DNA of 64,000 nucleotides from Paludibacteraceae bacterium. Lineage in GTDB: Bacteria; Bacteroidota; Bacteroidia; Bacteroidales; Paludibacteraceae. The DNA lies in assembly GCA_024399495.1 (NCBI GenBank), contig JAKSNY010000006.1:1-64000 (forward strand), written 5' to 3'. How positions within the stretch are numbered: the stretch's first letter is position 1; every line of letters starts with the position of its first letter. A program made the translations under genes and the position numbers. This document shows positions 1 through 64,000 of this stretch, in pieces. The notes beneath the pieces are model-generated. The model had not been told where the DNA came from and searched no databases. It worked only from the letters and a program-made list of their open reading frames with translations.

Positions 1-1137
1 CTCACGCTTTTTATTTGCTTCCGCTAAATCCAATTGTAATTGTTGGTCTGATAGGTTTTTATGATTGGTATATACTGTGGCTGATACTCCTTTTGTTCGT
101 TTATTTAGCATCAGAAGAACCTTTCTGTCTATGTAGTTATCTATCAGCACTATTCTGTTATTAGCGGATTCTATTAGCGTACACAGAAAATCGTATGCTT
201 TAAAGTTCTCCCCCTCATAAAAAACCATTTCTATGGGTGGTAGTTTGGTGTCCACCACAAATTTAACCTGCTCCTTTATATCAGAAATATCATTTGTGTT
301 CTTTTGTTGTTGCTGCTCAATGGTTTTTATACTATTCTCTATCAGTTGAACCCTATGTTCAAATGAGCCTTTGTGTATGAGATGCTGTTTAAGAATCTTG
401 GTAGCCCACTGTCTGAAGGCGATACCGTTTCTTGTGTTTACTCTGTATCCCACAGAGATAATCATGTCAAGATTATAGATTTTAATATACCTGCTTTTCT
501 GCTTTCCTCCTTCTGTTTGAACATATAAGAAATCCTTATAAGTTGCCCCGATTTCAAGCTCTCCGTCATCAAAAATATTGCGTATATGCATTGCAATATT
601 TGGCTGTGTTGTGCCAAAAAGCAGTGCCATTTGCTCCTGCGTAAGCCACACGGTTTCATTCTCCACACGTACATCAATTTTTATGTTCTCGTTAGGCTGA
701 TACAGCACTACAGTGCCTTCATTCCACGATTCCGGTAAAACTTCAGCCTCTATAACCTCATCTTCAAACTCAATGGGAATGTCACGTTTCAGCAGTTTTT
801 CAAGAACTGAAATTCCATCTTTTGTATATACCATCGGAAGGTGTCTTGAGCCTCCCTTTCCAGTACTGTTTGAAATCACAATTTGTGATGTCAAACCTAA
901 ATTTTGCGATTTTGAACTGGAAAATTCTAATTCGGCACATTCCTCAAAAGTCAGTTGAAACATACTGTCTTCACTAAAAAGATTAATGTTTCTTTTAACT
1001 TTCTGATTTATTACTCTGGTTTCTACACCAAGTGCCGCTGCCAACTCTCTGTCCAGCACCACACGTTTGCCACGCACGTTATACACCTGTGGCTTTACAG
1101 CACCTTGTACTGTAGTTTTAATAATACTTTTATTCAT
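1..1137 (-). CDS. ORF6N-RhuM-PLD-like protein, copy 1 (3' end beyond window)
   Basis: The frame is open from ATG at 1137 to base 1 with no stop, so the C-terminus lies outside the window. The N-terminal ~115 residues match the ORF6N DNA-binding domain of phage and mobile-element proteins. A RhuM-type domain follows (VWLTQEQMALLFGTTQ, then YNLDMIISVGYRV), then a region seen in Bacteroidetes RhuM proteins with IVLIDNYIDRKVLLML, which may be PLD-like. It is a tandem paralogue of the next gene, 9 bases away. The first ~420 bases differ at about one position between the copies and the PLD-like part is also near identical, while the RhuM and coiled-coil centre differs strongly. The cellular role is unknown; such proteins are usual in accessory DNA. 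Confidence 0.8.
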   Translation of the reverse strand, partial: MNKSIIKTTVQGAVKPQVYNVRGKRVVLDRELAAALGVETRVINQKVKRNINLFSEDSMFQLTFEECAELEFSSSKSQNLGLTSQIVISNSTGKGGSRHLPMVYTKDGISVLEKLLKRDIPIEFEDEVIEAEVLPESWNEGTVVLYQPNENIKIDVRVENETVWLTQEQMALLFGTTQPNIAMHIRNIFDDGELEIGATYKDFLYVQTEGGKQKSRYIKIYNLDMIISVGYRVNTRNGIAFRQWATKILKQHLIHKGSFEHRVQLIENSIKTIEQQQQKNTNDISDIKEQVKFVVDTKLPPIEMVFYEGENFKAYDFLCTLIESANNRIVLIDNYIDRKVLLMLNKRTKGVSATVYTNHKNLSDQQLQLDLAEANKKRE

Positions 1138-1146
1138 AATCTTCTT

Positions 1147-2445
1147 TTATTTTGCCTTAGCCACTGCCAAATCTTTCAGAATCTTATCCGGTGATGTGTG
1201 CATTTTAACTACGGCACATCTGTTGACTCCTGCGTCCTTTATAGATGGTCCTAAAAGATAAGATGTATTGTCTATGATTAGAAACCTGTCGTGGTCATGC
1301 TTAATCTCCAACATCTGAATTAGCGGTGCTTCTCGCTTCTTATTTGCTTCTATCAAATCTAACTGCAGTTGTGGGTCTGATAGATTTTTATGATTGGTAA
1401 ATATAGTTGCTGATACTCCTTTTGCCCGTTTGTTGAGCATCAGAAGAACCTTTCTATCTATGTAGTTGTCTATCAGCACTATTCTGTTATTAGCGGATTC
1501 TATTAGCGTACACAGAAAATCGTATGCTTTAAAGTTCTCACCCTCATAAAAAACCATTTCTATGGGTGGAAGTTTGGTGTCAACTATAAGAGCATATTTT
1601 TGTTCAAGAGATTTTATTCTATTTGTATTGTCTGATATAGTTTGCTCTATTTTATCAATGCGTGAGTCATAGTAATGTTTATGCAGCAGTACACCCTTTA
1701 GAACTTTCAGCGCCCATTGTCGGAACAATGTTCCCTGTAGTGACTTTACCCTGTAACCAACCGATATTATTATGTCAAGGTTGTAAAGTTTTACGGTTCG
1801 CCTTACTTCTCTTCCTCCCTCAATTTGAACTTGTAAGAAATCCTTACAAGTTGCCCTTTCTTCCACCTCTTTTTCCTCAAAAATATTGCCAATGTGTATG
1901 GTGATATTTTGTGTTGTTGTACCAAAAAGCAGTGCCATTTGTTCCTGCGTAAGCCATACGGTTTCATTCTCAACCCGCACAATAATTTTTATGTCTTCAT
2001 TAGGTTGATATAGCACTACAGTACCCTCATTCCACGATTCCGATAAAACTTCAGCCTCTATAACCTCATCTTCAAACTCAATGGGAATGTCACGTTTCAG
2101 CAGTTTTTCAAGAACTGAAATTCCATCTTTTGTATATACCATCGGAAGGTGTCTTGAGCCTCCCTTTCCAGTACTGTTTGAAATCACAATTTGTGATGTC
2201 AAACCTAAATTTTGCGATTTTGAACTGGAAAATTCTAATTCGGCACATTCCTCAAAAGTCAGTTGAAACATACTGTCTTCACTAAAAAGATTAATGTTTC
2301 TTTTAACTTTCTGATTTATTACTCTGGTTTCTACACCAAGTGCCGCTGCCAACTCTCTGTCCAGCACCACACGTTTGCCACGCACGTTATACACCTGTGG
2401 CTTTACAGCACCTTGTACTGTAGTTTTAATAATACTTTTATTCAT
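1147..2445 (-). CDS. ORF6N-RhuM-PLD-like protein, copy 2
   Basis: Complete 432-aa frame. ORF6N domain at residues ~1-115 (VYNVRGKRVVLDRELAAALG; VKRN; LPMVYTKDGISVLEKLL). RhuM domain at ~150-270 (NETVWLTQEQMALLFGTT, LDIIISVGYRVKSLQGT, FRQWALKVLKG), then a predicted coiled segment and a C-terminal part with VLIDNYIDRKVLLMLNKRAKG and DRFLIIDNTSYLLG, the latter resembling the shape of a phospholipase-D-like active-site region (H-x-D-R-F). Known members are annotated as ORF6N or virulence RhuM family proteins without settled function. No terminator is visible between the two copies, so co-transcription from upstream of 2445 is likely. Confidence 0.8.
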   Translation of the reverse strand: MNKSIIKTTVQGAVKPQVYNVRGKRVVLDRELAAALGVETRVINQKVKRNINLFSEDSMFQLTFEECAELEFSSSKSQNLGLTSQIVISNSTGKGGSRHLPMVYTKDGISVLEKLLKRDIPIEFEDEVIEAEVLSESWNEGTVVLYQPNEDIKIIVRVENETVWLTQEQMALLFGTTTQNITIHIGNIFEEKEVEERATCKDFLQVQIEGGREVRRTVKLYNLDIIISVGYRVKSLQGTLFRQWALKVLKGVLLHKHYYDSRIDKIEQTISDNTNRIKSLEQKYALIVDTKLPPIEMVFYEGENFKAYDFLCTLIESANNRIVLIDNYIDRKVLLMLNKRAKGVSATIFTNHKNLSDPQLQLDLIEANKKREAPLIQMLEIKHDHDRFLIIDNTSYLLGPSIKDAGVNRCAVVKMHTSPDKILKDLAVAKAK

Positions 2446-3262
2446 AGTTTACCCTCTTCATTTTGGCATCAATGAGGATGAAAAAGGTATAAAACGGAGA
2501 ATAGGTACAAAGGTAATGCTTTTTTTATACTTTACAAAACCTCCCCATCACCCTGCGGGGTGACGGAGATGCCATCGGGATAAAAATAATTTTTTTTGGC
2601 AAAAGTGTTGTATTTCAAAAATTATTCGTATATTGCACTCAATATATGGTCTATAATCGGATTCTAATTTGTAATTTGCTATATATTAGTGTGTTAGCAC
2701 TGTAGTGGTATATACATCGATGTCTAAAATATTAGGCATTTGTTGCTATATCCACCACATAAATGTAGAGATATTAGTATATTTAACATTTTTTAACATT
2801 CGGAGCACCGAGAGCAGAATCCGCAAAGCGGATTTAAGGTTTACAAGGGGTACAGCCAGAATTTATTCTGAGATGGACACATTGGAAACCTTAGAAATCA
2901 GGTTTACCTGATTTTGCCGAGGTGCGATGAATCTCACAAAGTTTTGTAAAACAAAACTTTGTAACAAACCAATCTCTTCTACGGCTTGCCGTAGGAGGCT
3001 TAACAATAGAAACAACACCAACAAACCCATAATGCCTATGAAGAATTAACTTAACCCAACCAACCAAACAAACAAAACAAAACTTAAAAACTTTTAGAAA
3101 CAATCAAATAACTCCCGACCATCAGTTGGAAAAAAGACTAATAGCAACACTCCGCATCATACACCCATAATAGGTACACGTCAGCACAGTAAAGGTCAAA
3201 TTAACAGACCTGCGTCCGTTGTTTGTCAGTCTCATTCCAGCTCATACCATAACCTTAAAACT
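2446..3262. other. Gene-poor spacer with degenerate repeats, upstream of RADAR 1
   Basis: About 820 bases without a convincing gene. They separate the divergent ORF6N and RADAR 1 genes and hold a repeat-family member at ~2807-2935, a hairpin at 2936-2962 (ACAAAGTTTTG / CAAAACTTTGT) and one at 2979-2994 (CTACGGC / GCCGTAG). The last ~200 bases are A-rich and must hold the rdrA leader, with a weak stem at 3193-3211. No clear TAnnTTTG promoter for rdrA was found. Confidence 0.6.
2807..2935. repeat. Degenerate interspersed repeat (cATTCxGAG...GAATCTC family)
   Basis: Begins with a variant of CATTCTGAG, includes a short palindrome around ATCCGCAAAGCGGAT and ends in GATGAATCTC. The same frame of start and end words occurs at 40073-40099 (short form) and 51970-52081 (long form). 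This family of non-coding repeats is scattered through Bacteroidetes genomes. Confidence 0.5.
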
Positions 3263-6067
3263 ATGAGCGACATCATAAAATTCTACAAAGGAGAAGAGAC
3301 CGGAATAGTTCACGAGAACTACAACGATATCAATACATCCCTATTCAAAGACCAATACCTTAAGGCTTTGAGTGAGATAGGGACGTATCTAGATGAGGTT
3401 AAAAAGAACATGCAGCAAGGCAAACTTAATAGAATAATTAAGCAATGTCCTTATGTAGAGGATTATGATAGTGATTATGTAAGGAGCGAGTCCGCTGTTG
3501 ATTTAAATAACATATTTGCCTTTATAGGAGAGAGGGGAACAGGTAAAACCTCCTTTATGGATTCAATTGCCTATATGCTAAATCCATATATGCATGATAA
3601 TGGCAAAATGGACAAGAAAGAAAGTTTCTTAATAATTAAAGCCATTGACCCTACCACCTTTGATGATAAAACTAATATGTTGCAAGTGGTAGTAGGTGTA
3701 ATGTTTGAAGCCTTTAAGGAAAAAGTAAAACATCCAGAACCAATATATAGTGATAAAGGAGAAAATGAATTTAATAACAACAAACAAGAGTTATTAACGG
3801 CTTTCCAAAGGGTTAAAGACTGTATCAAGATAATAGTCAGACCCGACACTCTTAACACAGACGATGATAACATTGCACAACTTGCAGAAATGGCTTCAGT
3901 ATCTAAATTAGGAGAATTGGTGAAAGACCTTATAACGTCATATCTTAAATTCTTTAAACGAACAACATTAGTATTACAAATAGATGATATTGATTTACAG
4001 ACCAGATACGCTTATAAAATGGTGGAGCATCTGCGTAAATATTTTATGCATGATAATGTGTTGGTGCTTATGGCTGTAAAATTGGAGCAATTGTCAAAAG
4101 TCATAGAATTAGAGAACACCAAAACATTCAAAGAACTGATTGACACAAAACAGATTACACCATCTACCATATCAGAAATGGCAGAAAGGTATCTGTTAAA
4201 ACTCATTCCTGTAAATCATAGAATATTTATGCCTACGGCTGATGTGTATGCGGAAAGTGCGTTGGAATACTATGAAAGCAGAGAGACTAACAAACCAGAA
4301 AAAAATTGGACATCAGTAAAATATGCAATCACATCACTAATATATGACAGGTGCAGATTTTTATTCTATCATTCAAAAGGTGTAGTAAGTCCTATTGTTC
4401 CAAGAAACTTACGTGAATTGAGGCATTTGTTTGCCATGTTGTATAAAATGCAGCCTTATAACAAGAAATCACCTGATTTGAATAATAAAGTGTTGTTTCT
4501 TAATTATTTTAATTTCACATGGGTCAACAGTAACATTGCATCAGAAGATTACTCAATAGTAAACGATATCAGAAACATAAAAGATGCCGCCACCATAAAT
4601 AAGGTGGTGTTGCAATTGTTATGCAGAAAATATGAAAATATATTACCTAAAAATGAGGATATTCAAGGAAAAACAGATGCCAAGTCTAGGAGGGCAAAAG
4701 ATAGTATAGAAGAAGTAATATTAAGGATAATAGACGTTACCAATGCATCATATAACATTTCAATTGCTGATGTTTATGTAGTGCTAAATTATGTAAAGCA
4801 ACGCATAAGCAGCTTGAGTGATAGAATGCTCATTTTCTATATTGAATCATTCTACTCTATAAAACTTTACCAATATTATGATGAAATATCAGATACCAAT
4901 GAAAATAGTACTACTTCATTATTATTTCCCAATAAGTGTAAAGGGAAGGAAAAAAAATCAAAAAAAGAAATCGATGATAGTATAGTTAAATTAGAGATTG
5001 TTGATGGCTACAGCAATTATGAAGTATTAGCGGGTGGTAGTTTTATTAACACAGAGATAACAAAACTTACACCAGATGAACAAGATAATAGTGAATCACG
5101 AGATAGGAGAAGGATAGATTTCCAACGCTTAAAAGAACTTGCAAAAAAAGTGGCAGGTGAACCTATTAATAAAGATAATATTAATGAACTAAGATTAGTT
5201 GAGTTTTTTGCATTGTGTATATCTCAAACAGTTGAAGCAACAAATGAGAAGGCCAATTTGAAATATAGATCTTACAATGAATTATACTATAAAATACCCG
5301 ACAATTCTAAATATGGTTCTGCTTTATTTAACTTAGGTTCTTTCTTTTTTAACACTATTAATGTAAAAAGAGCGTATGAACGTCTAGCAGAAGGTTTGTT
5401 CAACAAAGCAGCAAATGCGCCTGATTTAAAAATTTCGAAAACTAAAGAAAAAAAGTCTATATCTTCTTTATATGAGGATTTGTTGAAATCTAGTAAAGAA
5501 TTAAGAAATAATAAATATTTACGGGAGCATGCATTACTTTCCTGCACTGCAATAAGGAATTTTGAAGTATATGAAACTTTTGTTCAATTTGTAGAATTTG
5601 ACAGATTAGATAGGTCAAAATCTAAATATAGTATTGAGAACCTTAAAAAATTCTTTGACAAGGTATCAAAATTCGTTATTAATAATTATGATAGAGATGT
5701 GGATAATGACATTCCATTTACTATCAACTTTAATTATGTCAAAGTAATAAGTGATGCTCTTAATATGTTTGACCCAAAAGAGTTTGAAAGAATTTTTAAT
5801 ATTGATACAGAATTATATGATAATAAAACATCCTTTGATATAGAAAGTATAATATTGACAGAACTTAATAAAGATGAATTTTCTTTGACGGTTTTGAGGG
5901 ACGCAGGAACTCGTACATTGCGAAAAACCAATAAGAAAGGAAGTGCTATTGAAAAGGAATGGAAGGGAATAGGATTCTTTGAGGGAGATATTAAGGGACA
6001 GAGAACAAGTCAAGGAATTGCCAGAATAATTCTAACAGCATTTAAGGTTCGCAATAACTTAAAGTAG
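3263..6067 (+). CDS. rdrA: RADAR-type ATPase RdrA (locus 1)
   Basis: 934-aa P-loop NTPase. Walker A is GERGTGKTS (residues 89-97); a likely Walker B is LVLQIDDIDLQ (DDID at 241-244). The rest is a long, mostly helical region with no catalytic motif I recognise. It is assigned as RdrA because it sits 3 bases before an RdrB-like adenosine deaminase, has a suitable size, and recurs in the same order at 34948. In known RADAR systems RdrA and RdrB act together during phage infection, and deamination of adenosine in RNA and of adenine nucleotides has been reported. Start: ATG before SDIIKFYKGEETGIVHE, a stretch nearly identical at the start of the second copy, which supports this start. Base composition is AT-richer than the housekeeping genes. 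Confidence 0.82.
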   Translation: MSDIIKFYKGEETGIVHENYNDINTSLFKDQYLKALSEIGTYLDEVKKNMQQGKLNRIIKQCPYVEDYDSDYVRSESAVDLNNIFAFIGERGTGKTSFMDSIAYMLNPYMHDNGKMDKKESFLIIKAIDPTTFDDKTNMLQVVVGVMFEAFKEKVKHPEPIYSDKGENEFNNNKQELLTAFQRVKDCIKIIVRPDTLNTDDDNIAQLAEMASVSKLGELVKDLITSYLKFFKRTTLVLQIDDIDLQTRYAYKMVEHLRKYFMHDNVLVLMAVKLEQLSKVIELENTKTFKELIDTKQITPSTISEMAERYLLKLIPVNHRIFMPTADVYAESALEYYESRETNKPEKNWTSVKYAITSLIYDRCRFLFYHSKGVVSPIVPRNLRELRHLFAMLYKMQPYNKKSPDLNNKVLFLNYFNFTWVNSNIASEDYSIVNDIRNIKDAATINKVVLQLLCRKYENILPKNEDIQGKTDAKSRRAKDSIEEVILRIIDVTNASYNISIADVYVVLNYVKQRISSLSDRMLIFYIESFYSIKLYQYYDEISDTNENSTTSLLFPNKCKGKEKKSKKEIDDSIVKLEIVDGYSNYEVLAGGSFINTEITKLTPDEQDNSESRDRRRIDFQRLKELAKKVAGEPINKDNINELRLVEFFALCISQTVEATNEKANLKYRSYNELYYKIPDNSKYGSALFNLGSFFFNTINVKRAYERLAEGLFNKAANAPDLKISKTKEKKSISSLYEDLLKSSKELRNNKYLREHALLSCTAIRNFEVYETFVQFVEFDRLDRSKSKYSIENLKKFFDKVSKFVINNYDRDVDNDIPFTINFNYVKVISDALNMFDPKEFERIFNIDTELYDNKTSFDIESIILTELNKDEFSLTVLRDAGTRTLRKTNKKGSAIEKEWKGIGFFEGDIKGQRTSQGIARIILTAFKVRNNLK

Positions 6068-6070
6068 GAT

Positions 6071-8554
6071 ATGGACAACCTCAGAAATGTTATAGAACTT
6101 CTGTTTGCCAAACGTAAAGTTGCGGAATTGTTAAATTCCGTTGACGCGTTAAGCAGGCATAACAGATATGAGGTTACAAGCGAGGATGAATTTAAGGAGA
6201 TATTTTTCAGAGAATATCCCAGATATTCTGGGAATCAACTGAAATCGCTCTTTGACATAACAAATGATGCTTGGTCAGAGAATGCAATATTGGATAACGG
6301 ACACGGAGCCAAGAATGTATTTAATGTAATAAGCAACCTGACAAGTCAAATGCTTGTTTCTGTGGGAGGCACACCATATTGCAGGTATGAAGAATACTTG
6401 CGTTGGAATGAAGCCAGTAAACTTATTGGAGAGGATATTTTGGTAACAAGTTTTCTTGCGTCTCTTGACTTTAAAGAGAACCTACAAAGAACAGATTTTG
6501 CATGGACACCATATATACTTACAACCAGTAAGGAACTAAAGGGTATAATGGAACACGGATTGTCTGAATTGCACAATCACATGAAAGGCTCTTCTCTGAT
6601 ATTCACATTGAATTGGCTTGCCGTTATGAATCACCCAAGAACATACGGCTCACGTCAATTTGAAATTCTAAAGAACTTTTATGGTGATTACAGAGAAATT
6701 CTGTTGGCTGCATTCTTACGTTCAGTGCTATATAAGAAAGTTAATGATGTTAGTGATTCTGAAATTGATAGATATCTTAATGACTTGTTAGCAGAAACAG
6801 ACAAGTTGCAGTATATCAATATGAATCTTAATGATGTCAAGAACTTTATTGACAGATTAAGAGATGATTCAACAAATGCTATAGACTATGCCATACCAAG
6901 CAGTATGCCAATGCATGCTGACACAGTGGATAGTAGAATTAATCTTATAGGAGAACGCAAGTTGCTATATCAGTGCTTCTCAAAAGTCAATAGAGAAACT
7001 GATATATTGTTTAATAGAATGTTTTACCTATACCTTATTATTAAGGCACAATTTAGGTTTGCGGTAATACAGGTTAATAAGGATATCGGTTTTGAAAACT
7101 TCATTTACTATGACAGCAAGAAAGCCGACTTTCTTAAAATGTTAGAGGAAAACACACTGTATAAAAAGGAGTTGGTAAAAGTTGGAATGAGGTTGGCAGT
7201 TCAAGATACATACGTAAAAAACATAGAATATAGGATTGCACCTGAGGATAATTCAGTGGAGTTGTATAACACTATTAAAAACACAGATAGTAATGCGGTC
7301 GCAAATATCAGTCATGGGTTCATTATTCACTTTATAAAGAAAGAGGATAAGAAACGGTACTATGAAGATAGAATTGAGAACGGATTAAGATGCAGAAACC
7401 AGGATGCCAGAGAGATGTATAGCAGGCAGGCAGATGATGTCAGACATCTGTTGGCAATGGGGAATACAAAAATCATTGGAGTTGATGCCGCTAACAGTGA
7501 GTTTTTCTGCCGTCCTGAAGTATTTGGACCAATATTCCGTAGATTGAGGCATACGCATAGAAATACAGATATAGACTATTTCAAAGAGTTGCCACCATAT
7601 AAACTTGGTTTCACATATCACGTAGGGGAAGATTTTTATGATGTGGTTGATGGTTTAAGAGCAATAGAAGAAGCAGATATATTCCTTAATCTAAGGAACG
7701 GAGACCGCATTGGACACGGAACGGCACTTGGCATAGATGTAAAACATTATTATGATGAAAAGTTCTATACAGTGGTAATGCCAAAACAAGTGTTGCTTGA
7801 TAATATGGTATGGTTGTTAAATAGAGTAAAACAATGCGGCATTCAAGATGATACAGGCTTTTTGTATGATGAGGTTGAATATATGTTCCATAAATTGTGT
7901 AAAGAAATTTTCAATAGGGAATATACTGTTCAAACATATATAAATGCTTGGCTGTTAAGAGGAGATGAGCCGTCATTATATCAGGCGTATGAAGAAGAGC
8001 CAGAAAGGAGTCGAATACTTGATATTTATCAGATAAATAAAAAAGACATAATCAATGAGGCTCGCAAAGATACAGAGGCAAGGGAGTTGTACAGAAATTA
8101 TCATTATGACACATTGGTCAAGAGCAAAGGTTCTAAATCAGAAGAATGGAAAATAAAATCAACACACAGAGCATCATTTGTTAGAATACTAAATGAGATT
8201 CAAAAGAAAATGCAAGAAGAGGTGGCATACAAGCATATATCAATAGAGTGCAACCCAACCTCAAACTTGCGAATAGGAAATATACCAAAATATGTAAATC
8301 ACCCAATAGTGAAATTCAACAACTATGGGCTTGAGCGTAACGATGGTAAGAGAGATTGGTCAGCACAAATTTCAGTAACAATTAATACTGATGATGCTGG
8401 CATATTTGCAACGTCACTTGAGAAAGAATTTGCCTTAATGGCATTGGCACTTGAAAAGGAGAGAGATGAAGATGGCAATCCAAAATACCAACAAGGCAGT
8501 GTTTATCGTTGGTTAGAGAATATTAGAGAAAACGCATTTGTACAAAAATTTTAA
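6071..8554 (+). CDS. rdrB: RADAR adenosine deaminase RdrB (locus 1)
   Basis: 827-aa adenosine-deaminase-like protein, more than twice the size of a housekeeping enzyme, as expected for RdrB. All metal and catalytic motifs of the family are visible: H168-x-H170 in LHNHMKGSS, H517-V-G-E520 (matching the HAGE glutamate), H549 in RIGHGTALG, and D774-D775 in NTDDAGIF. Large insertions separate the motifs. Known RdrB proteins form large ring or shell assemblies and deaminate adenosine nucleotides or RNA during infection. Starts 3 bases after rdrA and is followed 7 bases later by the next gene, so one transcript is likely. Intact active-site residues imply a working enzyme. Confidence 0.88.
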   Translation: MDNLRNVIELLFAKRKVAELLNSVDALSRHNRYEVTSEDEFKEIFFREYPRYSGNQLKSLFDITNDAWSENAILDNGHGAKNVFNVISNLTSQMLVSVGGTPYCRYEEYLRWNEASKLIGEDILVTSFLASLDFKENLQRTDFAWTPYILTTSKELKGIMEHGLSELHNHMKGSSLIFTLNWLAVMNHPRTYGSRQFEILKNFYGDYREILLAAFLRSVLYKKVNDVSDSEIDRYLNDLLAETDKLQYINMNLNDVKNFIDRLRDDSTNAIDYAIPSSMPMHADTVDSRINLIGERKLLYQCFSKVNRETDILFNRMFYLYLIIKAQFRFAVIQVNKDIGFENFIYYDSKKADFLKMLEENTLYKKELVKVGMRLAVQDTYVKNIEYRIAPEDNSVELYNTIKNTDSNAVANISHGFIIHFIKKEDKKRYYEDRIENGLRCRNQDAREMYSRQADDVRHLLAMGNTKIIGVDAANSEFFCRPEVFGPIFRRLRHTHRNTDIDYFKELPPYKLGFTYHVGEDFYDVVDGLRAIEEADIFLNLRNGDRIGHGTALGIDVKHYYDEKFYTVVMPKQVLLDNMVWLLNRVKQCGIQDDTGFLYDEVEYMFHKLCKEIFNREYTVQTYINAWLLRGDEPSLYQAYEEEPERSRILDIYQINKKDIINEARKDTEARELYRNYHYDTLVKSKGSKSEEWKIKSTHRASFVRILNEIQKKMQEEVAYKHISIECNPTSNLRIGNIPKYVNHPIVKFNNYGLERNDGKRDWSAQISVTINTDDAGIFATSLEKEFALMALALEKERDEDGNPKYQQGSVYRWLENIRENAFVQKF

Positions 8555-8561
8555 TATTAAG

Positions 8562-9083
8562 ATGAACAGAAGGAATAGAGATTTACGGGAGTTATCCATT
8601 AACATTATGGAAGCAATTAAAAATGGAAAACATTATTTAAGGTATCCCTTAGAATTAGAAGTATTACCAACAGATGTTTCAAAAGATACGAACCGTGAGA
8701 ATTTTCAAGCTGTTACAGAAGGCTTGAAGGAGTTAGGTATGTTGAATATAATGCCTACATCCTCAAAGGAAGATGTGTTTTTTATAACTAAGGAATGGGA
8801 AACGTTAATGAAAGATAAAAATGTTATTGAATCACTATCAAGAGTTCCTTGGATAATTCCTAATAAAATAACGCCAAATTGGGGAGAGGCATTTGATGAT
8901 TTAGTGGAAGTAGAAACAAGTTTTGTAACTAATCCAAAGAAAGTTAAAATGCTTGTTTATGACAATATACCGCGTATTAAGAAAGTTATAGACAGCCTTG
9001 ATAACAAACAAAAATACAATTTCTATGTTTCTCTCCAAAACCAGATGGAGCAAGAAGCATTAAAAGATGCTGAAGTTAAGTAA
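8562..9083 (+). CDS. Unknown 173-aa protein of RADAR operon 1
   Basis: I do not recognise this family. The frame is open from a TTG at 8538, but ATG at 8562 is preferred because it lies just after the rdrB stop (8552-8554). The product (MNRRNRDLRELSINIMEAIK...) is soluble, charged and mainly helical, with no signal peptide, membrane segment or obvious catalytic motif. Tight packing between rdrB and the large next gene argues for a joint role in the RADAR response, as an adaptor or regulator. It does not resemble the known RADAR accessories (Csx27-like RdrC, SLATT-type RdrD), which are membrane proteins. No trace was seen in the second locus. Confidence 0.75.
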   Translation: MNRRNRDLRELSINIMEAIKNGKHYLRYPLELEVLPTDVSKDTNRENFQAVTEGLKELGMLNIMPTSSKEDVFFITKEWETLMKDKNVIESLSRVPWIIPNKITPNWGEAFDDLVEVETSFVTNPKKVKMLVYDNIPRIKKVIDSLDNKQKYNFYVSLQNQMEQEALKDAEVK

Positions 9084-9087
9084 CACA

Positions 9088-11367
9088 ATGCCAAAACAAG
9101 ATACTAAATATTGGTTACATAGAATTAGTTGGGAGTGGCAGGTGTCATATCCGTTGCTGGATAGGGGATTCTTGTCCATAGGATTTTGTGATTTTGGCAC
9201 AAAGGAATCACTTGAAAAACTTAGAAATGATTTTGAAGGTACTATTGAGGCACAGTGGGGAAGTTATGGAAGAAATAGATTCTATTTGAAAAATTTTGTA
9301 TTTAGGGGTAAGGAAGATAATAGAGGAATGCAGAAAGGAGACTATGTTGTAGTTCCCAAAAGAGGCACATTTGATATATATGAAATTGTAGGTGAAGAAG
9401 TTATTACTTCTGCTGATATATTGGATACTGTTAAAAATAAAACTAATGATGCAGAAATCAAGACTTCAGATGGTAAAGTTGTGAGCTTAAATAATGATGG
9501 ATATTTAGTTGCAGACAAAAAGATTATTGACCTTGGCTTTTTTTGGGAAGTAGAATTGAAAGTTTCAGATATTCAAAGAAGCAAATATGCTGGTAATAAA
9601 CTTGGATCTGCACTAAGATTTTTAGGAACAAATTTCCAATTAGATGAAGAGGCTTCCAAGTTAGTTGGAGAAATATTGAAAGCAGAAGAGGGGAAAGAAA
9701 TAGGTAAACCTAAAGAGAGTAAATTAGAGTTAGAAATTAATCCAGGGGAAACGGTAAAGTACGTTGAAGACTATCTAACAAATATTGGTGCAGAAAATAT
9801 CTATAAGCATGATAGTGATGAATGCCACAAATCAAAGGTTGACGTTATAGCCTCTTTTTCAAAAATAGATTCTACCATATATGTTGTAGTGCAAAAGAAC
9901 GATAATAATGTTAAGGATTGGATAAGGGCTGAGATCAATGAATTTAAAAAGCATCATTCTGGTGGCGAAGACTCCGCTTTATTGTGGCTGATTTCTAATG
10001 AAAGATATTTCCAGCAATCCATAAAAAATGACGCTGGAATTGGATTAAAGGTAGATAGTAGGATGGATTTTGAAGAGGTGTATCTAAATTTATTACAATC
10101 AAATGAAACAGGAGATGAAGATAAAATTTACGAGTCTATTTTGAAAGATATTCTAAACAAGACAAAAAAGGCAATACCAGATAGTAGTACTCGCTTAACA
10201 GGAGTTGAGGGTGTGCAATATAAATTGTTTAGGTATAATGGAAAAAAAGGAGAGGATGCCATTGTTTATCCAATAGTGTTTGAATTACAGAACATAAAAT
10301 ACATAAGAAAGTATATTCAAACATATATAGGAATGAACAAGACTAAATATGGTATTGTGGCGTATGGGGAATCTTTTACATTATGTGATGCCAAAAGCAA
10401 TAATATTTTCACAACATCTGATATTCAACAGATTCTTGATATAATTGATAATGGAAAATCAGTTGAAGAGCTTATAAAACAGCAACGTGTAGATGCAATA
10501 AAGAGAATCCTTTCATCAATTGATGCTAACATTTTTGACAAAGAATGTGAATCTTTTGGTAATAATCATTACAGATTCAAAAGTCAAAAGAACGAGGATA
10601 AATTTTGGAAAAGACTGTTGAACAAACAAAGAATAGACGGAAGAGAAATTGATTCTCAACAGCCAAATACAAAAATTTGTCGTTACACCTCTTTGCAGTC
10701 ATTATTTGAGATTCTGAAAAACGGAACATATAGGATGCAGGGATTGGTGGGTATGAATGATATATCAGAAGTTGATTATGTTGATGAATATTGTGGTATT
10801 AATAGTTCAATAGACCAAGCCAATGAGATATTTATAACATCATGTAGCCCATTGGATAAAAAAGATGATTTGGCAATGTGGCGATTGTATGCAGATGAAG
10901 CCAAGGGGGTATGTTTAGAATTTTCAATTGATAAAAACATAAATAAACATTTCATAGTCCATAAAATTGCTTATGCACTTGATAAAGGACCTGATTTTAG
11001 GCTTGATATTATCAAGAGACTTATAGCCAATGGTTTTGTCTTTAACAGAATGAATGTGTGGAAACACTTCTTTAAGGCTCCAGAATACATAATGGAGGAT
11101 GAAGTGAGAGTGCTATTTGAGCGTACAATGAATAAAAAGAGACAATGGATAAAAACAGATAAGAATAGTATTATTAACCCAGCAGTTGATTTTGAAATTA
11201 AGAAAGGTAAGTATCCACTGAGCTTAGAGAAAATCATATTAGGTCCTAAATGTCCAGAGAAAGGTGTGAATATGAAGCAAATAGAAATTTTGATTAAAGA
11301 TAAAAAATGGTTTCAAAATTTTGATAAGATTACTGTTACAACCTCAAGCATAGATAATTACAGATAA
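9088..11367 (+). CDS. PUA/EVE-like + DUF2971 protein of RADAR operon 1
   Basis: 759-aa multidomain protein. The first ~150 residues (KYWLHRISWEWQVSYPLL, GFLSIGF, then MQKGDYVVVPKRG) resemble the PUA/EVE-like N-terminal modules of some restriction-type proteins. A central part (~215-340, with VDVIASF and TIYVVVQK) has a faint restriction-endonuclease-fold look but no clean PD-(D/E)XK triad. The C-terminus (~528-759) is a DUF2971 domain: ICRYTSLQSLFEIL, FITSCSP, DDLAMWRLYADEAKGVCLEF. The frame is open from 9067, but ATG at 9088 is chosen: it lies 4 bases after the previous stop, and a relic with the same MPKQ beginning follows the second rdrB. Probably an accessory effector or sensor; the function is not established. 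Confidence 0.75.
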   Translation: MPKQDTKYWLHRISWEWQVSYPLLDRGFLSIGFCDFGTKESLEKLRNDFEGTIEAQWGSYGRNRFYLKNFVFRGKEDNRGMQKGDYVVVPKRGTFDIYEIVGEEVITSADILDTVKNKTNDAEIKTSDGKVVSLNNDGYLVADKKIIDLGFFWEVELKVSDIQRSKYAGNKLGSALRFLGTNFQLDEEASKLVGEILKAEEGKEIGKPKESKLELEINPGETVKYVEDYLTNIGAENIYKHDSDECHKSKVDVIASFSKIDSTIYVVVQKNDNNVKDWIRAEINEFKKHHSGGEDSALLWLISNERYFQQSIKNDAGIGLKVDSRMDFEEVYLNLLQSNETGDEDKIYESILKDILNKTKKAIPDSSTRLTGVEGVQYKLFRYNGKKGEDAIVYPIVFELQNIKYIRKYIQTYIGMNKTKYGIVAYGESFTLCDAKSNNIFTTSDIQQILDIIDNGKSVEELIKQQRVDAIKRILSSIDANIFDKECESFGNNHYRFKSQKNEDKFWKRLLNKQRIDGREIDSQQPNTKICRYTSLQSLFEILKNGTYRMQGLVGMNDISEVDYVDEYCGINSSIDQANEIFITSCSPLDKKDDLAMWRLYADEAKGVCLEFSIDKNINKHFIVHKIAYALDKGPDFRLDIIKRLIANGFVFNRMNVWKHFFKAPEYIMEDEVRVLFERTMNKKRQWIKTDKNSIINPAVDFEIKKGKYPLSLEKIILGPKCPEKGVNMKQIEILIKDKKWFQNFDKITVTTSSIDNYR

Positions 11368-11504
11368 ACTAAAATATTAACTAAACCAAAGAAATTAACC
11401 AAAATAAAATATCAACACAAAAATTATAACGCTTATGAAAACAGATTAACTTAAAACAAATCAAAACAAAAAAACAAACAAAATAACTTAAAAACTTAAT
11501 TGTT

Positions 11505-13265
11505 ATGGAAACAAAGAATTTATTAAAAAGTTTAAAAAGCAGGTTAGGCGGGATGCTATGCCTGTTAGTGTTACTAACATTTGCACAAGGTGCGTGGGCA
11601 GAATATTGGATTCTTGAGAATGGTGGTTTTGATATAAAGCTTAACCTTAACGGAACCAATTCATGGATATTCAATGGTTCTACAAAGAGAGATTCTCCAA
11701 GTGAGAATTATAAAGATTATTCTGCTAATTCTGCTACTGAAATTGTGTGGACTGAGTTTAGTGTAAAAACTGGGTGTAATGACAATTGGCAACACCAGTA
11801 TCTGTTTATATTTTACAGGGTAAGTTCTGATCATTCAGGTGATTTTACAAAATATGTGTATAATTCAGGATCAATACATAAAAATGAGGATTATGAATAC
11901 TATAAGAATAATTTTAACTTGGACATACTGGCCTTGGCATCAGATAAGGGTATTAATGGAGATTTTTATTTTGACTATTATTTTGGTATAGATCAAGGAA
12001 ATACTAATCCTTATAGATATGCACCTGGGCATAGCTCTCAAAATGGATACTATAGCATGAAATTTAAAAGATCTTCTTGTCCCACACCTACTTTAACCAG
12101 TGTAACTGGTGATACTGATGTGGAGCAAGGCTCACAACACACATATACTGCAAATGGAGGGTCGCCAGGAACTGGAGCCACGATAAGCAGATATAATTGG
12201 ACATTGCCTGATGGATGGAGCGGAACTTCAACCACCAATACCATTACTGCTACAGTAGGTAATAGTGCAGGAAGCAAAACAATTAAATGTACAGTTACAA
12301 ACTCATGCGGCTCAACCAGTGCGGAAAAATCATTGAGCGTAAACGTTGCTAACAAGTGGGAAATGATGGGTCTTGGTGGTTATTGTAGTTGGACGCCAGG
12401 TAGTGGATGCCCATTTACAGGAGATGGAGATGTTGTAACATATACTAAGGAAATTAATAATACTGGAGATAAAGAATTTAAATTATACTTTGATACTTGG
12501 TACGGCGACACCAATGAGGGTACTATTACACGTAATAATTGTACAGACTGGACAATGGTAGATGCAAGTCAAAAAAATAATACCAAAATTAACGTGGATA
12601 TCGCTGGCACTTACGTGTTTAGTTTAAACAAAACCACAAAAAAACTATCTGTCACATATCCTACTTCTTGCACTCCACCAACAATCACCTCCCACCCAAG
12701 CACAGATGCTAAAACCTATACACAGGGAGAGACTGCAACGGCATTAAGCGTTACGGCAAGCGGAACCGCTCCGCTGTCTTATCAGTGGAAACAGAGTTTG
12801 TCAGCAGATGGTTCTTACGAAAATGTTACGGGAGGTACTGGTGCTAATACAGCAACTTACACTCCATCTACCGATAATATTGGTAAACTATATTACAAAT
12901 GTTATGTTTCCAACTCTTGTGGCAATGTAACAAGTAACGCATCTGGTGCCATTACGGTAAATGCAGGCTCTGACATCACCGTCACCCCTGCTTCCCCTAA
13001 GGCATACGAGGTTATAACACTAAGTACACGGAGTGGTGGCGATATGACCTGGTCTAAGACCGCTGACAATGATAATGATAATGATAATGATAATGCTTAC
13101 TTTGTAAATGCTGACGGAACAACAACCAGCGGTCCTACTACGCCAACAAACAGCATAAAATTCAAGGCACCTGCAGGCAGTTACACCATTACAGCCACAC
13201 CAGCGACTGGTGATAGCAATGAAATAATTTTCACCGTCGGTCCTGATTCAGATGATTGTAACTAA
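11505..13265 (+). CDS. Secreted PKD/Ig-like protein, paralogue of the gene at 42482
   Basis: 586 aa. An N-terminal signal peptide has basic residues, then MLCLLVLLTFAQGAWA and likely cleavage before EYW. Residues ~35-190 form a domain shared with the protein at 42482 (WIFN, HRYLFxxYRVSSDHSGxF, GDFYFDYYFGID, PYRYAPG). Then come a PKD-like segment (~195-280), a small beta domain and Ig-like repeats. Bases 13065-13094 encode five Asp-Asn pairs as an in-frame hexamer repeat. The protein ends in an acidic Cys tail (DSDDCN), echoed in two other proteins here. Likely a surface or extracellular adhesion-type protein; the ligand is unknown. An A-rich 137-base leader precedes it and a strong terminator follows. 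Confidence 0.75.
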   Translation: METKNLLKSLKSRLGGMLCLLVLLTFAQGAWAEYWILENGGFDIKLNLNGTNSWIFNGSTKRDSPSENYKDYSANSATEIVWTEFSVKTGCNDNWQHQYLFIFYRVSSDHSGDFTKYVYNSGSIHKNEDYEYYKNNFNLDILALASDKGINGDFYFDYYFGIDQGNTNPYRYAPGHSSQNGYYSMKFKRSSCPTPTLTSVTGDTDVEQGSQHTYTANGGSPGTGATISRYNWTLPDGWSGTSTTNTITATVGNSAGSKTIKCTVTNSCGSTSAEKSLSVNVANKWEMMGLGGYCSWTPGSGCPFTGDGDVVTYTKEINNTGDKEFKLYFDTWYGDTNEGTITRNNCTDWTMVDASQKNNTKINVDIAGTYVFSLNKTTKKLSVTYPTSCTPPTITSHPSTDAKTYTQGETATALSVTASGTAPLSYQWKQSLSADGSYENVTGGTGANTATYTPSTDNIGKLYYKCYVSNSCGNVTSNASGAITVNAGSDITVTPASPKAYEVITLSTRSGGDMTWSKTADNDNDNDNDNAYFVNADGTTTSGPTTPTNSIKFKAPAGSYTITATPATGDSNEIIFTVGPDSDDCN

Positions 13266-13289
13266 GCCTCACGCTTTGCTTCAAACTTC

Positions 13290-13319
13290 AAGAGCCAGCC
13301 CATATGTGGGCTGGCTCTT
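13290..13319 (+). terminator. Intrinsic terminator of the 11505 gene
   Basis: A perfect 13-bp stem (AAGAGCCAGCCCA / TGGGCTGGCTCTT) with a TATG loop, followed by GGTGTTTTAAT. It starts 25 bases after the stop codon. Confidence 0.8.
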
Positions 13320-13340
13320 GGTGTTTTAATGAGGGCTTGC

Positions 13341-13365
13341 AGTGGTTTGGTGTGTTTATTGGTGG
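13341..13365. repeat. Flanking direct repeat, left of the Rpn cassette
   Basis: AGTGGTTTGGTGTGTTTATT plus GGTGG. The same word recurs at 14515-14551, 53363-53399 and, shortened, at 52587-52606, always in the same orientation and next to the Rpn or ORF6N cassettes. Confidence 0.7.
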
Positions 13366-13374
13366 GTAGGTGGA

Positions 13375-14289
13375 TTATTTAGTTGCGACTCTGAGGGCTT
13401 TAACCTCTGATAGGGGTAAGCCAGTGGCTTGGGAGATTTGTTCATCAGTTCCGAGTCCCATGGCTATTAAGTTTTTAGCATTCTCTATTCTAGCAAGAGT
13501 CTCACCTTCTGCTTTACCTTTGGCTTCTCCCTCTTCCTTGGCACTGTCAACGTATGCATAGAATGTACGCTCCGCCTCTATGCTGAGCCAGTACTTACGC
13601 TTGTCCTCTACGCTCATGTTGCTGTAGTCTGCAAGTTTTGCCACCTTCTTAAATATGGGTTTCTTGTCGGTGAAAGGCAACTCGCCTTTGGTTTTCTGCA
13701 TATGTGTTATCATATAGTTCCAGTACTCTATGTTTTGTCTGCAATCAGGCAGACGCTTCTTTCTGAAATATGGCAACTCTATTGTGTAGGCACACATCTT
13801 CTCGCTGAATGGGTCGCCCGTCTCATCCACTCGCAGCCTTATTGTTCTTACCGGTGACGGCTTCAGGTTCTTCAGATGAAAGTCCAACAGAAACACTCCG
13901 TACACGTTCTTCAGGTTGTAAACCCTCTTGTCAGCATCGCTTGTAATGGATAGTCCGTCTGACGATATTATTTGGGACATGTAGTAGAGCATCCTGTCTG
14001 CAAACCACGACTGCCGCCACTTCTGCATCTCAACTATGAACTCGTCTCCATTTGTGGTCCTGCACCGCAGGTCATACACCACTCCATGACCGCTCTTGTT
14101 CTTGGGCAGCATCTCCTTATTAAGAAACTCCACTCTCTTTATTGGGCTCTCAGGCTTTATAAGGTCGTTGAGAAAGTCCGCCATCACCTCCGCATCTCCA
14201 AAAATCATCTTGAACCCGTAATCTGACATCGGGTCTATGTACCTGAACGTCTGCCCCTCTGTGGGCAAAGGTAAATCTTTTTTATTCAT
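13375..14289 (-). CDS. Rpn family PD-(D/E)XK nuclease/putative transposase
   Basis: 304 aa with the usual Rpn/PDDEXK_2 layout: YIDPMSDYGFKMIFGD near the N-terminus, the catalytic-type residues D73 (VVYDLRCR) and E87-x-Q89 (FIVEMQKW), and the typical C-terminal tail EGEAKGKAEGETLARIENAK followed by a short helical repeat. In E. coli, Rpn proteins are recombination-promoting DNA endonucleases; many Bacteroidetes genomes hold numerous copies. The gene stands alone on the minus strand between two copies of a flanking direct repeat. Its upstream region is identical over 128 bases to that of the ORF6N gene at 52613, which suggests a movable or exchangeable cassette. Confidence 0.88.
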   Translation of the reverse strand: MNKKDLPLPTEGQTFRYIDPMSDYGFKMIFGDAEVMADFLNDLIKPESPIKRVEFLNKEMLPKNKSGHGVVYDLRCRTTNGDEFIVEMQKWRQSWFADRMLYYMSQIISSDGLSITSDADKRVYNLKNVYGVFLLDFHLKNLKPSPVRTIRLRVDETGDPFSEKMCAYTIELPYFRKKRLPDCRQNIEYWNYMITHMQKTKGELPFTDKKPIFKKVAKLADYSNMSVEDKRKYWLSIEAERTFYAYVDSAKEEGEAKGKAEGETLARIENAKNLIAMGLGTDEQISQATGLPLSEVKALRVATK

Positions 14290-14348
14290 TTTGCAAACTT
14301 TTTGATTTTTTGTATTTTTGTCTCTGCAAAGTTACAGTAGATAAACGT

Positions 14349-14476
14349 CTTAATCAAGTGGTTATTAAACATTTAACTTTTTTTAAAATTTACAAAAAAA
14401 TAATTGTAACTGACAGTTACAATTTTATAACTCACAGTTACAATTTGGTGTAATTTTATGTTAATAAATGTTAAAA
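14349..14476 (-). promoter_or_regulatory. Repeated 128-bp upstream module with tandem palindromes
   Basis: It reads the same as 53230-53357, upstream of a different gene. It contains two operator-like palindromes: TTGTAACTGACAGTTACAA (14404-14422, perfect 9-bp arms) and the variant TTATAACTCACAGTTACAA (14425-14443), 21 bases apart, which suits binding on one DNA face. The cognate regulator is unknown. Confidence 0.7.
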
Positions 14477-14514
14477 TTCCATACCGAAAGGAGAAAGTAC
14501 TTTACTATCCCCGC

Positions 14515-14551
14515 AGTGGTTTGGTGTGTTTATTGGTGGCATCGGGGTAAT
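14515..14551. repeat. Flanking direct repeat, right of the Rpn cassette
   Basis: 37 bases identical to 53363-53399, and the first 25 also match 13341-13365. It abuts the stop codon of the SMR-like gene. Confidence 0.7.
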
Positions 14552-14904
14552 TATTTAAGCACAAAATAAACTCCTACCATAATAATCAGGACTCCTATCC
14601 AGCGGGTGTAGGGAACGGACTCGCCTAATATAAAATAGGCGGCAAGCAAGCCTATTATAAAACTTATGGAGAGTAGGGGGTAGGCAAGTGAGAAATCGTA
14701 GTGGCGTAGGGTGTACATCCACACTATAAGGCACGATACGGCACACACACCGCTTGCAAAAAACTGCCATGTGGTAAGTGCCTTTACTATAAAACTCCAA
14801 GATAATGTAAACTTTCCAAACGCCTGCACCGATATCTTAAGCAGGGTTTGAGCCGCCACCAACAGTACACTTTGGGTTAGTATAAGGACTAAAAGTCTAA
14901 TCAT
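14551..14904 (-). CDS. SMR/EamA-like small membrane transporter
   Basis: 117 aa with four predicted transmembrane helices, starting MIRLLVLILTQSVLLVAAQ and ending IGVLIIMVGVYFVLK. Size and the pattern LLAAYFILGESVPYTRWIGVLI fit the small multidrug resistance / EamA-like family, which works as dimers. ArnE-like flippase subunits have the same shape, so the substrate cannot be assigned. It is a single gene on the minus strand, divergent from the thioredoxin lipoprotein. Confidence 0.75.
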   Translation of the reverse strand: MIRLLVLILTQSVLLVAAQTLLKISVQAFGKFTLSWSFIVKALTTWQFFASGVCAVSCLIVWMYTLRHYDFSLAYPLLSISFIIGLLAAYFILGESVPYTRWIGVLIIMVGVYFVLK

Positions 14905-14964
14905 AAATTATGGAGTGTTCTTAAAAATATTTACAAATATATTGATTTTAATTGGTTTTTTGCC

Positions 14965-14972
14965 TATTTTTG
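14965..14972 (+). promoter_or_regulatory. Bacteroidetes -7 element (TATTTTTG)
   Basis: Matches TAnnTTTG and lies 20 bases before ATG 14993. It sits inside a longer frame that could start at 14915, so it argues for the downstream start. Confidence 0.55.
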
Positions 14973-14992
14973 TGCTTTATTTTTTATGCATT

Positions 14993-16438
14993 ATGAGAAA
15001 AATCTGTTTTAGAACCTTATTTGTTGCCCTATGCGGAATGGCGGTTCTGCTGTTCTCTTGCTCAGCGATGGGCGGCAAAAAGCACAATATAAAAATCTCT
15101 GCACCTGAACTACAGAATGATACAGTGTATTTAGGACGCTATTTTATGGGCAAGGTACGCACACTTGACTCATTGGTGCTTGACAATAAGGGTATAGGGG
15201 CATTTAAGGGCGGTGAGAGCCTTAAAGAGGGCATATATGTGCTTTACCTTAAAGACGGCAGTTATGTGGATATGCTTGTAGGTTCTGACCAAACCATAGA
15301 TGTAAAACTTGACACCCTTAATATGCCATACAATGTAAGGTTCTCCAAGGCTAAGGAGACGGAGGATTTCTATAAGTTCTCAATGTTCTACTTTGACAAG
15401 CAGAAAGAGGGCAAGACTATAGCCTCTGCCGTACCGCAAGATGCCACTATGGAGCAGCGTAAAGAGGCTATGGAGAAGATGCAGGCATTGGGCAAGGCGG
15501 TTAAGGCTAAGCAAGACTCATTGTTAAAGGAGTATGAGGGCAAGACTTTGGCTCTGTTCCTAAACGGCTACCAAATGGTGGAGCCACCAGAGTTTACCAT
15601 ACCCGATGGGTGTGCCAACCCAGATTCTGCCCGTATGGCTTTCTACTATGCGTTTTTCCGTGACCACTATTTTGATAACGTAAACCTATCCGATGAGCGT
15701 ACATACTATATGCCGTTCATAGGTAGCAGGCTTGACACCTATCTTAACCGTGTGTTGGTGCAGCGTTATGACTCCATAATTCCGCAAGCCATAAATATGG
15801 TGGAGATGAGCCGTGGCAGTGATTCCACATTTAAGATAATGGCAAACTATATGTTGGGTTACGCCACTAACTATGACCTTCCGGGATTCTTGGATATGCG
15901 TCATATTATGGGTATAGATAACCTTATAGTGGAGCTTGCAGACCGCTACTACCTAAATGGTGAGGCGTTTTGGGCAGATTCTGCCCTTATAGAGAAAGTG
16001 CGTAAGAAAGCGGATAAGATACGCTATTGCCAAATAGGCAAGCCTGCACAGAATATAGCCCTTGCAGATGCCGATAGCGTATATACCCCTATTTATGATA
16101 TGGCTGGCACCAAGTTTACTGTACTGGTGTTCTATGAGCCAGACTGCGGGCACTGCCAAAAGCGTCTGCCTATAGTCTCTGAATATTACAAGCAGTTCAG
16201 TGGCAGTCCCGATGTAAAGGTAATAGCCGTTTGTATGACAGACGATAAGCAGGGTTGGCAGAACTTTATTAAGGAGTACAAGACAGAAAACCTTATAAAT
16301 GTGTGGGACCCTAACCGTACATCGGAGTATTGGAAGTATTATGACACCTCTGAGACTCCTATGATTTTAGTTATGGATAGCGATAAGAACATTATTGTAC
16401 GCAATATAGAACCAGAGGTATTAAATTATTTTAAATAA
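14993..16438 (+). CDS. Thioredoxin-like lipoprotein (DUF4369/DUF5106 type)
   Basis: 481 aa from ATG 14993. Signal MRKICFRTLFVALCGMAVLL is followed by the lipobox LFSC, so the mature protein is probably lipidated. The N-terminal ~100 residues are DUF4369-like (beta-rich, VYLGRYFMGKVRTLDSL). A helical DUF5106-like middle follows, then a thioredoxin fold with a CGHC redox centre at 385-388 (FYEPDCGHCQKRLP). It probably acts as a periplasmic thiol-disulfide oxidoreductase. The frame also has an upstream ATG at 14915, rejected because a promoter-like element lies between and the later start gives a clean lipoprotein signal. Confidence 0.82.
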   Translation: MRKICFRTLFVALCGMAVLLFSCSAMGGKKHNIKISAPELQNDTVYLGRYFMGKVRTLDSLVLDNKGIGAFKGGESLKEGIYVLYLKDGSYVDMLVGSDQTIDVKLDTLNMPYNVRFSKAKETEDFYKFSMFYFDKQKEGKTIASAVPQDATMEQRKEAMEKMQALGKAVKAKQDSLLKEYEGKTLALFLNGYQMVEPPEFTIPDGCANPDSARMAFYYAFFRDHYFDNVNLSDERTYYMPFIGSRLDTYLNRVLVQRYDSIIPQAINMVEMSRGSDSTFKIMANYMLGYATNYDLPGFLDMRHIMGIDNLIVELADRYYLNGEAFWADSALIEKVRKKADKIRYCQIGKPAQNIALADADSVYTPIYDMAGTKFTVLVFYEPDCGHCQKRLPIVSEYYKQFSGSPDVKVIAVCMTDDKQGWQNFIKEYKTENLINVWDPNRTSEYWKYYDTSETPMILVMDSDKNIIVRNIEPEVLNYFK

Positions 16439-16570
16439 AATTGTTCCAATTTTATTTAAAATAGTGGACAGTGGACAATGGACAGTGGACAGTGATAATG
16501 TCCTTGAAAACTGTACCTCCCCTTGGGGGAGGTTAGGTGGGGCACTGTCAACTGTCAACTGAGTAAGATT

Positions 16571-18031
16571 ATGATTGCATTTGATAATAACAAGTACATT
16601 AAGATTCAGTCTGAGCGTATAAAGGAACGCATTGCTCAGTTTGGCGACAAACTTTATTTGGAGTTTGGCGGCAAGCTTTTTGACGATTTCCACGCCAGCC
16701 GTGTGCTGCCCGGATTTGAGCCTGACAGTAAGCTTAAAATGCTTCTCCAACTACGTGATGAGGCAGAAGTGGTTATTGTTATCAGTGCCATAGACATAGA
16801 GAAAAGCAAGGTTCGTGGAGATTTAGGCATAACCTACGATGACGATGTACTGCGTTTGGTAGATAATTTTAATGAGCGTGGTTTTAGCGTTAATTCTGTG
16901 GTAATAACCCACTTCAGAGGGCAGGAGAGTGCCAAGGCGTTCCATAATCGCCTGTGCCGCCTTAATATAAAGTCATACTACCACTATACCATAGAGGGCT
17001 ATCCTCATAACGTGGCGCTTATAGACTCCGATGAGGGTTTTGGACGTAATGAGTATGTTCAGACCACACGTCCGCTTGTGGTGGTTACGGCTCCAGGTCC
17101 TGGTAGCGGTAAGATGGCGGTGTGCCTAAGCCAACTGTATCAGGATAACAAAAAGGGAATTAAGGCAGGATATGCCAAGTTTGAGACATTCCCTGTGTGG
17201 AACCTGCCACTTAAGCACCCTGTTAACCTTGCTTACGAGGCTGCCACCGCAGACCTTAATGATGTTAACATGATAGACCCTTTCCACTTGGAGGCTTATG
17301 GAGAGACTACAGTAAACTATAACCGCGATATAGAGATATTCCCTGTGCTTAATGCCATTTTTGAGGGTATTTACGGCTACAATCCATATAAATCGCCCAC
17401 AGATATGGGAGTTAATATGGCAGGCTTCTGCATAGCCGATGATGGTGCTTGCAAAGAGGCATCGGGTCAGGAGATTATACGCCGCTATTACAATGCCCTA
17501 AATAAACTTGTAGATGGCAAGGCAGAGGAGACAGAGGTTAATAAGATTAAGCTTCTTATGCAGCAAGCCAAAGTCTCTGCTGATGATAGACCTGTGATAG
17601 CCCATGCACTGAGAAGGGCAAGATTCACTCGCACTCCGTCCGCCGCCATAGAACTGAATGATGGCACAATAATAACCGCTAAGACTACGTCGCTTCTTGG
17701 TGCGTCTGCCGCCCTTATACTTAATGCCACCAAGCATTTGGCAGGTATAAGCCATAAGGTAAAACTTATTCCGGCACAGATGATAGAGCCTATACAGAAC
17801 ATGAAGGTAAGTTATCTGCACGGAGGCAATCCGCGTTTGCACACAGATGAGGTTTTGGTAGCCCTGGCAATGCTAAGCCTTAACGATGATAACTGCCGCC
17901 GTGCACTAGCGGAACTTCCTAAACTTTGCGGCTGCCAAGTTCACACCACAGTGATGCTTAGTGAGGTTGATAGAAAGATATTCCAGAAACTTGGAGTGGA
18001 TCTAACGTCAGAACCAGTAAAAAAGAAGTAA
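16571..18031 (+). CDS. DUF1846/UPF0371 family protein
   Basis: 486 aa from ATG 16571 (MIAFDNNKYIKIQSERIKER). The frame is open from 16523, but that segment is a repeat-like spacer. Strong family features: FGGKLFDDFHASRVLPGFEPD near the N-terminus and VTAPGPGSGKMAVCLSQLY around residue 175, a nucleotide-binding-like glycine loop. DUF1846 proteins are conserved cytosolic proteins of unsettled function. Single gene with its own terminator. Confidence 0.88.
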   Translation: MIAFDNNKYIKIQSERIKERIAQFGDKLYLEFGGKLFDDFHASRVLPGFEPDSKLKMLLQLRDEAEVVIVISAIDIEKSKVRGDLGITYDDDVLRLVDNFNERGFSVNSVVITHFRGQESAKAFHNRLCRLNIKSYYHYTIEGYPHNVALIDSDEGFGRNEYVQTTRPLVVVTAPGPGSGKMAVCLSQLYQDNKKGIKAGYAKFETFPVWNLPLKHPVNLAYEAATADLNDVNMIDPFHLEAYGETTVNYNRDIEIFPVLNAIFEGIYGYNPYKSPTDMGVNMAGFCIADDGACKEASGQEIIRRYYNALNKLVDGKAEETEVNKIKLLMQQAKVSADDRPVIAHALRRARFTRTPSAAIELNDGTIITAKTTSLLGASAALILNATKHLAGISHKVKLIPAQMIEPIQNMKVSYLHGGNPRLHTDEVLVALAMLSLNDDNCRRALAELPKLCGCQVHTTVMLSEVDRKIFQKLGVDLTSEPVKKK

Positions 18032-18050
18032 GCGAAAACGCTTACTTCTT
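18023..18050 (+). terminator. Terminator of the DUF1846 gene
   Basis: AAGAAGTAAGCG and CGCTTACTTCTT form a perfect 12-bp stem with an AAAA loop and a T tract after it. The stop codon TAA (18029-18031) lies within the left arm. Confidence 0.85.
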
Positions 18051-18159
18051 TTTTAGGGTCAGGGGTCAAGGGACAAGGAGCGAAGCGACAGAGAACTTTA
18101 GTTCTCCGTGCGGAGCACGTAGGGGTTTGGGGGTATCCCCCAATAGAAAAGGAAAAAGG

Positions 18160-18231
18160 GACAGTAGTACATTTGTACTACTGTCCCTTAGTTTTATAAG
18201 GAATAGGCATTAGCCTATTCCTTATAAAACT
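18160..18231 (-). terminator. Double hairpin terminator of the amylase gene
   Basis: Two strong hairpins in tandem: AAGGGACAGTAGTAC pairing with its complement around 18160-18190, and a perfect 19-bp stem at 18190-18231 with an ATTA loop. The second overlaps the end of the amylase coding region. Confidence 0.75.
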
Positions 18232-20677
18232 GTGCGGCAGACTTGCCGCCGTTGGCATCTATCAGCAACAGCTGATATGGCTCACTGCTTGGAGCAAGGC
18301 GGCTTACATCAAGTGTATTGCCATAAACCTCAAACGCTCCGCAATTCTTACCTCCTATAGTATATACATTACCAAGAATAAACTCTTTATCACTTAGTAA
18401 TGACATCTCACCGCTTGTAGGGTTAGGAACCAATGTGATATCACCGTCTGCCTCAGTCTCCAATATGCCTACAGGACAACCTGTCTCTGATACGTCGTAC
18501 ACAGAGTTACCCCAAGAATCTGTATGAGTAGTGCTTAATACACTGTAGCATGCATCGCTGGTAAGATTCTCTATATTATCGGTCTGCTTGGTTTCTTCTG
18601 TGGCACCATCGTTAAATTTTACGCTTAGAGGCTCTGTAAGGTCTGTGAACTCATATTTCCACCAGCCTTGACCATCTTGCGTCATAGGAACACCAGGCCA
18701 ACCACCTATTAAATCAGGTGTGGAAGCGGTCCAAGCATAAATATATGTAGTGCCTTGCCAAGCAGGGTTATTAGTGTTTGCCCTAACTGTAATAGAGGAA
18801 GGCGTAGGCCCGTCCTGACACTTGCCTGGCATAGGCCACGGCTCTTTGTATGTAAGAGCAGAGCCGTCAAAGCAAGCGTCCATACTTAATGCACCTATAT
18901 CTGCTGTCTGTTGTTTTTCAGCATCTGTTGTTGCTCCATTGTTGAATATAATCTTAAATGATGTAGCCTCAACTGTTACTGAGTATTTGTCACCGGATTT
19001 GCTTATTGCTGTACCAGGCCACTCACCAAGCAGTTTTATGGCTGCATCGCCGTCACCAGTCCAAGCGTATGCCTTAACTGTAGTCCAAGAAGCGGGAGCC
19101 TTAAACTGAACGGTTATGCCTTTTGGTTTCACATTTGTGAATGTACCGCTTACTACAGAAGATTTTGTCTGACCATCTATGGCAATAGCCTTTATTGTAA
19201 AGTTAGTGCTTGTAACAGCAATAGGACCAGTGTATTTGGTAGATGATGCGGTAGGTGTGGTCCCGTTAGTTGTGTAATAGATAGTGCCTTTAGTTGATGA
19301 TAGTGTTACAGATGTGGCATAACCGCCTGTAGGGTTCATAGTAACTACAGGACCTACAGGAACTGTTACATTGGTATAGTATGCCCAACCGTTACCGGAG
19401 CAGGCAAGGGTGAAACCAGATGGGCAGGTGCCTTGAGAGCCTATGAATACCACAAGTTTACCTTTGCTACCTGTAATCTCACCTCTAAAGTAAGAACCTG
19501 TTGCTGAGCAAGAGGCTGAAGAAGTATTGGTAATTCCGCAAGCCTTACGAGCGGCAGCCATCTTCTTAATATCCTCCTTACATTTTACCCAGTGAGGATA
19601 GAATACGCAAGGCGTACCAGGCATTGCTATAATGTAGGCATTAGCCTGTGTCCAATCTCCCCAGAACTTATTGCTGTCATCACGGAAAGTATCGTGGTTA
19701 TCTACAAATGTAACGGCATACTGTTTATAAGTGGCATCTCCTATAAGACCACAACCAGTGCCAAAACCTGAAAGAGCAGAGTAATTTTTGCCTGCCAAAC
19801 CATTGTTAAAGCCGTTGTATTTAAGGCAGAAGTCAAAAGCGTTAGATGTCTTGCCTGTCTCATTAATCCAATGAGTAAGAGCGTCATAACTGCCGTCCCA
19901 ATACTCACCTACAGAGAAATATGCACCAGCGGCGGCATTGTACTCCTTATTGTATTTACCAAGGTAGCCTTTTACAAGGTCATAACGCCAGCCGTCATAG
20001 CCAATCTCACCCTTCATCCACTGAAGGTACGCCTTGATGGCCTTTCTTAGGTATTCATTAGAGTGGTCAAGGTCTCGTGCGGAACAGTAACCGCCCGATG
20101 CCTCACATTGCACATCATAGCCTGCATCTTTGTTACCTGTTGCAGTCCAACCTGCCTGTTTGGAAACCTCATCATCACGGCATACATACTGACTTTTATG
20201 TCCGCTCTCATATAAGGTAAAGCTACCGTATGTGCCAAAATTCTCATTGTCAAAATCTATCCAGTTGTTACCTGATTTATGGTTTATAACAATATCAGCA
20301 ATAACCTTCATATTAGGGTTAATCTCTTTAAGCTTTTTTATCAACGCTTGAAGTTGTGTCTTGGTTCCCCAGTCACCGTTTTGGTTAGACCACTGTTTTG
20401 GGTGGTAACCAGTTCCTCCCTCAGAGCGTGCTGAAGGTGGTAGCCAAATCATGTCAAATGTCTCAGCAATCTCTTGTGCCTGAGACGTAAGGTCTGTCCA
20501 TTTGGTGGTGCCGTAACTCTCTCCATTAGCCTTCTGAGCATTAGAGGCATTGTAGGAGTCATAGTAGAAACCCTGCAGCATAACGCCAGGATTGTTTGCC
20601 GGAGCCTGTGCGGCGGCGGATAGCGCCCACAAAAGCCCTGTTGTGGCAGTCAGTAAAGTTTTTGTAAAAGTTTTCAT
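18215..20677 (-). CDS. Secreted GH13 alpha-amylase with starch-binding modules and T9SS tail
   Basis: 820 aa. Signal peptide MKTFTKTLLTATTGLLWALS then AAAQA. The GH13 barrel spans ~30-430, with nucleophile D233 (GWRYDLVKG), acid/base E258 (FSVGEYWDG) and transition-state D329 (FVDNHDTFRD). A chitobiase C-terminal-like beta domain follows (~445-515, TIYYTTNGTTPTASSTKYTG), then two similar modules like CBM26 (~520-610 and ~630-725, each with YAWT and GGWPG or GEWPG). The last ~75 residues are a T9SS sorting domain (ITLVPNPTSGE...). It should hydrolyse starch outside the cell after T9SS export, in keeping with the PorW-like gene nearby. Confidence 0.92.
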   Translation of the reverse strand: MKTFTKTLLTATTGLLWALSAAAQAPANNPGVMLQGFYYDSYNASNAQKANGESYGTTKWTDLTSQAQEIAETFDMIWLPPSARSEGGTGYHPKQWSNQNGDWGTKTQLQALIKKLKEINPNMKVIADIVINHKSGNNWIDFDNENFGTYGSFTLYESGHKSQYVCRDDEVSKQAGWTATGNKDAGYDVQCEASGGYCSARDLDHSNEYLRKAIKAYLQWMKGEIGYDGWRYDLVKGYLGKYNKEYNAAAGAYFSVGEYWDGSYDALTHWINETGKTSNAFDFCLKYNGFNNGLAGKNYSALSGFGTGCGLIGDATYKQYAVTFVDNHDTFRDDSNKFWGDWTQANAYIIAMPGTPCVFYPHWVKCKEDIKKMAAARKACGITNTSSASCSATGSYFRGEITGSKGKLVVFIGSQGTCPSGFTLACSGNGWAYYTNVTVPVGPVVTMNPTGGYATSVTLSSTKGTIYYTTNGTTPTASSTKYTGPIAVTSTNFTIKAIAIDGQTKSSVVSGTFTNVKPKGITVQFKAPASWTTVKAYAWTGDGDAAIKLLGEWPGTAISKSGDKYSVTVEATSFKIIFNNGATTDAEKQQTADIGALSMDACFDGSALTYKEPWPMPGKCQDGPTPSSITVRANTNNPAWQGTTYIYAWTASTPDLIGGWPGVPMTQDGQGWWKYEFTDLTEPLSVKFNDGATEETKQTDNIENLTSDACYSVLSTTHTDSWGNSVYDVSETGCPVGILETEADGDITLVPNPTSGEMSLLSDKEFILGNVYTIGGKNCGAFEVYGNTLDVSRLAPSSEPYQLLLIDANGGKSAAQFYKE

Positions 20678-20798
20678 AGTATTTTATTGTTAGTTATAAT
20701 ATATATTTTTAAGGTACGTTTTGCAAAGGTAGCAAATTTTTTTTAAAAAAGGAAGACTTTTTTACATAGTCTTCCTTTTTATTGCGTGTTACGCAGGT

Positions 20799-21740
20799 TT
20801 AGATAAGGTTCATATCGTGTAAGATGGCACTGGTCTTGCGTACCGCGGCCTCAGACGCGGCAAGAGCCTCTTTCTCCTCTTTGTTAAGCTTAAGAGTTAC
20901 AACCTTCTCTATACCTTTCTTACCTATTATTACAGGAACACCTATTGTTATATCTTTCATTCCGTACTCTCCGTTAAGATATGTAGAGCAAGGAATCATC
21001 TTCTTCTGGTCTTTAATAATAGACTCTACAAGGAACGCAATAGCCGCACCCGGAGCCATCCAAGCAGATGTGCCAAGCAGACCTGTCATAGTGGCACCGC
21101 CAACCATAGTTGATTTAACCACCTCGTCCATTTTCTTTGCACCAAGCAGTTGGCTTGCAGGTATGCCCTTATATGTGGCAAAACGTGCAAGAGGTATCAT
21201 TGTGGTATCTCCGTGTCCGCCTATAACCATACCCTCAACCTCATTTTGGTTGCACTTTAAAGCCTGGCTCAGATAATATTTGAAACGGCTGCTGTCAAGT
21301 GCTCCACCCATACCTATAACGCGGTTACGTGGCAATCCAAGGCTCTTTAGAGCAAGATATGCCATAGCGTCCATCGGGTTAGAAACCACTACAATAATGG
21401 CTTTAGGAGAGTATTTAAGAATGTTAGAGGCTACGCTCTTAACTATGCCTGCGTTAACGCTGATAAGGTCTTCACGGCTCATGCCTGGCTTACGTGGAAT
21501 ACCCGATGTAATTACAACTACATCTGAGTTCTTAGTTTTGGAATAATCATTGGTTACACCTGTAACTACTGTGTCAAACCCAATAAGCTGGGCAGTTTGC
21601 ATAATATCCATAGCCTTGCCTTCTGCAAGACCCTCTTTAATATCAATTAAGCAAACCTCACTTGCTACCTCTTTGATAGCCAATACATTGGCGGCTGTAG
21701 CACCTACGTTACCAGCCCCTACTACTGTTACTTTAGACAT
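20799..21740 (-). CDS. mdh: Malate dehydrogenase
   Basis: 313 aa. NAD-binding GAGNVG at residues 8-13, substrate-binding GIPRKPGMSRED, VVSNPMDAMAYLALK, and the catalytic histidine in IGGHGDTTMIPL. The pattern fits the LDH-like malate dehydrogenases of Bacteroidetes, catalysing interconversion of malate and oxaloacetate with NAD(H). It is divergent from the PorW-like gene; a minus-strand promoter element (CAAATATA, reading TATATTTG) lies at 21786-21793. Confidence 0.95.
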   Translation of the reverse strand: MSKVTVVGAGNVGATAANVLAIKEVASEVCLIDIKEGLAEGKAMDIMQTAQLIGFDTVVTGVTNDYSKTKNSDVVVITSGIPRKPGMSREDLISVNAGIVKSVASNILKYSPKAIIVVVSNPMDAMAYLALKSLGLPRNRVIGMGGALDSSRFKYYLSQALKCNQNEVEGMVIGGHGDTTMIPLARFATYKGIPASQLLGAKKMDEVVKSTMVGGATMTGLLGTSAWMAPGAAIAFLVESIIKDQKKMIPCSTYLNGEYGMKDITIGVPVIIGKKGIEKVVTLKLNKEEKEALAASEAAVRKTSAILHDMNLI

Positions 21741-21785
21741 AATTCTTATAAGATTTTAATTAGTTAATACGCAATATTTATTCTG

Positions 21786-21823
21786 CAAATATACAATATA
21801 TTTACTAAAAAGCGTTATATTTG
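21786..21823. promoter_or_regulatory. Divergent promoter pair for mdh and porW-like genes
   Basis: The plus strand has TATATTTG at 21816-21823, 11 bases before the ATG at 21835. The minus strand has the same element at 21786-21793, facing mdh. Confidence 0.6.
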
Positions 21824-21834
21824 CGAACATTTTA

Positions 21835-24501
21835 ATGAAAAATTTTGAGAGATACATATTATTCGCTCTGATAATGCCTCTTATGCTGGCATCGTGTGTG
21901 GTAAAAAAGAATAACGCTTTTACCCGCAGTTTTCATCGCACCAAGGTTAAGTACAACATACTTTTTAACGGCAGACAGGCATACGATAAGGGCATTGCCG
22001 CCATACACACGGCATCTATGCCTATAGATAACTACAACGATATTCTGCCCGTTTTTGAGGAGAGCAACAGGGAGGCGGTATCGGGTGCGTCTGCCGATAT
22101 GGACAGGGTTATGGAGAAATGTGCCAAGTCTATACAACTGCACTCCATAGTTAAGAAACCTAAAAAGAATCCTAAAAAAGCCAAAGACCCTAAGTATAAG
22201 GCATTTATGGCTAAAGAGGAGTATAACTCACAGGTTCAGGAGGCTTGGCTGCTAAATGGTAAGGCACAGAGCCTCAAACTTGATTTTCCTGCCGCTGAAG
22301 CCACTTTTTCTTATATTGCAAACCACTACAAAGATAACAGAGATGTATGCACCGAGGCTAAACTTTGGGCTGCCAAGGATTATACGGAGCAGGGTTGGTA
22401 TTATGAGGCTGAAGATATACTTAACCGCCTTACAGAAAAGGATTTCTCTAACCGCACCACTAAACTTTACGTGCTTGTAAAGGCTGACCTGCTGCTACGC
22501 ACAGGGGAGTACGAGGCTGCCCTTCCGTTTCTTAAAAATGCCATAGATTTTAATAAAGGGTTGGTTAAAAAACGTGTTATGTTTATATATGCCCAGGCTT
22601 TGGAGAGGTTGGGCAGATATAATGAGGCTTATAATGCCTACAACGATGTCAAGAAAAAGCACCCCGATTACATAATGGAGTTTAATGCCGTGCTTAATAT
22701 GGCAAAATGTTATCAGGGTACATCTATGGAGCCTATAAACAAGGAGATAGACCGTCTGCTTAAACGTGTCAGCAATGAGCAGTACAAAGACCGTATTTAC
22801 TACACTATGGGTCAGCTTTATTGGCGTAGGGGCAATAAGGATAAGGCTATGGAGTACTATCAGATGGCTATAGACGGCAGTACACGTAATGGTATAGATA
22901 AGGCAGAGGCGTTGCTTGCATTGGGTGATATATATTACAACGATGAGCGTTACCTTGACGCACAACCGCTTTATGCAGAGGCAGTTACCATTATACCTAC
23001 CACATACACAGGCTATAAGGATATTCTTATGCGTTCCACAAACTTGGATTATGTGGTTAAGTACAGTAATACCGTAACGTTGCAAGACTCATTACTTGCA
23101 CTTGCCGCAATGCCTGAGGCTGAGCGTATAGAGAAAGTAAAAGGGGTGATAGAGGAGATTCATAAAAAAGAGGAGGAGGAACGCAAGCGTTTGGAAGAAG
23201 AGGCACGCCAGCAGGAAGAACGTGAAAAAACAGCCAATATGGCTGCCGCGGCAGGGCTTTCGCTTGGAGAGTCTCTTGACCAGGCATGGTATTTCTATAA
23301 CGCCACACTTATAAGCCGTGGTAAACTTGATTTCCAGAAAAACTGGGGCGGCAGAACGCTTGAAGACGACTGGCGGCGTAGTAATAAGGTGTCTATGGGC
23401 AGTTTTGATGAGGAAGCGGAGCAGGAACAGAGTGCTGCTGATGCAGAGATGGCTGAGGCAAATACAGATGATGTGCAACTGGGTACGGGAGATGCAGAGT
23501 TGGATTCCTATCTTGCCACTATTCCTGTAACAGAAGCGGCTAAAAAAGCAAGCAACAGTGCCATAGAGGAGGCTCTCTATAACCTATATTATGTGTATGA
23601 TAACCGCATAAAGAACAAGCCTCTTGCCACCAACACTTATAATGAGCTTTTACGCCGTTTCCCTAACACAGAGTACGGCAAGCCTAAGGATAAGGTGGAC
23701 GATAAGATGGAAAAACAGGCTGAGACTCTGTATGTGGAGGCTTACCATGCATTTAAATCGGGTAATCTGCATAAGGTAAGAGCAAATATGGCTCAGGCAG
23801 AGGCTTGCTGTGCAGATTCCAAACTTATGCCTAAGTTCCTTATGTTAGAGGCTCTGCTTAGCGGACGGCAAGACGGTGAGGTTAAGTTTAAGGCTAAACT
23901 TACAGACATTATAGACAAGTACCCCGATAGTGAGATTGTGCCGCTTGCACGTGATATGGTGGCACTGGTGGGACAAGGCAAGGAGATTAAGAATGTTAAG
24001 CCTGTAAGTACCATAAGCACCAAACGTGAGGCTGTCATAGTTTCTCAAAACGAGTATGCCGAGGCTATTCAGCGTGCAGGGTTTGAGTATAACCCCGATG
24101 ACTCACACTCATTTATAATAGTGGTGGAGGGCAGTGCGGAACAGAAGAATAAGGTGTTGTTTGCTCTGGCACAGTATAACTTTACACGCTTTATGATTAA
24201 GGACTATGACTTTAAGGTTAAGGCGTTAGAGGATAGTGTGTTTGCCATAGGGGTAACACCTATGGCATCGCTTGATGAGGCTGTATGGTATCAGAATCAG
24301 GTTCTGCAGGACGATGGCGTTAAGGCGTCACTGCATGACGTTGCCTATAGGGCGTTTGTAATATCAAATAGTAATTATATTAAGGTATATGACAAGGAGT
24401 CTATGATTAAGTACATAGATTTCTATATGGATAATAACTTAAAGGTAGAGGAGAGTGAAGTGTTGAGGAAGTTGGAGGAGGAGAGTGGGTACATAAAGTA
24501 G
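21835..24501 (+). CDS. porW: T9SS lipoprotein PorW/SprE-like, TPR protein
   Basis: 888 aa. Lipoprotein signal with lipobox LASC (Cys21). The start of the mature protein (KKNNAFTRSFHRTKVKYNIL, then FNGRQAYDKG) is characteristic of the PorW/SprE family. Many TPR-like helical repeats follow (~120-420, e.g. YYTMGQLYWRRGNKDKAMEYY), then a Glu/Arg-rich coiled coil (~440-480) and more TPRs. PorW/SprE is an outer-membrane-linked lipoprotein needed for type IX secretion and gliding in relatives. Its presence fits the T9SS tails of proteins at 18215 and 47191. The assignment rests on the N-terminal pattern and architecture. Confidence 0.78.
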   Translation: MKNFERYILFALIMPLMLASCVVKKNNAFTRSFHRTKVKYNILFNGRQAYDKGIAAIHTASMPIDNYNDILPVFEESNREAVSGASADMDRVMEKCAKSIQLHSIVKKPKKNPKKAKDPKYKAFMAKEEYNSQVQEAWLLNGKAQSLKLDFPAAEATFSYIANHYKDNRDVCTEAKLWAAKDYTEQGWYYEAEDILNRLTEKDFSNRTTKLYVLVKADLLLRTGEYEAALPFLKNAIDFNKGLVKKRVMFIYAQALERLGRYNEAYNAYNDVKKKHPDYIMEFNAVLNMAKCYQGTSMEPINKEIDRLLKRVSNEQYKDRIYYTMGQLYWRRGNKDKAMEYYQMAIDGSTRNGIDKAEALLALGDIYYNDERYLDAQPLYAEAVTIIPTTYTGYKDILMRSTNLDYVVKYSNTVTLQDSLLALAAMPEAERIEKVKGVIEEIHKKEEEERKRLEEEARQQEEREKTANMAAAAGLSLGESLDQAWYFYNATLISRGKLDFQKNWGGRTLEDDWRRSNKVSMGSFDEEAEQEQSAADAEMAEANTDDVQLGTGDAELDSYLATIPVTEAAKKASNSAIEEALYNLYYVYDNRIKNKPLATNTYNELLRRFPNTEYGKPKDKVDDKMEKQAETLYVEAYHAFKSGNLHKVRANMAQAEACCADSKLMPKFLMLEALLSGRQDGEVKFKAKLTDIIDKYPDSEIVPLARDMVALVGQGKEIKNVKPVSTISTKREAVIVSQNEYAEAIQRAGFEYNPDDSHSFIIVVEGSAEQKNKVLFALAQYNFTRFMIKDYDFKVKALEDSVFAIGVTPMASLDEAVWYQNQVLQDDGVKASLHDVAYRAFVISNSNYIKVYDKESMIKYIDFYMDNNLKVEESEVLRKLEEESGYIK

Positions 24502-24668
24502 TTATGTATGATGTATGATGTATGATGTATGAGGAGCCATAGGCTCCTCATACATAAAAAAATCGGGGAAACATTTTGTTTTCCCGATTTTTTTTCCTAT
24601 ATTGCACCTTCGTTTTTGGAATTTAACACTCCATTTACATCTAAATAACTTAAAATCAAAATAGTATT
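24502..24668 (+). terminator. Spacer with ATGTATG repeats, hairpin and terminator
   Basis: Repeats of ATGTATG start at 24504, followed by a hairpin (ATGAGGAGCC / GGCTCCTCAT) at ~24528-24551. A terminator at ~24557-24596 pairs AAATCGGGGAA with TTCCCGATTT followed by a T tract. Confidence 0.65.
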
Positions 24669-26828
24669 ATGAAAAACTATCAAACAGACCAAATCAAGAA
24701 CATCAGCCTGGTGGGCTCATCGGGTAGTGGAAAAACCACACTTGCAGAGGCAATGCTTTATGAGAGTGGAATTATTAAGCGTAGAGGCACCATTGAGGGG
24801 CAGAACACAGTATCAGATTACTTCCCAGTAGAAAAAGAGTACGGATACTCAGTATTTTCAACAGTATTCCACGTAGAGTGGCTTGAAAAGAAGCTTAACT
24901 TTATAGATTGCCCTGGTGCAGACGATTTTGTGGGCGGTCTTATTACATCGTTAAGTGTTACGGATACTGCCCTTATGCTTATAAACGCCCAGCAGGGTGT
25001 GGAGGTGGGTACACAGAACCAGTACCGCCAAATAGAGCGTATGAAAAAGCCTTGCATCTTTGTAATAAATCAGTTGGATTCAGAGAAGGCTGATTTTGAC
25101 CTATCGCTGCAGAGCCTTAAAGAGAACTACGGTGGCAAGGTTATTCCTATCCAGTTCCCTATCAATGCAGGTCCTAACTTTAACGCCCTTATAGATGTTC
25201 TGCTTATGAAACAGTATAAGTGGAAACCAGAGGGTGGCGTGCCGGAGATTTCTGAGATTCCGGCAGAGTATAAGGATAAGGCGGCTGAGATGCACAATGC
25301 CCTTATAGAGGCTGCCGCAGAACACGATGAGGGTCTTATGGACAAGTATTTTGAGAGTGGTTCCCTTACAGAAGATGAGATGCGTATGGGTATCCGTAAA
25401 GGTCTTGTAAGCCAAGATATTCTGCCTGTATTCTGTGTATGTGCAGGCAAGGATATGGGTGTACGCCGTCTTATGGAGTTCCTTGGAAATGTGGTTCCGT
25501 TTGTAGATGATATGCCTAAGCCTATAAATACAGAGGGGGCGGAGATAGCACCCGATGCCAAGGCAGAGACCAGCATTTACATCTTTAAGACCTCTGTAGA
25601 GCCTCACATCGGGGACGTAAACTACTTTAAGGTTATGAGTGGCACACTAAAGAAAGGCGATGACCTGTTTAACGCCACACGTAACACTAAGGAGCGTATA
25701 TCGCAGATTTACTGCGTGGCAGGGCAGAACCGTATAGAGGTGGAGCAACTCTCTGCCGGCGATATAGGTGCCACCGTTAAACTAAAGAACACACGTACTG
25801 CCAACACCCTTAACGCGGGTGCTTCTGAGCAGCAGTTTGATTTTGTTAAGTACCCCGATTGGAAATATCGCCGTGCCGTTAAGGCTGTAAACCAAGCCGA
25901 TGATGCCAAGTTAGGCGAGATTCTTAACCGTATGCACGAGGAAGACCCTACATGGCGTGTAGAGTACTCTAAAGAGCTTAAACAGACCATTCTTTACGGT
26001 ATGGGAGAGTTCCACCTGCGTACACTTAAATGGCGTGTAGAGAACAACGATAAGATAGCCATTGAGTACTCAGAGCCTAAGATTCCTTATCGTGAGACCA
26101 TTACCAAGGCTGCACGTGCAGATTACCGCCATAAAAAACAGAGTGGTGGTGCAGGACAGTTTGGTGAGGTTCACCTTATAGTGGAGCCACTTGTAGAGGG
26201 CGTTCCTGCCAAAGATGTATATAAGTTTAACGGACAGGAGTTTAAAATCAGTGTCCGCGATAAGCAGGAATACACACTGGAGTGGGGTGGTAAGGTAGAG
26301 TTCATAAACAGTATAGTGGGCGGTGCCATAGATGCACGCTTTATACCTGCTGTATTAAAAGGTGTAATGGATTGCATGGAGCAAGGTCCGCTTACAGGCT
26401 CATACGCACGTGATGTACGTGTTATAGTTTATGACGGTAAGATGCACCCTGTAGATTCTAACGAGATATCGTTCCGTCTGGCTACACGCCACGCATTCTC
26501 AGAGGCATTCCGCAATGCAGGTCCTAAGATTATGGAGCCTATCTACGATGTTAAGGTGGTAGTGCCATCAAGCCGTATGGGCGATGTTATGGCAGACCTT
26601 CAGACACGCCGAGCCATTATTATGGGTATGGAGAGTGAGAAGGGTATGGAGAACCTCTCTGCCAGAGTTCCGCTGAAGGAGATGGGTAACTACTCCACAT
26701 CACTTAGTTCAGCCACAGGCGGCAGGGCATCGTTCTCTATGGCAATGTCCGGCTACGAGTTAGTCCCAATGGACGTGCAAGAGGTGCTGCTCAAAGAATA
26801 TGCGGCGACGCACAAAGAAGAGGAATAA
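24669..26828 (+). CDS. Elongation factor G-like GTPase (EF-G paralogue)
   Basis: 719 aa. P-loop GSSGSGKTT (16-24), G3 motif DCPGADDF and a G4-like NQLD in place of the usual NKxD. The later domains follow EF-G order (QSGGAGQFGEVHLIVEP, SYARDVRVIVYDGKMHPVDSN). The altered G4 and diverged switch regions mark it as an EF-G-like paralogue rather than the main translocase, which would normally lie in the str operon. Such paralogues may act in translocation or ribosome recycling; the exact role here is not known. It has its own terminator. Confidence 0.88.
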   Translation: MKNYQTDQIKNISLVGSSGSGKTTLAEAMLYESGIIKRRGTIEGQNTVSDYFPVEKEYGYSVFSTVFHVEWLEKKLNFIDCPGADDFVGGLITSLSVTDTALMLINAQQGVEVGTQNQYRQIERMKKPCIFVINQLDSEKADFDLSLQSLKENYGGKVIPIQFPINAGPNFNALIDVLLMKQYKWKPEGGVPEISEIPAEYKDKAAEMHNALIEAAAEHDEGLMDKYFESGSLTEDEMRMGIRKGLVSQDILPVFCVCAGKDMGVRRLMEFLGNVVPFVDDMPKPINTEGAEIAPDAKAETSIYIFKTSVEPHIGDVNYFKVMSGTLKKGDDLFNATRNTKERISQIYCVAGQNRIEVEQLSAGDIGATVKLKNTRTANTLNAGASEQQFDFVKYPDWKYRRAVKAVNQADDAKLGEILNRMHEEDPTWRVEYSKELKQTILYGMGEFHLRTLKWRVENNDKIAIEYSEPKIPYRETITKAARADYRHKKQSGGAGQFGEVHLIVEPLVEGVPAKDVYKFNGQEFKISVRDKQEYTLEWGGKVEFINSIVGGAIDARFIPAVLKGVMDCMEQGPLTGSYARDVRVIVYDGKMHPVDSNEISFRLATRHAFSEAFRNAGPKIMEPIYDVKVVVPSSRMGDVMADLQTRRAIIMGMESEKGMENLSARVPLKEMGNYSTSLSSATGGRASFSMAMSGYELVPMDVQEVLLKEYAATHKEEE

Positions 26829-26830
26829 AA

Positions 26831-26860
26831 AAAATACGGTGCTGAAAGGCACCGTATTTT
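26831..26860 (+). terminator. Terminator of the EF-G-like gene
   Basis: A 12-bp stem AAAATACGGTGC / GCACCGTATTTT with a six-base loop and following T residues. Confidence 0.85.
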
Positions 26861-26910
26861 TTATGTATGATGTATGTATAATTTATGTATGATGTATATA
26901 TGTATGATGT

Positions 26911-27276
26911 ATGAATAAGAATCAGATTAAAATTCAGGAAAAATGTATTGACTTTGCTGTCAGGATAATCAATTTGAAGAAATTTCTAAATAAAAGTAAA
27001 AAGGAATTTAACATTTCTGACCAAATTCAGCGTAGTGGAACATCTATTGGAGCACTATACAGCGAGGCTGTTTACGCAGAAAGCGAAAGTGATTTGATTC
27101 ATAAACTAGGTATATCCCAAAAAGAAGCAAATGAAACTCTATATTGGTTAAAGATTCTATATAAATCTGAATACATTACACAAGAACAATATGATAGTTT
27201 GGCGAAAGACGCTGATGAAATAATGAAAATAATAACATCAATAATAATCAAACTAAAAAACAAGAGAACTACTTAA
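26911..27276 (+). CDS. Four-helix bundle protein (23S rRNA-IVS family)
   Basis: 121 aa. The pattern IQRSGTSIGALYSEAVYAES and KEANETLYWLKILYKSEYI matches the TIGR02436/S23 four-helix bundle proteins, whose genes occur in rRNA intervening sequences and as mobile-looking units in Bacteroidetes. It is bordered upstream (26862-26910) by ATGTATG repeats and downstream by two hairpins and the inverted form of the same repeat (27299-27337). The function is unknown. The gene is AT-rich compared with its neighbours, consistent with transfer. Confidence 0.88.
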   Translation: MNKNQIKIQEKCIDFAVRIINLKKFLNKSKKEFNISDQIQRSGTSIGALYSEAVYAESESDLIHKLGISQKEANETLYWLKILYKSEYITQEQYDSLAKDADEIMKIITSIIIKLKNKRTT

Positions 27277-27338
27277 GTTCTCTGTCGCCGTAGGCGACTC
27301 ATACATCATACATATATACATCATACATCATACATAAA
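27263..27338. repeat. Hairpins and inverted ATGTATG repeat closing the four-helix element
   Basis: AGAGAACT / AGTTCTCT at 27263-27283 overlaps the stop codon. GTCGCC / GGCGAC lies at 27284-27298. CATACATCATACAT-type repeats then complement those before the gene. Confidence 0.6.
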
Positions 27339-27340
27339 AA

Positions 27341-28684
27341 TTAAGGCTTTGCCTTAATCTGATATTCCCACGCCTTTAGTGTGAGTCTGATTCCTCCGAT
27401 GAAATTGGTGAATTCCGGAGCATCGTCTATTGTAAACTCAACCTCTTTACCACTGAGATTTGCCACATAGAATATGGTGTCATCATCAAGGGTTCTGGAG
27501 CATGCAAACACAGCATCGGGTGCTGAGGTGGTATAAACCTTCCAATCACCGCCGTTAATACCAGCGTTAAGTGCCTTATGGCTGTGTTTCAGGGCGTTAA
27601 GACCCTTGTAAAAATTAAACCACTCCTCATTGTAGGGGGCTGGGGCGTCCTTCTTAAAGAACTCAAAACGGTGGTCATAGCCGTACTCCTGCCCTGTATA
27701 AATCAGCGGCATGCCTGGTGCTATGTAGCAGAGGGCTGCAAAAGCCTTAACACCATCGCCCAAACGCTCAAACTCCGTACCGTCCCATGAGTTGCGGTCG
27801 TGGTTGGTTATGTGATTCATCTGATAGGCATCTACGGCAAAACTATCACGCAGTGCAACTGTAAGAGAATCAATAAGTTTAGGGCTTTTGTTCCCCTTGT
27901 AAATTTCCTCAAACAGATAGCCCATAGGCCAGTTATAAACCATATCAAACGCACCATCGCATAACTCCTTATTGGCTGCCTCCGCTAAGAAAAACAGCGG
28001 TTTTATGGCGGTTAGTTGTTTGCGAGCCTCTAACCAGAAATCCATAGGCACCATAAACGCCACATCGCAGCGGAAACCATCTATATTGCACTCCGTCACC
28101 CAAAATTTCATAGCGTCTATCATTGCCTTACGCAGTTCAGTGTTATCGTAGTTAAGTTTATAGGTATCTGTCCAGCCCCAATCCTGAACATGGGTGCTGT
28201 CTGGGTTATATGCATACCAATCGGGGTGCTCCGCCACCCAAACGTTATCACAGCCTGTATGGTTAGCCACCCAATCTACAATAACTTTCATACCCATTTT
28301 ATGGGCAGAATCCACCATAGCCTTAAAATCATCTATGGTGCCCATCTCAGGGTTCAGAGCGGTGTAGTTCTGCGATGCGTAGTAGCTTCCCAGCTCTCCC
28401 TTGCGGTTAAGCTCCGATATAGGGTTGATAGGCATAAACCACAGAATATCAACGCCTAACTCTTTTAGTTTAGGCAGATTCCGCTCTGTAAAGGTGGTAA
28501 GTTTGCCGTCTTCTGTAGCCTGACGCCAGTTTACCTCATAAATAACTGCACTCTCCGCCCAATCGGGTTTTACGGTGGCGGGAACAGGTTTTTCTGCACT
28601 TTCATCCGTCTCAGAGTTACTGCAACACGATGTGGCGGCAGTTGCCATTACGGCAATAAACGCAAGTTTATAAATATTTTCCAT
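27341..28684 (-). CDS. GH13 alpha-amylase family lipoprotein
   Basis: 447 aa. Lipoprotein signal with Cys20 in ATSCC. GH13 motifs: VDWVANHTG, nucleophile D207 (IDGFRCDVAF), acid/base E235 (FFLAEAANKE) and the third aspartate in ITNHDRNSWDG. No CBM is attached. Likely a cell-surface or periplasmic alpha-glucan hydrolase working on oligosaccharides, comparable in place to SusG-type enzymes, though no SusC/SusD pair is next to it. A minus-strand TACTTTTG element (CAAAAGTA on plus) lies at 28723-28730. Confidence 0.9.
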   Translation of the reverse strand: MENIYKLAFIAVMATAATSCCSNSETDESAEKPVPATVKPDWAESAVIYEVNWRQATEDGKLTTFTERNLPKLKELGVDILWFMPINPISELNRKGELGSYYASQNYTALNPEMGTIDDFKAMVDSAHKMGMKVIVDWVANHTGCDNVWVAEHPDWYAYNPDSTHVQDWGWTDTYKLNYDNTELRKAMIDAMKFWVTECNIDGFRCDVAFMVPMDFWLEARKQLTAIKPLFFLAEAANKELCDGAFDMVYNWPMGYLFEEIYKGNKSPKLIDSLTVALRDSFAVDAYQMNHITNHDRNSWDGTEFERLGDGVKAFAALCYIAPGMPLIYTGQEYGYDHRFEFFKKDAPAPYNEEWFNFYKGLNALKHSHKALNAGINGGDWKVYTTSAPDAVFACSRTLDDDTIFYVANLSGKEVEFTIDDAPEFTNFIGGIRLTLKAWEYQIKAKP

Positions 28685-29005
<321 letters not shown>

Positions 29006-29218
29006 ATGGAAAAAACACCACACATAGGACACGTTATCAAATCCACACTTAAATTGCAGGGGAGAACTGTAACATGGTTTGCCGCACAGCTCAGTTGCGA
29101 CCGCACCAATGCTTACAAGATTTTTACCAAAGAGAGCATCGATACCAAACTTCTAATGAAAATTTCAGAGGTGCTTAACGTAGATTTCTTTGCCTACCTT
29201 AGTGAGTGCCTAAAATAA
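29006..29218 (+). CDS. Small XRE-type helix-turn-helix protein
   Basis: 70 aa. The sequence IGHVIKSTLKLQGRTVTWFA followed by CDRTNAYKIF and LLMKISEVLNVDFFAYL fits the short XRE-like DNA-binding proteins common in Bacteroidales. It is preceded by a long leader containing the AC tract. The target is not known, and nothing ties it to the next gene. Confidence 0.7.
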   Translation: MEKTPHIGHVIKSTLKLQGRTVTWFAAQLSCDRTNAYKIFTKESIDTKLLMKISEVLNVDFFAYLSECLK

Positions 29219-29230
29219 CCGATTGGTTTA

Positions 29231-29317
29231 CCACAAAAGTACCGATTGAAATGCCACAAAAGTACCGATTGAAATGCCACAAAAGTACCGATTGAAATGC
29301 CACAAAAGTACCGATTG
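29231..29317. repeat. 23-bp tandem repeat upstream of the AAA ATPase gene
   Basis: Unit CCACAAAAGTACCGATTG plus AAATG, three full copies and one 18-base partial copy. Two more units occur at 33179-33224 beside the relic of the same gene. Could be binding sites for a regulator. Confidence 0.85.
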
Positions 29318-29342
29318 CATTGTATTTTCTCAAATATTTTTG

Positions 29343-29350
29343 TAACTTTG
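29343..29350 (+). promoter_or_regulatory. -7 element TAACTTTG of the AAA ATPase gene
   Basis: Matches TAnnTTTG, 23 bases before ATG 29374, and excludes the longer frame beginning at 29320. Confidence 0.65.
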
Positions 29351-29373
29351 CACAGTCATTAAAAATAGTTGGT

Positions 29374-30666
29374 ATGAAATATTTAGAAAGAGTGGCAGAT
29401 AAAATGCTACGTGAGCGACTTGAAACTTTTGGTGCTGTGCTGATAGAAGGTCCTAAATGGATAGGAAAAACTACAACAGCAGAACAGCAAGCCAATAGTG
29501 TTATAAAGATGCAGAACCCTGATATGGCAATTAACTATTTAAACACAGCAGAAACTAAGCCATCGCTGTTGCTTAAAGGGGAACAGCCACGTTTGATTGA
29601 CGAGTGGCAAGATGCTCCTGTGCTATGGGATGCTGTGCGTATTGCAGTTGATGATGCTGGTGGTAAACCAGGACAATACATATTAACAGGGTCTAATACT
29701 GTAGATAAATCAAAAATTAAACATACAGGTACTGGACGTATAACGCGTATGCGGATGCTTCCTATGAGTCTTTGGGAGTCAAAAGATTCATCGGGCGAGG
29801 TATCGTTGCACGAACTTTTTAATAATCAGAACTATTGTATTGATGGTGCAAAAAGTAAGTTGGATATTCCGGATTTGATACGTGTGGCTTGTAGGGGAGG
29901 TTGGCCTATTTCACTTCAGAGGAGTGATAAAGCGGCAATGATGATTGCAAATGATTATGTAAATTCTATTTGTGATGAAGATATTTCTGCGGTTGATAAA
30001 AAGCAACGTAACCCCAAAATCGCTCGTCAGATTATGCGGTCGTATGCCAGAAATATCAGTACATTGGCAAAAAAAAGCAGTATCTTAGAAGATGTTACAG
30101 GCTCTGGAGACATAATATTGTCAATGGATACTTTTGATGACTATATTGGTGCATTAGAGAGACTGTTTGTAATACAAGATATTAGAGCGTGGTGTCCTGC
30201 TATTCGTAGTAAAACGGCGATACGTAGTTCTATGAAGCGATGTTTTTGTGATCCGTCAATCGCAGTTGCCGCAATGAACCTTAGTCCTATGGCGTTAGAA
30301 ACCCAACTGAAGACTTTTGGCTTTATTTTTGAACAGATGTGTATCCGTGATTTAAAGGCATACACAGCAGATTTCAACAGCAGTGTAGGTTATTATAGAG
30401 ACAGATATGGATTAGAGGCAGACTTGGTTTTGCATCTTGAAGATGAGCGATACGCCCTAATAGAGTGTAAGTTAGGTAGCTCTGAAATAGAAAAGGGAGC
30501 AGCTCATTTGTGTGAGTTGCACAGTCTCATTTGTGAGCATAACAAGAATGAAAATCAAATGCCAATACGAGAACCCGACCTGAAAATTGTTCTAACTGGT
30601 GGTTCAATGGCCTATACCCGTACTGATGGAGTGCATGTTATTCCATTGGCATGCCTTAAACCTTAA
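29374..30666 (+). CDS. AAA ATPase with DUF4143 domain
   Basis: 430 aa from ATG 29374. Walker A GPKWIGKTT at 26-34, Walker B-like LIDEWQ at 74-79. The C-terminal half has the DUF4143 arrangement, with GYYRDRYGLEADLVLHLED and ALIECKLGSSEIEKGA, a nuclease-fold-like end. These stand-alone ATPases are widespread in Bacteroidetes and of unknown role. The last ~35 codons and the upstream repeat recur as a deletion relic at 33171-33332. Confidence 0.85.
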   Translation: MKYLERVADKMLRERLETFGAVLIEGPKWIGKTTTAEQQANSVIKMQNPDMAINYLNTAETKPSLLLKGEQPRLIDEWQDAPVLWDAVRIAVDDAGGKPGQYILTGSNTVDKSKIKHTGTGRITRMRMLPMSLWESKDSSGEVSLHELFNNQNYCIDGAKSKLDIPDLIRVACRGGWPISLQRSDKAAMMIANDYVNSICDEDISAVDKKQRNPKIARQIMRSYARNISTLAKKSSILEDVTGSGDIILSMDTFDDYIGALERLFVIQDIRAWCPAIRSKTAIRSSMKRCFCDPSIAVAAMNLSPMALETQLKTFGFIFEQMCIRDLKAYTADFNSSVGYYRDRYGLEADLVLHLEDERYALIECKLGSSEIEKGAAHLCELHSLICEHNKNENQMPIREPDLKIVLTGGSMAYTRTDGVHVIPLACLKP

Positions 30667-30703
30667 ATTGCTTGCGTAAATCTTTTCGTCCTCTATATAA
30701 AAA

Positions 30704-31264
30704 TTATAGTTTTAGGCGTGCAATTCTTTGGGAGATTATTTGAGTAAGGCTCTCTTGCATTGTGCTTGGCAGGAATGAATTGCTGATTGTCTGCTTCCAA
30801 AGTGTTTCTGATGAAATAAGTTTTTCAATTATTCTGCCTATTACTTTGGTGCTAAGTCCAGTACTTTCCATAACCTGTTCAAAATCAGTTCTCAATAGAT
30901 TGCGTTTAAATCCGTTTGAGGCTTGAGTATGTATCTGCCTAATGCTCCAACTATTGTCAGTCTGCTTGGCTCTCCCGATGCAATCTTTACAACATGCCAA
31001 CAGTAGTGACATTCTGTCTCTTTGGTTTATTTTCCAATTCCGTTCTGCTATGTCAAGTAACCACCCTTCAGGAATAAGTCCGTCAAAGAAAGGAATCATT
31101 ACCTTGCTATAGTATGGTTCTGTGGTTAGTGGCAGAGTAAGGCTTATTGGCTCTGCATTGTCTGACTTTAGATAGTTGGCATCGTAGGTAAAGCTGTATC
31201 CTGTTATCTCTTCTCTGATTTGACCAACCAATGTGTCTTCAATATATACTGCTCCTGCTTTCAT
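30704..31264 (-). pseudogene. HipA-like protein lacking the kinase core
   Basis: 186 aa. Residues 1-~95 match the HipA N-terminal domain (ISLTLPLTTEPYYS, PFFDGLIPEGWLLDIAERNW, DRMSLLLACCKDCIG). The last ~70 (KRNLLRTDFEQVMESTGLS...SSFLPSTMQE-like end) resemble the extreme C-terminus of full HipA kinases. The whole catalytic core, normally some 200 or more residues with the ATP-binding loop and catalytic Asp, is absent. In Bacteroidetes the N-terminal part and kinase are often separate genes, so this looks like an in-frame fusion by deletion. No Ser/Thr kinase activity is expected. It overlaps hipB by 4 bases. Confidence 0.75.
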
Positions 31265-31470
31265 TTGTCTCTATCGTTTTGTGAAACGGCTCCAACTTCC
31301 ATACCAAATAGTGTCAGCACTTGGTTTATTTTGTCAATTCTTAGTGTCTCTTTGCCTTGTTCCAGTTCTCTGACAAATCTTAAACCTACTCCTGATTTAT
31401 ACGCTAACTCTGTCTGTGTCAGTTTGTACTGCCTGCGTAAATCTTTTACAACTGTTGAAAATGCATTCAT
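31261..31470 (-). CDS. hipB: HipB-like XRE antitoxin/regulator
   Basis: 69 aa, XRE helix-turn-helix (LRRQYKLTQTELAYKSGVGL, FVRELEQGKETLRIDKINQV). It precedes the HipA relic and overlaps it by 4 bases, the usual hipBA order. It probably represses its own promoter through the GGGTAT-type sites upstream. With the kinase core lost, it may persist as a regulator only. Confidence 0.8.
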   Translation of the reverse strand: MNAFSTVVKDLRRQYKLTQTELAYKSGVGLRFVRELEQGKETLRIDKINQVLTLFGMEVGAVSQNDRDK

Positions 31471-31477
31471 AAATAAT

Positions 31478-31572
31478 CCCTTTAGGGTGCAAATATATGA
31501 AAAAATATCTATATTATATCATAAAGGGTATAAAATATTTTAAATAAGCAAAAATTATACCATATAGGGTAT
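31478..31572 (-). promoter_or_regulatory. hip operator region
   Basis: Three related words: CCCTTTAGGG (31478-31487), AAAGGGTATA (~31523) and the palindrome ATACCATATAGGGTAT (31557-31572). They lie upstream of hipB, where HipB-type repressors bind. Confidence 0.5.
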
Positions 31573-31706
31573 ACAAGTTATATCCTATTTTATGTTGTAT
31601 TGCGTATTTAAATTATAGGATAGATACAGTAGAGCCATTATGGTCTAGTGCAGTGTACTTTAAAAAAATTATTAACTAAAAAACTTTTTTAATGTCCACT
31701 TTTTCA
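31573..31706. repeat. 134-bp direct repeat, left copy
   Basis: By eye identical to 32996-33129. It begins directly after the hip operator palindrome. Together the copies enclose a three-gene cassette. Confidence 0.85.
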
Positions 31707-31794
31707 GTCTAATTGTGAATTTATTCAAAATATTCACTTAAAAGTAAACACTATATTGAAATTTTGTTTATCTTTGTATCAAATTAAAATTATA

Positions 31795-32124
31795 TGGAAA
31801 GATGATGTTAAGGCTTTAGGTTTGGATTCAAAAAAGTTAAGATTGTATTGTCTTTTGGTATCGGAGCAGATAGTGATATTAGGTAATGGTGGAGTTAAGG
31901 ATACAAGAACTTATCAGGAAGACGAAACGCTTAATGGATATGTGTTGGATTTAAAGCAGTTCAACAGGTTGTTAAAAGCGGCTCAGAAATCAGGAAAGGT
32001 AACAATAGAGGGGAATGTTATTAAATCAGTTGAATTTGAAACTATAACACTCCCTGCCACAGAAATGTGGTGGGGAGTTATTGCAAATTATAAAAATAAT
32101 TATTACCTTTGCGGTGCGTTTTAA
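31795..32124 (+). pseudogene. Unknown ~110-aa protein, start possibly frameshifted
   Basis: The frame (WKDDVKALGLDSKKLRLYCL, VILGNGGVKDTRTYQED) is open from a TTG at 31756 but has no in-frame ATG at its beginning. A promoter-like TATCTTTG (31770-31777) lies inside that upstream part. ATG 31793 is one base out of frame: losing one A from the AAA at 31796-31798 would give MEDDVKALGLDSKK, a natural start. Either it uses a rare start or it carries a one-base frameshift. The family is not recognised. First gene of the repeat-bounded cassette, 15 bases before the next. Confidence 0.5.
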
Positions 32125-32139
32125 TCCAATACATTATAA

Positions 32140-32373
32140 ATGAATACCAACCCAATGTTAAGCCACATAGAGAGTTTATCTGGGCTTAGTGTAGCACAGA
32201 TCAGGAGTTTTACTCCCGAGGAATTGAGGTCTCATCTTGAAAATAAGAATGGGAAGCCATTTCAATATGTGTCTGAATTCCCTGTTGTCGGCAGGGGTAA
32301 TGTCTTAAGAGATGGATTATACTCAAGAGAGGATATTGATAGGGATATAGATAAGATTCTTGCGTTGCAATGA
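32140..32373 (+). CDS. Unknown 77-aa protein of repeat-bounded cassette
   Basis: Small charged protein (MNTNPMLSHIESLSGLSVAQ, IRSFTPEELRSHLENKN). The family is not recognised; size and position would suit an antitoxin or adaptor. Its stop overlaps the start of the next gene by 4 bases (ATGA), implying translational coupling. Confidence 0.65.
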   Translation: MNTNPMLSHIESLSGLSVAQIRSFTPEELRSHLENKNGKPFQYVSEFPVVGRGNVLRDGLYSREDIDRDIDKILALQ

Positions 32374-32957
32374 GGGAATGTGATGTATATGAATTCTACA
32401 ATGAATGGGTGAAACCTCTCTATTGTGAGATAGAGGCTCGTAATAATTCATTGCCAGTTGAGTTGTTATTTGAAGTTTCATCTGCTTTTGACCACCTAAA
32501 AAGATTTCATTTAAGTGAGGATGTGGAGGATAGTGCTTGTACAAAGGCATATTCTCATTTAAAAAGGGGTGCCTTGGATGCATTCAAACTTAAATTGAAG
32601 TATTTTAATGACGATTGTAACAAATTGTGTGGTAAAAATGGTGAACTTAGGTTGATAGATAATGGTAGTTTCCTACCGAAAATGCTTAAAGACAAGACCA
32701 ATATTTATAAGATTGCCAAGCAGGCAAGATTATGTGAGGGAAATAAGGATGTAGATACTGCCTTTGATAATTGGTGCCAAGTTTCTATTTTGATAAATGA
32801 ATTTGGAGAGAATTACTTTGATGTGGTCAAATTGCAATGGGCAGAGAAACAAGGCTTTATTAAAAATAAGAGGGATTTTTGGATAGGTGTTGTGGCTGGA
32901 GTAATCAGTTCGTTGCTGGTTTCTTTCATTTTATATATCATAAATTTGTTTTTTTAA
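32370..32957 (+). CDS. Unknown 195-aa protein with C-terminal membrane anchor
   Basis: A helical cytosolic part (~1-165) is followed by one hydrophobic helix at the very C-terminus (FWIGVVAGVISSLLVSFILY, ending INLFF). There is no signal peptide, so it is probably tail-anchored. I do not recognise the family. A small partner coupled to a membrane-anchored protein is a common form for toxin-antitoxin or abortive-infection modules, but no catalytic motif supports that here. Confidence 0.7.
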   Translation: MRECDVYEFYNEWVKPLYCEIEARNNSLPVELLFEVSSAFDHLKRFHLSEDVEDSACTKAYSHLKRGALDAFKLKLKYFNDDCNKLCGKNGELRLIDNGSFLPKMLKDKTNIYKIAKQARLCEGNKDVDTAFDNWCQVSILINEFGENYFDVVKLQWAEKQGFIKNKRDFWIGVVAGVISSLLVSFILYIINLFF

Positions 32958-32995
32958 TTTCTATCAACGCCGCTCCGGCAGAGATTTGCCAGTAA

Positions 32996-33129
32996 ACAAG
33001 TTATATCCTATTTTATGTTGTATTGCGTATTTAAATTATAGGATAGATACAGTAGAGCCATTATGGTCTAGTGCAGTGTACTTTAAAAAAATTATTAACT
33101 AAAAAACTTTTTTAATGTCCACTTTTTCA
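32996..33129. repeat. 134-bp direct repeat, right copy
   Basis: Matches 31573-31706 without a visible mismatch, same orientation. It starts 39 bases after the last cassette gene. Confidence 0.85.
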
Positions 33130-33170
33130 AAGCAGTGCATCCACTTTTTCAATCCGCTACAAATAATAGT

Positions 33171-33332
33171 TTGATTTACCACAAAAGTACCGATTGAAAT
33201 GCCACAAAAGTACCGATTGAAATGCCAATACGAGAACCCGACCTGAAAATTGTTCTAACTGGTGGTTCAATGGCCTATACCCGTACTGATGGAGTGCATG
33301 TTATTCCATTGGCATGCCTTAAACCTTAAATT
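33171..33332 (+). pseudogene. Deletion relic of the AAA/DUF4143 ATPase gene
   Basis: Bases 33171-33227 copy the upstream repeat region of the gene at 29374 (two 23-bp units). From 33220 to 33332 the sequence matches 30557-30669, the last ~35 codons and stop. The junction lies in AAATGCCA, which occurs both in the repeat unit and in the gene, so a deletion at short homology explains it. No product is expected. Confidence 0.85.
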
Positions 33333-33431
33333 CTTTCTCTCTCCCCACCAACGCAAAAGTTTCCGAATAGTTTGCAAATTAAGGCTATCATCAACCACGG
33401 TGCCAGCCGTTTTTATGCGTTATTAGGGAAA

Positions 33432-33767
33432 TTATTTTTGAGCGAAGGCCTCCCTTAACGATTCCATATCTGTGCAATAAACAATATCGGTGTTGAGGTG
33501 TTCTCTTTTGCGCGGTTGGAAACGTCCAATAGTGACTATATCAAGCATATTGGTAATAAAAGGAGTCATGTGCACTATGTGTACATTAGTATGGCTCTGT
33601 TTCAGATTATATAACTCATCTGCTGCAGAACGTGATATTTCTTCCACTCCTAACATATCTATCAAATATTCATTTGTAGAATTCATAGATTGAGCAATTT
33701 GTTCAACGCTACTTCTTGTGCGTAATGCCGAACCGTATGTGGTGTTTACATGTATAATCTTTTTCAT
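33432..33767 (-). CDS. STAS-like DUF4325 protein
   Basis: 111 aa. A small alpha/beta protein with EISRSAADELYNLKQSH and VHIVHMTPFITNMLDIVTIG, matching the STAS-like DUF4325 family. It follows the GHKL ATPase by 1 base on the minus strand. In known anti-sigma systems a STAS protein is the target of a GHKL kinase, and this paired layout with DUF4325 is recurrent in bacterial accessory regions. Whether phosphorylation occurs here is unknown. Confidence 0.7.
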   Translation of the reverse strand: MKKIIHVNTTYGSALRTRSSVEQIAQSMNSTNEYLIDMLGVEEISRSAADELYNLKQSHTNVHIVHMTPFITNMLDIVTIGRFQPRKREHLNTDIVYCTDMESLREAFAQK

Positions 33768-33768
33768 G

Positions 33769-34506
33769 TTATTTTATGTATTTGTAAAAATCAAAATCAG
33801 TTGGAATGTTTATTGGTATTGAAACTACAAAAAGTGTGCCACTCCATTCTATATTATTTGGCAATGAAAATATTTTAGAGTAATTATTTTCACAATAATA
33901 CAAAGCATCACCAGATAATATGGAAAACGCACCGCAGAGTCCATTAGTTACCATATTGATGTTGGAAGAAATCCCATATCCCCTATTTTCTGCTTCTGGC
34001 AAATCTTTTGTTGAGTAACCATCTTTGGCCAACAATATGGCATTTATATTACTATTATTTAGCTTGTCAATATATTTTTGTTTGTTTACATAACTGCCAA
34101 ATATAGTAAGACCATTATCTGCAACGCATATGTCTATGGTTTTTGTGCAATTATTAAAGTTGGTAAATATGAAACTTTTTTTTGCATTTGAGTGTTGTAA
34201 AATATTACAGGTCAATTCATCTAAAAGGTAATTAACTGGAGTGTTTAATGTTTCAAGAGAAATGGAATCTTCTAAATGTTTTATTGCAATCTCGGTGTAT
34301 TTATTTAGAAGTTTGCTAGTGGTCTGAAATTTATAAAGTCCAGAAGGACAATTTAACTCATCAAAGGAGCTATTGGTATTTTCATAAATGTATATCAATA
34401 CTTTATCAAGATCTCCAGATAGATCGTTCCAACTTTTATTGTTGTTAGATATATAGTTAAACAACGATAAATATGCGTCTAGTATATTGCTTGTAGTGTG
34501 TTGCAT
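33769..34506 (-). CDS. GHKL ATPase (anti-sigma-kinase-like)
   Basis: 245 aa. The histidine-kinase-type ATPase fold is shown by an N box around E97-N101 (LLDELTCNILQHSNAKK), the G1 box D130-N-G and the G2 glycines in ENRGYGISS (~176-178). There is no sensor, DHp or membrane part, so it is a soluble ATPase of the anti-sigma or GHKL type. Paired with the STAS-like gene downstream. Divergent from RADAR 2, with its start 442 bases from rdrA2. Confidence 0.75.
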   Translation of the reverse strand: MQHTTSNILDAYLSLFNYISNNNKSWNDLSGDLDKVLIYIYENTNSSFDELNCPSGLYKFQTTSKLLNKYTEIAIKHLEDSISLETLNTPVNYLLDELTCNILQHSNAKKSFIFTNFNNCTKTIDICVADNGLTIFGSYVNKQKYIDKLNNSNINAILLAKDGYSTKDLPEAENRGYGISSNINMVTNGLCGAFSILSGDALYYCENNYSKIFSLPNNIEWSGTLFVVSIPINIPTDFDFYKYIK

Positions 34507-34570
34507 TGTTTCTTGTATAACAATGCAAAAGTAAACAATTAATTTAATTTATGCAAATTTTTTGCGTGTA

Positions 34571-34664
34571 GCCAAATCCGCTACACATCTGTATATACAT
34601 CCGCCACGCACATTTGACAATTTTAAATAAAATACCCCCTAAATTTGCAAATGTAGTATATACT
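34571..34664. repeat. 94-bp direct repeat, left of RADAR 2 block
   Basis: Differs at about five positions from 42183-42276. The two copies enclose rdrA2, rdrB2, the HEPN gene and the DUF262 gene. Confidence 0.8.
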
Positions 34665-34701
34665 ATAGCAAACAAACACTTAACAAACTAACTTAATTAT
34701 T

Positions 34702-34770
34702 ATGAGAAACAATCACAACCCAAATTTCCACGCAGGAGGGCGTCTAATAGCAATCAGAACACATAGTTAG
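34702..34770 (+). CDS. Possible 22-aa leader peptide
   Basis: ATG to TAG frame in the rdrA2 leader (MRNNHNPNFHAGGRLIAIRT...), with its stop at the base of the first hairpin. It could be a leader peptide or chance. It has no counterpart seen before RADAR 1. Confidence 0.3.
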   Translation: MRNNHNPNFHAGGRLIAIRTHS

Positions 34771-34947
34771 GATATACCGTTCACACAGAAAGGTATGTCC
34801 GTTGCATCACATCCACAATGAGTGTGGGTAATGTTAGTTGCATCCCTGACTAACTTTACTTACGTGCGTTATTGCCTAACTGTCACGAGCAAGAATCACC
34901 GAAGGTAATGAATCTCATAATAAATAAATGAAAATAAAACCCATATC

Positions 34948-37599
34948 ATGGCAGAACCAATTAAATTCTACAAAGGTGAAGAGACCGGAATAGTTCACGA
35001 GAGCTACAAGGAGAGAGAGACCTCTTTATTCAAAGACCAATATGACAAGGCTTTGAGTGAGATTAATGCGTATTTAGAGGAGGTAGATAATTGGTCAAGA
35101 AATCATACAGTCGTCAATGAATTTGATATAAACAACATATTCGCATTCATAGGCGACCGTGGTTCGGGGAAATCATCCTGCATGGAGTCTGTAATTAATA
35201 TGCTATTCTCCGCAGAAAGATATAATTTTCAAGAAAAGTTTCCAAAAATCTCACAAACTAAATTCTTACGTTTCAGCAAAATAGATCCGACGCTGTTCAA
35301 TAGAAAAACTAATCTTTTGGAAGTCACTATTGGTGCATTATATTCCAGTTATGTGGATGGATGTAGAAATGACAGAATAAAGACTAGTGATGAATTAAAG
35401 CCAGAATTGGCTAATGCTTTTCAGGAGTTAAGGTTGTCTATACAGTGTTTGTCAGATGATAATTTACTCAACAGTGGTTTAAATAGTATTTCACAATTAT
35501 CGGACTTGGCAACAGTAGCAAAGGTTAACAACAGATTTGCTGATTTGATAAATAATTATCTTAAGTTTTTTAACAAAGATGTTATTGTAATAGGAATAGA
35601 TGACATTGATTTACAGAGTGATTACGCATTCCAAATGGTGGAACATTTGAGAAAATACTTTATACAAAGCAACGTGATTGTATTGATATCATTCAAAATG
35701 GAGCAACTACTTAGTGTAATAGAACTTGAGCAAACAAGAAAGTATATGCCGTTGTATGATACAGAAGCAATAACATCTGATGCTATCTATGATATGGCTA
35801 TCAAGTGTTTGCTGAAACTAATTCCATCTCATCATCGTATATTTTTGCCTCAAGTAAGAGCTTACGTGAATGAAAATATAGAATATTACAGGGATAGAAT
35901 AGATTTAGAGCCAAAAACAAAGGCGACACCAATAAAGTATGCGATTACTGAATTGATATATCAAAAATGCCGTTTCCTGTTTTACCATACAAAAGGAGAG
36001 GTCAGCCCTATTGTACCGCAAAATCTACGTGAACTTAGACACCTTTACGCAATGCTTGTTGAAATGGAGGATTATGACAACAATAATCCAAACTATGGTA
36101 ACAAATTGCAATTCCTTCAATATTTCTACAATACGTGGGTGGAAATGAATATTGTGGCAAGCGACTATAAAATTATACAGAATATTTTAGGTATAAGTGA
36201 TGTTGCGTCTATAAACAAGGGTGTTATTAAGCAACTAAACATTAAATATTCAGGACTTCTTAACGGAATGTATGAGGAGGTATTAACAGAGAAGAATTCG
36301 TCATACAACATATCTGTCGCAGATGTTTTTACTATTGTTGATTATCTAAAGAGAAGGGTAAGTAGCAGGAATGACAAGATGCTGTTATTTTTTATTGAAA
36401 CATATTACTCCATTAAACTATATGAATATTATGATGAACTGACAGATAAAATAGGCATAGGAGGAGTTCAAATAACAGATAACGAAGAAACGCTTGATGA
36501 AAGACAGCATAAAGTAAAAGAAAGTATAGTAAAAAGAGAGGTGGTTGATGGTATTAGCAATTATGAGATTCTTGTTGGTGGAAAATTTATAAATACAGAT
36601 GAATATCAAATGCTTCCTAAAGAGGCACAAACAGAAACTTCAAGAGCGAGAAGACTTATAGATTTGGAAAAACTCAGTGAGGTTGCAGAACAACTTTTAA
36701 ATGGGGATTGTAGTAGTGGTTTTACAATCCAGACTATTGAAATATTTGCATTATGCATCTCAAGAGTCGTTGATTCTGTCAAAGCAGGCAATGTAAATTA
36801 CAGAACAGGGAATGCATTGTACTATAAGGATGAAGGTGGTGAGGACGTAACCAAGCAATATAAATATGCTGAGTTTGATTTAGGGGCATTCTTCTTCAAT
36901 GTGGTTAATATAAAAAGGGCATACGATAGAGTTCACCCCGAATTATTTGAGTTTTCAAAGACTAATGGCACACATTCTCTATATAAGGCACTATTAAGAA
37001 CAAGTAAAGACTTAAGAAATTTTGTCAGATACACCGAGGAACATGCTTTATTGTCCTGTGCTGCAATCAGAAATTTTGAGATTTTATCTGACTTTGTTTC
37101 TTTTATGCAATATGATAGAATGCATTGGCAAGGTTCATCATCAAATCTTCAAAATATACTTGCATTTTTTCAAAAGGTTGCTGAATATTATATTGGATTT
37201 TATAGTTACACACTTGAAGATGGAATAGAGGAACCAGACCATATTGAATTCTCGTATATAAAGTGTATTGTTGATGTTTTTTTAGAGTTAAAAGAACGAA
37301 ATTCTGATTTTGGTGAAAAGGCATTTGACAGCATTTTTGTTATAAAAGAAGAAGTTAATGAATTATCATCTTTTGACGTGCAACAGATTTTGCAACTGTT
37401 TGGGAGATATCCGATACAAATAAAGACTTTGAGAGATAGAGTCTCTAAACGATGTAAACCGGTATTTGACAATAATGCTGAAGCAAAGGAAGATTGGCCA
37501 TTCTTTTTAAAAAAATATGGAAATCTTAATGATAAGGTAGATAAGTTTAGGACAGAGGAAATTCTAATGAAGTTCAAATCGATACACGCTCTAAAGTAA
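34948..37599 (+). CDS. rdrA: RADAR-type ATPase RdrA (locus 2)
   Basis: 883 aa. Walker A GDRGSGKSS (69-77); Walker B VIVIGIDDIDLQ (DDID at 218-221). The start (KFYKGEETGIVHE, then SLFKDQYxKALSEI) is nearly identical to copy 1 even at DNA level, while the rest is clearly diverged but alignable throughout (e.g. VSPIVPxNLRELRHL, EHALLSCxAIRNFE). It directly abuts rdrB2 with no gap. It appears intact. Its role is as for locus 1: the ATPase partner of the RdrB deaminase in anti-phage defence. Confidence 0.82.
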   Translation: MAEPIKFYKGEETGIVHESYKERETSLFKDQYDKALSEINAYLEEVDNWSRNHTVVNEFDINNIFAFIGDRGSGKSSCMESVINMLFSAERYNFQEKFPKISQTKFLRFSKIDPTLFNRKTNLLEVTIGALYSSYVDGCRNDRIKTSDELKPELANAFQELRLSIQCLSDDNLLNSGLNSISQLSDLATVAKVNNRFADLINNYLKFFNKDVIVIGIDDIDLQSDYAFQMVEHLRKYFIQSNVIVLISFKMEQLLSVIELEQTRKYMPLYDTEAITSDAIYDMAIKCLLKLIPSHHRIFLPQVRAYVNENIEYYRDRIDLEPKTKATPIKYAITELIYQKCRFLFYHTKGEVSPIVPQNLRELRHLYAMLVEMEDYDNNNPNYGNKLQFLQYFYNTWVEMNIVASDYKIIQNILGISDVASINKGVIKQLNIKYSGLLNGMYEEVLTEKNSSYNISVADVFTIVDYLKRRVSSRNDKMLLFFIETYYSIKLYEYYDELTDKIGIGGVQITDNEETLDERQHKVKESIVKREVVDGISNYEILVGGKFINTDEYQMLPKEAQTETSRARRLIDLEKLSEVAEQLLNGDCSSGFTIQTIEIFALCISRVVDSVKAGNVNYRTGNALYYKDEGGEDVTKQYKYAEFDLGAFFFNVVNIKRAYDRVHPELFEFSKTNGTHSLYKALLRTSKDLRNFVRYTEEHALLSCAAIRNFEILSDFVSFMQYDRMHWQGSSSNLQNILAFFQKVAEYYIGFYSYTLEDGIEEPDHIEFSYIKCIVDVFLELKERNSDFGEKAFDSIFVIKEEVNELSSFDVQQILQLFGRYPIQIKTLRDRVSKRCKPVFDNNAEAKEDWPFFLKKYGNLNDKVDKFRTEEILMKFKSIHALK

Positions 37600-40020
37600 A
37601 TGGACAATGTACGTAATGTAATAGAAATGCTGTTTGCTGAGCGGGATGTAAGAGAAGTGCTTGATTCTTACAACGAGTGTATAAGGGGAGGGAATGGTAT
37701 AAAGGATGATGTATTTAAGAAGTTATTTTTAAATAAATATTTCCATTATTCAGGTAATCAACTGAACTCGCTCTTTGACATAACAAATGATGAATGGGTT
37801 TCAAAACCATGGGGTTTTATGAACCTCAGAGAACAAAAAAGTGTGTTCAATCTATTGGTTTATGCTTCTAAGCAGATGTTGATGTGTATATCAAACGCTC
37901 CGTATTGTAGGTATTCTCAATATTTGCGTTGGAATGAACTTACGAGGTATATAGGTGAGGATTTGTTGGTTACAGCCTACTTAGCGGCACGAGATATTGC
38001 CAATAATTATGATGGTAGAAATAGTTGGGAATGGGGAAGGGGCATACTATCAACTAATGTTTTTTTAAACGAATGTTTTAAAAAGGGATTGAGTGAGTTG
38101 CATAGTCATCTTTATGGTTCTTCTTTGATTTTTACCGTTAATTGGTTGGCTTTAATGAATAATCCAGAGTATATCAATGAAGATAATATAAATAAATTCA
38201 CACAACTTGGTATCGATTTAAAACTCATATTTTTAGCATCATTTTTAAGAGCGATGCTTTATAAAATGGTAAATAGATTTGAAGATAAACCAATTGATTC
38301 TGTTTCAGGACTTTGGTTTAAAAAATCCAATAAATATCAGTGGATAGACATATTAATTGAAAAAGTGCCCAATTTTATTAATAGACTAAAAAGTGATGGG
38401 AATCCGATGTCTAAAGATTATTGTATAGACTATGCTATTCCTAAGGGGTTAACAAGTTGCACAAGGTGTCTTGTTGGTGAAAGAAGACTTTTGTACATGT
38501 GTTTCAAAAGAGTGTTCACAAAATGTGACGATAAATTTTCCTATATGTTTTATTTGTATCTGTTAATCAAATCTAAGTTTAGAAAAATAATGATACAGGA
38601 AAACAAAATTATAGGCTTTGAAAATTTTCAGACTTTTAATTGTAACTGTAGATTGTACAAAAGATTATTGACAAATGATGAAAGAGTGAATGCTTGTTAT
38701 GATAAGGAACTGGAAAGTATAGCAATTAATATAGAAACTAATGGGCTAAATGTAAAGTATATAGAGCACAGAGTTTCACCACAAACAAACATACAATATA
38801 TTAGTAGTTTTATTGAGAGTGATAGAGATAAACATAAATACATATTGCATTTTTTTAAAAGTAAAGAGAGAGATGGTTTTTATAGACACTGTGATTTGCG
38901 AGAAATGGTTTTGAATCAAGCATATGAAATGGAGAGTGATATAGAATCAGTGGTCTCACAAATAGTCGGTGTTGATGCGGCAGGCAACGAGTTTAATTGC
39001 AGACCAGAAGTGTTCGGTCCTGTTTTTAGAAAATTAAAATCTTGTGGACAGGGAAGGTTGGGTAGAACATATCATGTTGGAGAAGATTTTTACGATATTG
39101 TGGATGGTCTAAGAGCGGTGGATGAGGCATTGAGGTTTTTGGAACTTGAGAAAGGGAACAGAATAGGGCACGGAACGGTGCTTGGAATAGACGCACATCG
39201 TTATTATGAAAACATCCATTATACGGTGGTAATGCCTAAACAAGTGTTATTGGATAACTTGGCTTGGATACTATATAAAATTGGATACAATAAACGATGT
39301 CTCATTCCAATGTATGCACATGAAATGTATAAGAAGTGCGAACAATTATTCAAGGAAATATATGGAGGTACATTTAATTTGAGAGTATATATTAGGTCGT
39401 GGCATTTGAGAGGCGATTATCCCGAATTATACAAATCAGGTAGGTTTGAATATACGGATTTAGGTCAGCAAGATCAATTCAAGTTTAAGGATGAAAATTA
39501 TGTCAACAAAGCAAGAGAAGATTCAAATGCAGTAAATCTTTATTATAAGTATAACTTTTGCTCAAATGTTAGAGAAAATGGTTGTAAACCCGTAGAGTGG
39601 AAAATTGGTGTAAAATACCGTTCATCGTTTGTTGAAATCTTGGAGATAGTGCAAAAAATGATGTTAAAAGAAATTAAACATAAAGGTATAGCCATAGAGT
39701 GCTGCCCGACATCAAATTTAAGGATAGGAAACATTCCAACATATAGTCAGCACCCTATTGTTAAATTCAGTAGTAAAGGATTAAGGTTAAGAGGAATTAG
39801 ATGTTTGTGCAGTTGTGGAAATCCAAATATTACAGTATCAATCAACACTGATGATGCAGGAATTTTTGACACATCACTTGAAAAGGAATATACACTTATG
39901 GCGATAGCTTTAAGCAAGGAAGTGGATAAAAGTGGCAAACCAAAATATAATATAGAAAGTATTTATAAATGGTTGGACAACATAAGAGAGAACGCATTTA
40001 TACAGAAGTTTGGAAAATAA
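37600..40020 (+). CDS. rdrB: RADAR adenosine deaminase RdrB (locus 2)
   Basis: 806 aa. All deaminase motifs are retained: H168-x-H170 (LHSHLYGSS), H492-V-G-E495, H524 (RIGHGTVLG) and D751-D752 (NTDDAGIF). Collinear with copy 1, with the strongest similarity at the two ends (PYCRYSQYLRWNEL, GVDAAGNEFNCRPEVFGP, IECCPTSNLRIGN) and a more diverged middle. The ATG follows the rdrA2 stop immediately, so coupled translation is likely. It is followed by a repeat and an accessory-gene stub rather than the two genes seen at locus 1. Confidence 0.87.
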   Translation: MDNVRNVIEMLFAERDVREVLDSYNECIRGGNGIKDDVFKKLFLNKYFHYSGNQLNSLFDITNDEWVSKPWGFMNLREQKSVFNLLVYASKQMLMCISNAPYCRYSQYLRWNELTRYIGEDLLVTAYLAARDIANNYDGRNSWEWGRGILSTNVFLNECFKKGLSELHSHLYGSSLIFTVNWLALMNNPEYINEDNINKFTQLGIDLKLIFLASFLRAMLYKMVNRFEDKPIDSVSGLWFKKSNKYQWIDILIEKVPNFINRLKSDGNPMSKDYCIDYAIPKGLTSCTRCLVGERRLLYMCFKRVFTKCDDKFSYMFYLYLLIKSKFRKIMIQENKIIGFENFQTFNCNCRLYKRLLTNDERVNACYDKELESIAINIETNGLNVKYIEHRVSPQTNIQYISSFIESDRDKHKYILHFFKSKERDGFYRHCDLREMVLNQAYEMESDIESVVSQIVGVDAAGNEFNCRPEVFGPVFRKLKSCGQGRLGRTYHVGEDFYDIVDGLRAVDEALRFLELEKGNRIGHGTVLGIDAHRYYENIHYTVVMPKQVLLDNLAWILYKIGYNKRCLIPMYAHEMYKKCEQLFKEIYGGTFNLRVYIRSWHLRGDYPELYKSGRFEYTDLGQQDQFKFKDENYVNKAREDSNAVNLYYKYNFCSNVRENGCKPVEWKIGVKYRSSFVEILEIVQKMMLKEIKHKGIAIECCPTSNLRIGNIPTYSQHPIVKFSSKGLRLRGIRCLCSCGNPNITVSINTDDAGIFDTSLEKEYTLMAIALSKEVDKSGKPKYNIESIYKWLDNIRENAFIQKFGK

Positions 40021-40043
40021 ACAATTGTCCGTCATTACCTAAC

Positions 40044-40129
40044 GGTCTGTAAACAGTCTGAGCGTCCATCCCGTCATTCTGAGCGAAGCGAAGAATCTCT
40101 TGATAACGAAGCGAGACCATTTACAGACC
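40044..40129. repeat. Interspersed repeat (short form) inside an inverted repeat
   Basis: GTCATTCTGAGCGAAGCGAA then GAATCTC at 40073-40099. It is bounded by 10-bp arms GGTCTGTAAA (40044-40053) and TTTACAGACC (40120-40129), which can fold into a long hairpin after rdrB2. Confidence 0.65.
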
Positions 40130-40168
40130 GAGGGTAAAACTTTGAATAAAATTTGAATCAATAACATA

Positions 40169-40201
40169 ATGCCAAAACAAGAGCCTAAAATAGCAGAATA
40201 A
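40169..40201 (+). pseudogene. Stub resembling the DUF2971 accessory gene start
   Basis: ATGCCAAAACAAGA and a following CTAAA match the start of the accessory gene at 9088 (MPKQ), then a stop comes after ten codons. Nothing recognisable of the rest follows. It suggests that locus 2 once had the same large accessory gene. The match is short. Confidence 0.5.
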
Positions 40202-40293
40202 TATCAGCAAAGATTCAAGGCTGTTGTGAGGCAAGAAACTTTCATTACAAAAGTTTCTTGAGTTGGTCAACATACTTCAGTATAGGTCAAACT

Positions 40294-41004
40294 TTATTTT
40301 AAATATTCCTTATTATCTATAAAATTCGTTAAAAGAGACATTACATTATCCAAAAATTCATGTATAATTGTATAATCACTCTTAATGTCGCTGATTACAA
40401 TATTTGAGCCACAATCTACAAATGATGCTTCACCATGGGCAAGTCTATTCCTATAATCTTTAATTCGTTTCATCGCTAATTTTAGATCAGTAGTGTTGTT
40501 ACAATACTTCCCTACACATCCCAAATTATTAAGTATATGCAATGTCTTTTTATAATCAAGATTGCCTGAAATTCCAAATTTTAAATTTTCAAATTCAATA
40601 TTTTTGTGTTGAAATATTGTATCAAGCAATTCCATCCCTAGAACTGTCAATTTTCCTATTGTATTCTTATTACCAAAGATAGATTCTAAATATTTTTTTT
40701 TGTAGTTGTCTTTAAGCTTTTCTAATTCAATCTGCTCGTCATTGATTGAATCAACTATGCTATTAACAACCAAATTTATAGTAGATTCAATTAGGTTGTA
40801 TAAAACAAGATAAGCAGTAGATCTTAAAATTTTTTGTTCATCATTAGTTATGCAATGTTTCATTTCTACCCCATCGAATGATTCGCCTTTAATTTCTATC
40901 TTTTTTTGATAGGCGATATTATCAATAAATGTGAGCAAATCAAAAAAGTTATCCACATCTTTACATCTGTTTTGGAATTCTATTTCAAAAGAGTGAAACG
41001 TCAT
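40294..41004 (-). CDS. HEPN protein, MAE_28990/MAE_18760-like
   Basis: 236 aa. A helical protein with the HEPN nuclease motif R185-N-x3-H190 (YRNRLAHGEASF). The surrounding pattern (TAYLVLYNLIESTINLV; AHGEASFVDCG) fits the MAE_28990/MAE_18760 HEPN family, predicted RNases. Its start overlaps the stop of the DUF262 gene by 4 bases; this two-gene pairing is known from other genomes. Intact R and H suggest an active RNase toxin or effector. It converges with rdrB2. Confidence 0.78.
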   Translation of the reverse strand: MTFHSFEIEFQNRCKDVDNFFDLLTFIDNIAYQKKIEIKGESFDGVEMKHCITNDEQKILRSTAYLVLYNLIESTINLVVNSIVDSINDEQIELEKLKDNYKKKYLESIFGNKNTIGKLTVLGMELLDTIFQHKNIEFENLKFGISGNLDYKKTLHILNNLGCVGKYCNNTTDLKLAMKRIKDYRNRLAHGEASFVDCGSNIVISDIKSDYTIIHEFLDNVMSLLTNFIDNKEYLK

Positions 41005-42104
41005 AACTTTAAAAAATTGAATTTTGCGTAGTCTATTCTTTCCAACAGTTTTTGAGGGGTATGTGTTCTATACCTGCCAGATAGCATTGTAAAAAATGGT
41101 GATGTTTGACTTTTATTAAGCCTAGACCAGCTTATAGACTTTGGCTTCAGATTTGGATTTTCTCTTAAAGCTAATAAGGCACCAATAGAGATTGCTTCAA
41201 AATATGGTTTTGACACACCTACAACTTTTGGTGCTTTGGCAAATCCTTGATTTGGAAAATTTTCATCAATAAATTTAATCATCATTAAGAATTCTTTTTC
41301 TTTGGCAGACATATCTTCTGTATTTGCTTCTTCGTTTTTAATTGATAGGTATTGATTAAGATATTCAGCAACACTAGAATTTTTCAAATTTGAACCGTTT
41401 TTTAGTTTGAAATTTGGGTATGTCTCTGAGAAAGCAAAGAAACGCAATATCATTTCTTCTTCTTCTCGTCTATCTTTCATATACACAGACTCGGGGCATA
41501 ACTTAATAAACAGTTTATTTTTTGCTAAACGTATAATAAAATCAGTAAATGGACCTTTGTATATGCCACGTCTGGTTTCCATTGGTAACAAAGCAACACC
41601 ACTGGTGTTAATTCTATCAAACATTTCATTCCTAATTTCAGGAGTAGTGTATTCGTTTAAAACAATCATTCTCATTGAAATGTTTTTAAACTTTCTTTGT
41701 CTTGCGTTGCTAAAATCAGTAAATTTTAATCCATTTAGTTTTGTTAATTTTTTTAGTCCGCATAGAGCTAGTTCTCCGTTGACAAAAGCATTTAAAGTTC
41801 TTACTCGTTGCGACCCATCTACTATTTCAAATCGTCCAGATTTGTCTTCAGCAACAAAAATTAATGGAACAGGAAGCCCCAATATCAGACTCTCAATAAA
41901 TCTTGATTGTTGAGAATCGGTCCAAATAAATTCACGTTGATAATCAGGAACATATAATTCATTGGTGTCGTTTTCCACTCCCTTATTGTATTTGTCCGCA
42001 TAGTATTCAATAGTGAATTCCCGTATGTCATATTTAACACTTTTTTGTTCGGATTCAATCTGTTCTTCTAATGAGGAATAATCTTTTAGTTCCATAGTAT
42101 TCAA
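41001..42104 (-). CDS. DUF262 (GmrS-like) ParB-fold protein
   Basis: 367 aa. DUF262 N-terminal motifs: VPDYQREFIWTDSQQSRFIE (~52-71), LGLPVPLIFV and the nucleotide-handling signature IVDGSQRVRTL (DGSQR at 96-100). In type IV GmrSD systems this domain uses NTP to drive cleavage of modified phage DNA; here there is no GmrD part, and the partner is a HEPN protein instead. First gene of a two-gene minus-strand unit. Together they form a plausible stand-alone defence or toxin module beside RADAR 2. Confidence 0.82.
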   Translation of the reverse strand: MNTMELKDYSSLEEQIESEQKSVKYDIREFTIEYYADKYNKGVENDTNELYVPDYQREFIWTDSQQSRFIESLILGLPVPLIFVAEDKSGRFEIVDGSQRVRTLNAFVNGELALCGLKKLTKLNGLKFTDFSNARQRKFKNISMRMIVLNEYTTPEIRNEMFDRINTSGVALLPMETRRGIYKGPFTDFIIRLAKNKLFIKLCPESVYMKDRREEEEMILRFFAFSETYPNFKLKNGSNLKNSSVAEYLNQYLSIKNEEANTEDMSAKEKEFLMMIKFIDENFPNQGFAKAPKVVGVSKPYFEAISIGALLALRENPNLKPKSISWSRLNKSQTSPFFTMLSGRYRTHTPQKLLERIDYAKFNFLKL

Positions 42105-42481
42105 TTTTTATGCGAAAATATCTAATTTTTAACAAAAACGATAATTATACTGTAGCCGATTTCTCTACACTATAGCCGTGTTGCTAAATCCGCTACACAT
42201 CTGTATATATATCCGCCACGTACATTTAACAATTTTAAATAAAATACCCCCTAAATTTGCAGATGTAGTATATACTCTACAGGTGTGAGTGGTTTTTTAC
42301 ACCCGTAAGAGTGTATTGAAATACAGAGAGTTGTGACTATAATTATCTTATAGTCAGAACGTTATGGATATTATAAGGATGTGGAATATTGATACCAAAT
42401 TAAAGGAATAAAGCAATAAAAAACAAACTATATGGATAAAAAATTACAAAAAAAATCAAATAACTAAAAAAACAAAAAACT
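42105..42481 (+). promoter_or_regulatory. Promoter repeat and structured leader of the 42482 gene
   Basis: Contains the second copy of the 94-bp repeat, with its TAAATTTG element at ~42252-42259. About 200 bases follow with hairpins GGTGT / ACACC (~42281-42305) and GACTATAA / TTATAGTC (42335-42355), then an A-rich stretch before the ATG. Confidence 0.55.
42183..42276. repeat. 94-bp direct repeat, right of RADAR 2 block
   Basis: About 95 percent identical by eye to 34571-34664, same orientation. Confidence 0.8.
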
Positions 42482-44689
42482 ATGAAAAAACTCAAACTAC
42501 TAAAAAACTTAAGACACAGGTTAGGCTGGATGCTATGCCTGGTGGCGTTTTTGGCGATAGGTCAAAGTGCGTGGGCGGAATATGGGATTTGGGAAGATGA
42601 TGCCTATGACATTAAATTGAATAACGCATGGATATTTAACACAGGTGCAAAGGGGTCAGACACCAATTGTAATGTTTATATTGCCATCGGTGCAAGCAGT
42701 ATTACGTGGACTGATTTATACGTAAACACATGGTGTAATGATAATTGGGAACATCGATATCTGTTTGTATATTATAGGGTAAGTTCTGATCATTCAGGTG
42801 AATTTACTAAAACGGTTTATGATTCAGGCAGCAGTCATAAGAATGTGGATCATAAGTACGTGAAGTCAGGTTTAGATATAGATATATTGGCTTTGGCGTC
42901 AGAAAAAAGTATTGATGGAGATTTTTATTTTGATTATTATTTTGGTATAGATAATAATGGTACAGAACCATATAGATATGCACCTGGAGGCGACGGATAC
43001 TATAGTATGGAGTTTAAAACTTCTTGTGAAGGTACAACTCCTTCAGAGGTGTTAGACGGTACTAACATTATGTTTTATGTAGAGGGTCAGTGGAATGATG
43101 AATCAGGAAAGTCTAGAGGTATTACTAACGGTACTAAAAGTTGTATAGGTGAAGGAACTACTGTAGCAAACAAAAGATATGCCATAAATGTTGCAAAAAC
43201 GGAAATACCTGAAAATGTTTATGTTACCAACAACTGCTCTGGATGGGAAGGTAATGGTCCTATTTCAAAGGATAAAATCAGTGCTGGCGGATATTACGTA
43301 TATGAATATAAAAATCGCACAGACCCAACTACACTTTCTACGTTTTCACCATCTAAAAGCTCTATGGCTGCGGGAGAGTCTATATCTATATCTTTAACAG
43401 GTTCTAAAAGCAACTCATCATACGGAGCACCATTATATGCAATCATATATGTAAAGAATTCAAGTGGTGAGTTTACTAGAAAAGAGTGTATAAATGTAAA
43501 GACATCTTCACAGACAATATCAGACTTTGGTTCTGATTTAGCAGAAGGGACATATAAGGTACAGTCAGTTTTAGCAGATGGCAGAATCTATTATCTTGAT
43601 AAATCATTTGATTTAGAGGTTACTGCTTCTTGCACCCCACCAACCGCAGGAACTATAACAGGTAATAATACAATGTGTGGTAGTGGCACTCTAACTCTGA
43701 AAGATTACAAAGCCGATGGAACAAGTCTGCAATGGTACAAAAATGGTGCGGAAATAAGCGGTGCCACAAGTAGTACGTACAATGTAACTGAAAGTGGTAC
43801 ATACACCGTGAAAGTTTCACTTACCGCCACCCCGGCATGCTCTGCAACCACAGAAGGTTTTGAGGTTACCGTAAGTCCGGCTACAGTGGCAGGAACAATA
43901 AGCGGAACAACATCATTCTGTCAAGGTCAGTCAACCACATTGACACTTACCGGATATACAGGAACATTGAAGTGGCAGGAATCAGCAACAGAGGCAGGAG
44001 AGTACACAGACATTGATGGAGCAACAAATTCCACATACCAAGCCAGTAAGGCTGCTTGGTACAGAGTGAACGTTAAGAGCGGAGTTTGTGAAGCCCAAAA
44101 TACAGCCTCTGTAAATGTTACACAAAGTGACCTTCCTGCCAAACCAGGCAGCATTAGTGGTAATATCTCTCCTTGTAAGGGTGCTACAGAGACATATTCA
44201 GTGGCACAAGTTACAGGTGCTAACAGCTATATCTGGACAGTACCTACAGACTGGGAAATTACTGCTGGAGAAAATACAAGCAGTATTACAGTTACTGTAG
44301 GAGAAAAAGCAGGTGAGGTTAAAGTAAAAGCACATAATGATTGCGGTGATTCAGCAGAGTCCGCTACTACAGGTACTATCACTCCGCAGGGCGAATCACT
44401 TTCCGTAACCCCTGCATCTATCAATGCAAAAGCGTATGAGGCTGTTACCATATCAGCGGTAAGTAGCAGGAATGTTACTTGGACAGTTGCGAGTGAAGGA
44501 ACAGATGACATCTACCTGCTTAATGCCTCAGACAACTCAGTTTATAAGGCAGGTACAGCCACCAAGAGAGTGGTGGTTAAGGCTGCCGGAAGCGGCACTG
44601 TTACAGCCAAGATAGGCAACGGCGGATGCTCACAGAGGGAGATTCCTGTTACCATAACCACAGAGCAAGACGAGTGTGGAAGTAACTGA
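42482..44689 (+). CDS. Secreted Ig-like protein, paralogue of the gene at 11505
   Basis: 735 aa. Signal peptide (RLGWMLCLVAFLAIGQSAWA). Residues ~35-185 share the domain of the 11505 protein (YRVSSDHSGEFTKTVYDSGS; GDFYFDYYFGIDNNG). Then come a starch-binding-like beta domain, several Ig-like repeats (TLKDYKADGTSLQWYKNGAE; TLTLTGYTGTLKWQESATEA) and a PKD-like segment. It ends in EQDECGSN, a short acidic Cys tail like its paralogue. It heads a run of four exported-protein genes with short spacers. Probably a surface protein; the ligand is unknown. Confidence 0.75.
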   Translation: MKKLKLLKNLRHRLGWMLCLVAFLAIGQSAWAEYGIWEDDAYDIKLNNAWIFNTGAKGSDTNCNVYIAIGASSITWTDLYVNTWCNDNWEHRYLFVYYRVSSDHSGEFTKTVYDSGSSHKNVDHKYVKSGLDIDILALASEKSIDGDFYFDYYFGIDNNGTEPYRYAPGGDGYYSMEFKTSCEGTTPSEVLDGTNIMFYVEGQWNDESGKSRGITNGTKSCIGEGTTVANKRYAINVAKTEIPENVYVTNNCSGWEGNGPISKDKISAGGYYVYEYKNRTDPTTLSTFSPSKSSMAAGESISISLTGSKSNSSYGAPLYAIIYVKNSSGEFTRKECINVKTSSQTISDFGSDLAEGTYKVQSVLADGRIYYLDKSFDLEVTASCTPPTAGTITGNNTMCGSGTLTLKDYKADGTSLQWYKNGAEISGATSSTYNVTESGTYTVKVSLTATPACSATTEGFEVTVSPATVAGTISGTTSFCQGQSTTLTLTGYTGTLKWQESATEAGEYTDIDGATNSTYQASKAAWYRVNVKSGVCEAQNTASVNVTQSDLPAKPGSISGNISPCKGATETYSVAQVTGANSYIWTVPTDWEITAGENTSSITVTVGEKAGEVKVKAHNDCGDSAESATTGTITPQGESLSVTPASINAKAYEAVTISAVSSRNVTWTVASEGTDDIYLLNASDNSVYKAGTATKRVVVKAAGSGTVTAKIGNGGCSQREIPVTITTEQDECGSN

Positions 44690-44732
44690 TAACAAAATAG
44701 GTAAAAACAGAGAAACTTAAAATACAGAATAT

Positions 44733-47156
44733 ATGAAATACACATCTAATATAATAAAGAACGCTTTTGCCTGTGGTGTTAGACGCTACGGCAGGGCACT
44801 GTTACTTGTAACTGCACTTATGGCAATAAGCTCAAGTGCGTGGGCTACAACATATTACGTATATTTGAATAACCAACAAAATTCCAGTTGCTGGAGTGGG
44901 AATAATTACTTTAGTTGGTCTGATGGATGTGAAGAAAACAGTAATGTTTGTTCTTGGACCTTGTCATTGAAGCAATATGAAAATTATCTTTATTTTTCAA
45001 CAGCTAAAAGTACGAGTAGTATAGTGAGCTTGAATAAGGTTGATGGCAAAGTTATAGTTACAGATAGTGAGAGTCTTCTTAATAATGTCCATGATGGTAA
45101 GACAGATGCATCAGAGTGTGGAAGTATTGGTATTATATTGAACGCCAAAACTGCAGGCTCTTACACTATCAATTATAACACAAGCACTAAAGCTGTCTCA
45201 ATATCTACCGGTTCAGCACCAGTGGGTGAATGTAATTACTATATTAAGTACCCATTTGATGACGAACATGGAGATTGGATTTGGGAGCAAACGCCACTTA
45301 CATACGATTCTGCCACAGAATCATACTACATAGTGCGTACATATAGTGGTATGAAAAGTTTTGATGTGAACACCAGTCCAAGTGATCCTGGTCGAAATTA
45401 CGGAGGTATATCTGTTGATGGTAGAATTGCTATAGGCGACCAGGTTATATTCAGATTCAAACCTGCAAACGGAGATGACTGCCCAATACAAAATGGTACC
45501 GCAACAATAGAGAGAATAACTCTAGAGGGAAATTCCAAAGTATATTTTCACGATGAGGCAGGAGAAAGAAAAACGTTAGAGAATCCTAACCGTGGTTTGG
45601 AGGGGAAACGTGTTTATTTAAAATATAAAGTAAATGATGTTTGGACTACCAAAGAAACTGAAGCACTGGACTATGGATGGTATATGGCAGATGAAATTCC
45701 AATGGCATCAGATTATGTTATTTACACATACGGTGATGATGGTACAGAGGTGGAGCAGCATGTCACTAAAAATATAGAACCCAGATTCAGTCAGAATTTT
45801 GGAGTTTCCGTTGGTTTTTATGATATAGAGGCAACAGACCTATCACGTTTAAAAGGAGACACATACGCTCCTAATTCGTTGAAATTTTGGGTAAAGAAGG
45901 ATGGTGGCAGTTGGCAGGAATGCCCATTGGCAGGATTTTCAGAAGAGAAATTGGCATATTATGGTGTAGCCAATGAATTAGAGGCTGGTACCTATTATTT
46001 CTACGTGCAGTGGAATGATGATAAAAATTGTATTGTGGAGAACACACGTGGTGGTGCTGAGATTTCCTCTGCAGACATAACCTCAAGTAGAGGCAATTCT
46101 ATAACAGGTGGTGTTTTTACCTTAATTACTAAGTCAAATGTAACGCTCTACATGGATCCGTCACAATGTGGACCTAATTCAGGTTATAACGGTATGTTTA
46201 TTGATGTAGATCAAATTACTCCTTTTAATACAACACCTAAGGTGTATGTGGGAGCCGAACCTGTCAGAAATAATGACAAGACAGTTACAGGAACGGCTTT
46301 CATTTCTATGCAAGGATGTAAGGCGGCGGGTGGTTTGTCAGACATTACAGAAATGTATATGTACTACGCAAAAGACCGTAGAGCCAATAGTGATGATGCC
46401 TATATACGTATTCCTGCAGAGGGACAGGGTTCATATAGTGCCGGCACACACACATTTACAATTCCTGATAATGATTTCCTCAAAGGCTTTACAGAAGAGG
46501 GTCATACTATTCACGTAAGATTTAAAGTATTGAACGACAATGGAATATGGTCTGAATTCAGCGATGATGTAGCCATTCCGTATATGTATTGTGAAAACAG
46601 TATTAAGGCATTTAACATAACTCCTGTAACGGGCAAGTTAATTAAGGGTGAGTCAATGACATTCAGCACATCTATATTGGGTGGTGGCGTTGCCACATAT
46701 AAGTGGTACGTAAAACAAGATGATGGTGGATATGAACCGACAGGTGCTACTGAAAGTACATTTACATATAACGTTCTTGACGATTACAGTGCCACCAAGA
46801 CCTACATAAAAGCGGTTGCAACAGGTGAGTTCTGCGAGGATGATGCTGAAGCAATAGCTGAAATGGGATTATGCCCTACACCAACATTTATGGTGGATCC
46901 AGTGAGTGCCACAACTCCATGGGCAACAGTAACGCTTACAGCAACCCCTACAAATGTGGCTAAGGTGGAATGGAGCGTTGATAATCCGAAAGGAATACTG
47001 AAAGACGCAAGCATAAACGGCGTAACGTTTAAAGGAGGTGAAGAAGGTACCTATCATATTAATGCTGTGGCAACAGGTACAGAGTGCGGTTCTGTTACAA
47101 CGGAAACAGCTGTTGAAATTATAGTAAATCCTGAAACGCCAGATGATTGTAAGTAA
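44733..47156 (+). CDS. Secreted multidomain beta protein
   Basis: 807 aa. The signal peptide follows a basic start (YGRALLLVTALMAISSSAWA). The body is beta-rich, with aromatic-rich modules (YYVYLNNQQNSSCWSGNNYF; YYIKYPFDDEHGDWIWEQ) resembling carbohydrate-associated repeats, Ig-like segments towards the C-terminus, and a final ETPDDCK tail. I cannot assign a named family. It starts 43 bases after the previous gene and is likely co-transcribed with it. Confidence 0.7.
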   Translation: MKYTSNIIKNAFACGVRRYGRALLLVTALMAISSSAWATTYYVYLNNQQNSSCWSGNNYFSWSDGCEENSNVCSWTLSLKQYENYLYFSTAKSTSSIVSLNKVDGKVIVTDSESLLNNVHDGKTDASECGSIGIILNAKTAGSYTINYNTSTKAVSISTGSAPVGECNYYIKYPFDDEHGDWIWEQTPLTYDSATESYYIVRTYSGMKSFDVNTSPSDPGRNYGGISVDGRIAIGDQVIFRFKPANGDDCPIQNGTATIERITLEGNSKVYFHDEAGERKTLENPNRGLEGKRVYLKYKVNDVWTTKETEALDYGWYMADEIPMASDYVIYTYGDDGTEVEQHVTKNIEPRFSQNFGVSVGFYDIEATDLSRLKGDTYAPNSLKFWVKKDGGSWQECPLAGFSEEKLAYYGVANELEAGTYYFYVQWNDDKNCIVENTRGGAEISSADITSSRGNSITGGVFTLITKSNVTLYMDPSQCGPNSGYNGMFIDVDQITPFNTTPKVYVGAEPVRNNDKTVTGTAFISMQGCKAAGGLSDITEMYMYYAKDRRANSDDAYIRIPAEGQGSYSAGTHTFTIPDNDFLKGFTEEGHTIHVRFKVLNDNGIWSEFSDDVAIPYMYCENSIKAFNITPVTGKLIKGESMTFSTSILGGGVATYKWYVKQDDGGYEPTGATESTFTYNVLDDYSATKTYIKAVATGEFCEDDAEAIAEMGLCPTPTFMVDPVSATTPWATVTLTATPTNVAKVEWSVDNPKGILKDASINGVTFKGGEEGTYHINAVATGTECGSVTTETAVEIIVNPETPDDCK

Positions 47157-47190
47157 ATGATTGGACAAGAACAATAAAAATACACGATAT

Positions 47191-50100
47191 ATGAAACACT
47201 TTATTTTAAATAATATAAATAGCGGCATCGGCAAGACACTTGCCATGCTGCTAACCGTAACAGCAAGTTTTGCACTGAGTACCTCTGCGTTGGCATACAC
47301 GGTTACAAAGGGTACATACTACTTTGACAATACCGCTACTCAATGGAGTGACGTGTATCTTGCAATAGGTAAGGGGAATAGTGAATGGAGAAGTTCCTAT
47401 AAAATGACAAAAGTAGATGGAACAGACATTTACTATTATGTTTTGTCTTCTGACTGGACAGATGCAAACGGTTATTTCTTTTATGGAGGAACTGGATGGG
47501 AAGTAAATGGAGAGGCTGGGGATTATTGGGATTGGTATAAAAATCATACTGCATCTACTCGTACTGCTAAACAAACAGGTGAAAGTAATAATAACAAGTG
47601 CTATTTCTATCAATCGCAGGGAGACTATGACATAAATGGTGCATGGACCCCTATCCCAACAGAACTTGGCAGGTCTAAGGTTATAACATACGTTAATGGG
47701 AATGAGTTTGTTTGGAATTGTTCTGCTGATGGTGGAACTAAATTTGATGGTGGGCAGATAGGGGTAATTACAGATGGAAAGATTCCATTGGTTGGAGAGG
47801 TGCAATCTAACAATAATACTGCCAAATCAGCGATACATGTGTACATGTGGTATGAAATTGATAGTGAAGGCAGCAAAACAATAAGTATGCCATCGGTTAA
47901 TGATGAGGATGGTAATTGGGAAAAACATCAGACAGCACAAACAGATATAGCAGTTCCTTCTCAAATAGGTAATCACACTATTGCCGTAAGTTATTTTTCG
48001 GTAAACAATGTTTGGGATTCAAATGATAGCAAAAACTATGTTGCCAATTTTATCGTTCCAGGCTTTGTCGCCAATGATATGGCTATGGATAATACTGGTG
48101 TAGGACAGACATCGGAGAAAGAATATGGATTTAATTCATACGGTTGGATTAACGCAACCGCCACAATAGGCGGAACAGACGCCGACGCATTCTCATTTAG
48201 AGACGGAACAAAAGAAAGAACCATAGAGATTAATTTAGATTACGGTTCATCACATATAATGTTTTCTCCTACAGAGAGCCGTAACTATAGTGCAACTCTT
48301 ACTCTAAAAGGTGAGGCAAATGGCAAGAAATATACTGAAACTATAAACCTTACCGGAACCGCTGACACCAAGAGTGTCTCTGTGCTTATTTCAAAAGACG
48401 CATTGGTTAAGGAGAATTACGCTGTGGATTTGTTTGGTTATCTGCAAAGGAAGGGTTGTAACGGTTCTAACTTAAACACTATAAAGAGTTATGGTTTCTA
48501 CTATACTAAGGGTATGGAGTCCATCCCTACCACAGAAAGCACAAAGGCTGAGGCTGGAACAGAAGATAAAGAACAAGGCTACAATTTCACCAAGGGGCTT
48601 CAGCTTACATCTGGAGATAAAGGATGCTACTCATATAAGGCATACGCCACTACAGGTACAAACAAGACCACACTCTCTGCCGAGACTGGTCATTTCTGCA
48701 TTGATGAGTGCCCATATCCGCTGGGAGACACCGTTTATGTGACTCTTGATAATTCCATAGCACAGTCAGACAAGTGCGCCTTAACTTTCAAAACCTTTGA
48801 AGAGGCTATCAACACGGTTATGGGATTTGAGGGCTATTATAAGTCGGGCAAATTGCTTACCAATGTGGTGTTCCAAGTTGTAAACACCGGAAATAACTAT
48901 ATTGGAACTTCTAATGCCTCAATGACGGGAGGTACCGCCACTTGTGCCAAGACCATCTTGTTAGAAGGATTTAATAATGTGGCAAATCCTGATAAGATGT
49001 TAGTGATAAGGGCTATGAATGCTTCAAGCAAGCCTACGGTGCAGCACCTTACACTGCGTAATTCAAAAAACATATTGCTTAGAGACTTGAATCTTGAAGG
49101 GTCTTCTACACCGTGTACAGTTTCCAGTTCATCTGTATATGATAACGCTCTTGATATAGACAATGGTGACGGCAGTTGGGGTCAGAATGATAACACTGCT
49201 AACTATGTTGATAACGCCAACATATCATTGATTCACTGTAACATAACATCCAAGGGCTTCACTTGCGTCCATATTTCAGGAATAAACGGCATTACGTTTG
49301 AGGATAACAACATTAACGCTAACCTTCCTGATGAGGCGTTGTCAGACGACAACACAATTTGTTGGGGTGCTTCTCTTAAATTCATTCACTCCAAGAACGT
49401 TAAACTGTTACGTAATAGTTTCCGTGGTTCACACGCCACACTTGCTTGGTTGCAAGGATGCCAGTACACTCTTCTTATGAACAACGTATTCTGGAATGAG
49501 AACACTACACATCCAAGTGGTGCTGAATACTCTAATGTGGCGTTTGTACGTCTTGTGGCTCAGCGTGGTGAAGTAAGTGGCAAACCATCTGAGGAGTCTA
49601 AAAACATAGGTATCTATTATAACACTATGTACCTGAATGAGGGTACTCAGGAGGATAGGATAGACTTCTTCCGTTTGGGCAGCAAACATAGCACTGGTGG
49701 AACCGCATTGGATGTAAATGTTGGTATGTATGACGCTAACACTATAGAGTTCAAGTATAATAACTGCTACTCTTATAGTATGGATGTTCCCGGACGTACT
49801 GCCAATGATGATGCATTCTTGACAAAGGGCATAGAAGTGTTTGGCTCTCATATCTCCACTAACAACTTCTGGAGCAAGTATGATGCCCAGCATACTGACC
49901 CTACAGGACAGAGTGTGTTTGCATTTGCCGCTTCAAGTGATGAGTCCACCACTTTCATAAATGTGGAGGATGAGGTTTGTGCCACAGAGTCAAGCGACCC
50001 AGGTTCATTGGTTGTAAAAGGTGTAAATCTTAACAAAGGTTATAAAATTACAGATGATATTTCCGGTCAAGGTGCTGAGGATATCTACGCAGACCGTCTG

Positions 50101-51909
50101 CACGGAAGCAATGGTGATGATGCCATAAGAAAGTCTGTAACTGATGGAGAGTGGACGTTAGGTGCATACCAGCAGTCATTTGGTGACAGAGTGGAGACTA
50201 TTATATGGAATGGTGCCATAGATAATGATTGGGATAACCGTGGTAACTGGATTAAGCCTAACGGTGACAGGGTTACTTGCGTTGATAACCTTGATATCAA
50301 CCTTCAGGTTATAATACCTGCCAAGGATTCCAAGACATATCCGGTTCCAAAAGGCGGAATTGCACGTTATCCTGTTATACCTTCTAACTTCTATGACCGT
50401 ACCATCAAGACCGAGTCCAACGGCACTGAGCAGGTGGATGCAGGTGCGGGTTACACCACATCTACAGAGAAATATACAAGTAGGATTCTGTTAGAGTACG
50501 GTGCCGCCATAAAGGGTGTTGAGAACTTGGTGGAGACAGAGAAAGAGAACAAGGTTCGTCGTTACGATGAGGTTTCAAGTTCACTGGAGACCGGGCGTAA
50601 GGAGTGGATTCTTGTAGGTCCTATGGTTAGACCGTTTACAAATGAAAGTAAGAATGAAGTGCGTGATGTGGTTTCAGGAGACTACTACATAGAGGAACAC
50701 TTGCCTCACGTATATATAAATAAGATTTCAGCTGACGGCGGAAGTCCTGCTTGGACTACACCATTCACAAGTTTGGAGGTTGCTATTCCAGAAAACCAAG
50801 CGTTTGCAATAAAGATTCCAGATCAGTACGGACCTTTGAAACAGCCTGCCGCATCGTATTACAGATTCCGTGATCCAAGCAAGGTTAATGACGGAAGTGT
50901 TTCTAAGGCATTCAGTTTTAACGGATGGTTTATGAATGAGGATCACTTGCCTCAGTTCAGTGGTCTTACCTCTGGAACGGGTGTAATGCTCTGCAATAGC
51001 TATCCTGCTAATATTTCTGCTGAAAGGATTAGTGATCAAGGAACGTTCCAAGTGTTTGACTATAGCAAGAAATCTTGGATTAATCCAGTAGATATGGGTG
51101 GTGTGATAAAGAGCCAGCAGGGATTCTATTTCTGCCCAGGCACAGGTGTCACAAGTTTGAATGTTCCTGCCGATGCGTTCACAGATGAAAGCACAAAGTA
51201 TAAATCAGCAATAAGCGGAACTCCTAAGTTAATCCTTCAATTGGATAACAGTAATGCTGAAGGAGGTAGTTATGCTATTGTTAAGTATGATGAACTTAAA
51301 ACTGATGAATTTAATTCAACATTAGATGCTGACGCATTATTTAATGATATGCCAGAGTACATAGACGCTCCTATTGTATATGTTCTCCGTTACTCAAAGA
51401 AACTTTCTACGGTAGTGGTTCCAAGTATTGCAGAGTCTATACCTCTTGGTGTAAGGGTTCAGCAGGATATGACAGTCAAGTTCTCACGCTACAGTTCAGA
51501 AAACTTTGAAAAGGCAGTGTTGCTTGATAATGAGACTGGCAAGACATATAACTTGCTTGCTGGTGAGGTTTGTGAAGTTTCACTTAAGAAGGGTGTTTAT
51601 GAGGGACGTTTCTTCTTGAACCTTTCAATTGAAGATGAGGATTTACCAACTGATGTTGACGACCCTGTAGGGGAAGGAGGCTCTTCTATAAGCATCTTTA
51701 CACAGGAAGACGGTGCGGTTGTAATAAGCTCTTCATCTAACGAGAATCTTGTAAGTGCGGAGATTACAAATATGGGTGGAAACACTCAAAAGGTAACATT
51801 GAGTAATCCTCACTATAACCGTATTGTACTTGATGGTACGCAAGGTGCATACTTAGTTAAGGCTATAGGCGAGACACAGTCTAAGGTTGCTAAGGTGATA
51901 GTGAAGTAG
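47191..51909 (+). CDS. Large T9SS-exported beta-helix protein
   Basis: 1572 aa from ATG 47191; the TTG at 47161 is less likely. Signal peptide ends around ASFALSTSALAYT. Aromatic beta modules come first. A right-handed parallel beta-helix region spans ~640-900 (repeated N-I-x-L and N-N-x-F rungs, e.g. ISLIHCNITSKGFTCVHISG). A long C-terminal beta region then leads to a T9SS type A sorting domain (GAYLVKAIGETQSKVAKVIV). Likely exported by T9SS and attached at the surface or released. Beta-helix folds often bind or cut polysaccharides, but no catalytic residues can be named. Confidence 0.8.
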   Translation: MKHFILNNINSGIGKTLAMLLTVTASFALSTSALAYTVTKGTYYFDNTATQWSDVYLAIGKGNSEWRSSYKMTKVDGTDIYYYVLSSDWTDANGYFFYGGTGWEVNGEAGDYWDWYKNHTASTRTAKQTGESNNNKCYFYQSQGDYDINGAWTPIPTELGRSKVITYVNGNEFVWNCSADGGTKFDGGQIGVITDGKIPLVGEVQSNNNTAKSAIHVYMWYEIDSEGSKTISMPSVNDEDGNWEKHQTAQTDIAVPSQIGNHTIAVSYFSVNNVWDSNDSKNYVANFIVPGFVANDMAMDNTGVGQTSEKEYGFNSYGWINATATIGGTDADAFSFRDGTKERTIEINLDYGSSHIMFSPTESRNYSATLTLKGEANGKKYTETINLTGTADTKSVSVLISKDALVKENYAVDLFGYLQRKGCNGSNLNTIKSYGFYYTKGMESIPTTESTKAEAGTEDKEQGYNFTKGLQLTSGDKGCYSYKAYATTGTNKTTLSAETGHFCIDECPYPLGDTVYVTLDNSIAQSDKCALTFKTFEEAINTVMGFEGYYKSGKLLTNVVFQVVNTGNNYIGTSNASMTGGTATCAKTILLEGFNNVANPDKMLVIRAMNASSKPTVQHLTLRNSKNILLRDLNLEGSSTPCTVSSSSVYDNALDIDNGDGSWGQNDNTANYVDNANISLIHCNITSKGFTCVHISGINGITFEDNNINANLPDEALSDDNTICWGASLKFIHSKNVKLLRNSFRGSHATLAWLQGCQYTLLMNNVFWNENTTHPSGAEYSNVAFVRLVAQRGEVSGKPSEESKNIGIYYNTMYLNEGTQEDRIDFFRLGSKHSTGGTALDVNVGMYDANTIEFKYNNCYSYSMDVPGRTANDDAFLTKGIEVFGSHISTNNFWSKYDAQHTDPTGQSVFAFAASSDESTTFINVEDEVCATESSDPGSLVVKGVNLNKGYKITDDISGQGAEDIYADRLHGSNGDDAIRKSVTDGEWTLGAYQQSFGDRVETIIWNGAIDNDWDNRGNWIKPNGDRVTCVDNLDINLQVIIPAKDSKTYPVPKGGIARYPVIPSNFYDRTIKTESNGTEQVDAGAGYTTSTEKYTSRILLEYGAAIKGVENLVETEKENKVRRYDEVSSSLETGRKEWILVGPMVRPFTNESKNEVRDVVSGDYYIEEHLPHVYINKISADGGSPAWTTPFTSLEVAIPENQAFAIKIPDQYGPLKQPAASYYRFRDPSKVNDGSVSKAFSFNGWFMNEDHLPQFSGLTSGTGVMLCNSYPANISAERISDQGTFQVFDYSKKSWINPVDMGGVIKSQQGFYFCPGTGVTSLNVPADAFTDESTKYKSAISGTPKLILQLDNSNAEGGSYAIVKYDELKTDEFNSTLDADALFNDMPEYIDAPIVYVLRYSKKLSTVVVPSIAESIPLGVRVQQDMTVKFSRYSSENFEKAVLLDNETGKTYNLLAGEVCEVSLKKGVYEGRFFLNLSIEDEDLPTDVDDPVGEGGSSISIFTQEDGAVVISSSSNENLVSAEITNMGGNTQKVTLSNPHYNRIVLDGTQGAYLVKAIGETQSKVAKVIVK

Positions 51910-51969
51910 TTGAAAATTGAAAGTGGAAAGTTGAAAGTTGAAAGTGTCTAAACCTCTTTCTCTTTCCAC

Positions 51970-52081
51970 GTCATTCTGAAACCTTGGAGTAGCGAGAGCA
52001 GAAACAAAGTTTACTTTGGTTATGCCGAGTCACGAACAAGGTTCACAAAACGAAGTTTTGTAATATGTAGCGAAGAATCTC
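51970..52081. repeat. Interspersed repeat (long form)
   Basis: Starts GTCATTCTGAAACC and ends GCGAAGAATCTC, with internal short inverted repeats such as ACAAAACGAAGTTTTGT. Same family as 2807-2935 and 40073-40099. It lies between the T9SS protein and the Cys-rich protein. Confidence 0.65.
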
Positions 52082-52118
52082 GTAATAGAAAAGAATAGTA
52101 AACAAAACAAAATAAGAA

Positions 52119-52538
52119 ATGAAGAAATTATTATTTTTAGGAATTGTAGTGTTGATGGTAGAGAGTTTGGGGGCGGTAACGCTGCCAAGCACATCGTATA
52201 GTCCATATAGTGCTTCTCCAACATCTGATGGTAGTTTTACTACCACAGGTGGCACAATGGTAACAGGTTCGTACTCAACATTAAGAAGTGGTGAATGCCC
52301 TTATGGAACCACTGAAGATTGTGAAACGTGTTGCTATAATGCGCTTGGAATAGCAGAGTGTGAGGCAGGATGTGAAACTCAAGCGTGTGTGGATCAGTGC
52401 TACATAGACCTTGGCTATAAATCCTGTGTTGATGAATGTATAGGTCGTTCAATGCCACTTGACGGCGGTCTGTCAATACTGCTAATCCTAAGCGTTGCCG
52501 GCGGAGCGGTTAAGTTGCTTCGCAACAGAAAAGTATAG
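52119..52538 (+). CDS. Cys-rich exported protein with sorting-type C-terminus
   Basis: 139 aa. Signal peptide MKKLLFLGIVVLMVESLGAV. A central region has ten Cys residues between ~68 and ~111 (DCETCCYNALGIAECEAGCE; VDQCYIDLGYKSCVDEC), pointing to disulfides or metal binding. The C-terminus has PLDGG, a hydrophobic helix and a basic end (LLRNRKV), like the Bacteroidetes protein-sorting tails with a P-x-D-G-G motif. Likely processed and anchored at the envelope. Role unknown. Confidence 0.7.
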   Translation: MKKLLFLGIVVLMVESLGAVTLPSTSYSPYSASPTSDGSFTTTGGTMVTGSYSTLRSGECPYGTTEDCETCCYNALGIAECEAGCETQACVDQCYIDLGYKSCVDECIGRSMPLDGGLSILLILSVAGGAVKLLRNRKV

Positions 52539-52560
52539 GAGTTTAACTCCTATACTTATA

Positions 52561-52592
52561 AACCATTGCAATCCATACGGGTTGCAATGGTT
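52561..52592 (+). terminator. Hairpin after the Cys-rich gene
   Basis: Perfect 11-bp stem AACCATTGCAA / TTGCAATGGTT with a ten-base loop. Its right arm runs into the TGGTTTGGTGTGTTTATT repeat word at 52587-52606. Confidence 0.7.
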
Positions 52593-52612
52593 TGGTGTGT
52601 TTATTATATCTG

Positions 52613-53176
52613 CTACTTATAACCTATTCTACGTCTGGGGCTGGATGGTGGAGCCTCTTTCTGGAGTTTTGCTAAGGACTGGTTTATGAGTTCCAACTGT
52701 ACTCTGGTATCCTCGTTTATATAGTTATAGTCTGCAAAGATATCTTCAAGGTCTTGTTTAAGGTCTTCAAATTCAGCCTTGGTTACGTAGTTCCGTGATT
52801 GGGTGTATACGTGGCGTACTGCTACAAATGTACGCATGATGGCAATATTAACTTCTATGGCTGTCTTGCTGTTAAGTATTCCTGAAAGCATTGCTACTCC
52901 CTGTTCTGTAAACGCATAGGGAAGATAACGCAAGCCTTGTTTATCAGATTTGGAGGTAACAATTTGTGACCTCCAAATCATGAATTCCTCTTTTGATAAT
53001 TGAAACATAAAGTCACTTGGAAACCTTTCTCTATTTCTTTTAACAGATTGGTTCAACTGTTTGGTTTCAATATTATACAATAGTGCTAAGTCTCTGTCCA
53101 GCATCACTTTCTGTCCTCGTATCTCATATATCCTGCTTTCTATAGATGGCAATGCCACGTCTGTTTTCTGTTCCAT
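52613..53176 (-). CDS. ORF6N domain protein
   Basis: 187 aa. ORF6N domain at ~10-130 (IYEIRGQKVMLDRDLALLYN, LNQSVKRNRERFPSDFMFQL, LPYAFTEQGVAMLSGIL), then a helical coiled segment. A compact relative of the first part of the genes at 1-2445, without the RhuM and PLD-like parts. Its upstream 128 bases are identical to those of the Rpn gene at 13375, and the same direct repeat lies on both sides, so the two genes sit in equivalent cassettes. Probably DNA-binding; function unknown. Confidence 0.85.
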   Translation of the reverse strand: MEQKTDVALPSIESRIYEIRGQKVMLDRDLALLYNIETKQLNQSVKRNRERFPSDFMFQLSKEEFMIWRSQIVTSKSDKQGLRYLPYAFTEQGVAMLSGILNSKTAIEVNIAIMRTFVAVRHVYTQSRNYVTKAEFEDLKQDLEDIFADYNYINEDTRVQLELINQSLAKLQKEAPPSSPRRRIGYK

Positions 53177-53229
53177 AGTTTTATGATATTTTAAAGTTTT
53201 GCATCTGCAAAGTTACGGCATGTAAGCCG

Positions 53230-53357
53230 CTTAATCAAGTGGTTATTAAACATTTAACTTTTTTTAAAATTTACAAAAAAATAATTGTAACTGACAGTTA
53301 CAATTTTATAACTCACAGTTACAATTTGGTGTAATTTTATGTTAATAAATGTTAAAA
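53230..53357 (-). promoter_or_regulatory. Repeated 128-bp upstream module, second copy
   Basis: Same as 14349-14476, including palindromes at 53285-53303 and 53306-53324. Confidence 0.7.
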
Positions 53358-53362
53358 CGCAG

Positions 53363-53399
53363 AGTGGTTTGGTGTGTTTATTGGTGGCATCGGGGTAAT
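53363..53399. repeat. Flanking direct repeat, right of the ORF6N cassette
   Basis: 37 bases identical to 14515-14551. Confidence 0.7.
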
Positions 53400-53438
53400 A
53401 ATTTTTAAAATTTTTTTGGTTTTTAAATTGTAATGCCG

Positions 53439-53446
53439 TACTTTTG
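53439..53446 (+). promoter_or_regulatory. Promoter of the XRE-cupin operon
   Basis: -7 element TACTTTTG, with a TTTG box 20 bases upstream (53415-53418); 34 bases before the ATG. Confidence 0.65.
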
Positions 53447-53480
53447 TGGCGAATTTTAAAAAATCAACACCTTATTATAT

Positions 53481-54056
53481 ATGTCACTGAAGAAAAACGT
53501 AGGAGAGAAGATTAAGGCAATACGTGAGGCTAAACGTTTGTCTCTGCAGGAGATGGCTCAGAACAGTGGGCTTGAATTGGAGTTGGTGAACAACATAGAG
53601 GATAACACCAATATACCGGGTCTGTCGCCGCTTATTAAGATAGCAAGGGCGTTGGGTGTAAGGCTTGGAACGTTCCTTGATGATAGCGATAATTTAGGTC
53701 CTGAGGTGTGCCGTGCAGGTGAGGCGGAGAAATCTCTTAGTACATCTAACACTAAGAGCCGCTCTAACTCTCATCTTGATTTTGCAAGCCTTGCAAGCCA
53801 TAAGGCAGGACGCTCTATGGAGCCGTTCCTTATAAATATAGAGCCTGCCGATGAGAAGGGGCTTATTCTCTCATCGCATGAGGGTGAGGAGTTTATCTAC
53901 GTAATGGAGGGTGTGGTTAAGATTATTTACGGTAAGGATGAGTATCTGCTAAATAAGGGTGACAGTATTTACTATGACTCTATAGTGGAGCACCTGGTTT
54001 GTGCAGGAAACAATAATAATGCCAAGATTTTAGCGGTGGTGTATGCACCGCAATAA
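53481..54056 (+). CDS. XRE family regulator with cupin domain
   Basis: 191 aa. XRE helix-turn-helix at ~8-65 (IREAKRLSLQEMAQNSGLEL) and a C-terminal cupin (~110-188; SHEGEEFIYVMEGVVKIIYG, GDSIYYDSIVEHLV). It starts an operon with an acyl-CoA synthetase 17 bases downstream and topA overlapping that gene. Regulators of this shape often sense a small molecule through the cupin and control the adjacent metabolic gene; the ligand may relate to acyl-CoA, which is an inference from context. Confidence 0.88.
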   Translation: MSLKKNVGEKIKAIREAKRLSLQEMAQNSGLELELVNNIEDNTNIPGLSPLIKIARALGVRLGTFLDDSDNLGPEVCRAGEAEKSLSTSNTKSRSNSHLDFASLASHKAGRSMEPFLINIEPADEKGLILSSHEGEEFIYVMEGVVKIIYGKDEYLLNKGDSIYYDSIVEHLVCAGNNNNAKILAVVYAPQ

Positions 54057-54073
54057 TGTAGGGTCAAGGTACA

Positions 54074-55726
54074 ATGGTTGCATTAAGTAAGAACACATTG
54101 GGTGATTGGTTGGAGTATTGGGCGGATGTTACGCCTGATAGGGAGTATATTGTCTATTCTGACCGTGACTTGCGTTTTACGTGGCGTGAGTTTAATACCC
54201 GTGTGGATAATCTGGCTAAAGGTATGCTTGCCATCGGGGTTAAGCGTGGAAGCCATGTGGGGCTGTGGGCTACCAATGTGCCAGACTGGCTTACTTTCCT
54301 TTATGCGTGTGCCAAGATAGGGGCTGTTTGCGTTACGGTTAACACTAATTATAAGCAGAATGAGTTGGAGTATCTGTGCAGTAACTCCGATATGCACACT
54401 CTCTGCATTATAGACGGCACTTGGGATTGTGATTATGTGGATATGACCTACAAGATGCTGCCTGAACTTAAGACTTGCCAGCGTGGGCACCTTGTAAGTG
54501 AGCGTTTCCCTAATATGAAAAACGTAATCTACATAGGGCAGGAGAAACATCGTGGCATGTATAACACTGCTGAGATTCTGCTGCTTGGTAACTCCATCTC
54601 TGACGATAATCTTAAAAAGGCTAAGGCTGAGGTTACGTGCGATGATGTGGTGAATATGCAATACACATCGGGTACTACAGGATTCCCTAAGGGGGTTATG
54701 CTTACCCACTATAATATAGCCAACGATGGGTTTTTTACTGGTGAGAACATGAAATTTACGCAGGACGATAAGCTTTGCGTGTGTGTTCCGCTGTTCCACT
54801 GTTTTGGCGTGGTGCTTGCCACTATGAACTGCCTTACACATGGTTGTACGCAGGTTATGGTTGAGAAATTTGACCCGCTTGTGGTGCTGGCATCGGTGCA
54901 TAAGGAGCGTTGTACCGCTCTGTATGGTGTGCCTACCATGTTTATATCGGAGCTTAACCACCCTATGTTCTCTATGTTTGACCTTACGTGTCTGCGTACA
55001 GGCATTATGGCTGGAAGTCTTTGCCCTGTGGAGCTTATGCGTCAGGTTAGTGAGAAGATGCACCTTACCATTACAAGTGTGTATGGGCTTACTGAGACAT
55101 CGCCGGGCATGACTCAGACCACCATAGATGATAGTTTTGAGAAGCGTTGCACCACTGTAGGGCGTAACTATCCGTATGTAGATGTTAAGGTTCTGGACCC
55201 TGAGACCGGAGTGGAGTGTCCTGTGGGCGTGCAGGGCGAGATGTGTTGCAAGGGCTTTAACGTTATGAAGGGTTACTATAAGAACCCCGATGCCACCGCA
55301 GAGGCGATAGATGCCAACGGCTACCTGCATTCAGGAGACTTAGGCGTTAAGGACGAGGATGGTTATTACCGCATTACAGGGCGTATTAAGGATATGATTA
55401 TACGTGGTGGTGAGAATATCTATCCACGTGAGATAGAGGAGTTTCTGTATAACTTAGATGGGGTTAGCGATGTTCAAGTGGCTGCCGTTCCGTCTAAGAA
55501 ATACGGTGAGGAGGTGGGTGCGTTTATAATTCTGAAAGAGGGTGTCAGCATGCTCCCCGATGATGTACAGGCATTTTGTAAGGGCAAGATAGCCCGATAC
55601 AAGATTCCTAAATATGTTTTCTTTATAAAGGAGTTTCCGCTTACAGGCAGTGGCAAGATTCAGAAGTTCAAACTAAAGGAGCTTGCACTGAAGTTGTGTG
55701 CGGAACAAGGAATTGAGATTGTATGA
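54074..55726 (+). CDS. AMP-binding acyl-CoA synthetase
   Basis: 550 aa ANL-superfamily enzyme. P-loop [16 protein letters not shown] from residue ~197, [14 protein letters not shown] (A5 motif), [20 protein letters not shown] (A7), [19 protein letters not shown] (A8) and a C-terminal lysine in [10 protein letters not shown]. It activates a carboxylic acid with ATP and joins it to CoA; medium- or long-chain fatty acids are most likely but the substrate is not proven. It overlaps topA by 4 bases (ATGA). Confidence 0.9.
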
Positions 55727-58044
55727 AATTAGTAATTGTTGAGTCTCCTGCTAAGGCAAAGACTATTGAGAAGTTTTTGGGAAGTGATTATCACGTAATG
55801 TCTAGTTTTGGTCATATCCGTGACCTCAAGACTAAAGACATAAGTATAGATTTTTCTGACGGTGGATATAAACCTATATATGAGGTGCCTTCTGAAAAGA
55901 AAAAATTAGTGGCAACCCTAAAGAGTGAGGTTAAGAAAGCGGATAAGGTTTATCTGGCTTCCGATGAGGACCGTGAGGGAGAGGCTATAGCGTGGCACTT
56001 GGCAGAGGTGCTTGGACTTGATAAGAAAACCACAAGCCGTATAGTTTTTCATGAGATTACAAAGCAAGCCATTCTTGATGCCATTGAGGCTCCAAGAACC
56101 ATAGACCTTAATCTTGTAGATGCACAGCAGGCAAGACGTGTGCTGGACCGTATAGTGGGGTTTGAACTATCTCCTATCTTATGGAAAAAGATTAAGCCGG
56201 CTCTTTCTGCAGGGCGTGTTCAGTCTGTGGCTGTAAGGCTTATAGTTGACCGTGAGCGTGAAATCCGCAATGCTAAAATAGATAATTATTACAGGGCTAC
56301 CGCCATTTTTACCACCTCTGACGGCGATACCGTTAAGGCTGAACTTGATACTAAATTTAGTACTAAAGATGAGGCTGTTAAATTTTTGGAGGATTGCAAA
56401 AAAGCAGAGTATAAGGTTACTGATGTGCAGAAAAAACCGGCACACCGTACTCCTGCCGCCCCATTTACCACATCTACTCTGCAACAGGAGGCATCGCGTA
56501 AGTTAGGTTTCTCCGTGGCACAGACAATGATGGTGGCACAACATTTGTATGAAAGCGGAAAAATCACCTATATGCGTACAGATTCTGTAAATCTGTCATC
56601 GCTGGCTATAAATACTGCCAAGGCAGAGATTATTGACACTTATGGTGCCGCTTATAGTAAGCCTCGCAACTACACTACCAAGGCTAAGGGGGCTCAGGAG
56701 GCTCACGAGGCTATACGTCCTACATATCTTAACGTGCGTCAGATATCGGGTACAAGGCAGGAGATGGCTCTCTATGACCTTATCTACAAGCGTACTATAG
56801 CAAGCCAAATGGCTGATGCAGATATAGAGCGTACTGTGGTTACAATAACATCGGGTAGTAAAAATTATAACTTTATAGCCACTGGTGAGACCATTAAGTT
56901 TGACGGTTTTCTGAAAGTTTATCTTGAAGGTAGCGATGATGATTCTCAAACTATTGATACAGAGGTGCTTCCAATGGTTTCTAAAGGCGATTTGCTCTCT
57001 GCTTCAGAAATTGACTGTACGGAGCGTTTCACTATGCTTCCGCCACGATATACAGAAGCATCGCTTGTTAAAAAGATGGAGGAACTTGGCATTGGCAGAC
57101 CATCTACTTACGCTCCTACCATATCCACTATTTTAGCACGTGAGTATGTTATAAAAGGTGATAAGGAGGGTGCCAAACGTAGTTACGATGTACTTAAACT
57201 AAAGGGTGGCAAGGTTACAGAAAGTGTTAAGACAGAGATGTTTGGGGCTGACAAGGGCAAGTTGCTGCCTACTGATACGGGTATGGTTGTAAATGATTTC
57301 CTTGCAGACGATTTTGCCTCTATTCTGGACTATAATTTTACCGCCGATGTGGAGCAGACCTTGGATAAGGTGGCTGAGGGCAAGGCTAAGTGGGAGAAAA
57401 CAATTGATAGCTTTTATAAGGATTTTCATAAGAATATAGAGCATAGCCTTAAACAGAAGGCGGAGCATAAAGTGGGTGAGCGTGTGCTTGGCACAGACCC
57501 TAAGACTGGCAAGCCTGTTTCTGTTAAGATAGGGCGTTTTGGCGTGGTGGCTCAGATTGGTAGTGCATCAGATGCAGAGAAACCGCAGTTTGCAAGCCTT
57601 AAAAAGGGTCAATCCATAGAGAATGTAACGCTGGAGGAGGTTCTGGAGCTGTTTAAACTGCCTCGCACATTGGGCGATTTTGAGGGCAAGCCTGTGGTTG
57701 CTTCTACGGGTAGGTTTGGTGCCTACATAAGCCACGATGGCAAGTTCTGCTCTCTGCCTAAGGGGTTGGACCCTCTTAAAGTTACCCTTGATGAGGCTAT
57801 AGCCCTTATTACTGAGAAACGTAACGCTGATGCCAACAAGGTATATCGCACATTTAATGAGAACCCTAAGGTTCAGCTTCTTAATGGACGTTACGGCATA
57901 TATCTGTGTAATGACGGCACTAACTACAAACTGCCTAAAGGCACAGACCCCGATAAACTTACATACGCAGAGTGCCTGAAGATTATGGAAGATGATTCTG
58001 CCAAATCTGCGGGCAAATCAAGATTTGCACGCCGCAAGAGGTGA
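55723..58044 (+). CDS. topA: DNA topoisomerase I
   Basis: 773 aa type IA topoisomerase. TOPRIM with [17 protein letters not shown] and [14 protein letters not shown], catalytic Tyr283 in [20 protein letters not shown], and C-terminal repeat modules ([20 protein letters not shown]) in place of zinc fingers. It relaxes negative supercoils. Translation is coupled to the acyl-CoA synthetase by a 4-base overlap. Confidence 0.96.
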
Positions 58045-58051
58045 TGTGATT

Positions 58052-58184
58052 ACTATAGAAACTGGGCTAAAATTGTAAAAATAATGCAGTTTTAGCCCTG
58101 TTTCTCATATAATTTAAAGTAAAACACTATAGAAACTGGGCTAAAATACAAAAAAAAATGCATTTTTAGCCTAGTTTCTCATAT
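58052..58184. repeat. Two tandem 59-bp hairpin repeats
   Basis: 58052-58110 and 58126-58184 each begin ACTATAGAAACTGGGCTAAA and end with a complementary TTTTAGCC...GTTTCTCATAT arm, so each folds into a long imperfect hairpin. The second lies just before the promoter of the next gene. No T tract marks them as simple terminators. Confidence 0.8.
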
Positions 58185-58192
58185 ATAATGCT

Positions 58193-58200
58193 TATATTTG
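58193..58200 (+). promoter_or_regulatory. -7 element TATATTTG of the 58225 gene
   Basis: Matches TAnnTTTG, 24 bases before ATG 58225; supports that start over 58198. Confidence 0.65.
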
Positions 58201-58224
58201 CGTCTGATAACAAATAAAAGCCTT

Positions 58225-59640
58225 ATGGAGCAGATAATAGGAAGAAACAGTGAATATGTTATTTTTGACACTTATACCCATAGTGGTAAAAGTGAGTTCA
58301 TAGCACTTTATGGCAGACGGCGTATTGGCAAAACATTTCTTGTTAAAAAATATTTTGGAGAGCGTTTTGACTTTTATACCACAGGAGTCATAGGTGGAAA
58401 AAAGAGTGAGCAGATGGCTGCGTTTTACACATCACTAAAGGCATCGGGGTATAAGGGTGCCAAACCTAAAAATTGGATGGAGGCATTTGGCATACTTGGA
58501 ACGCTGTTAGACACACAAACGCATAATGGCAGATTGGTTGTTTTTATAGATGAAATGCCGTGCTTTGACACTCAGCACTCTGATTTTATAAATGCGGTGG
58601 ATTTCTTTTGGAACAGCAAAGGTTCAACTATGGACAATCTGTTTTTCATAGTTTGCGGTTCGGCTACATCGTGGATGATAAACAATATTGTAAACAATAA
58701 AGGCGGACTGCACAACCGTATTACGCATGAGTTGCACCTTAAACCGTTTGACCTTTATCAAACGGAACTCTATGCAAAATCTAAGAACTCAAATTGGTCA
58801 AGGCTCTCGATTATGCAACTTTACGCTGCCATAGGTGGTGTTCCGTACTATCTTAGCCTTGTAGATTTTAATAAATCAGTAACCGAAAATATAGACTACC
58901 TATTCTTTTCTGAAGACGCACCGCTCAGCACTGAATATAAGAGATTGTTTGGTTCACTGTTTAAATCGCCAGAAAACTATTTAGGTATAATAAAGGCACT
59001 CACTGACAATAAAAGCGGACTTACACGTAAGCAGATTGCAGAAAAACTTAAATTGCCGAATAACGGACACCTGTCTGATATGCTTGAAAACCTTGTGCAA
59101 TGTGATTTTATACGCCGTTACAATAACGGTCTTAATACAAGTAAAGGCATATATCAGCTAATTGACTTTTATACTTTGTTTTATAATCAATTCTGCATAA
59201 AGAGAACAACCGATACTCATTTTTGGAGTAACCATCTGAATCAGCCTATGATGAACACTTGGTTTGGCTTGGGTTATGAACGTATCTGTGCATATCATAT
59301 AAAACAGGTACTGTATGCAATGCGTGTTGACCGTATTGCCCATGAGTATTACTCTTGGCGTAGTAAAAAGAGCAATCCTGCTGTACAAATTGACATTATT
59401 ATAGACAGAGCCGATAATGTTGTGAATATTGCGGAGATAAAATACTCTCAGGCTGAATACACGCTTAGCGCCGAGGAATATGGCAAAATAATGTACCGGC
59501 TGGAGACTTTTATCAAGGAGAGTAAGACTAAAAAAGGGGTTCAGCCAATGCTTATTACAACCTTTGGTGTACGCCCCAATGGGTTCAGCGGAATTTCAAA
59601 TACAACCGTAACACTTGATGACCTGTTTCAGCAGTTGTAA
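58225..59640 (+). CDS. AAA ATPase, archaeal ATPase_2/DUF234-like
   Basis: 471 aa. Walker A GRRRIGKT at 30-37, Walker B-like LVVFIDEMP, sensor region FFIVCGSATSWM, a winged-helix-like part (LTRKQIAEKLKLPNNGHLSD) and a C-terminal nuclease-fold-like end (QIDIIIDRADNVVNIAEIKY). This family of stand-alone ATPases is common in Bacteroidetes accessory DNA; role unknown. The start at 58225 follows a promoter element and two hairpin repeats. Confidence 0.85.
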   Translation: MEQIIGRNSEYVIFDTYTHSGKSEFIALYGRRRIGKTFLVKKYFGERFDFYTTGVIGGKKSEQMAAFYTSLKASGYKGAKPKNWMEAFGILGTLLDTQTHNGRLVVFIDEMPCFDTQHSDFINAVDFFWNSKGSTMDNLFFIVCGSATSWMINNIVNNKGGLHNRITHELHLKPFDLYQTELYAKSKNSNWSRLSIMQLYAAIGGVPYYLSLVDFNKSVTENIDYLFFSEDAPLSTEYKRLFGSLFKSPENYLGIIKALTDNKSGLTRKQIAEKLKLPNNGHLSDMLENLVQCDFIRRYNNGLNTSKGIYQLIDFYTLFYNQFCIKRTTDTHFWSNHLNQPMMNTWFGLGYERICAYHIKQVLYAMRVDRIAHEYYSWRSKKSNPAVQIDIIIDRADNVVNIAEIKYSQAEYTLSAEEYGKIMYRLETFIKESKTKKGVQPMLITTFGVRPNGFSGISNTTVTLDDLFQQL

Positions 59641-59743
59641 CGGTTTTGCAACAAAAGTCCCGATGTTGCGGAAATGTTAAAAAAAATTACAAATTCTACT
59701 GGATTTTTAACATTTTAAATTTTTTTTTAACATTTGATTTGGT

Positions 59744-59751
59744 TATCTTTG
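59744..59751 (+). promoter_or_regulatory. -7 element TATCTTTG of the 59828 gene
   Basis: Matches TAnnTTTG; leaves a leader of about 70 bases before ATG 59828. Confidence 0.6.
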
Positions 59752-59827
59752 TGGCCAAAAGGTGGATTATGCCCTTTTGTATCAATTTTTTACCAAAACT
59801 TAGTTAAAAAAATTAACACACAATATT

Positions 59828-62800
59828 ATGAAAAAGAATTTACTACTTACTTTAGTTTCTTTATTGGTTTTTAATGCTGCGGTGTGGGGGGAGTACACAA
59901 AAACCATTCAATCTGGAGAAACCTCTATTGGTGGATATGGGAAAGAGAAGGAATATTCAATAGGGTTTCCATGCTCAAAAATCACCTTTCAGGCAAAGAG
60001 ATCGTCATTACTTGCTGTTGGTAACTTGATTGTATATGGATATGATAAAAACAATACAGAAAGCAAGGTGTATGATGAAAATCCAGGAACAAGCTATGGT
60101 AGTAAGAGTGCGAATTTACAAAGAGCCTTGAAAGTAAAGTTTAAAACAGCATCATTGGCTGATGGTACAAGATATTTTAAATCTGTTGTTGTTACTCAAG
60201 CGGAATATTTTGATGTAACTACAACACCTTTAGATTTCGGTAATGTGATTATAGGAAAAACATCTGACAGTCAGTCTATTAGCGTGGAATACTCTAAGAA
60301 GTCTGGTAATGTTTCTTCTAATAATAGTGCTTTTAGTGTATCAGCTACATCTGTTGGTTCAACCGCTAATGAGGCTTATGGCACTCAGACTGTTAATGTA
60401 ACATTTAAGCCAACAACTCCAGGTGCTTATAATGGAACCATAACAATTGGGAATCAAACTGTGTCTGTTTCAGGAACGGGTGTTCTTGACAAACCAGCAA
60501 ACCTTGGAGTTGTAATGGATTATACTAAGGCTACATTAAGTTGGAATGCAGTTAGCGGAGCAGAGAAATATATAATTACATACGGTGATTCCACAAAAAC
60601 CACTACAGGTACAAGCATTGTGTGTGACGGCTTGCACCTTGGCACACAATATACATTCTTCGTTAAGGCATTTGCCAATAATACCACATCAGCCGCTGCT
60701 GAAATAAGCGATAAAACCAAAGACCTTGTGGCATCTGCATCAATCACGGTAAGCAATCCGTCATACTCATCTGTTGAGGCTCAGTGGGCTGCAATTGCTG
60801 ACGCAACAGGTTATAAGATTGTTTCAAATAACGGTGTGGTTAATGTATTTGATGGCCACGATGTTACATCGGGTACACTTGTGGGCTTGATGCCTAACAA
60901 CACTTATACGTTTACCATCTATGGTATGTATGGTGAAGAGGTGTCACTGAATGGCAAAACATCGGGTGAGATAAAGACTCTTGAAACCAAGTGCTCTGTT
61001 GAGACTATACCTAATAAAACCATAGAGTCAAAGGGTGGCTTCAACTGGGATGATGCATACGCTGAATGCACTACAACAAAAAACAATGCTACAATTACAT
61101 TCAGTTACACAACATCCTCGTCATCTGCAACAGATATTAAATTTAGTGTAGATGAATATAGAGATGGTGGATGGCATGATATAGGGTGGAGTGTTACAGG
61201 AAGTTGGCGTAAAGTATCTGGCACTAAAAGTTTGACATTGAGCAGAGGTGTAACAAAATTCCGTTTTGTATATCACGGTAATTTTGGAGCATCGTTCACT
61301 AATATTTCCGCTATGCAGGGCTCATATCTTGAGGTTCCTGAGACAACAGTTGATTTTGGTAATGTGGGCATCGGGGAAAAACCATCAAAAGATATTGTAG
61401 TAAATTACTCCACTATGGTGGGTGATGTATCAAAAGAGGGTTCTGATAAGTTCTCTGTAGATAAAAAACAGGTTGGTAAAGATGATTGCGGTTATGGGTC
61501 GGAAAATATCAAGGTTACTTTTGATGCAAGCACAATCGGTGAGCAAACGGGAACAATTAAAGTTGGTTCTATAAATGTTACCATTAAGGCAAATGTAACA
61601 CTTCCGGTACCAACTCTTGAGGCAAGTGACATTACTTACACCTCTGCAAAACTTAGTTGGAATGCTGTTCCGGGTGCGGAGAAATATAGGCTGAACTTTA
61701 TTGGTGGTAACTCTATAGAAACAACTGACACATGGTCTGTTTGTGATACTCTTAAGTTACACTCATCTAATCAGTTCACCGTTCAGGCATACGGTGGTGG
61801 TCAATATACTGACCCAAGTAATGTGGTTACAGTTAGTACCCCTGACCTTGTGGCTTCTGCGTCATTCAGCGTAAGTAACCCATCTTACACATCGGTTATA
61901 GGTGCTTGGGCTAAAATACCCGATGCTACAGGTTATAAGGTTGTTGCCTCTAACGGAGCGGAGACTATATTTGACGGTGGTAATACAATATCAGGGCATA
62001 TAACAGGCTTAATGCCAAACAATACATACACATTCACAGTATATGGAATGTATAACGGCGATGTATCGTTGAATTCTACGTCATCGGAAAATTCAGCAAC
62101 AACTCTTAAGACCAATTGCCCTGTGCAAGATGTTCCTAACAAAACACTTGGAAATGTCGGACAAGGATTTAAATGGGGTTGGAGTTATGAATTTGATGTT
62201 AAGAAGAACAGTCCTATTCTTTCATTCAGTTATTCTGTGTTTGCAGGAGTTGCAACTACATGGACAGGAGACCTATTTGAGGTGTATGAATATGTAGATG
62301 GCAAATGGAGTGAGACAGGAGTTTGGGGTACAAATAACAGAAGCGGTTCCGCTACAAATATTCAATTAAGTAGAAATGCAACCAAGATAAGATTGTACTG
62401 CAGTGGTAACTTTGGATGCACTTTCAATGGAATATCTGTTATGCAAGGTTCTTATTTTGAGGCATCGCCTACATCTCTGGATTTAGGTTCTGTGTTAGTT
62501 GGAGGAACTATTTCTGCAAAAACAGTAACCATTGATTATTCAACAATGAAGGGCGACATTATCAGTGATAATGACAAGGTGTTTATTTGTAGTAAAAATG
62601 TTATCGGAGCCGACGACTGTGGATATGGGAAAGATAATTTTAATGTATCGGTTAATACAAATGTTGAACCTGGAACATACGAATCAAATATTCAGGTAGG
62701 TTCAATAAAAATACCAGTAAAACTTATAGTTATTCCATTGCCGGCACCTGCGGCAAGTGCATCGGGTGTGGGTAAAAACACTATAAATATTTCATGGCCT

Positions 62801-64000
62801 AAAGTAGATGGGGCTACCGCCTACAAAGTTGTATGCGAGTCAATACATTTCTCCACTATTAAGTATGAAGTTGAGGGTCAAACAATGTATAATGTCTTGG
62901 TAAACTCATTAGAAGAAAATAAAGAGTATGAGTTTAGGATAAGTACAATGTATGGTGATATAGAGAATCAAAGCAGTACGCTGACTGCCAGAACATTTGC
63001 TTCTCTTAATATTGAGAAAGAGGGTGTTAGTAAAGAATCTATCTCTTATACTATTCAATGTAAAGGTAACTGGAATGAGGGAGAAAATTCTTTTGAAAAG
63101 GGTTCGGAGATTTCTATTATAGCAAGCAACTCTGACAATTGCGCCAAATATGAGAAAACCGTTATCGGGTCTGAGACAATAACCGAAAATCCTGCTGTGT
63201 TTACAATTAGCGAGCCTGTTACTGCCACTATTTACTATACAGATAAGGAATTAACTGCTCCTACACTTAATGTAATCTGCAACAGCAAGAATAAAGCGGA
63301 GTTAAGTTGGAACGCTAATGAGTGTGCTGAAACATATACAATAATATATGTTAATTCTGATGGTAAAGTAAAGGAGATTTCAAATATCACAACCACAAAT
63401 TACGCAATAGAAGACTTGACACCTGCAACAGATTATACATTTAAGGTTGAGGCTGTAAGAGGAGAACTTAACGCAACATCTGATGAGGTGAGTGTCACAA
63501 CTTACGGAACTGTTGATATTCAGGCGAGCGGAGTTGCTCCTGAGACCACATCGTGGACACTGACGGGTGAGGAAGGCAAATGGAATGAGATTGAGAACTC
63601 ATTTGAAATAGGTTCTACAGTAACTATTTTTGCAAGCAATTCTGATGCAAGTGCGGTGTTTGACAAGATGCAATATTACGATGGTGAGAGCACCATTAAC
63701 CCGACTGCTATAACAATGTTGAACGCTTCTGTCTCTAAAACATGGGCAAATGTATTCTTTAAGTATAGCGGAGTTGCAAAAACCGATGACGGACATGAGT
63801 TTGCAACACTTAGTGAGGCAATAGAGTACTCAAAAACCCATAATGTGGAGATTACACTTCTTACTGATTGCCCAACAGAGAATATTGACCTTGAGTCTGG
63901 AACAAATGTAGTTTTGGACGGCAATGGATTCAGAGTGGGAGATGTTACGGTAAGGTCTGGTGCCAAACTTACAACCAACGGTGCCTTGATTATGGGTAAT
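59828..64000 (+). CDS. Large secreted FN3-repeat protein (3' end beyond window)
   Basis: Open from ATG 59828 to the window edge, at least 1391 codons. Signal peptide MKKNLLLTLVSLLVFNAAVWG. Repeating blocks pair an ASPM/SPD-2/Hydin-like beta domain (TPLDFGNVIIGKTSDSQSIS) with fibronectin type III domains (ATLSWNAVSGAEKYIITYG; GLHLGTQYTFFVKAFA), and the same pair recurs from ~61330 and ~62450. The last part seen has LEVNIVLDGN-like rungs that may begin a beta-helix. Likely a surface adhesin or T9SS substrate; the C-terminus needed to decide is missing. Confidence 0.8.
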   Translation, partial: MKKNLLLTLVSLLVFNAAVWGEYTKTIQSGETSIGGYGKEKEYSIGFPCSKITFQAKRSSLLAVGNLIVYGYDKNNTESKVYDENPGTSYGSKSANLQRALKVKFKTASLADGTRYFKSVVVTQAEYFDVTTTPLDFGNVIIGKTSDSQSISVEYSKKSGNVSSNNSAFSVSATSVGSTANEAYGTQTVNVTFKPTTPGAYNGTITIGNQTVSVSGTGVLDKPANLGVVMDYTKATLSWNAVSGAEKYIITYGDSTKTTTGTSIVCDGLHLGTQYTFFVKAFANNTTSAAAEISDKTKDLVASASITVSNPSYSSVEAQWAAIADATGYKIVSNNGVVNVFDGHDVTSGTLVGLMPNNTYTFTIYGMYGEEVSLNGKTSGEIKTLETKCSVETIPNKTIESKGGFNWDDAYAECTTTKNNATITFSYTTSSSSATDIKFSVDEYRDGGWHDIGWSVTGSWRKVSGTKSLTLSRGVTKFRFVYHGNFGASFTNISAMQGSYLEVPETTVDFGNVGIGEKPSKDIVVNYSTMVGDVSKEGSDKFSVDKKQVGKDDCGYGSENIKVTFDASTIGEQTGTIKVGSINVTIKANVTLPVPTLEASDITYTSAKLSWNAVPGAEKYRLNFIGGNSIETTDTWSVCDTLKLHSSNQFTVQAYGGGQYTDPSNVVTVSTPDLVASASFSVSNPSYTSVIGAWAKIPDATGYKVVASNGAETIFDGGNTISGHITGLMPNNTYTFTVYGMYNGDVSLNSTSSENSATTLKTNCPVQDVPNKTLGNVGQGFKWGWSYEFDVKKNSPILSFSYSVFAGVATTWTGDLFEVYEYVDGKWSETGVWGTNNRSGSATNIQLSRNATKIRLYCSGNFGCTFNGISVMQGSYFEASPTSLDLGSVLVGGTISAKTVTIDYSTMKGDIISDNDKVFICSKNVIGADDCGYGKDNFNVSVNTNVEPGTYESNIQVGSIKIPVKLIVIPLPAPAASASGVGKNTINISWPKVDGATAYKVVCESIHFSTIKYEVEGQTMYNVLVNSLEENKEYEFRISTMYGDIENQSSTLTARTFASLNIEKEGVSKESISYTIQCKGNWNEGENSFEKGSEISIIASNSDNCAKYEKTVIGSETITENPAVFTISEPVTATIYYTDKELTAPTLNVICNSKNKAELSWNANECAETYTIIYVNSDGKVKEISNITTTNYAIEDLTPATDYTFKVEAVRGELNATSDEVSVTTYGTVDIQASGVAPETTSWTLTGEEGKWNEIENSFEIGSTVTIFASNSDASAVFDKMQYYDGESTINPTAITMLNASVSKTWANVFFKYSGVAKTDDGHEFATLSEAIEYSKTHNVEITLLTDCPTENIDLESGTNVVLDGNGFRVGDVTVRSGAKLTTNGALIMGN

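Follow-up and report, generated by a model that had tools for sequence, protein, structure and literature searches.

Whether a RADAR system can carry soluble partners in the place where membrane accessories have been described is the question raised by a run of four same-strand genes at positions 3263-11367 of the window, that is, the whole 64,000-nucleotide stretch of Paludibacteraceae DNA analysed here. The original prediction had recognised rdrA and rdrB in this run and had proposed that the two genes behind them make a new RADAR subtype. Three RADAR subtypes are in print according to PMC7699616, namely standalone, Csx27-associated and SLATT-associated, which agrees with the list of known accessories (Csx27-like and SLATT) given in the prediction. 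In other RADARs, according to PMC9994260 (Duncan-Lowey et al. 2023), an RdrA heptamer is docked on an RdrB dodecamer, ATP and dATP are deaminated, and the system serves in phage defence.

Gene layout and identity of the RADAR proteins

The open reading frames of the window reproduced the predicted gene order and coordinates (rdrA, rdrB, orfC and orfD). By coordinates and reading of the junctions, the intergenic gaps were 3 bases for rdrA/rdrB, 7 for rdrB/orfC and 4 for orfC/orfD, the last two being those previously given. The features of this first copy (copy 1) are as follows:

3263..6067, plus strand: rdrA1, divergent RADAR AAA+ ATPase, 934 aa (NCBIfam NF041743, PDB 8hr7/8fnt, Walker motifs)
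6071..8554, plus strand: rdrB1, divergent RADAR adenosine deaminase, 827 aa (NCBIfam NF041744, PADLOC RdrB, PDB 8fnv)
8562..9083, plus strand: orfC, orphan of 173 aa, start ATG at 8562, matching no family
9088..11367, plus strand: orfD, 759 aa, start ATG at 9088, with N-domain, degenerate Mrr-like domain and DUF2971
about 9088..9702, plus strand: orfD N-domain ("YWLHRIS" domain), from alignment and Pfam of its fusion partners
about 9760..10122, plus strand: orfD Mrr-like domain, Asp kept and QxK lysine replaced, from alignments
10876..11112, plus strand: DUF2971 core (PF11185), from Pfam and PADLOC PDC-S31
11505..13265, plus strand: gene for a PKD-domain surface-type protein of the "METKNLL" family (a label coined here), the 3' boundary of the copy 1 cargo

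RdrA1 matched the NCBIfam RdrA model (NF041743) at E 5e-22 and 78 bits against an equivalog cut-off of 600. With the window protein alone as query, it also matched the solved RdrA 8hr7 (E 4.9e-9) and 8fnt (about 5e-9), and its Walker A and B motifs were conserved in the alignment. RdrB1 matched the NCBIfam RdrB model (NF041744) at E 3.5e-44 and 151 bits against a cut-off of 800, PADLOC RdrB at E 1.2e-32 and the solved RdrB 8fnv at E 5.3e-24, and the HxH, HVGED, GH and DD motifs were conserved in its alignment. Family, PADLOC and structure matches together with the conserved motifs thus confirmed the earlier recognition of both proteins. Both lie outside the NCBIfam equivalog groups, and scores so far under the cut-offs indicate that both are divergent. 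An AAA+ RdrA and a deaminase RdrB, both akin to solved proteins, are nevertheless encoded here by adjacent genes on the same strand, and rdrA1-rdrB1 is, as judged by homology, a divergent but genuine RADAR.

The G+C contents of rdrA, rdrB, orfC and orfD were 0.315, 0.357, 0.318 and 0.321, respectively, compared with 0.386 for the window; orfC and orfD are therefore close to rdrA, from which composition does not separate them. The consensus Bacteroidota -7 motif was not found 5' of rdrA1, so the promoter search lends no support to the presumed co-transcription of rdrB-orfC-orfD. An Rfam scan gave zero matches in the window and in three related loci (L017-L019). A short conserved reading frame was observed 5' of rdrA in L017 and in a second copy within the window (copy 2).

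This second divergent rdrAB pair, at 34948-40020, did not appear in the original prediction. Its features are as follows:

34948..37599, plus strand: rdrA2, second divergent RADAR, an open reading frame with 44% identity to rdrA1
37600..40020, plus strand: rdrB2, 46% identity to rdrB1
40125..40201, plus strand: probable orfD-start relic downstream of rdrB2, with ATG at 40169, reading MPKQEPKIAE and then a stop
40294..42104, minus strand: HEPN_MAE_28990 and GmrSD_N/DUF262 genes, now 3' of rdrB2 (Pfam)
42482-44689: relative of the PKD-domain surface gene, after copy 2

In a search space of 968,557 bases of collected loci, with the self-match set aside, the 76-base relic hit the start of orfD in L044 (E 4e-13) and in copy 1 (E 5e-4); a weaker match fell in the L020 spacer (0.004).

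Domain composition of orfC and orfD

Pfam, NCBIfam and PHROGs assigned orfC to no family, and PADLOC gave one insignificant match of 13.6 bits; against solved structures the best E was 0.16. Besides orfC itself, no relative was present in 393 genomes of the order, phages, plasmids, one viral-contig scan or 106 locus records, and the recurrent linkage of this gene to rdrAB on which a new subtype would have depended was not borne out. We infer that orfC, if it has a role, is a lineage-specific partner.

The DUF2971 of orfD was recovered by Pfam at 24.3 bits, above the gathering score of 22, and by PADLOC PDC-S31 at E 1.7e-7, so that this half of the earlier "PUA-like/DUF2971" label stood. The PUA-like half was not confirmed, since the N-domain, which carries the motif string "YWLHRIS...GDxVVVP...IYEI", had zero Pfam matches up to E 0.1; its "PUA/EVE-like" resemblance is putative. 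Elsewhere this domain is fused to Mrr_cat (L060, L061), to Fic (L062, L063, the assignment coming from a Pfam run on L063) and to AAA_21 (L064, L065), and these varied fusion partners suggest that it behaves as an interchangeable reader.

The domain that follows aligned with the Mrr domains of other proteins, and Pfam gave no Mrr_cat match (PF04471) in the window orfD or its L018 relative. The free Mrr-like relatives L060, L061 and L105 all retain QxK (TQAK, AQVK and VQIK; 3/3), whereas in the RADAR-linked copy 1, L018 and L044 the lysine is replaced (VVVQ, VKVQ and VQVN; 3/3 with L044 included in the count) and the Asp stays. The Mrr-like domain of RADAR-linked orfD is therefore predicted to be nuclease-dead; no such domain was recognised in the orfD-type proteins of L019 and L020. 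Against solved structures orfD gave no match at E 1, and two AlphaFold models were of low confidence (pLDDT 42.5 and 34.1), with the orfD N-domain part below 50. Relatives of orfD were absent from phages and from three viral-contig scans, and a plasmid search with orfD returned one DUF2971-only match.

Occupants of the region 3' of rdrB

The conservation of this arrangement bears on two readings. Either orfD couples with RdrAB, or orfC and orfD are independent defence genes that recombined into a hotspot just behind rdrB and work separately from RdrAB. The latter is a serious contender, to which we assign an appreciable but minority likelihood.

Sixteen genomes of the genus (that of the window and 15 others) were searched with RdrB, orfD and two rdrB 3' ends as DNA. 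Divergent rdrB was found in G000, G002 and G003 and a relic of an rdrB tail in G010, and orfD-type matches were found in the same four genomes; the other 12 of the 16 had neither. In these 16 genomes orfD is thus present wherever divergent rdrB or a relic of it is present and nowhere else, which speaks against independent cohabitation (Fisher p 0.0005, or 0.007 if G010 is scored as lacking rdrB, both overstating independence because the four are related MAG genomes). The G010 relic is an 85-base piece of rdrB tail that shares 95-98% identity with L017, L020 and L021 and precedes an orfD-type pair (L044). Only these 85 rdrB-coding bases were counted, because in L020 and L044 a genome-dispersed repeat lies in the spacer that separates rdrB from the cargo; DNA matches in G001 and G012 were confined to this repeat, which is present in the L020 spacer, with no rdrB coding match.

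Seven divergent loci were available in the genus, and orfD-type sequence lay 3' of rdrB at five of them (copy 1, copy 2, L018, L019 and L020). The N-domain and DUF2971 were both present at three of the seven loci, one locus had the N-domain only, and one had the start relic. In L018, orfD begins 16 bases after rdrB (its frame runs back over rdrB, so it was placed by a separate sequence comparison); in L019, the orfD-type sequence is divided into two genes, a C-half gene and then an N-domain gene; and in L020, the N-domain is found inside a 365-aa protein without DUF2971. The remaining two loci, L017 and L021, have an MBL-fold gene 9 bases after rdrB. The search with orfD added an eighth locus, L044, in which orfD lies behind the rdrB-tail relic without rdrAB. 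A same-strand gene follows rdrB at -11 to 91 bases in six of the seven genus copies, these six being all that have such a gene (copy 1, 7; L017, 9; L018, 16; L019, -11; L020, 91; L021, 9), and this closeness again counts against mere cohabitation. Canonical rdrB copies also occur in the genus, as a second copy in L017 (with 381 bases of 3' room) and in L022; in the latter, the L044 orfD pair lies 5' of rdrAB and none lies 3' of rdrB.

In the RdrB tree, the seven genus loci form a clade (96/96), with the MBL loci inside a nested subclade together with L020. L021 pairs with L020, and the branching order of L018, L019 and the other loci within the genus clade is uncertain. Since the MBL loci do not pair with each other, either two gains or one loss of MBL must be assumed. 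This clade and the nested position of the MBL loci indicate, by parsimony, that an orfD-type protein was probably the ancestral occupant of the slot in the genus. The orfD copies are 27-50% identical to one another, and the rdrB copies are 46-62% identical to copy 1. On these identities the orfD copies are as diverged as the rdrB copies or more, hence old and not recently shuffled, a further point against cohabitation. In the N-domain and DUF2971 trees branches were long and resolution was weak; N-domains from four RADAR-linked proteins grouped together (77/88), with that of L020 outside.

Other features of the rdrB 3' end favour a hotspot. L020 and L021 lie in one genome and carry unrelated genes after a shared rdrB end. 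About 480-600 bases ahead of the L020 stop, their rdrB sequences share 83-88% identity, which rises to 97-100% from there until about 60 bases before the stop; this high-identity stretch of about 420 bases ends at the shared rdrB end, and the L020 frame is about 18 codons longer. Near-identity up to that point followed by unrelated genes would fit independent recombination into the site. In L018, 27 bases of the rdrB tail are repeated exactly 4 bases after the orfD stop, without a mismatch, which places orfD between two rdrB tails in the manner of an insertion; such recurrence of the tail behind cargo was found in one of 15 rdrB loci tested (L018 and not copy 1). The MBL-phosphoesterase-HATPase set preceding a surface-type gene accompanies RADAR in L017, and a similar set is found without RADAR in L077, which shows that the slot can take independent systems. 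Likewise, in L074 the 5' neighbours of a surface gene of this kind are genes read as DUF262 and AAA, and HEPN/GmrSD genes stand where copy 2 keeps just the orfD relic. Matches to the surface-gene ("METKNLL") leader numbered 4, 4, 6 and 2 in G000, G002, G003 and G010, of which 2, 3, 1 and 1, respectively, lay 3' of RADAR or L044 cargo; one G003 match corresponds to the leader of rdrA in L017, and the matches do not include the L019 surface gene. Taken as sequence evidence, these observations support the view that the gap between rdrB and the surface gene is a defence hotspot, which is the strongest argument for mere cohabitation.

Outside the genus, no orfC or orfD match was found 3' of rdrB at any of 19 readable loci (0/19, at E 1e-3 in 106 records), so that the predicted recurrent linkage of orfD to rdrB held within the genus (5/7 loci and the L044 relic) and failed beyond it. 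Twelve of the 19 loci are of divergent type or nearest to it (L028, L029, L030, L031, L045, L046, L047, L085, L086, L101, L090 and L091), and seven are canonical (L035, L087, L088, L089, L092, L094 and L095). Their sources were scans of genome and viral contigs, a plasmid scan, and searches of 393 genomes from the order, 296 from the phylum and 140 from the family, which are samples of larger groups. Readable means at least 1 kb 3' of rdrB, which left out L033, L034, L048 and L049 (<1 kb) and L032 (ending inside rdrB). The plasmid matches H7 and H8 and the canonical copies of the genus stand outside this count. Close kin are present among the 19 (L045/L047, L085/L086 and L088/L089), and rdrA there was judged by position and size. 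On the Aureibacter plasmid pAT1, a SLATT gene comes next after rdrB with an 8-base overlap, and in Cetobacterium a VanZ-family gene follows 72 bases after rdrB; the same place therefore hosts accessories in other RADARs too.

Proteins similar to orfD (E 1e-8) occurred in seven of the 392 other order genomes, at eight loci (L059-L066). No rdrAB was seen in these stretches of 4.6 to 18 kb, and the seven genomes were also without an rdrB match in the order search. With L093 (a Segatella copri plasmid), L104 (G778) and L105 (G727), 11 orfD-domain loci outside the genus have no RADAR in view; in G778, rdrB and the DUF2971 gene are on separate contigs. The occurrence of orfD without rdrAB at these 11 loci and in L044 is in line with independent cohabitation.

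Proposed role and comparison with known systems

As far as the two sides can be weighed, we consider the chances evenly poised that orfD couples with RdrAB as an auxiliary sensor or effector of a divergent RADAR with an accessory slot 3' of rdrB. RdrAB would act as in other RADARs, by nucleotide deamination; the reader-like N-domain and lysine-less Mrr-like domain of orfD may attach to nucleic acid from an invader but leave it uncut; and DUF2971 might deliver or relay a response beside the deamination by RdrB. Four things favour such coupling: within the genus orfD tracks divergent rdrB or its relic exactly, its copies are old, the genes are closely packed, and RADAR-linked forms have lost the lysine. 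It is weakened by the absence outside the genus, the RADAR-free relatives of orfD and the interchangeable slot. Joint action of orfD with RdrAB is a conjecture. The subtype claim survives in part: the system is a RADAR by homology and a new variant, restricted to one genus, whose slot also holds other genes and whose orfC is an orphan.

A more specific view, which we regard as rather unlikely, treats RADAR as a platform with an exchangeable bay, where recombination at the rdrB 3' end would swap modules and a nuclease-dead orfD would tell RdrAB which invader is present. Its modules would be SLATT, VanZ-like, the nuclease-dead reader-DUF2971, MBL and a reader fused to a PLD-like part.

The orfC-orfD pair could also be a self-contained, toxin-antitoxin-like abortive pair, with orfC controlling orfD and merely sharing the RADAR promoter. 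The 4-base spacing of the two genes, the cataloguing of DUF2971 in PADLOC (PDC-S31) as a candidate single-gene defence family and the orfD relatives of other genera that are not beside rdrAB would suit such a pair. However, orfC is missing from every other orfD locus examined, RADAR-linked ones included, so that orfD-type proteins do not need orfC, and we judge this reading improbable. That orfC and orfD are a brake on RdrAB toxicity, and not added sensing or killing, is suggested by operon position alone and is scarcely credible, as the rdrA2 and rdrB2 frames are open despite the missing orfD, of which copy 2 keeps only the relic, and rdrAB without a close same-strand gene behind it is common across the loci surveyed.

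Related RADARs of one genus that differ behind rdrB would allow accessory function to be tested by deletion and exchange, and the natural series includes one loss marked by a relic, one case of an rdrB tail repeated behind orfD and one genome with two different cargos. Such tests would open a first route to the function of DUF2971 and of the N-domain, whose fusion partners elsewhere are Mrr, Fic and AAA. To our knowledge, the trigger of RADAR is still an open question, and swappable genes behind rdrB may help to reveal how the system is triggered or extended.

A search of a limited paper collection returned no paper describing RADAR with DUF2971 or another soluble accessory; the single paper there that mentions DUF2971 is a genome annotation on an unrelated subject. 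On sequence grounds, the window RADAR with predicted soluble proteins in the slot is a genus-restricted modular variant, new beside the three printed subtypes. With standalone RADAR (Gao et al. 2020, as cited in PMC7699616; Duncan-Lowey et al. 2023) it shares the RdrA AAA+ region, the RdrB deaminase motifs and adjacent genes in the same order; it differs in scoring far below the equivalog cut-offs and in the two extra genes packed behind rdrB. SLATT- and Csx27-associated RADARs likewise have the accessory directly 3' of rdrB. In contrast to those accessories, orfC and orfD are predicted from sequence reading to be soluble, match no Csx27-like or SLATT family in Pfam, NCBIfam, PADLOC or PHROGs, and form a packed run without any other gene, orfD having DUF2971 and an Mrr-like domain. 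With DUF2971 proteins (PF11185; PDC-S31), orfD shares the C-terminal domain, whereas it adds two further domains, one reader-like at the N-terminus and one degenerate and Mrr-like, and sits behind rdrB. Finally, the RADAR-free N-domain/Mrr fusions (L060, L061 and L105, with Mrr_cat by Pfam in L060 and L061) have the same domain order, but in the RADAR-linked proteins the QxK lysine has been replaced (by Q, Q and N).

Sequence traces behind rdrB

At L018, a divergent rdrB locus of the genus, orfD looks inserted behind rdrB, because an exact 27-base duplicate of the rdrB tail lies shortly after the orfD stop (L024 9041-9067, which is the same place as L018). In L024/L018 this copy continues in frame into the following 123-aa ORF. 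The run of genes 3' of the L018 orfD also includes an HD-domain protein gene (L024 9798-11825) with a PADLOC dGTPase match (3e-9).

A canonical rdrB has left a relic of its 3' part at L026 9988-10346, which is 94-95% identical to L017 and lies behind unrelated genes; at the corresponding place, L017 carries a whole canonical rdrAB.

A short repeat with TCATTCTGAGCGAAGCGAAGAATCT-like sequence was found at about 2008-2073 of the divergent locus L020. This repeat is scattered at many sites in the genus genomes G000, G001, G002, G003, G010 and G012, and it is also present between rdrB and the cargo, the gene or genes just 3' of rdrB.

Short reading frames at the flanks

Short frames were found 5' of rdrA and before the METKNLL surface-type genes.

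Short frames 5' of rdrA
Window 34680-34955, copy 2: conserved, reads MRNNHNPNFHAGGRLIAIRTHS, then stop
L017 600-898: conserved, reads MKNNHNPNFHTEGRLIAIKTHS, then stop
Window 3070-3270, copy 1: related, without ATG

Short frames 5' of a METKNLL surface gene, reading MKxRILFRSLIT (or near-identical), then stop
L017 11405-11620
L020 4580-4830
L021 4900-5170
L022 16290-16500

The frame 5' of rdrA in copy 2 and L017 is possibly a leader peptide.

Neighbours outside the genus

Another genus of the family has a solitary rdrAB (L101 1694-8458) and, separately, a DUF2971 gene (L104 5596-11541), each close to a very large InlB-repeat protein gene. In a same-class genome (L086 3555-7874), rdrAB is followed by genes read as PLD-like, 158-aa, McrB-like and McrC-like. 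In Rhizobium leguminosarum pRLN3 (L092 8550-13354), rdrB with a presumed rdrA is followed at 875 bases by an adenylosuccinate synthetase gene, beyond which lies a metallophosphoesterase gene.
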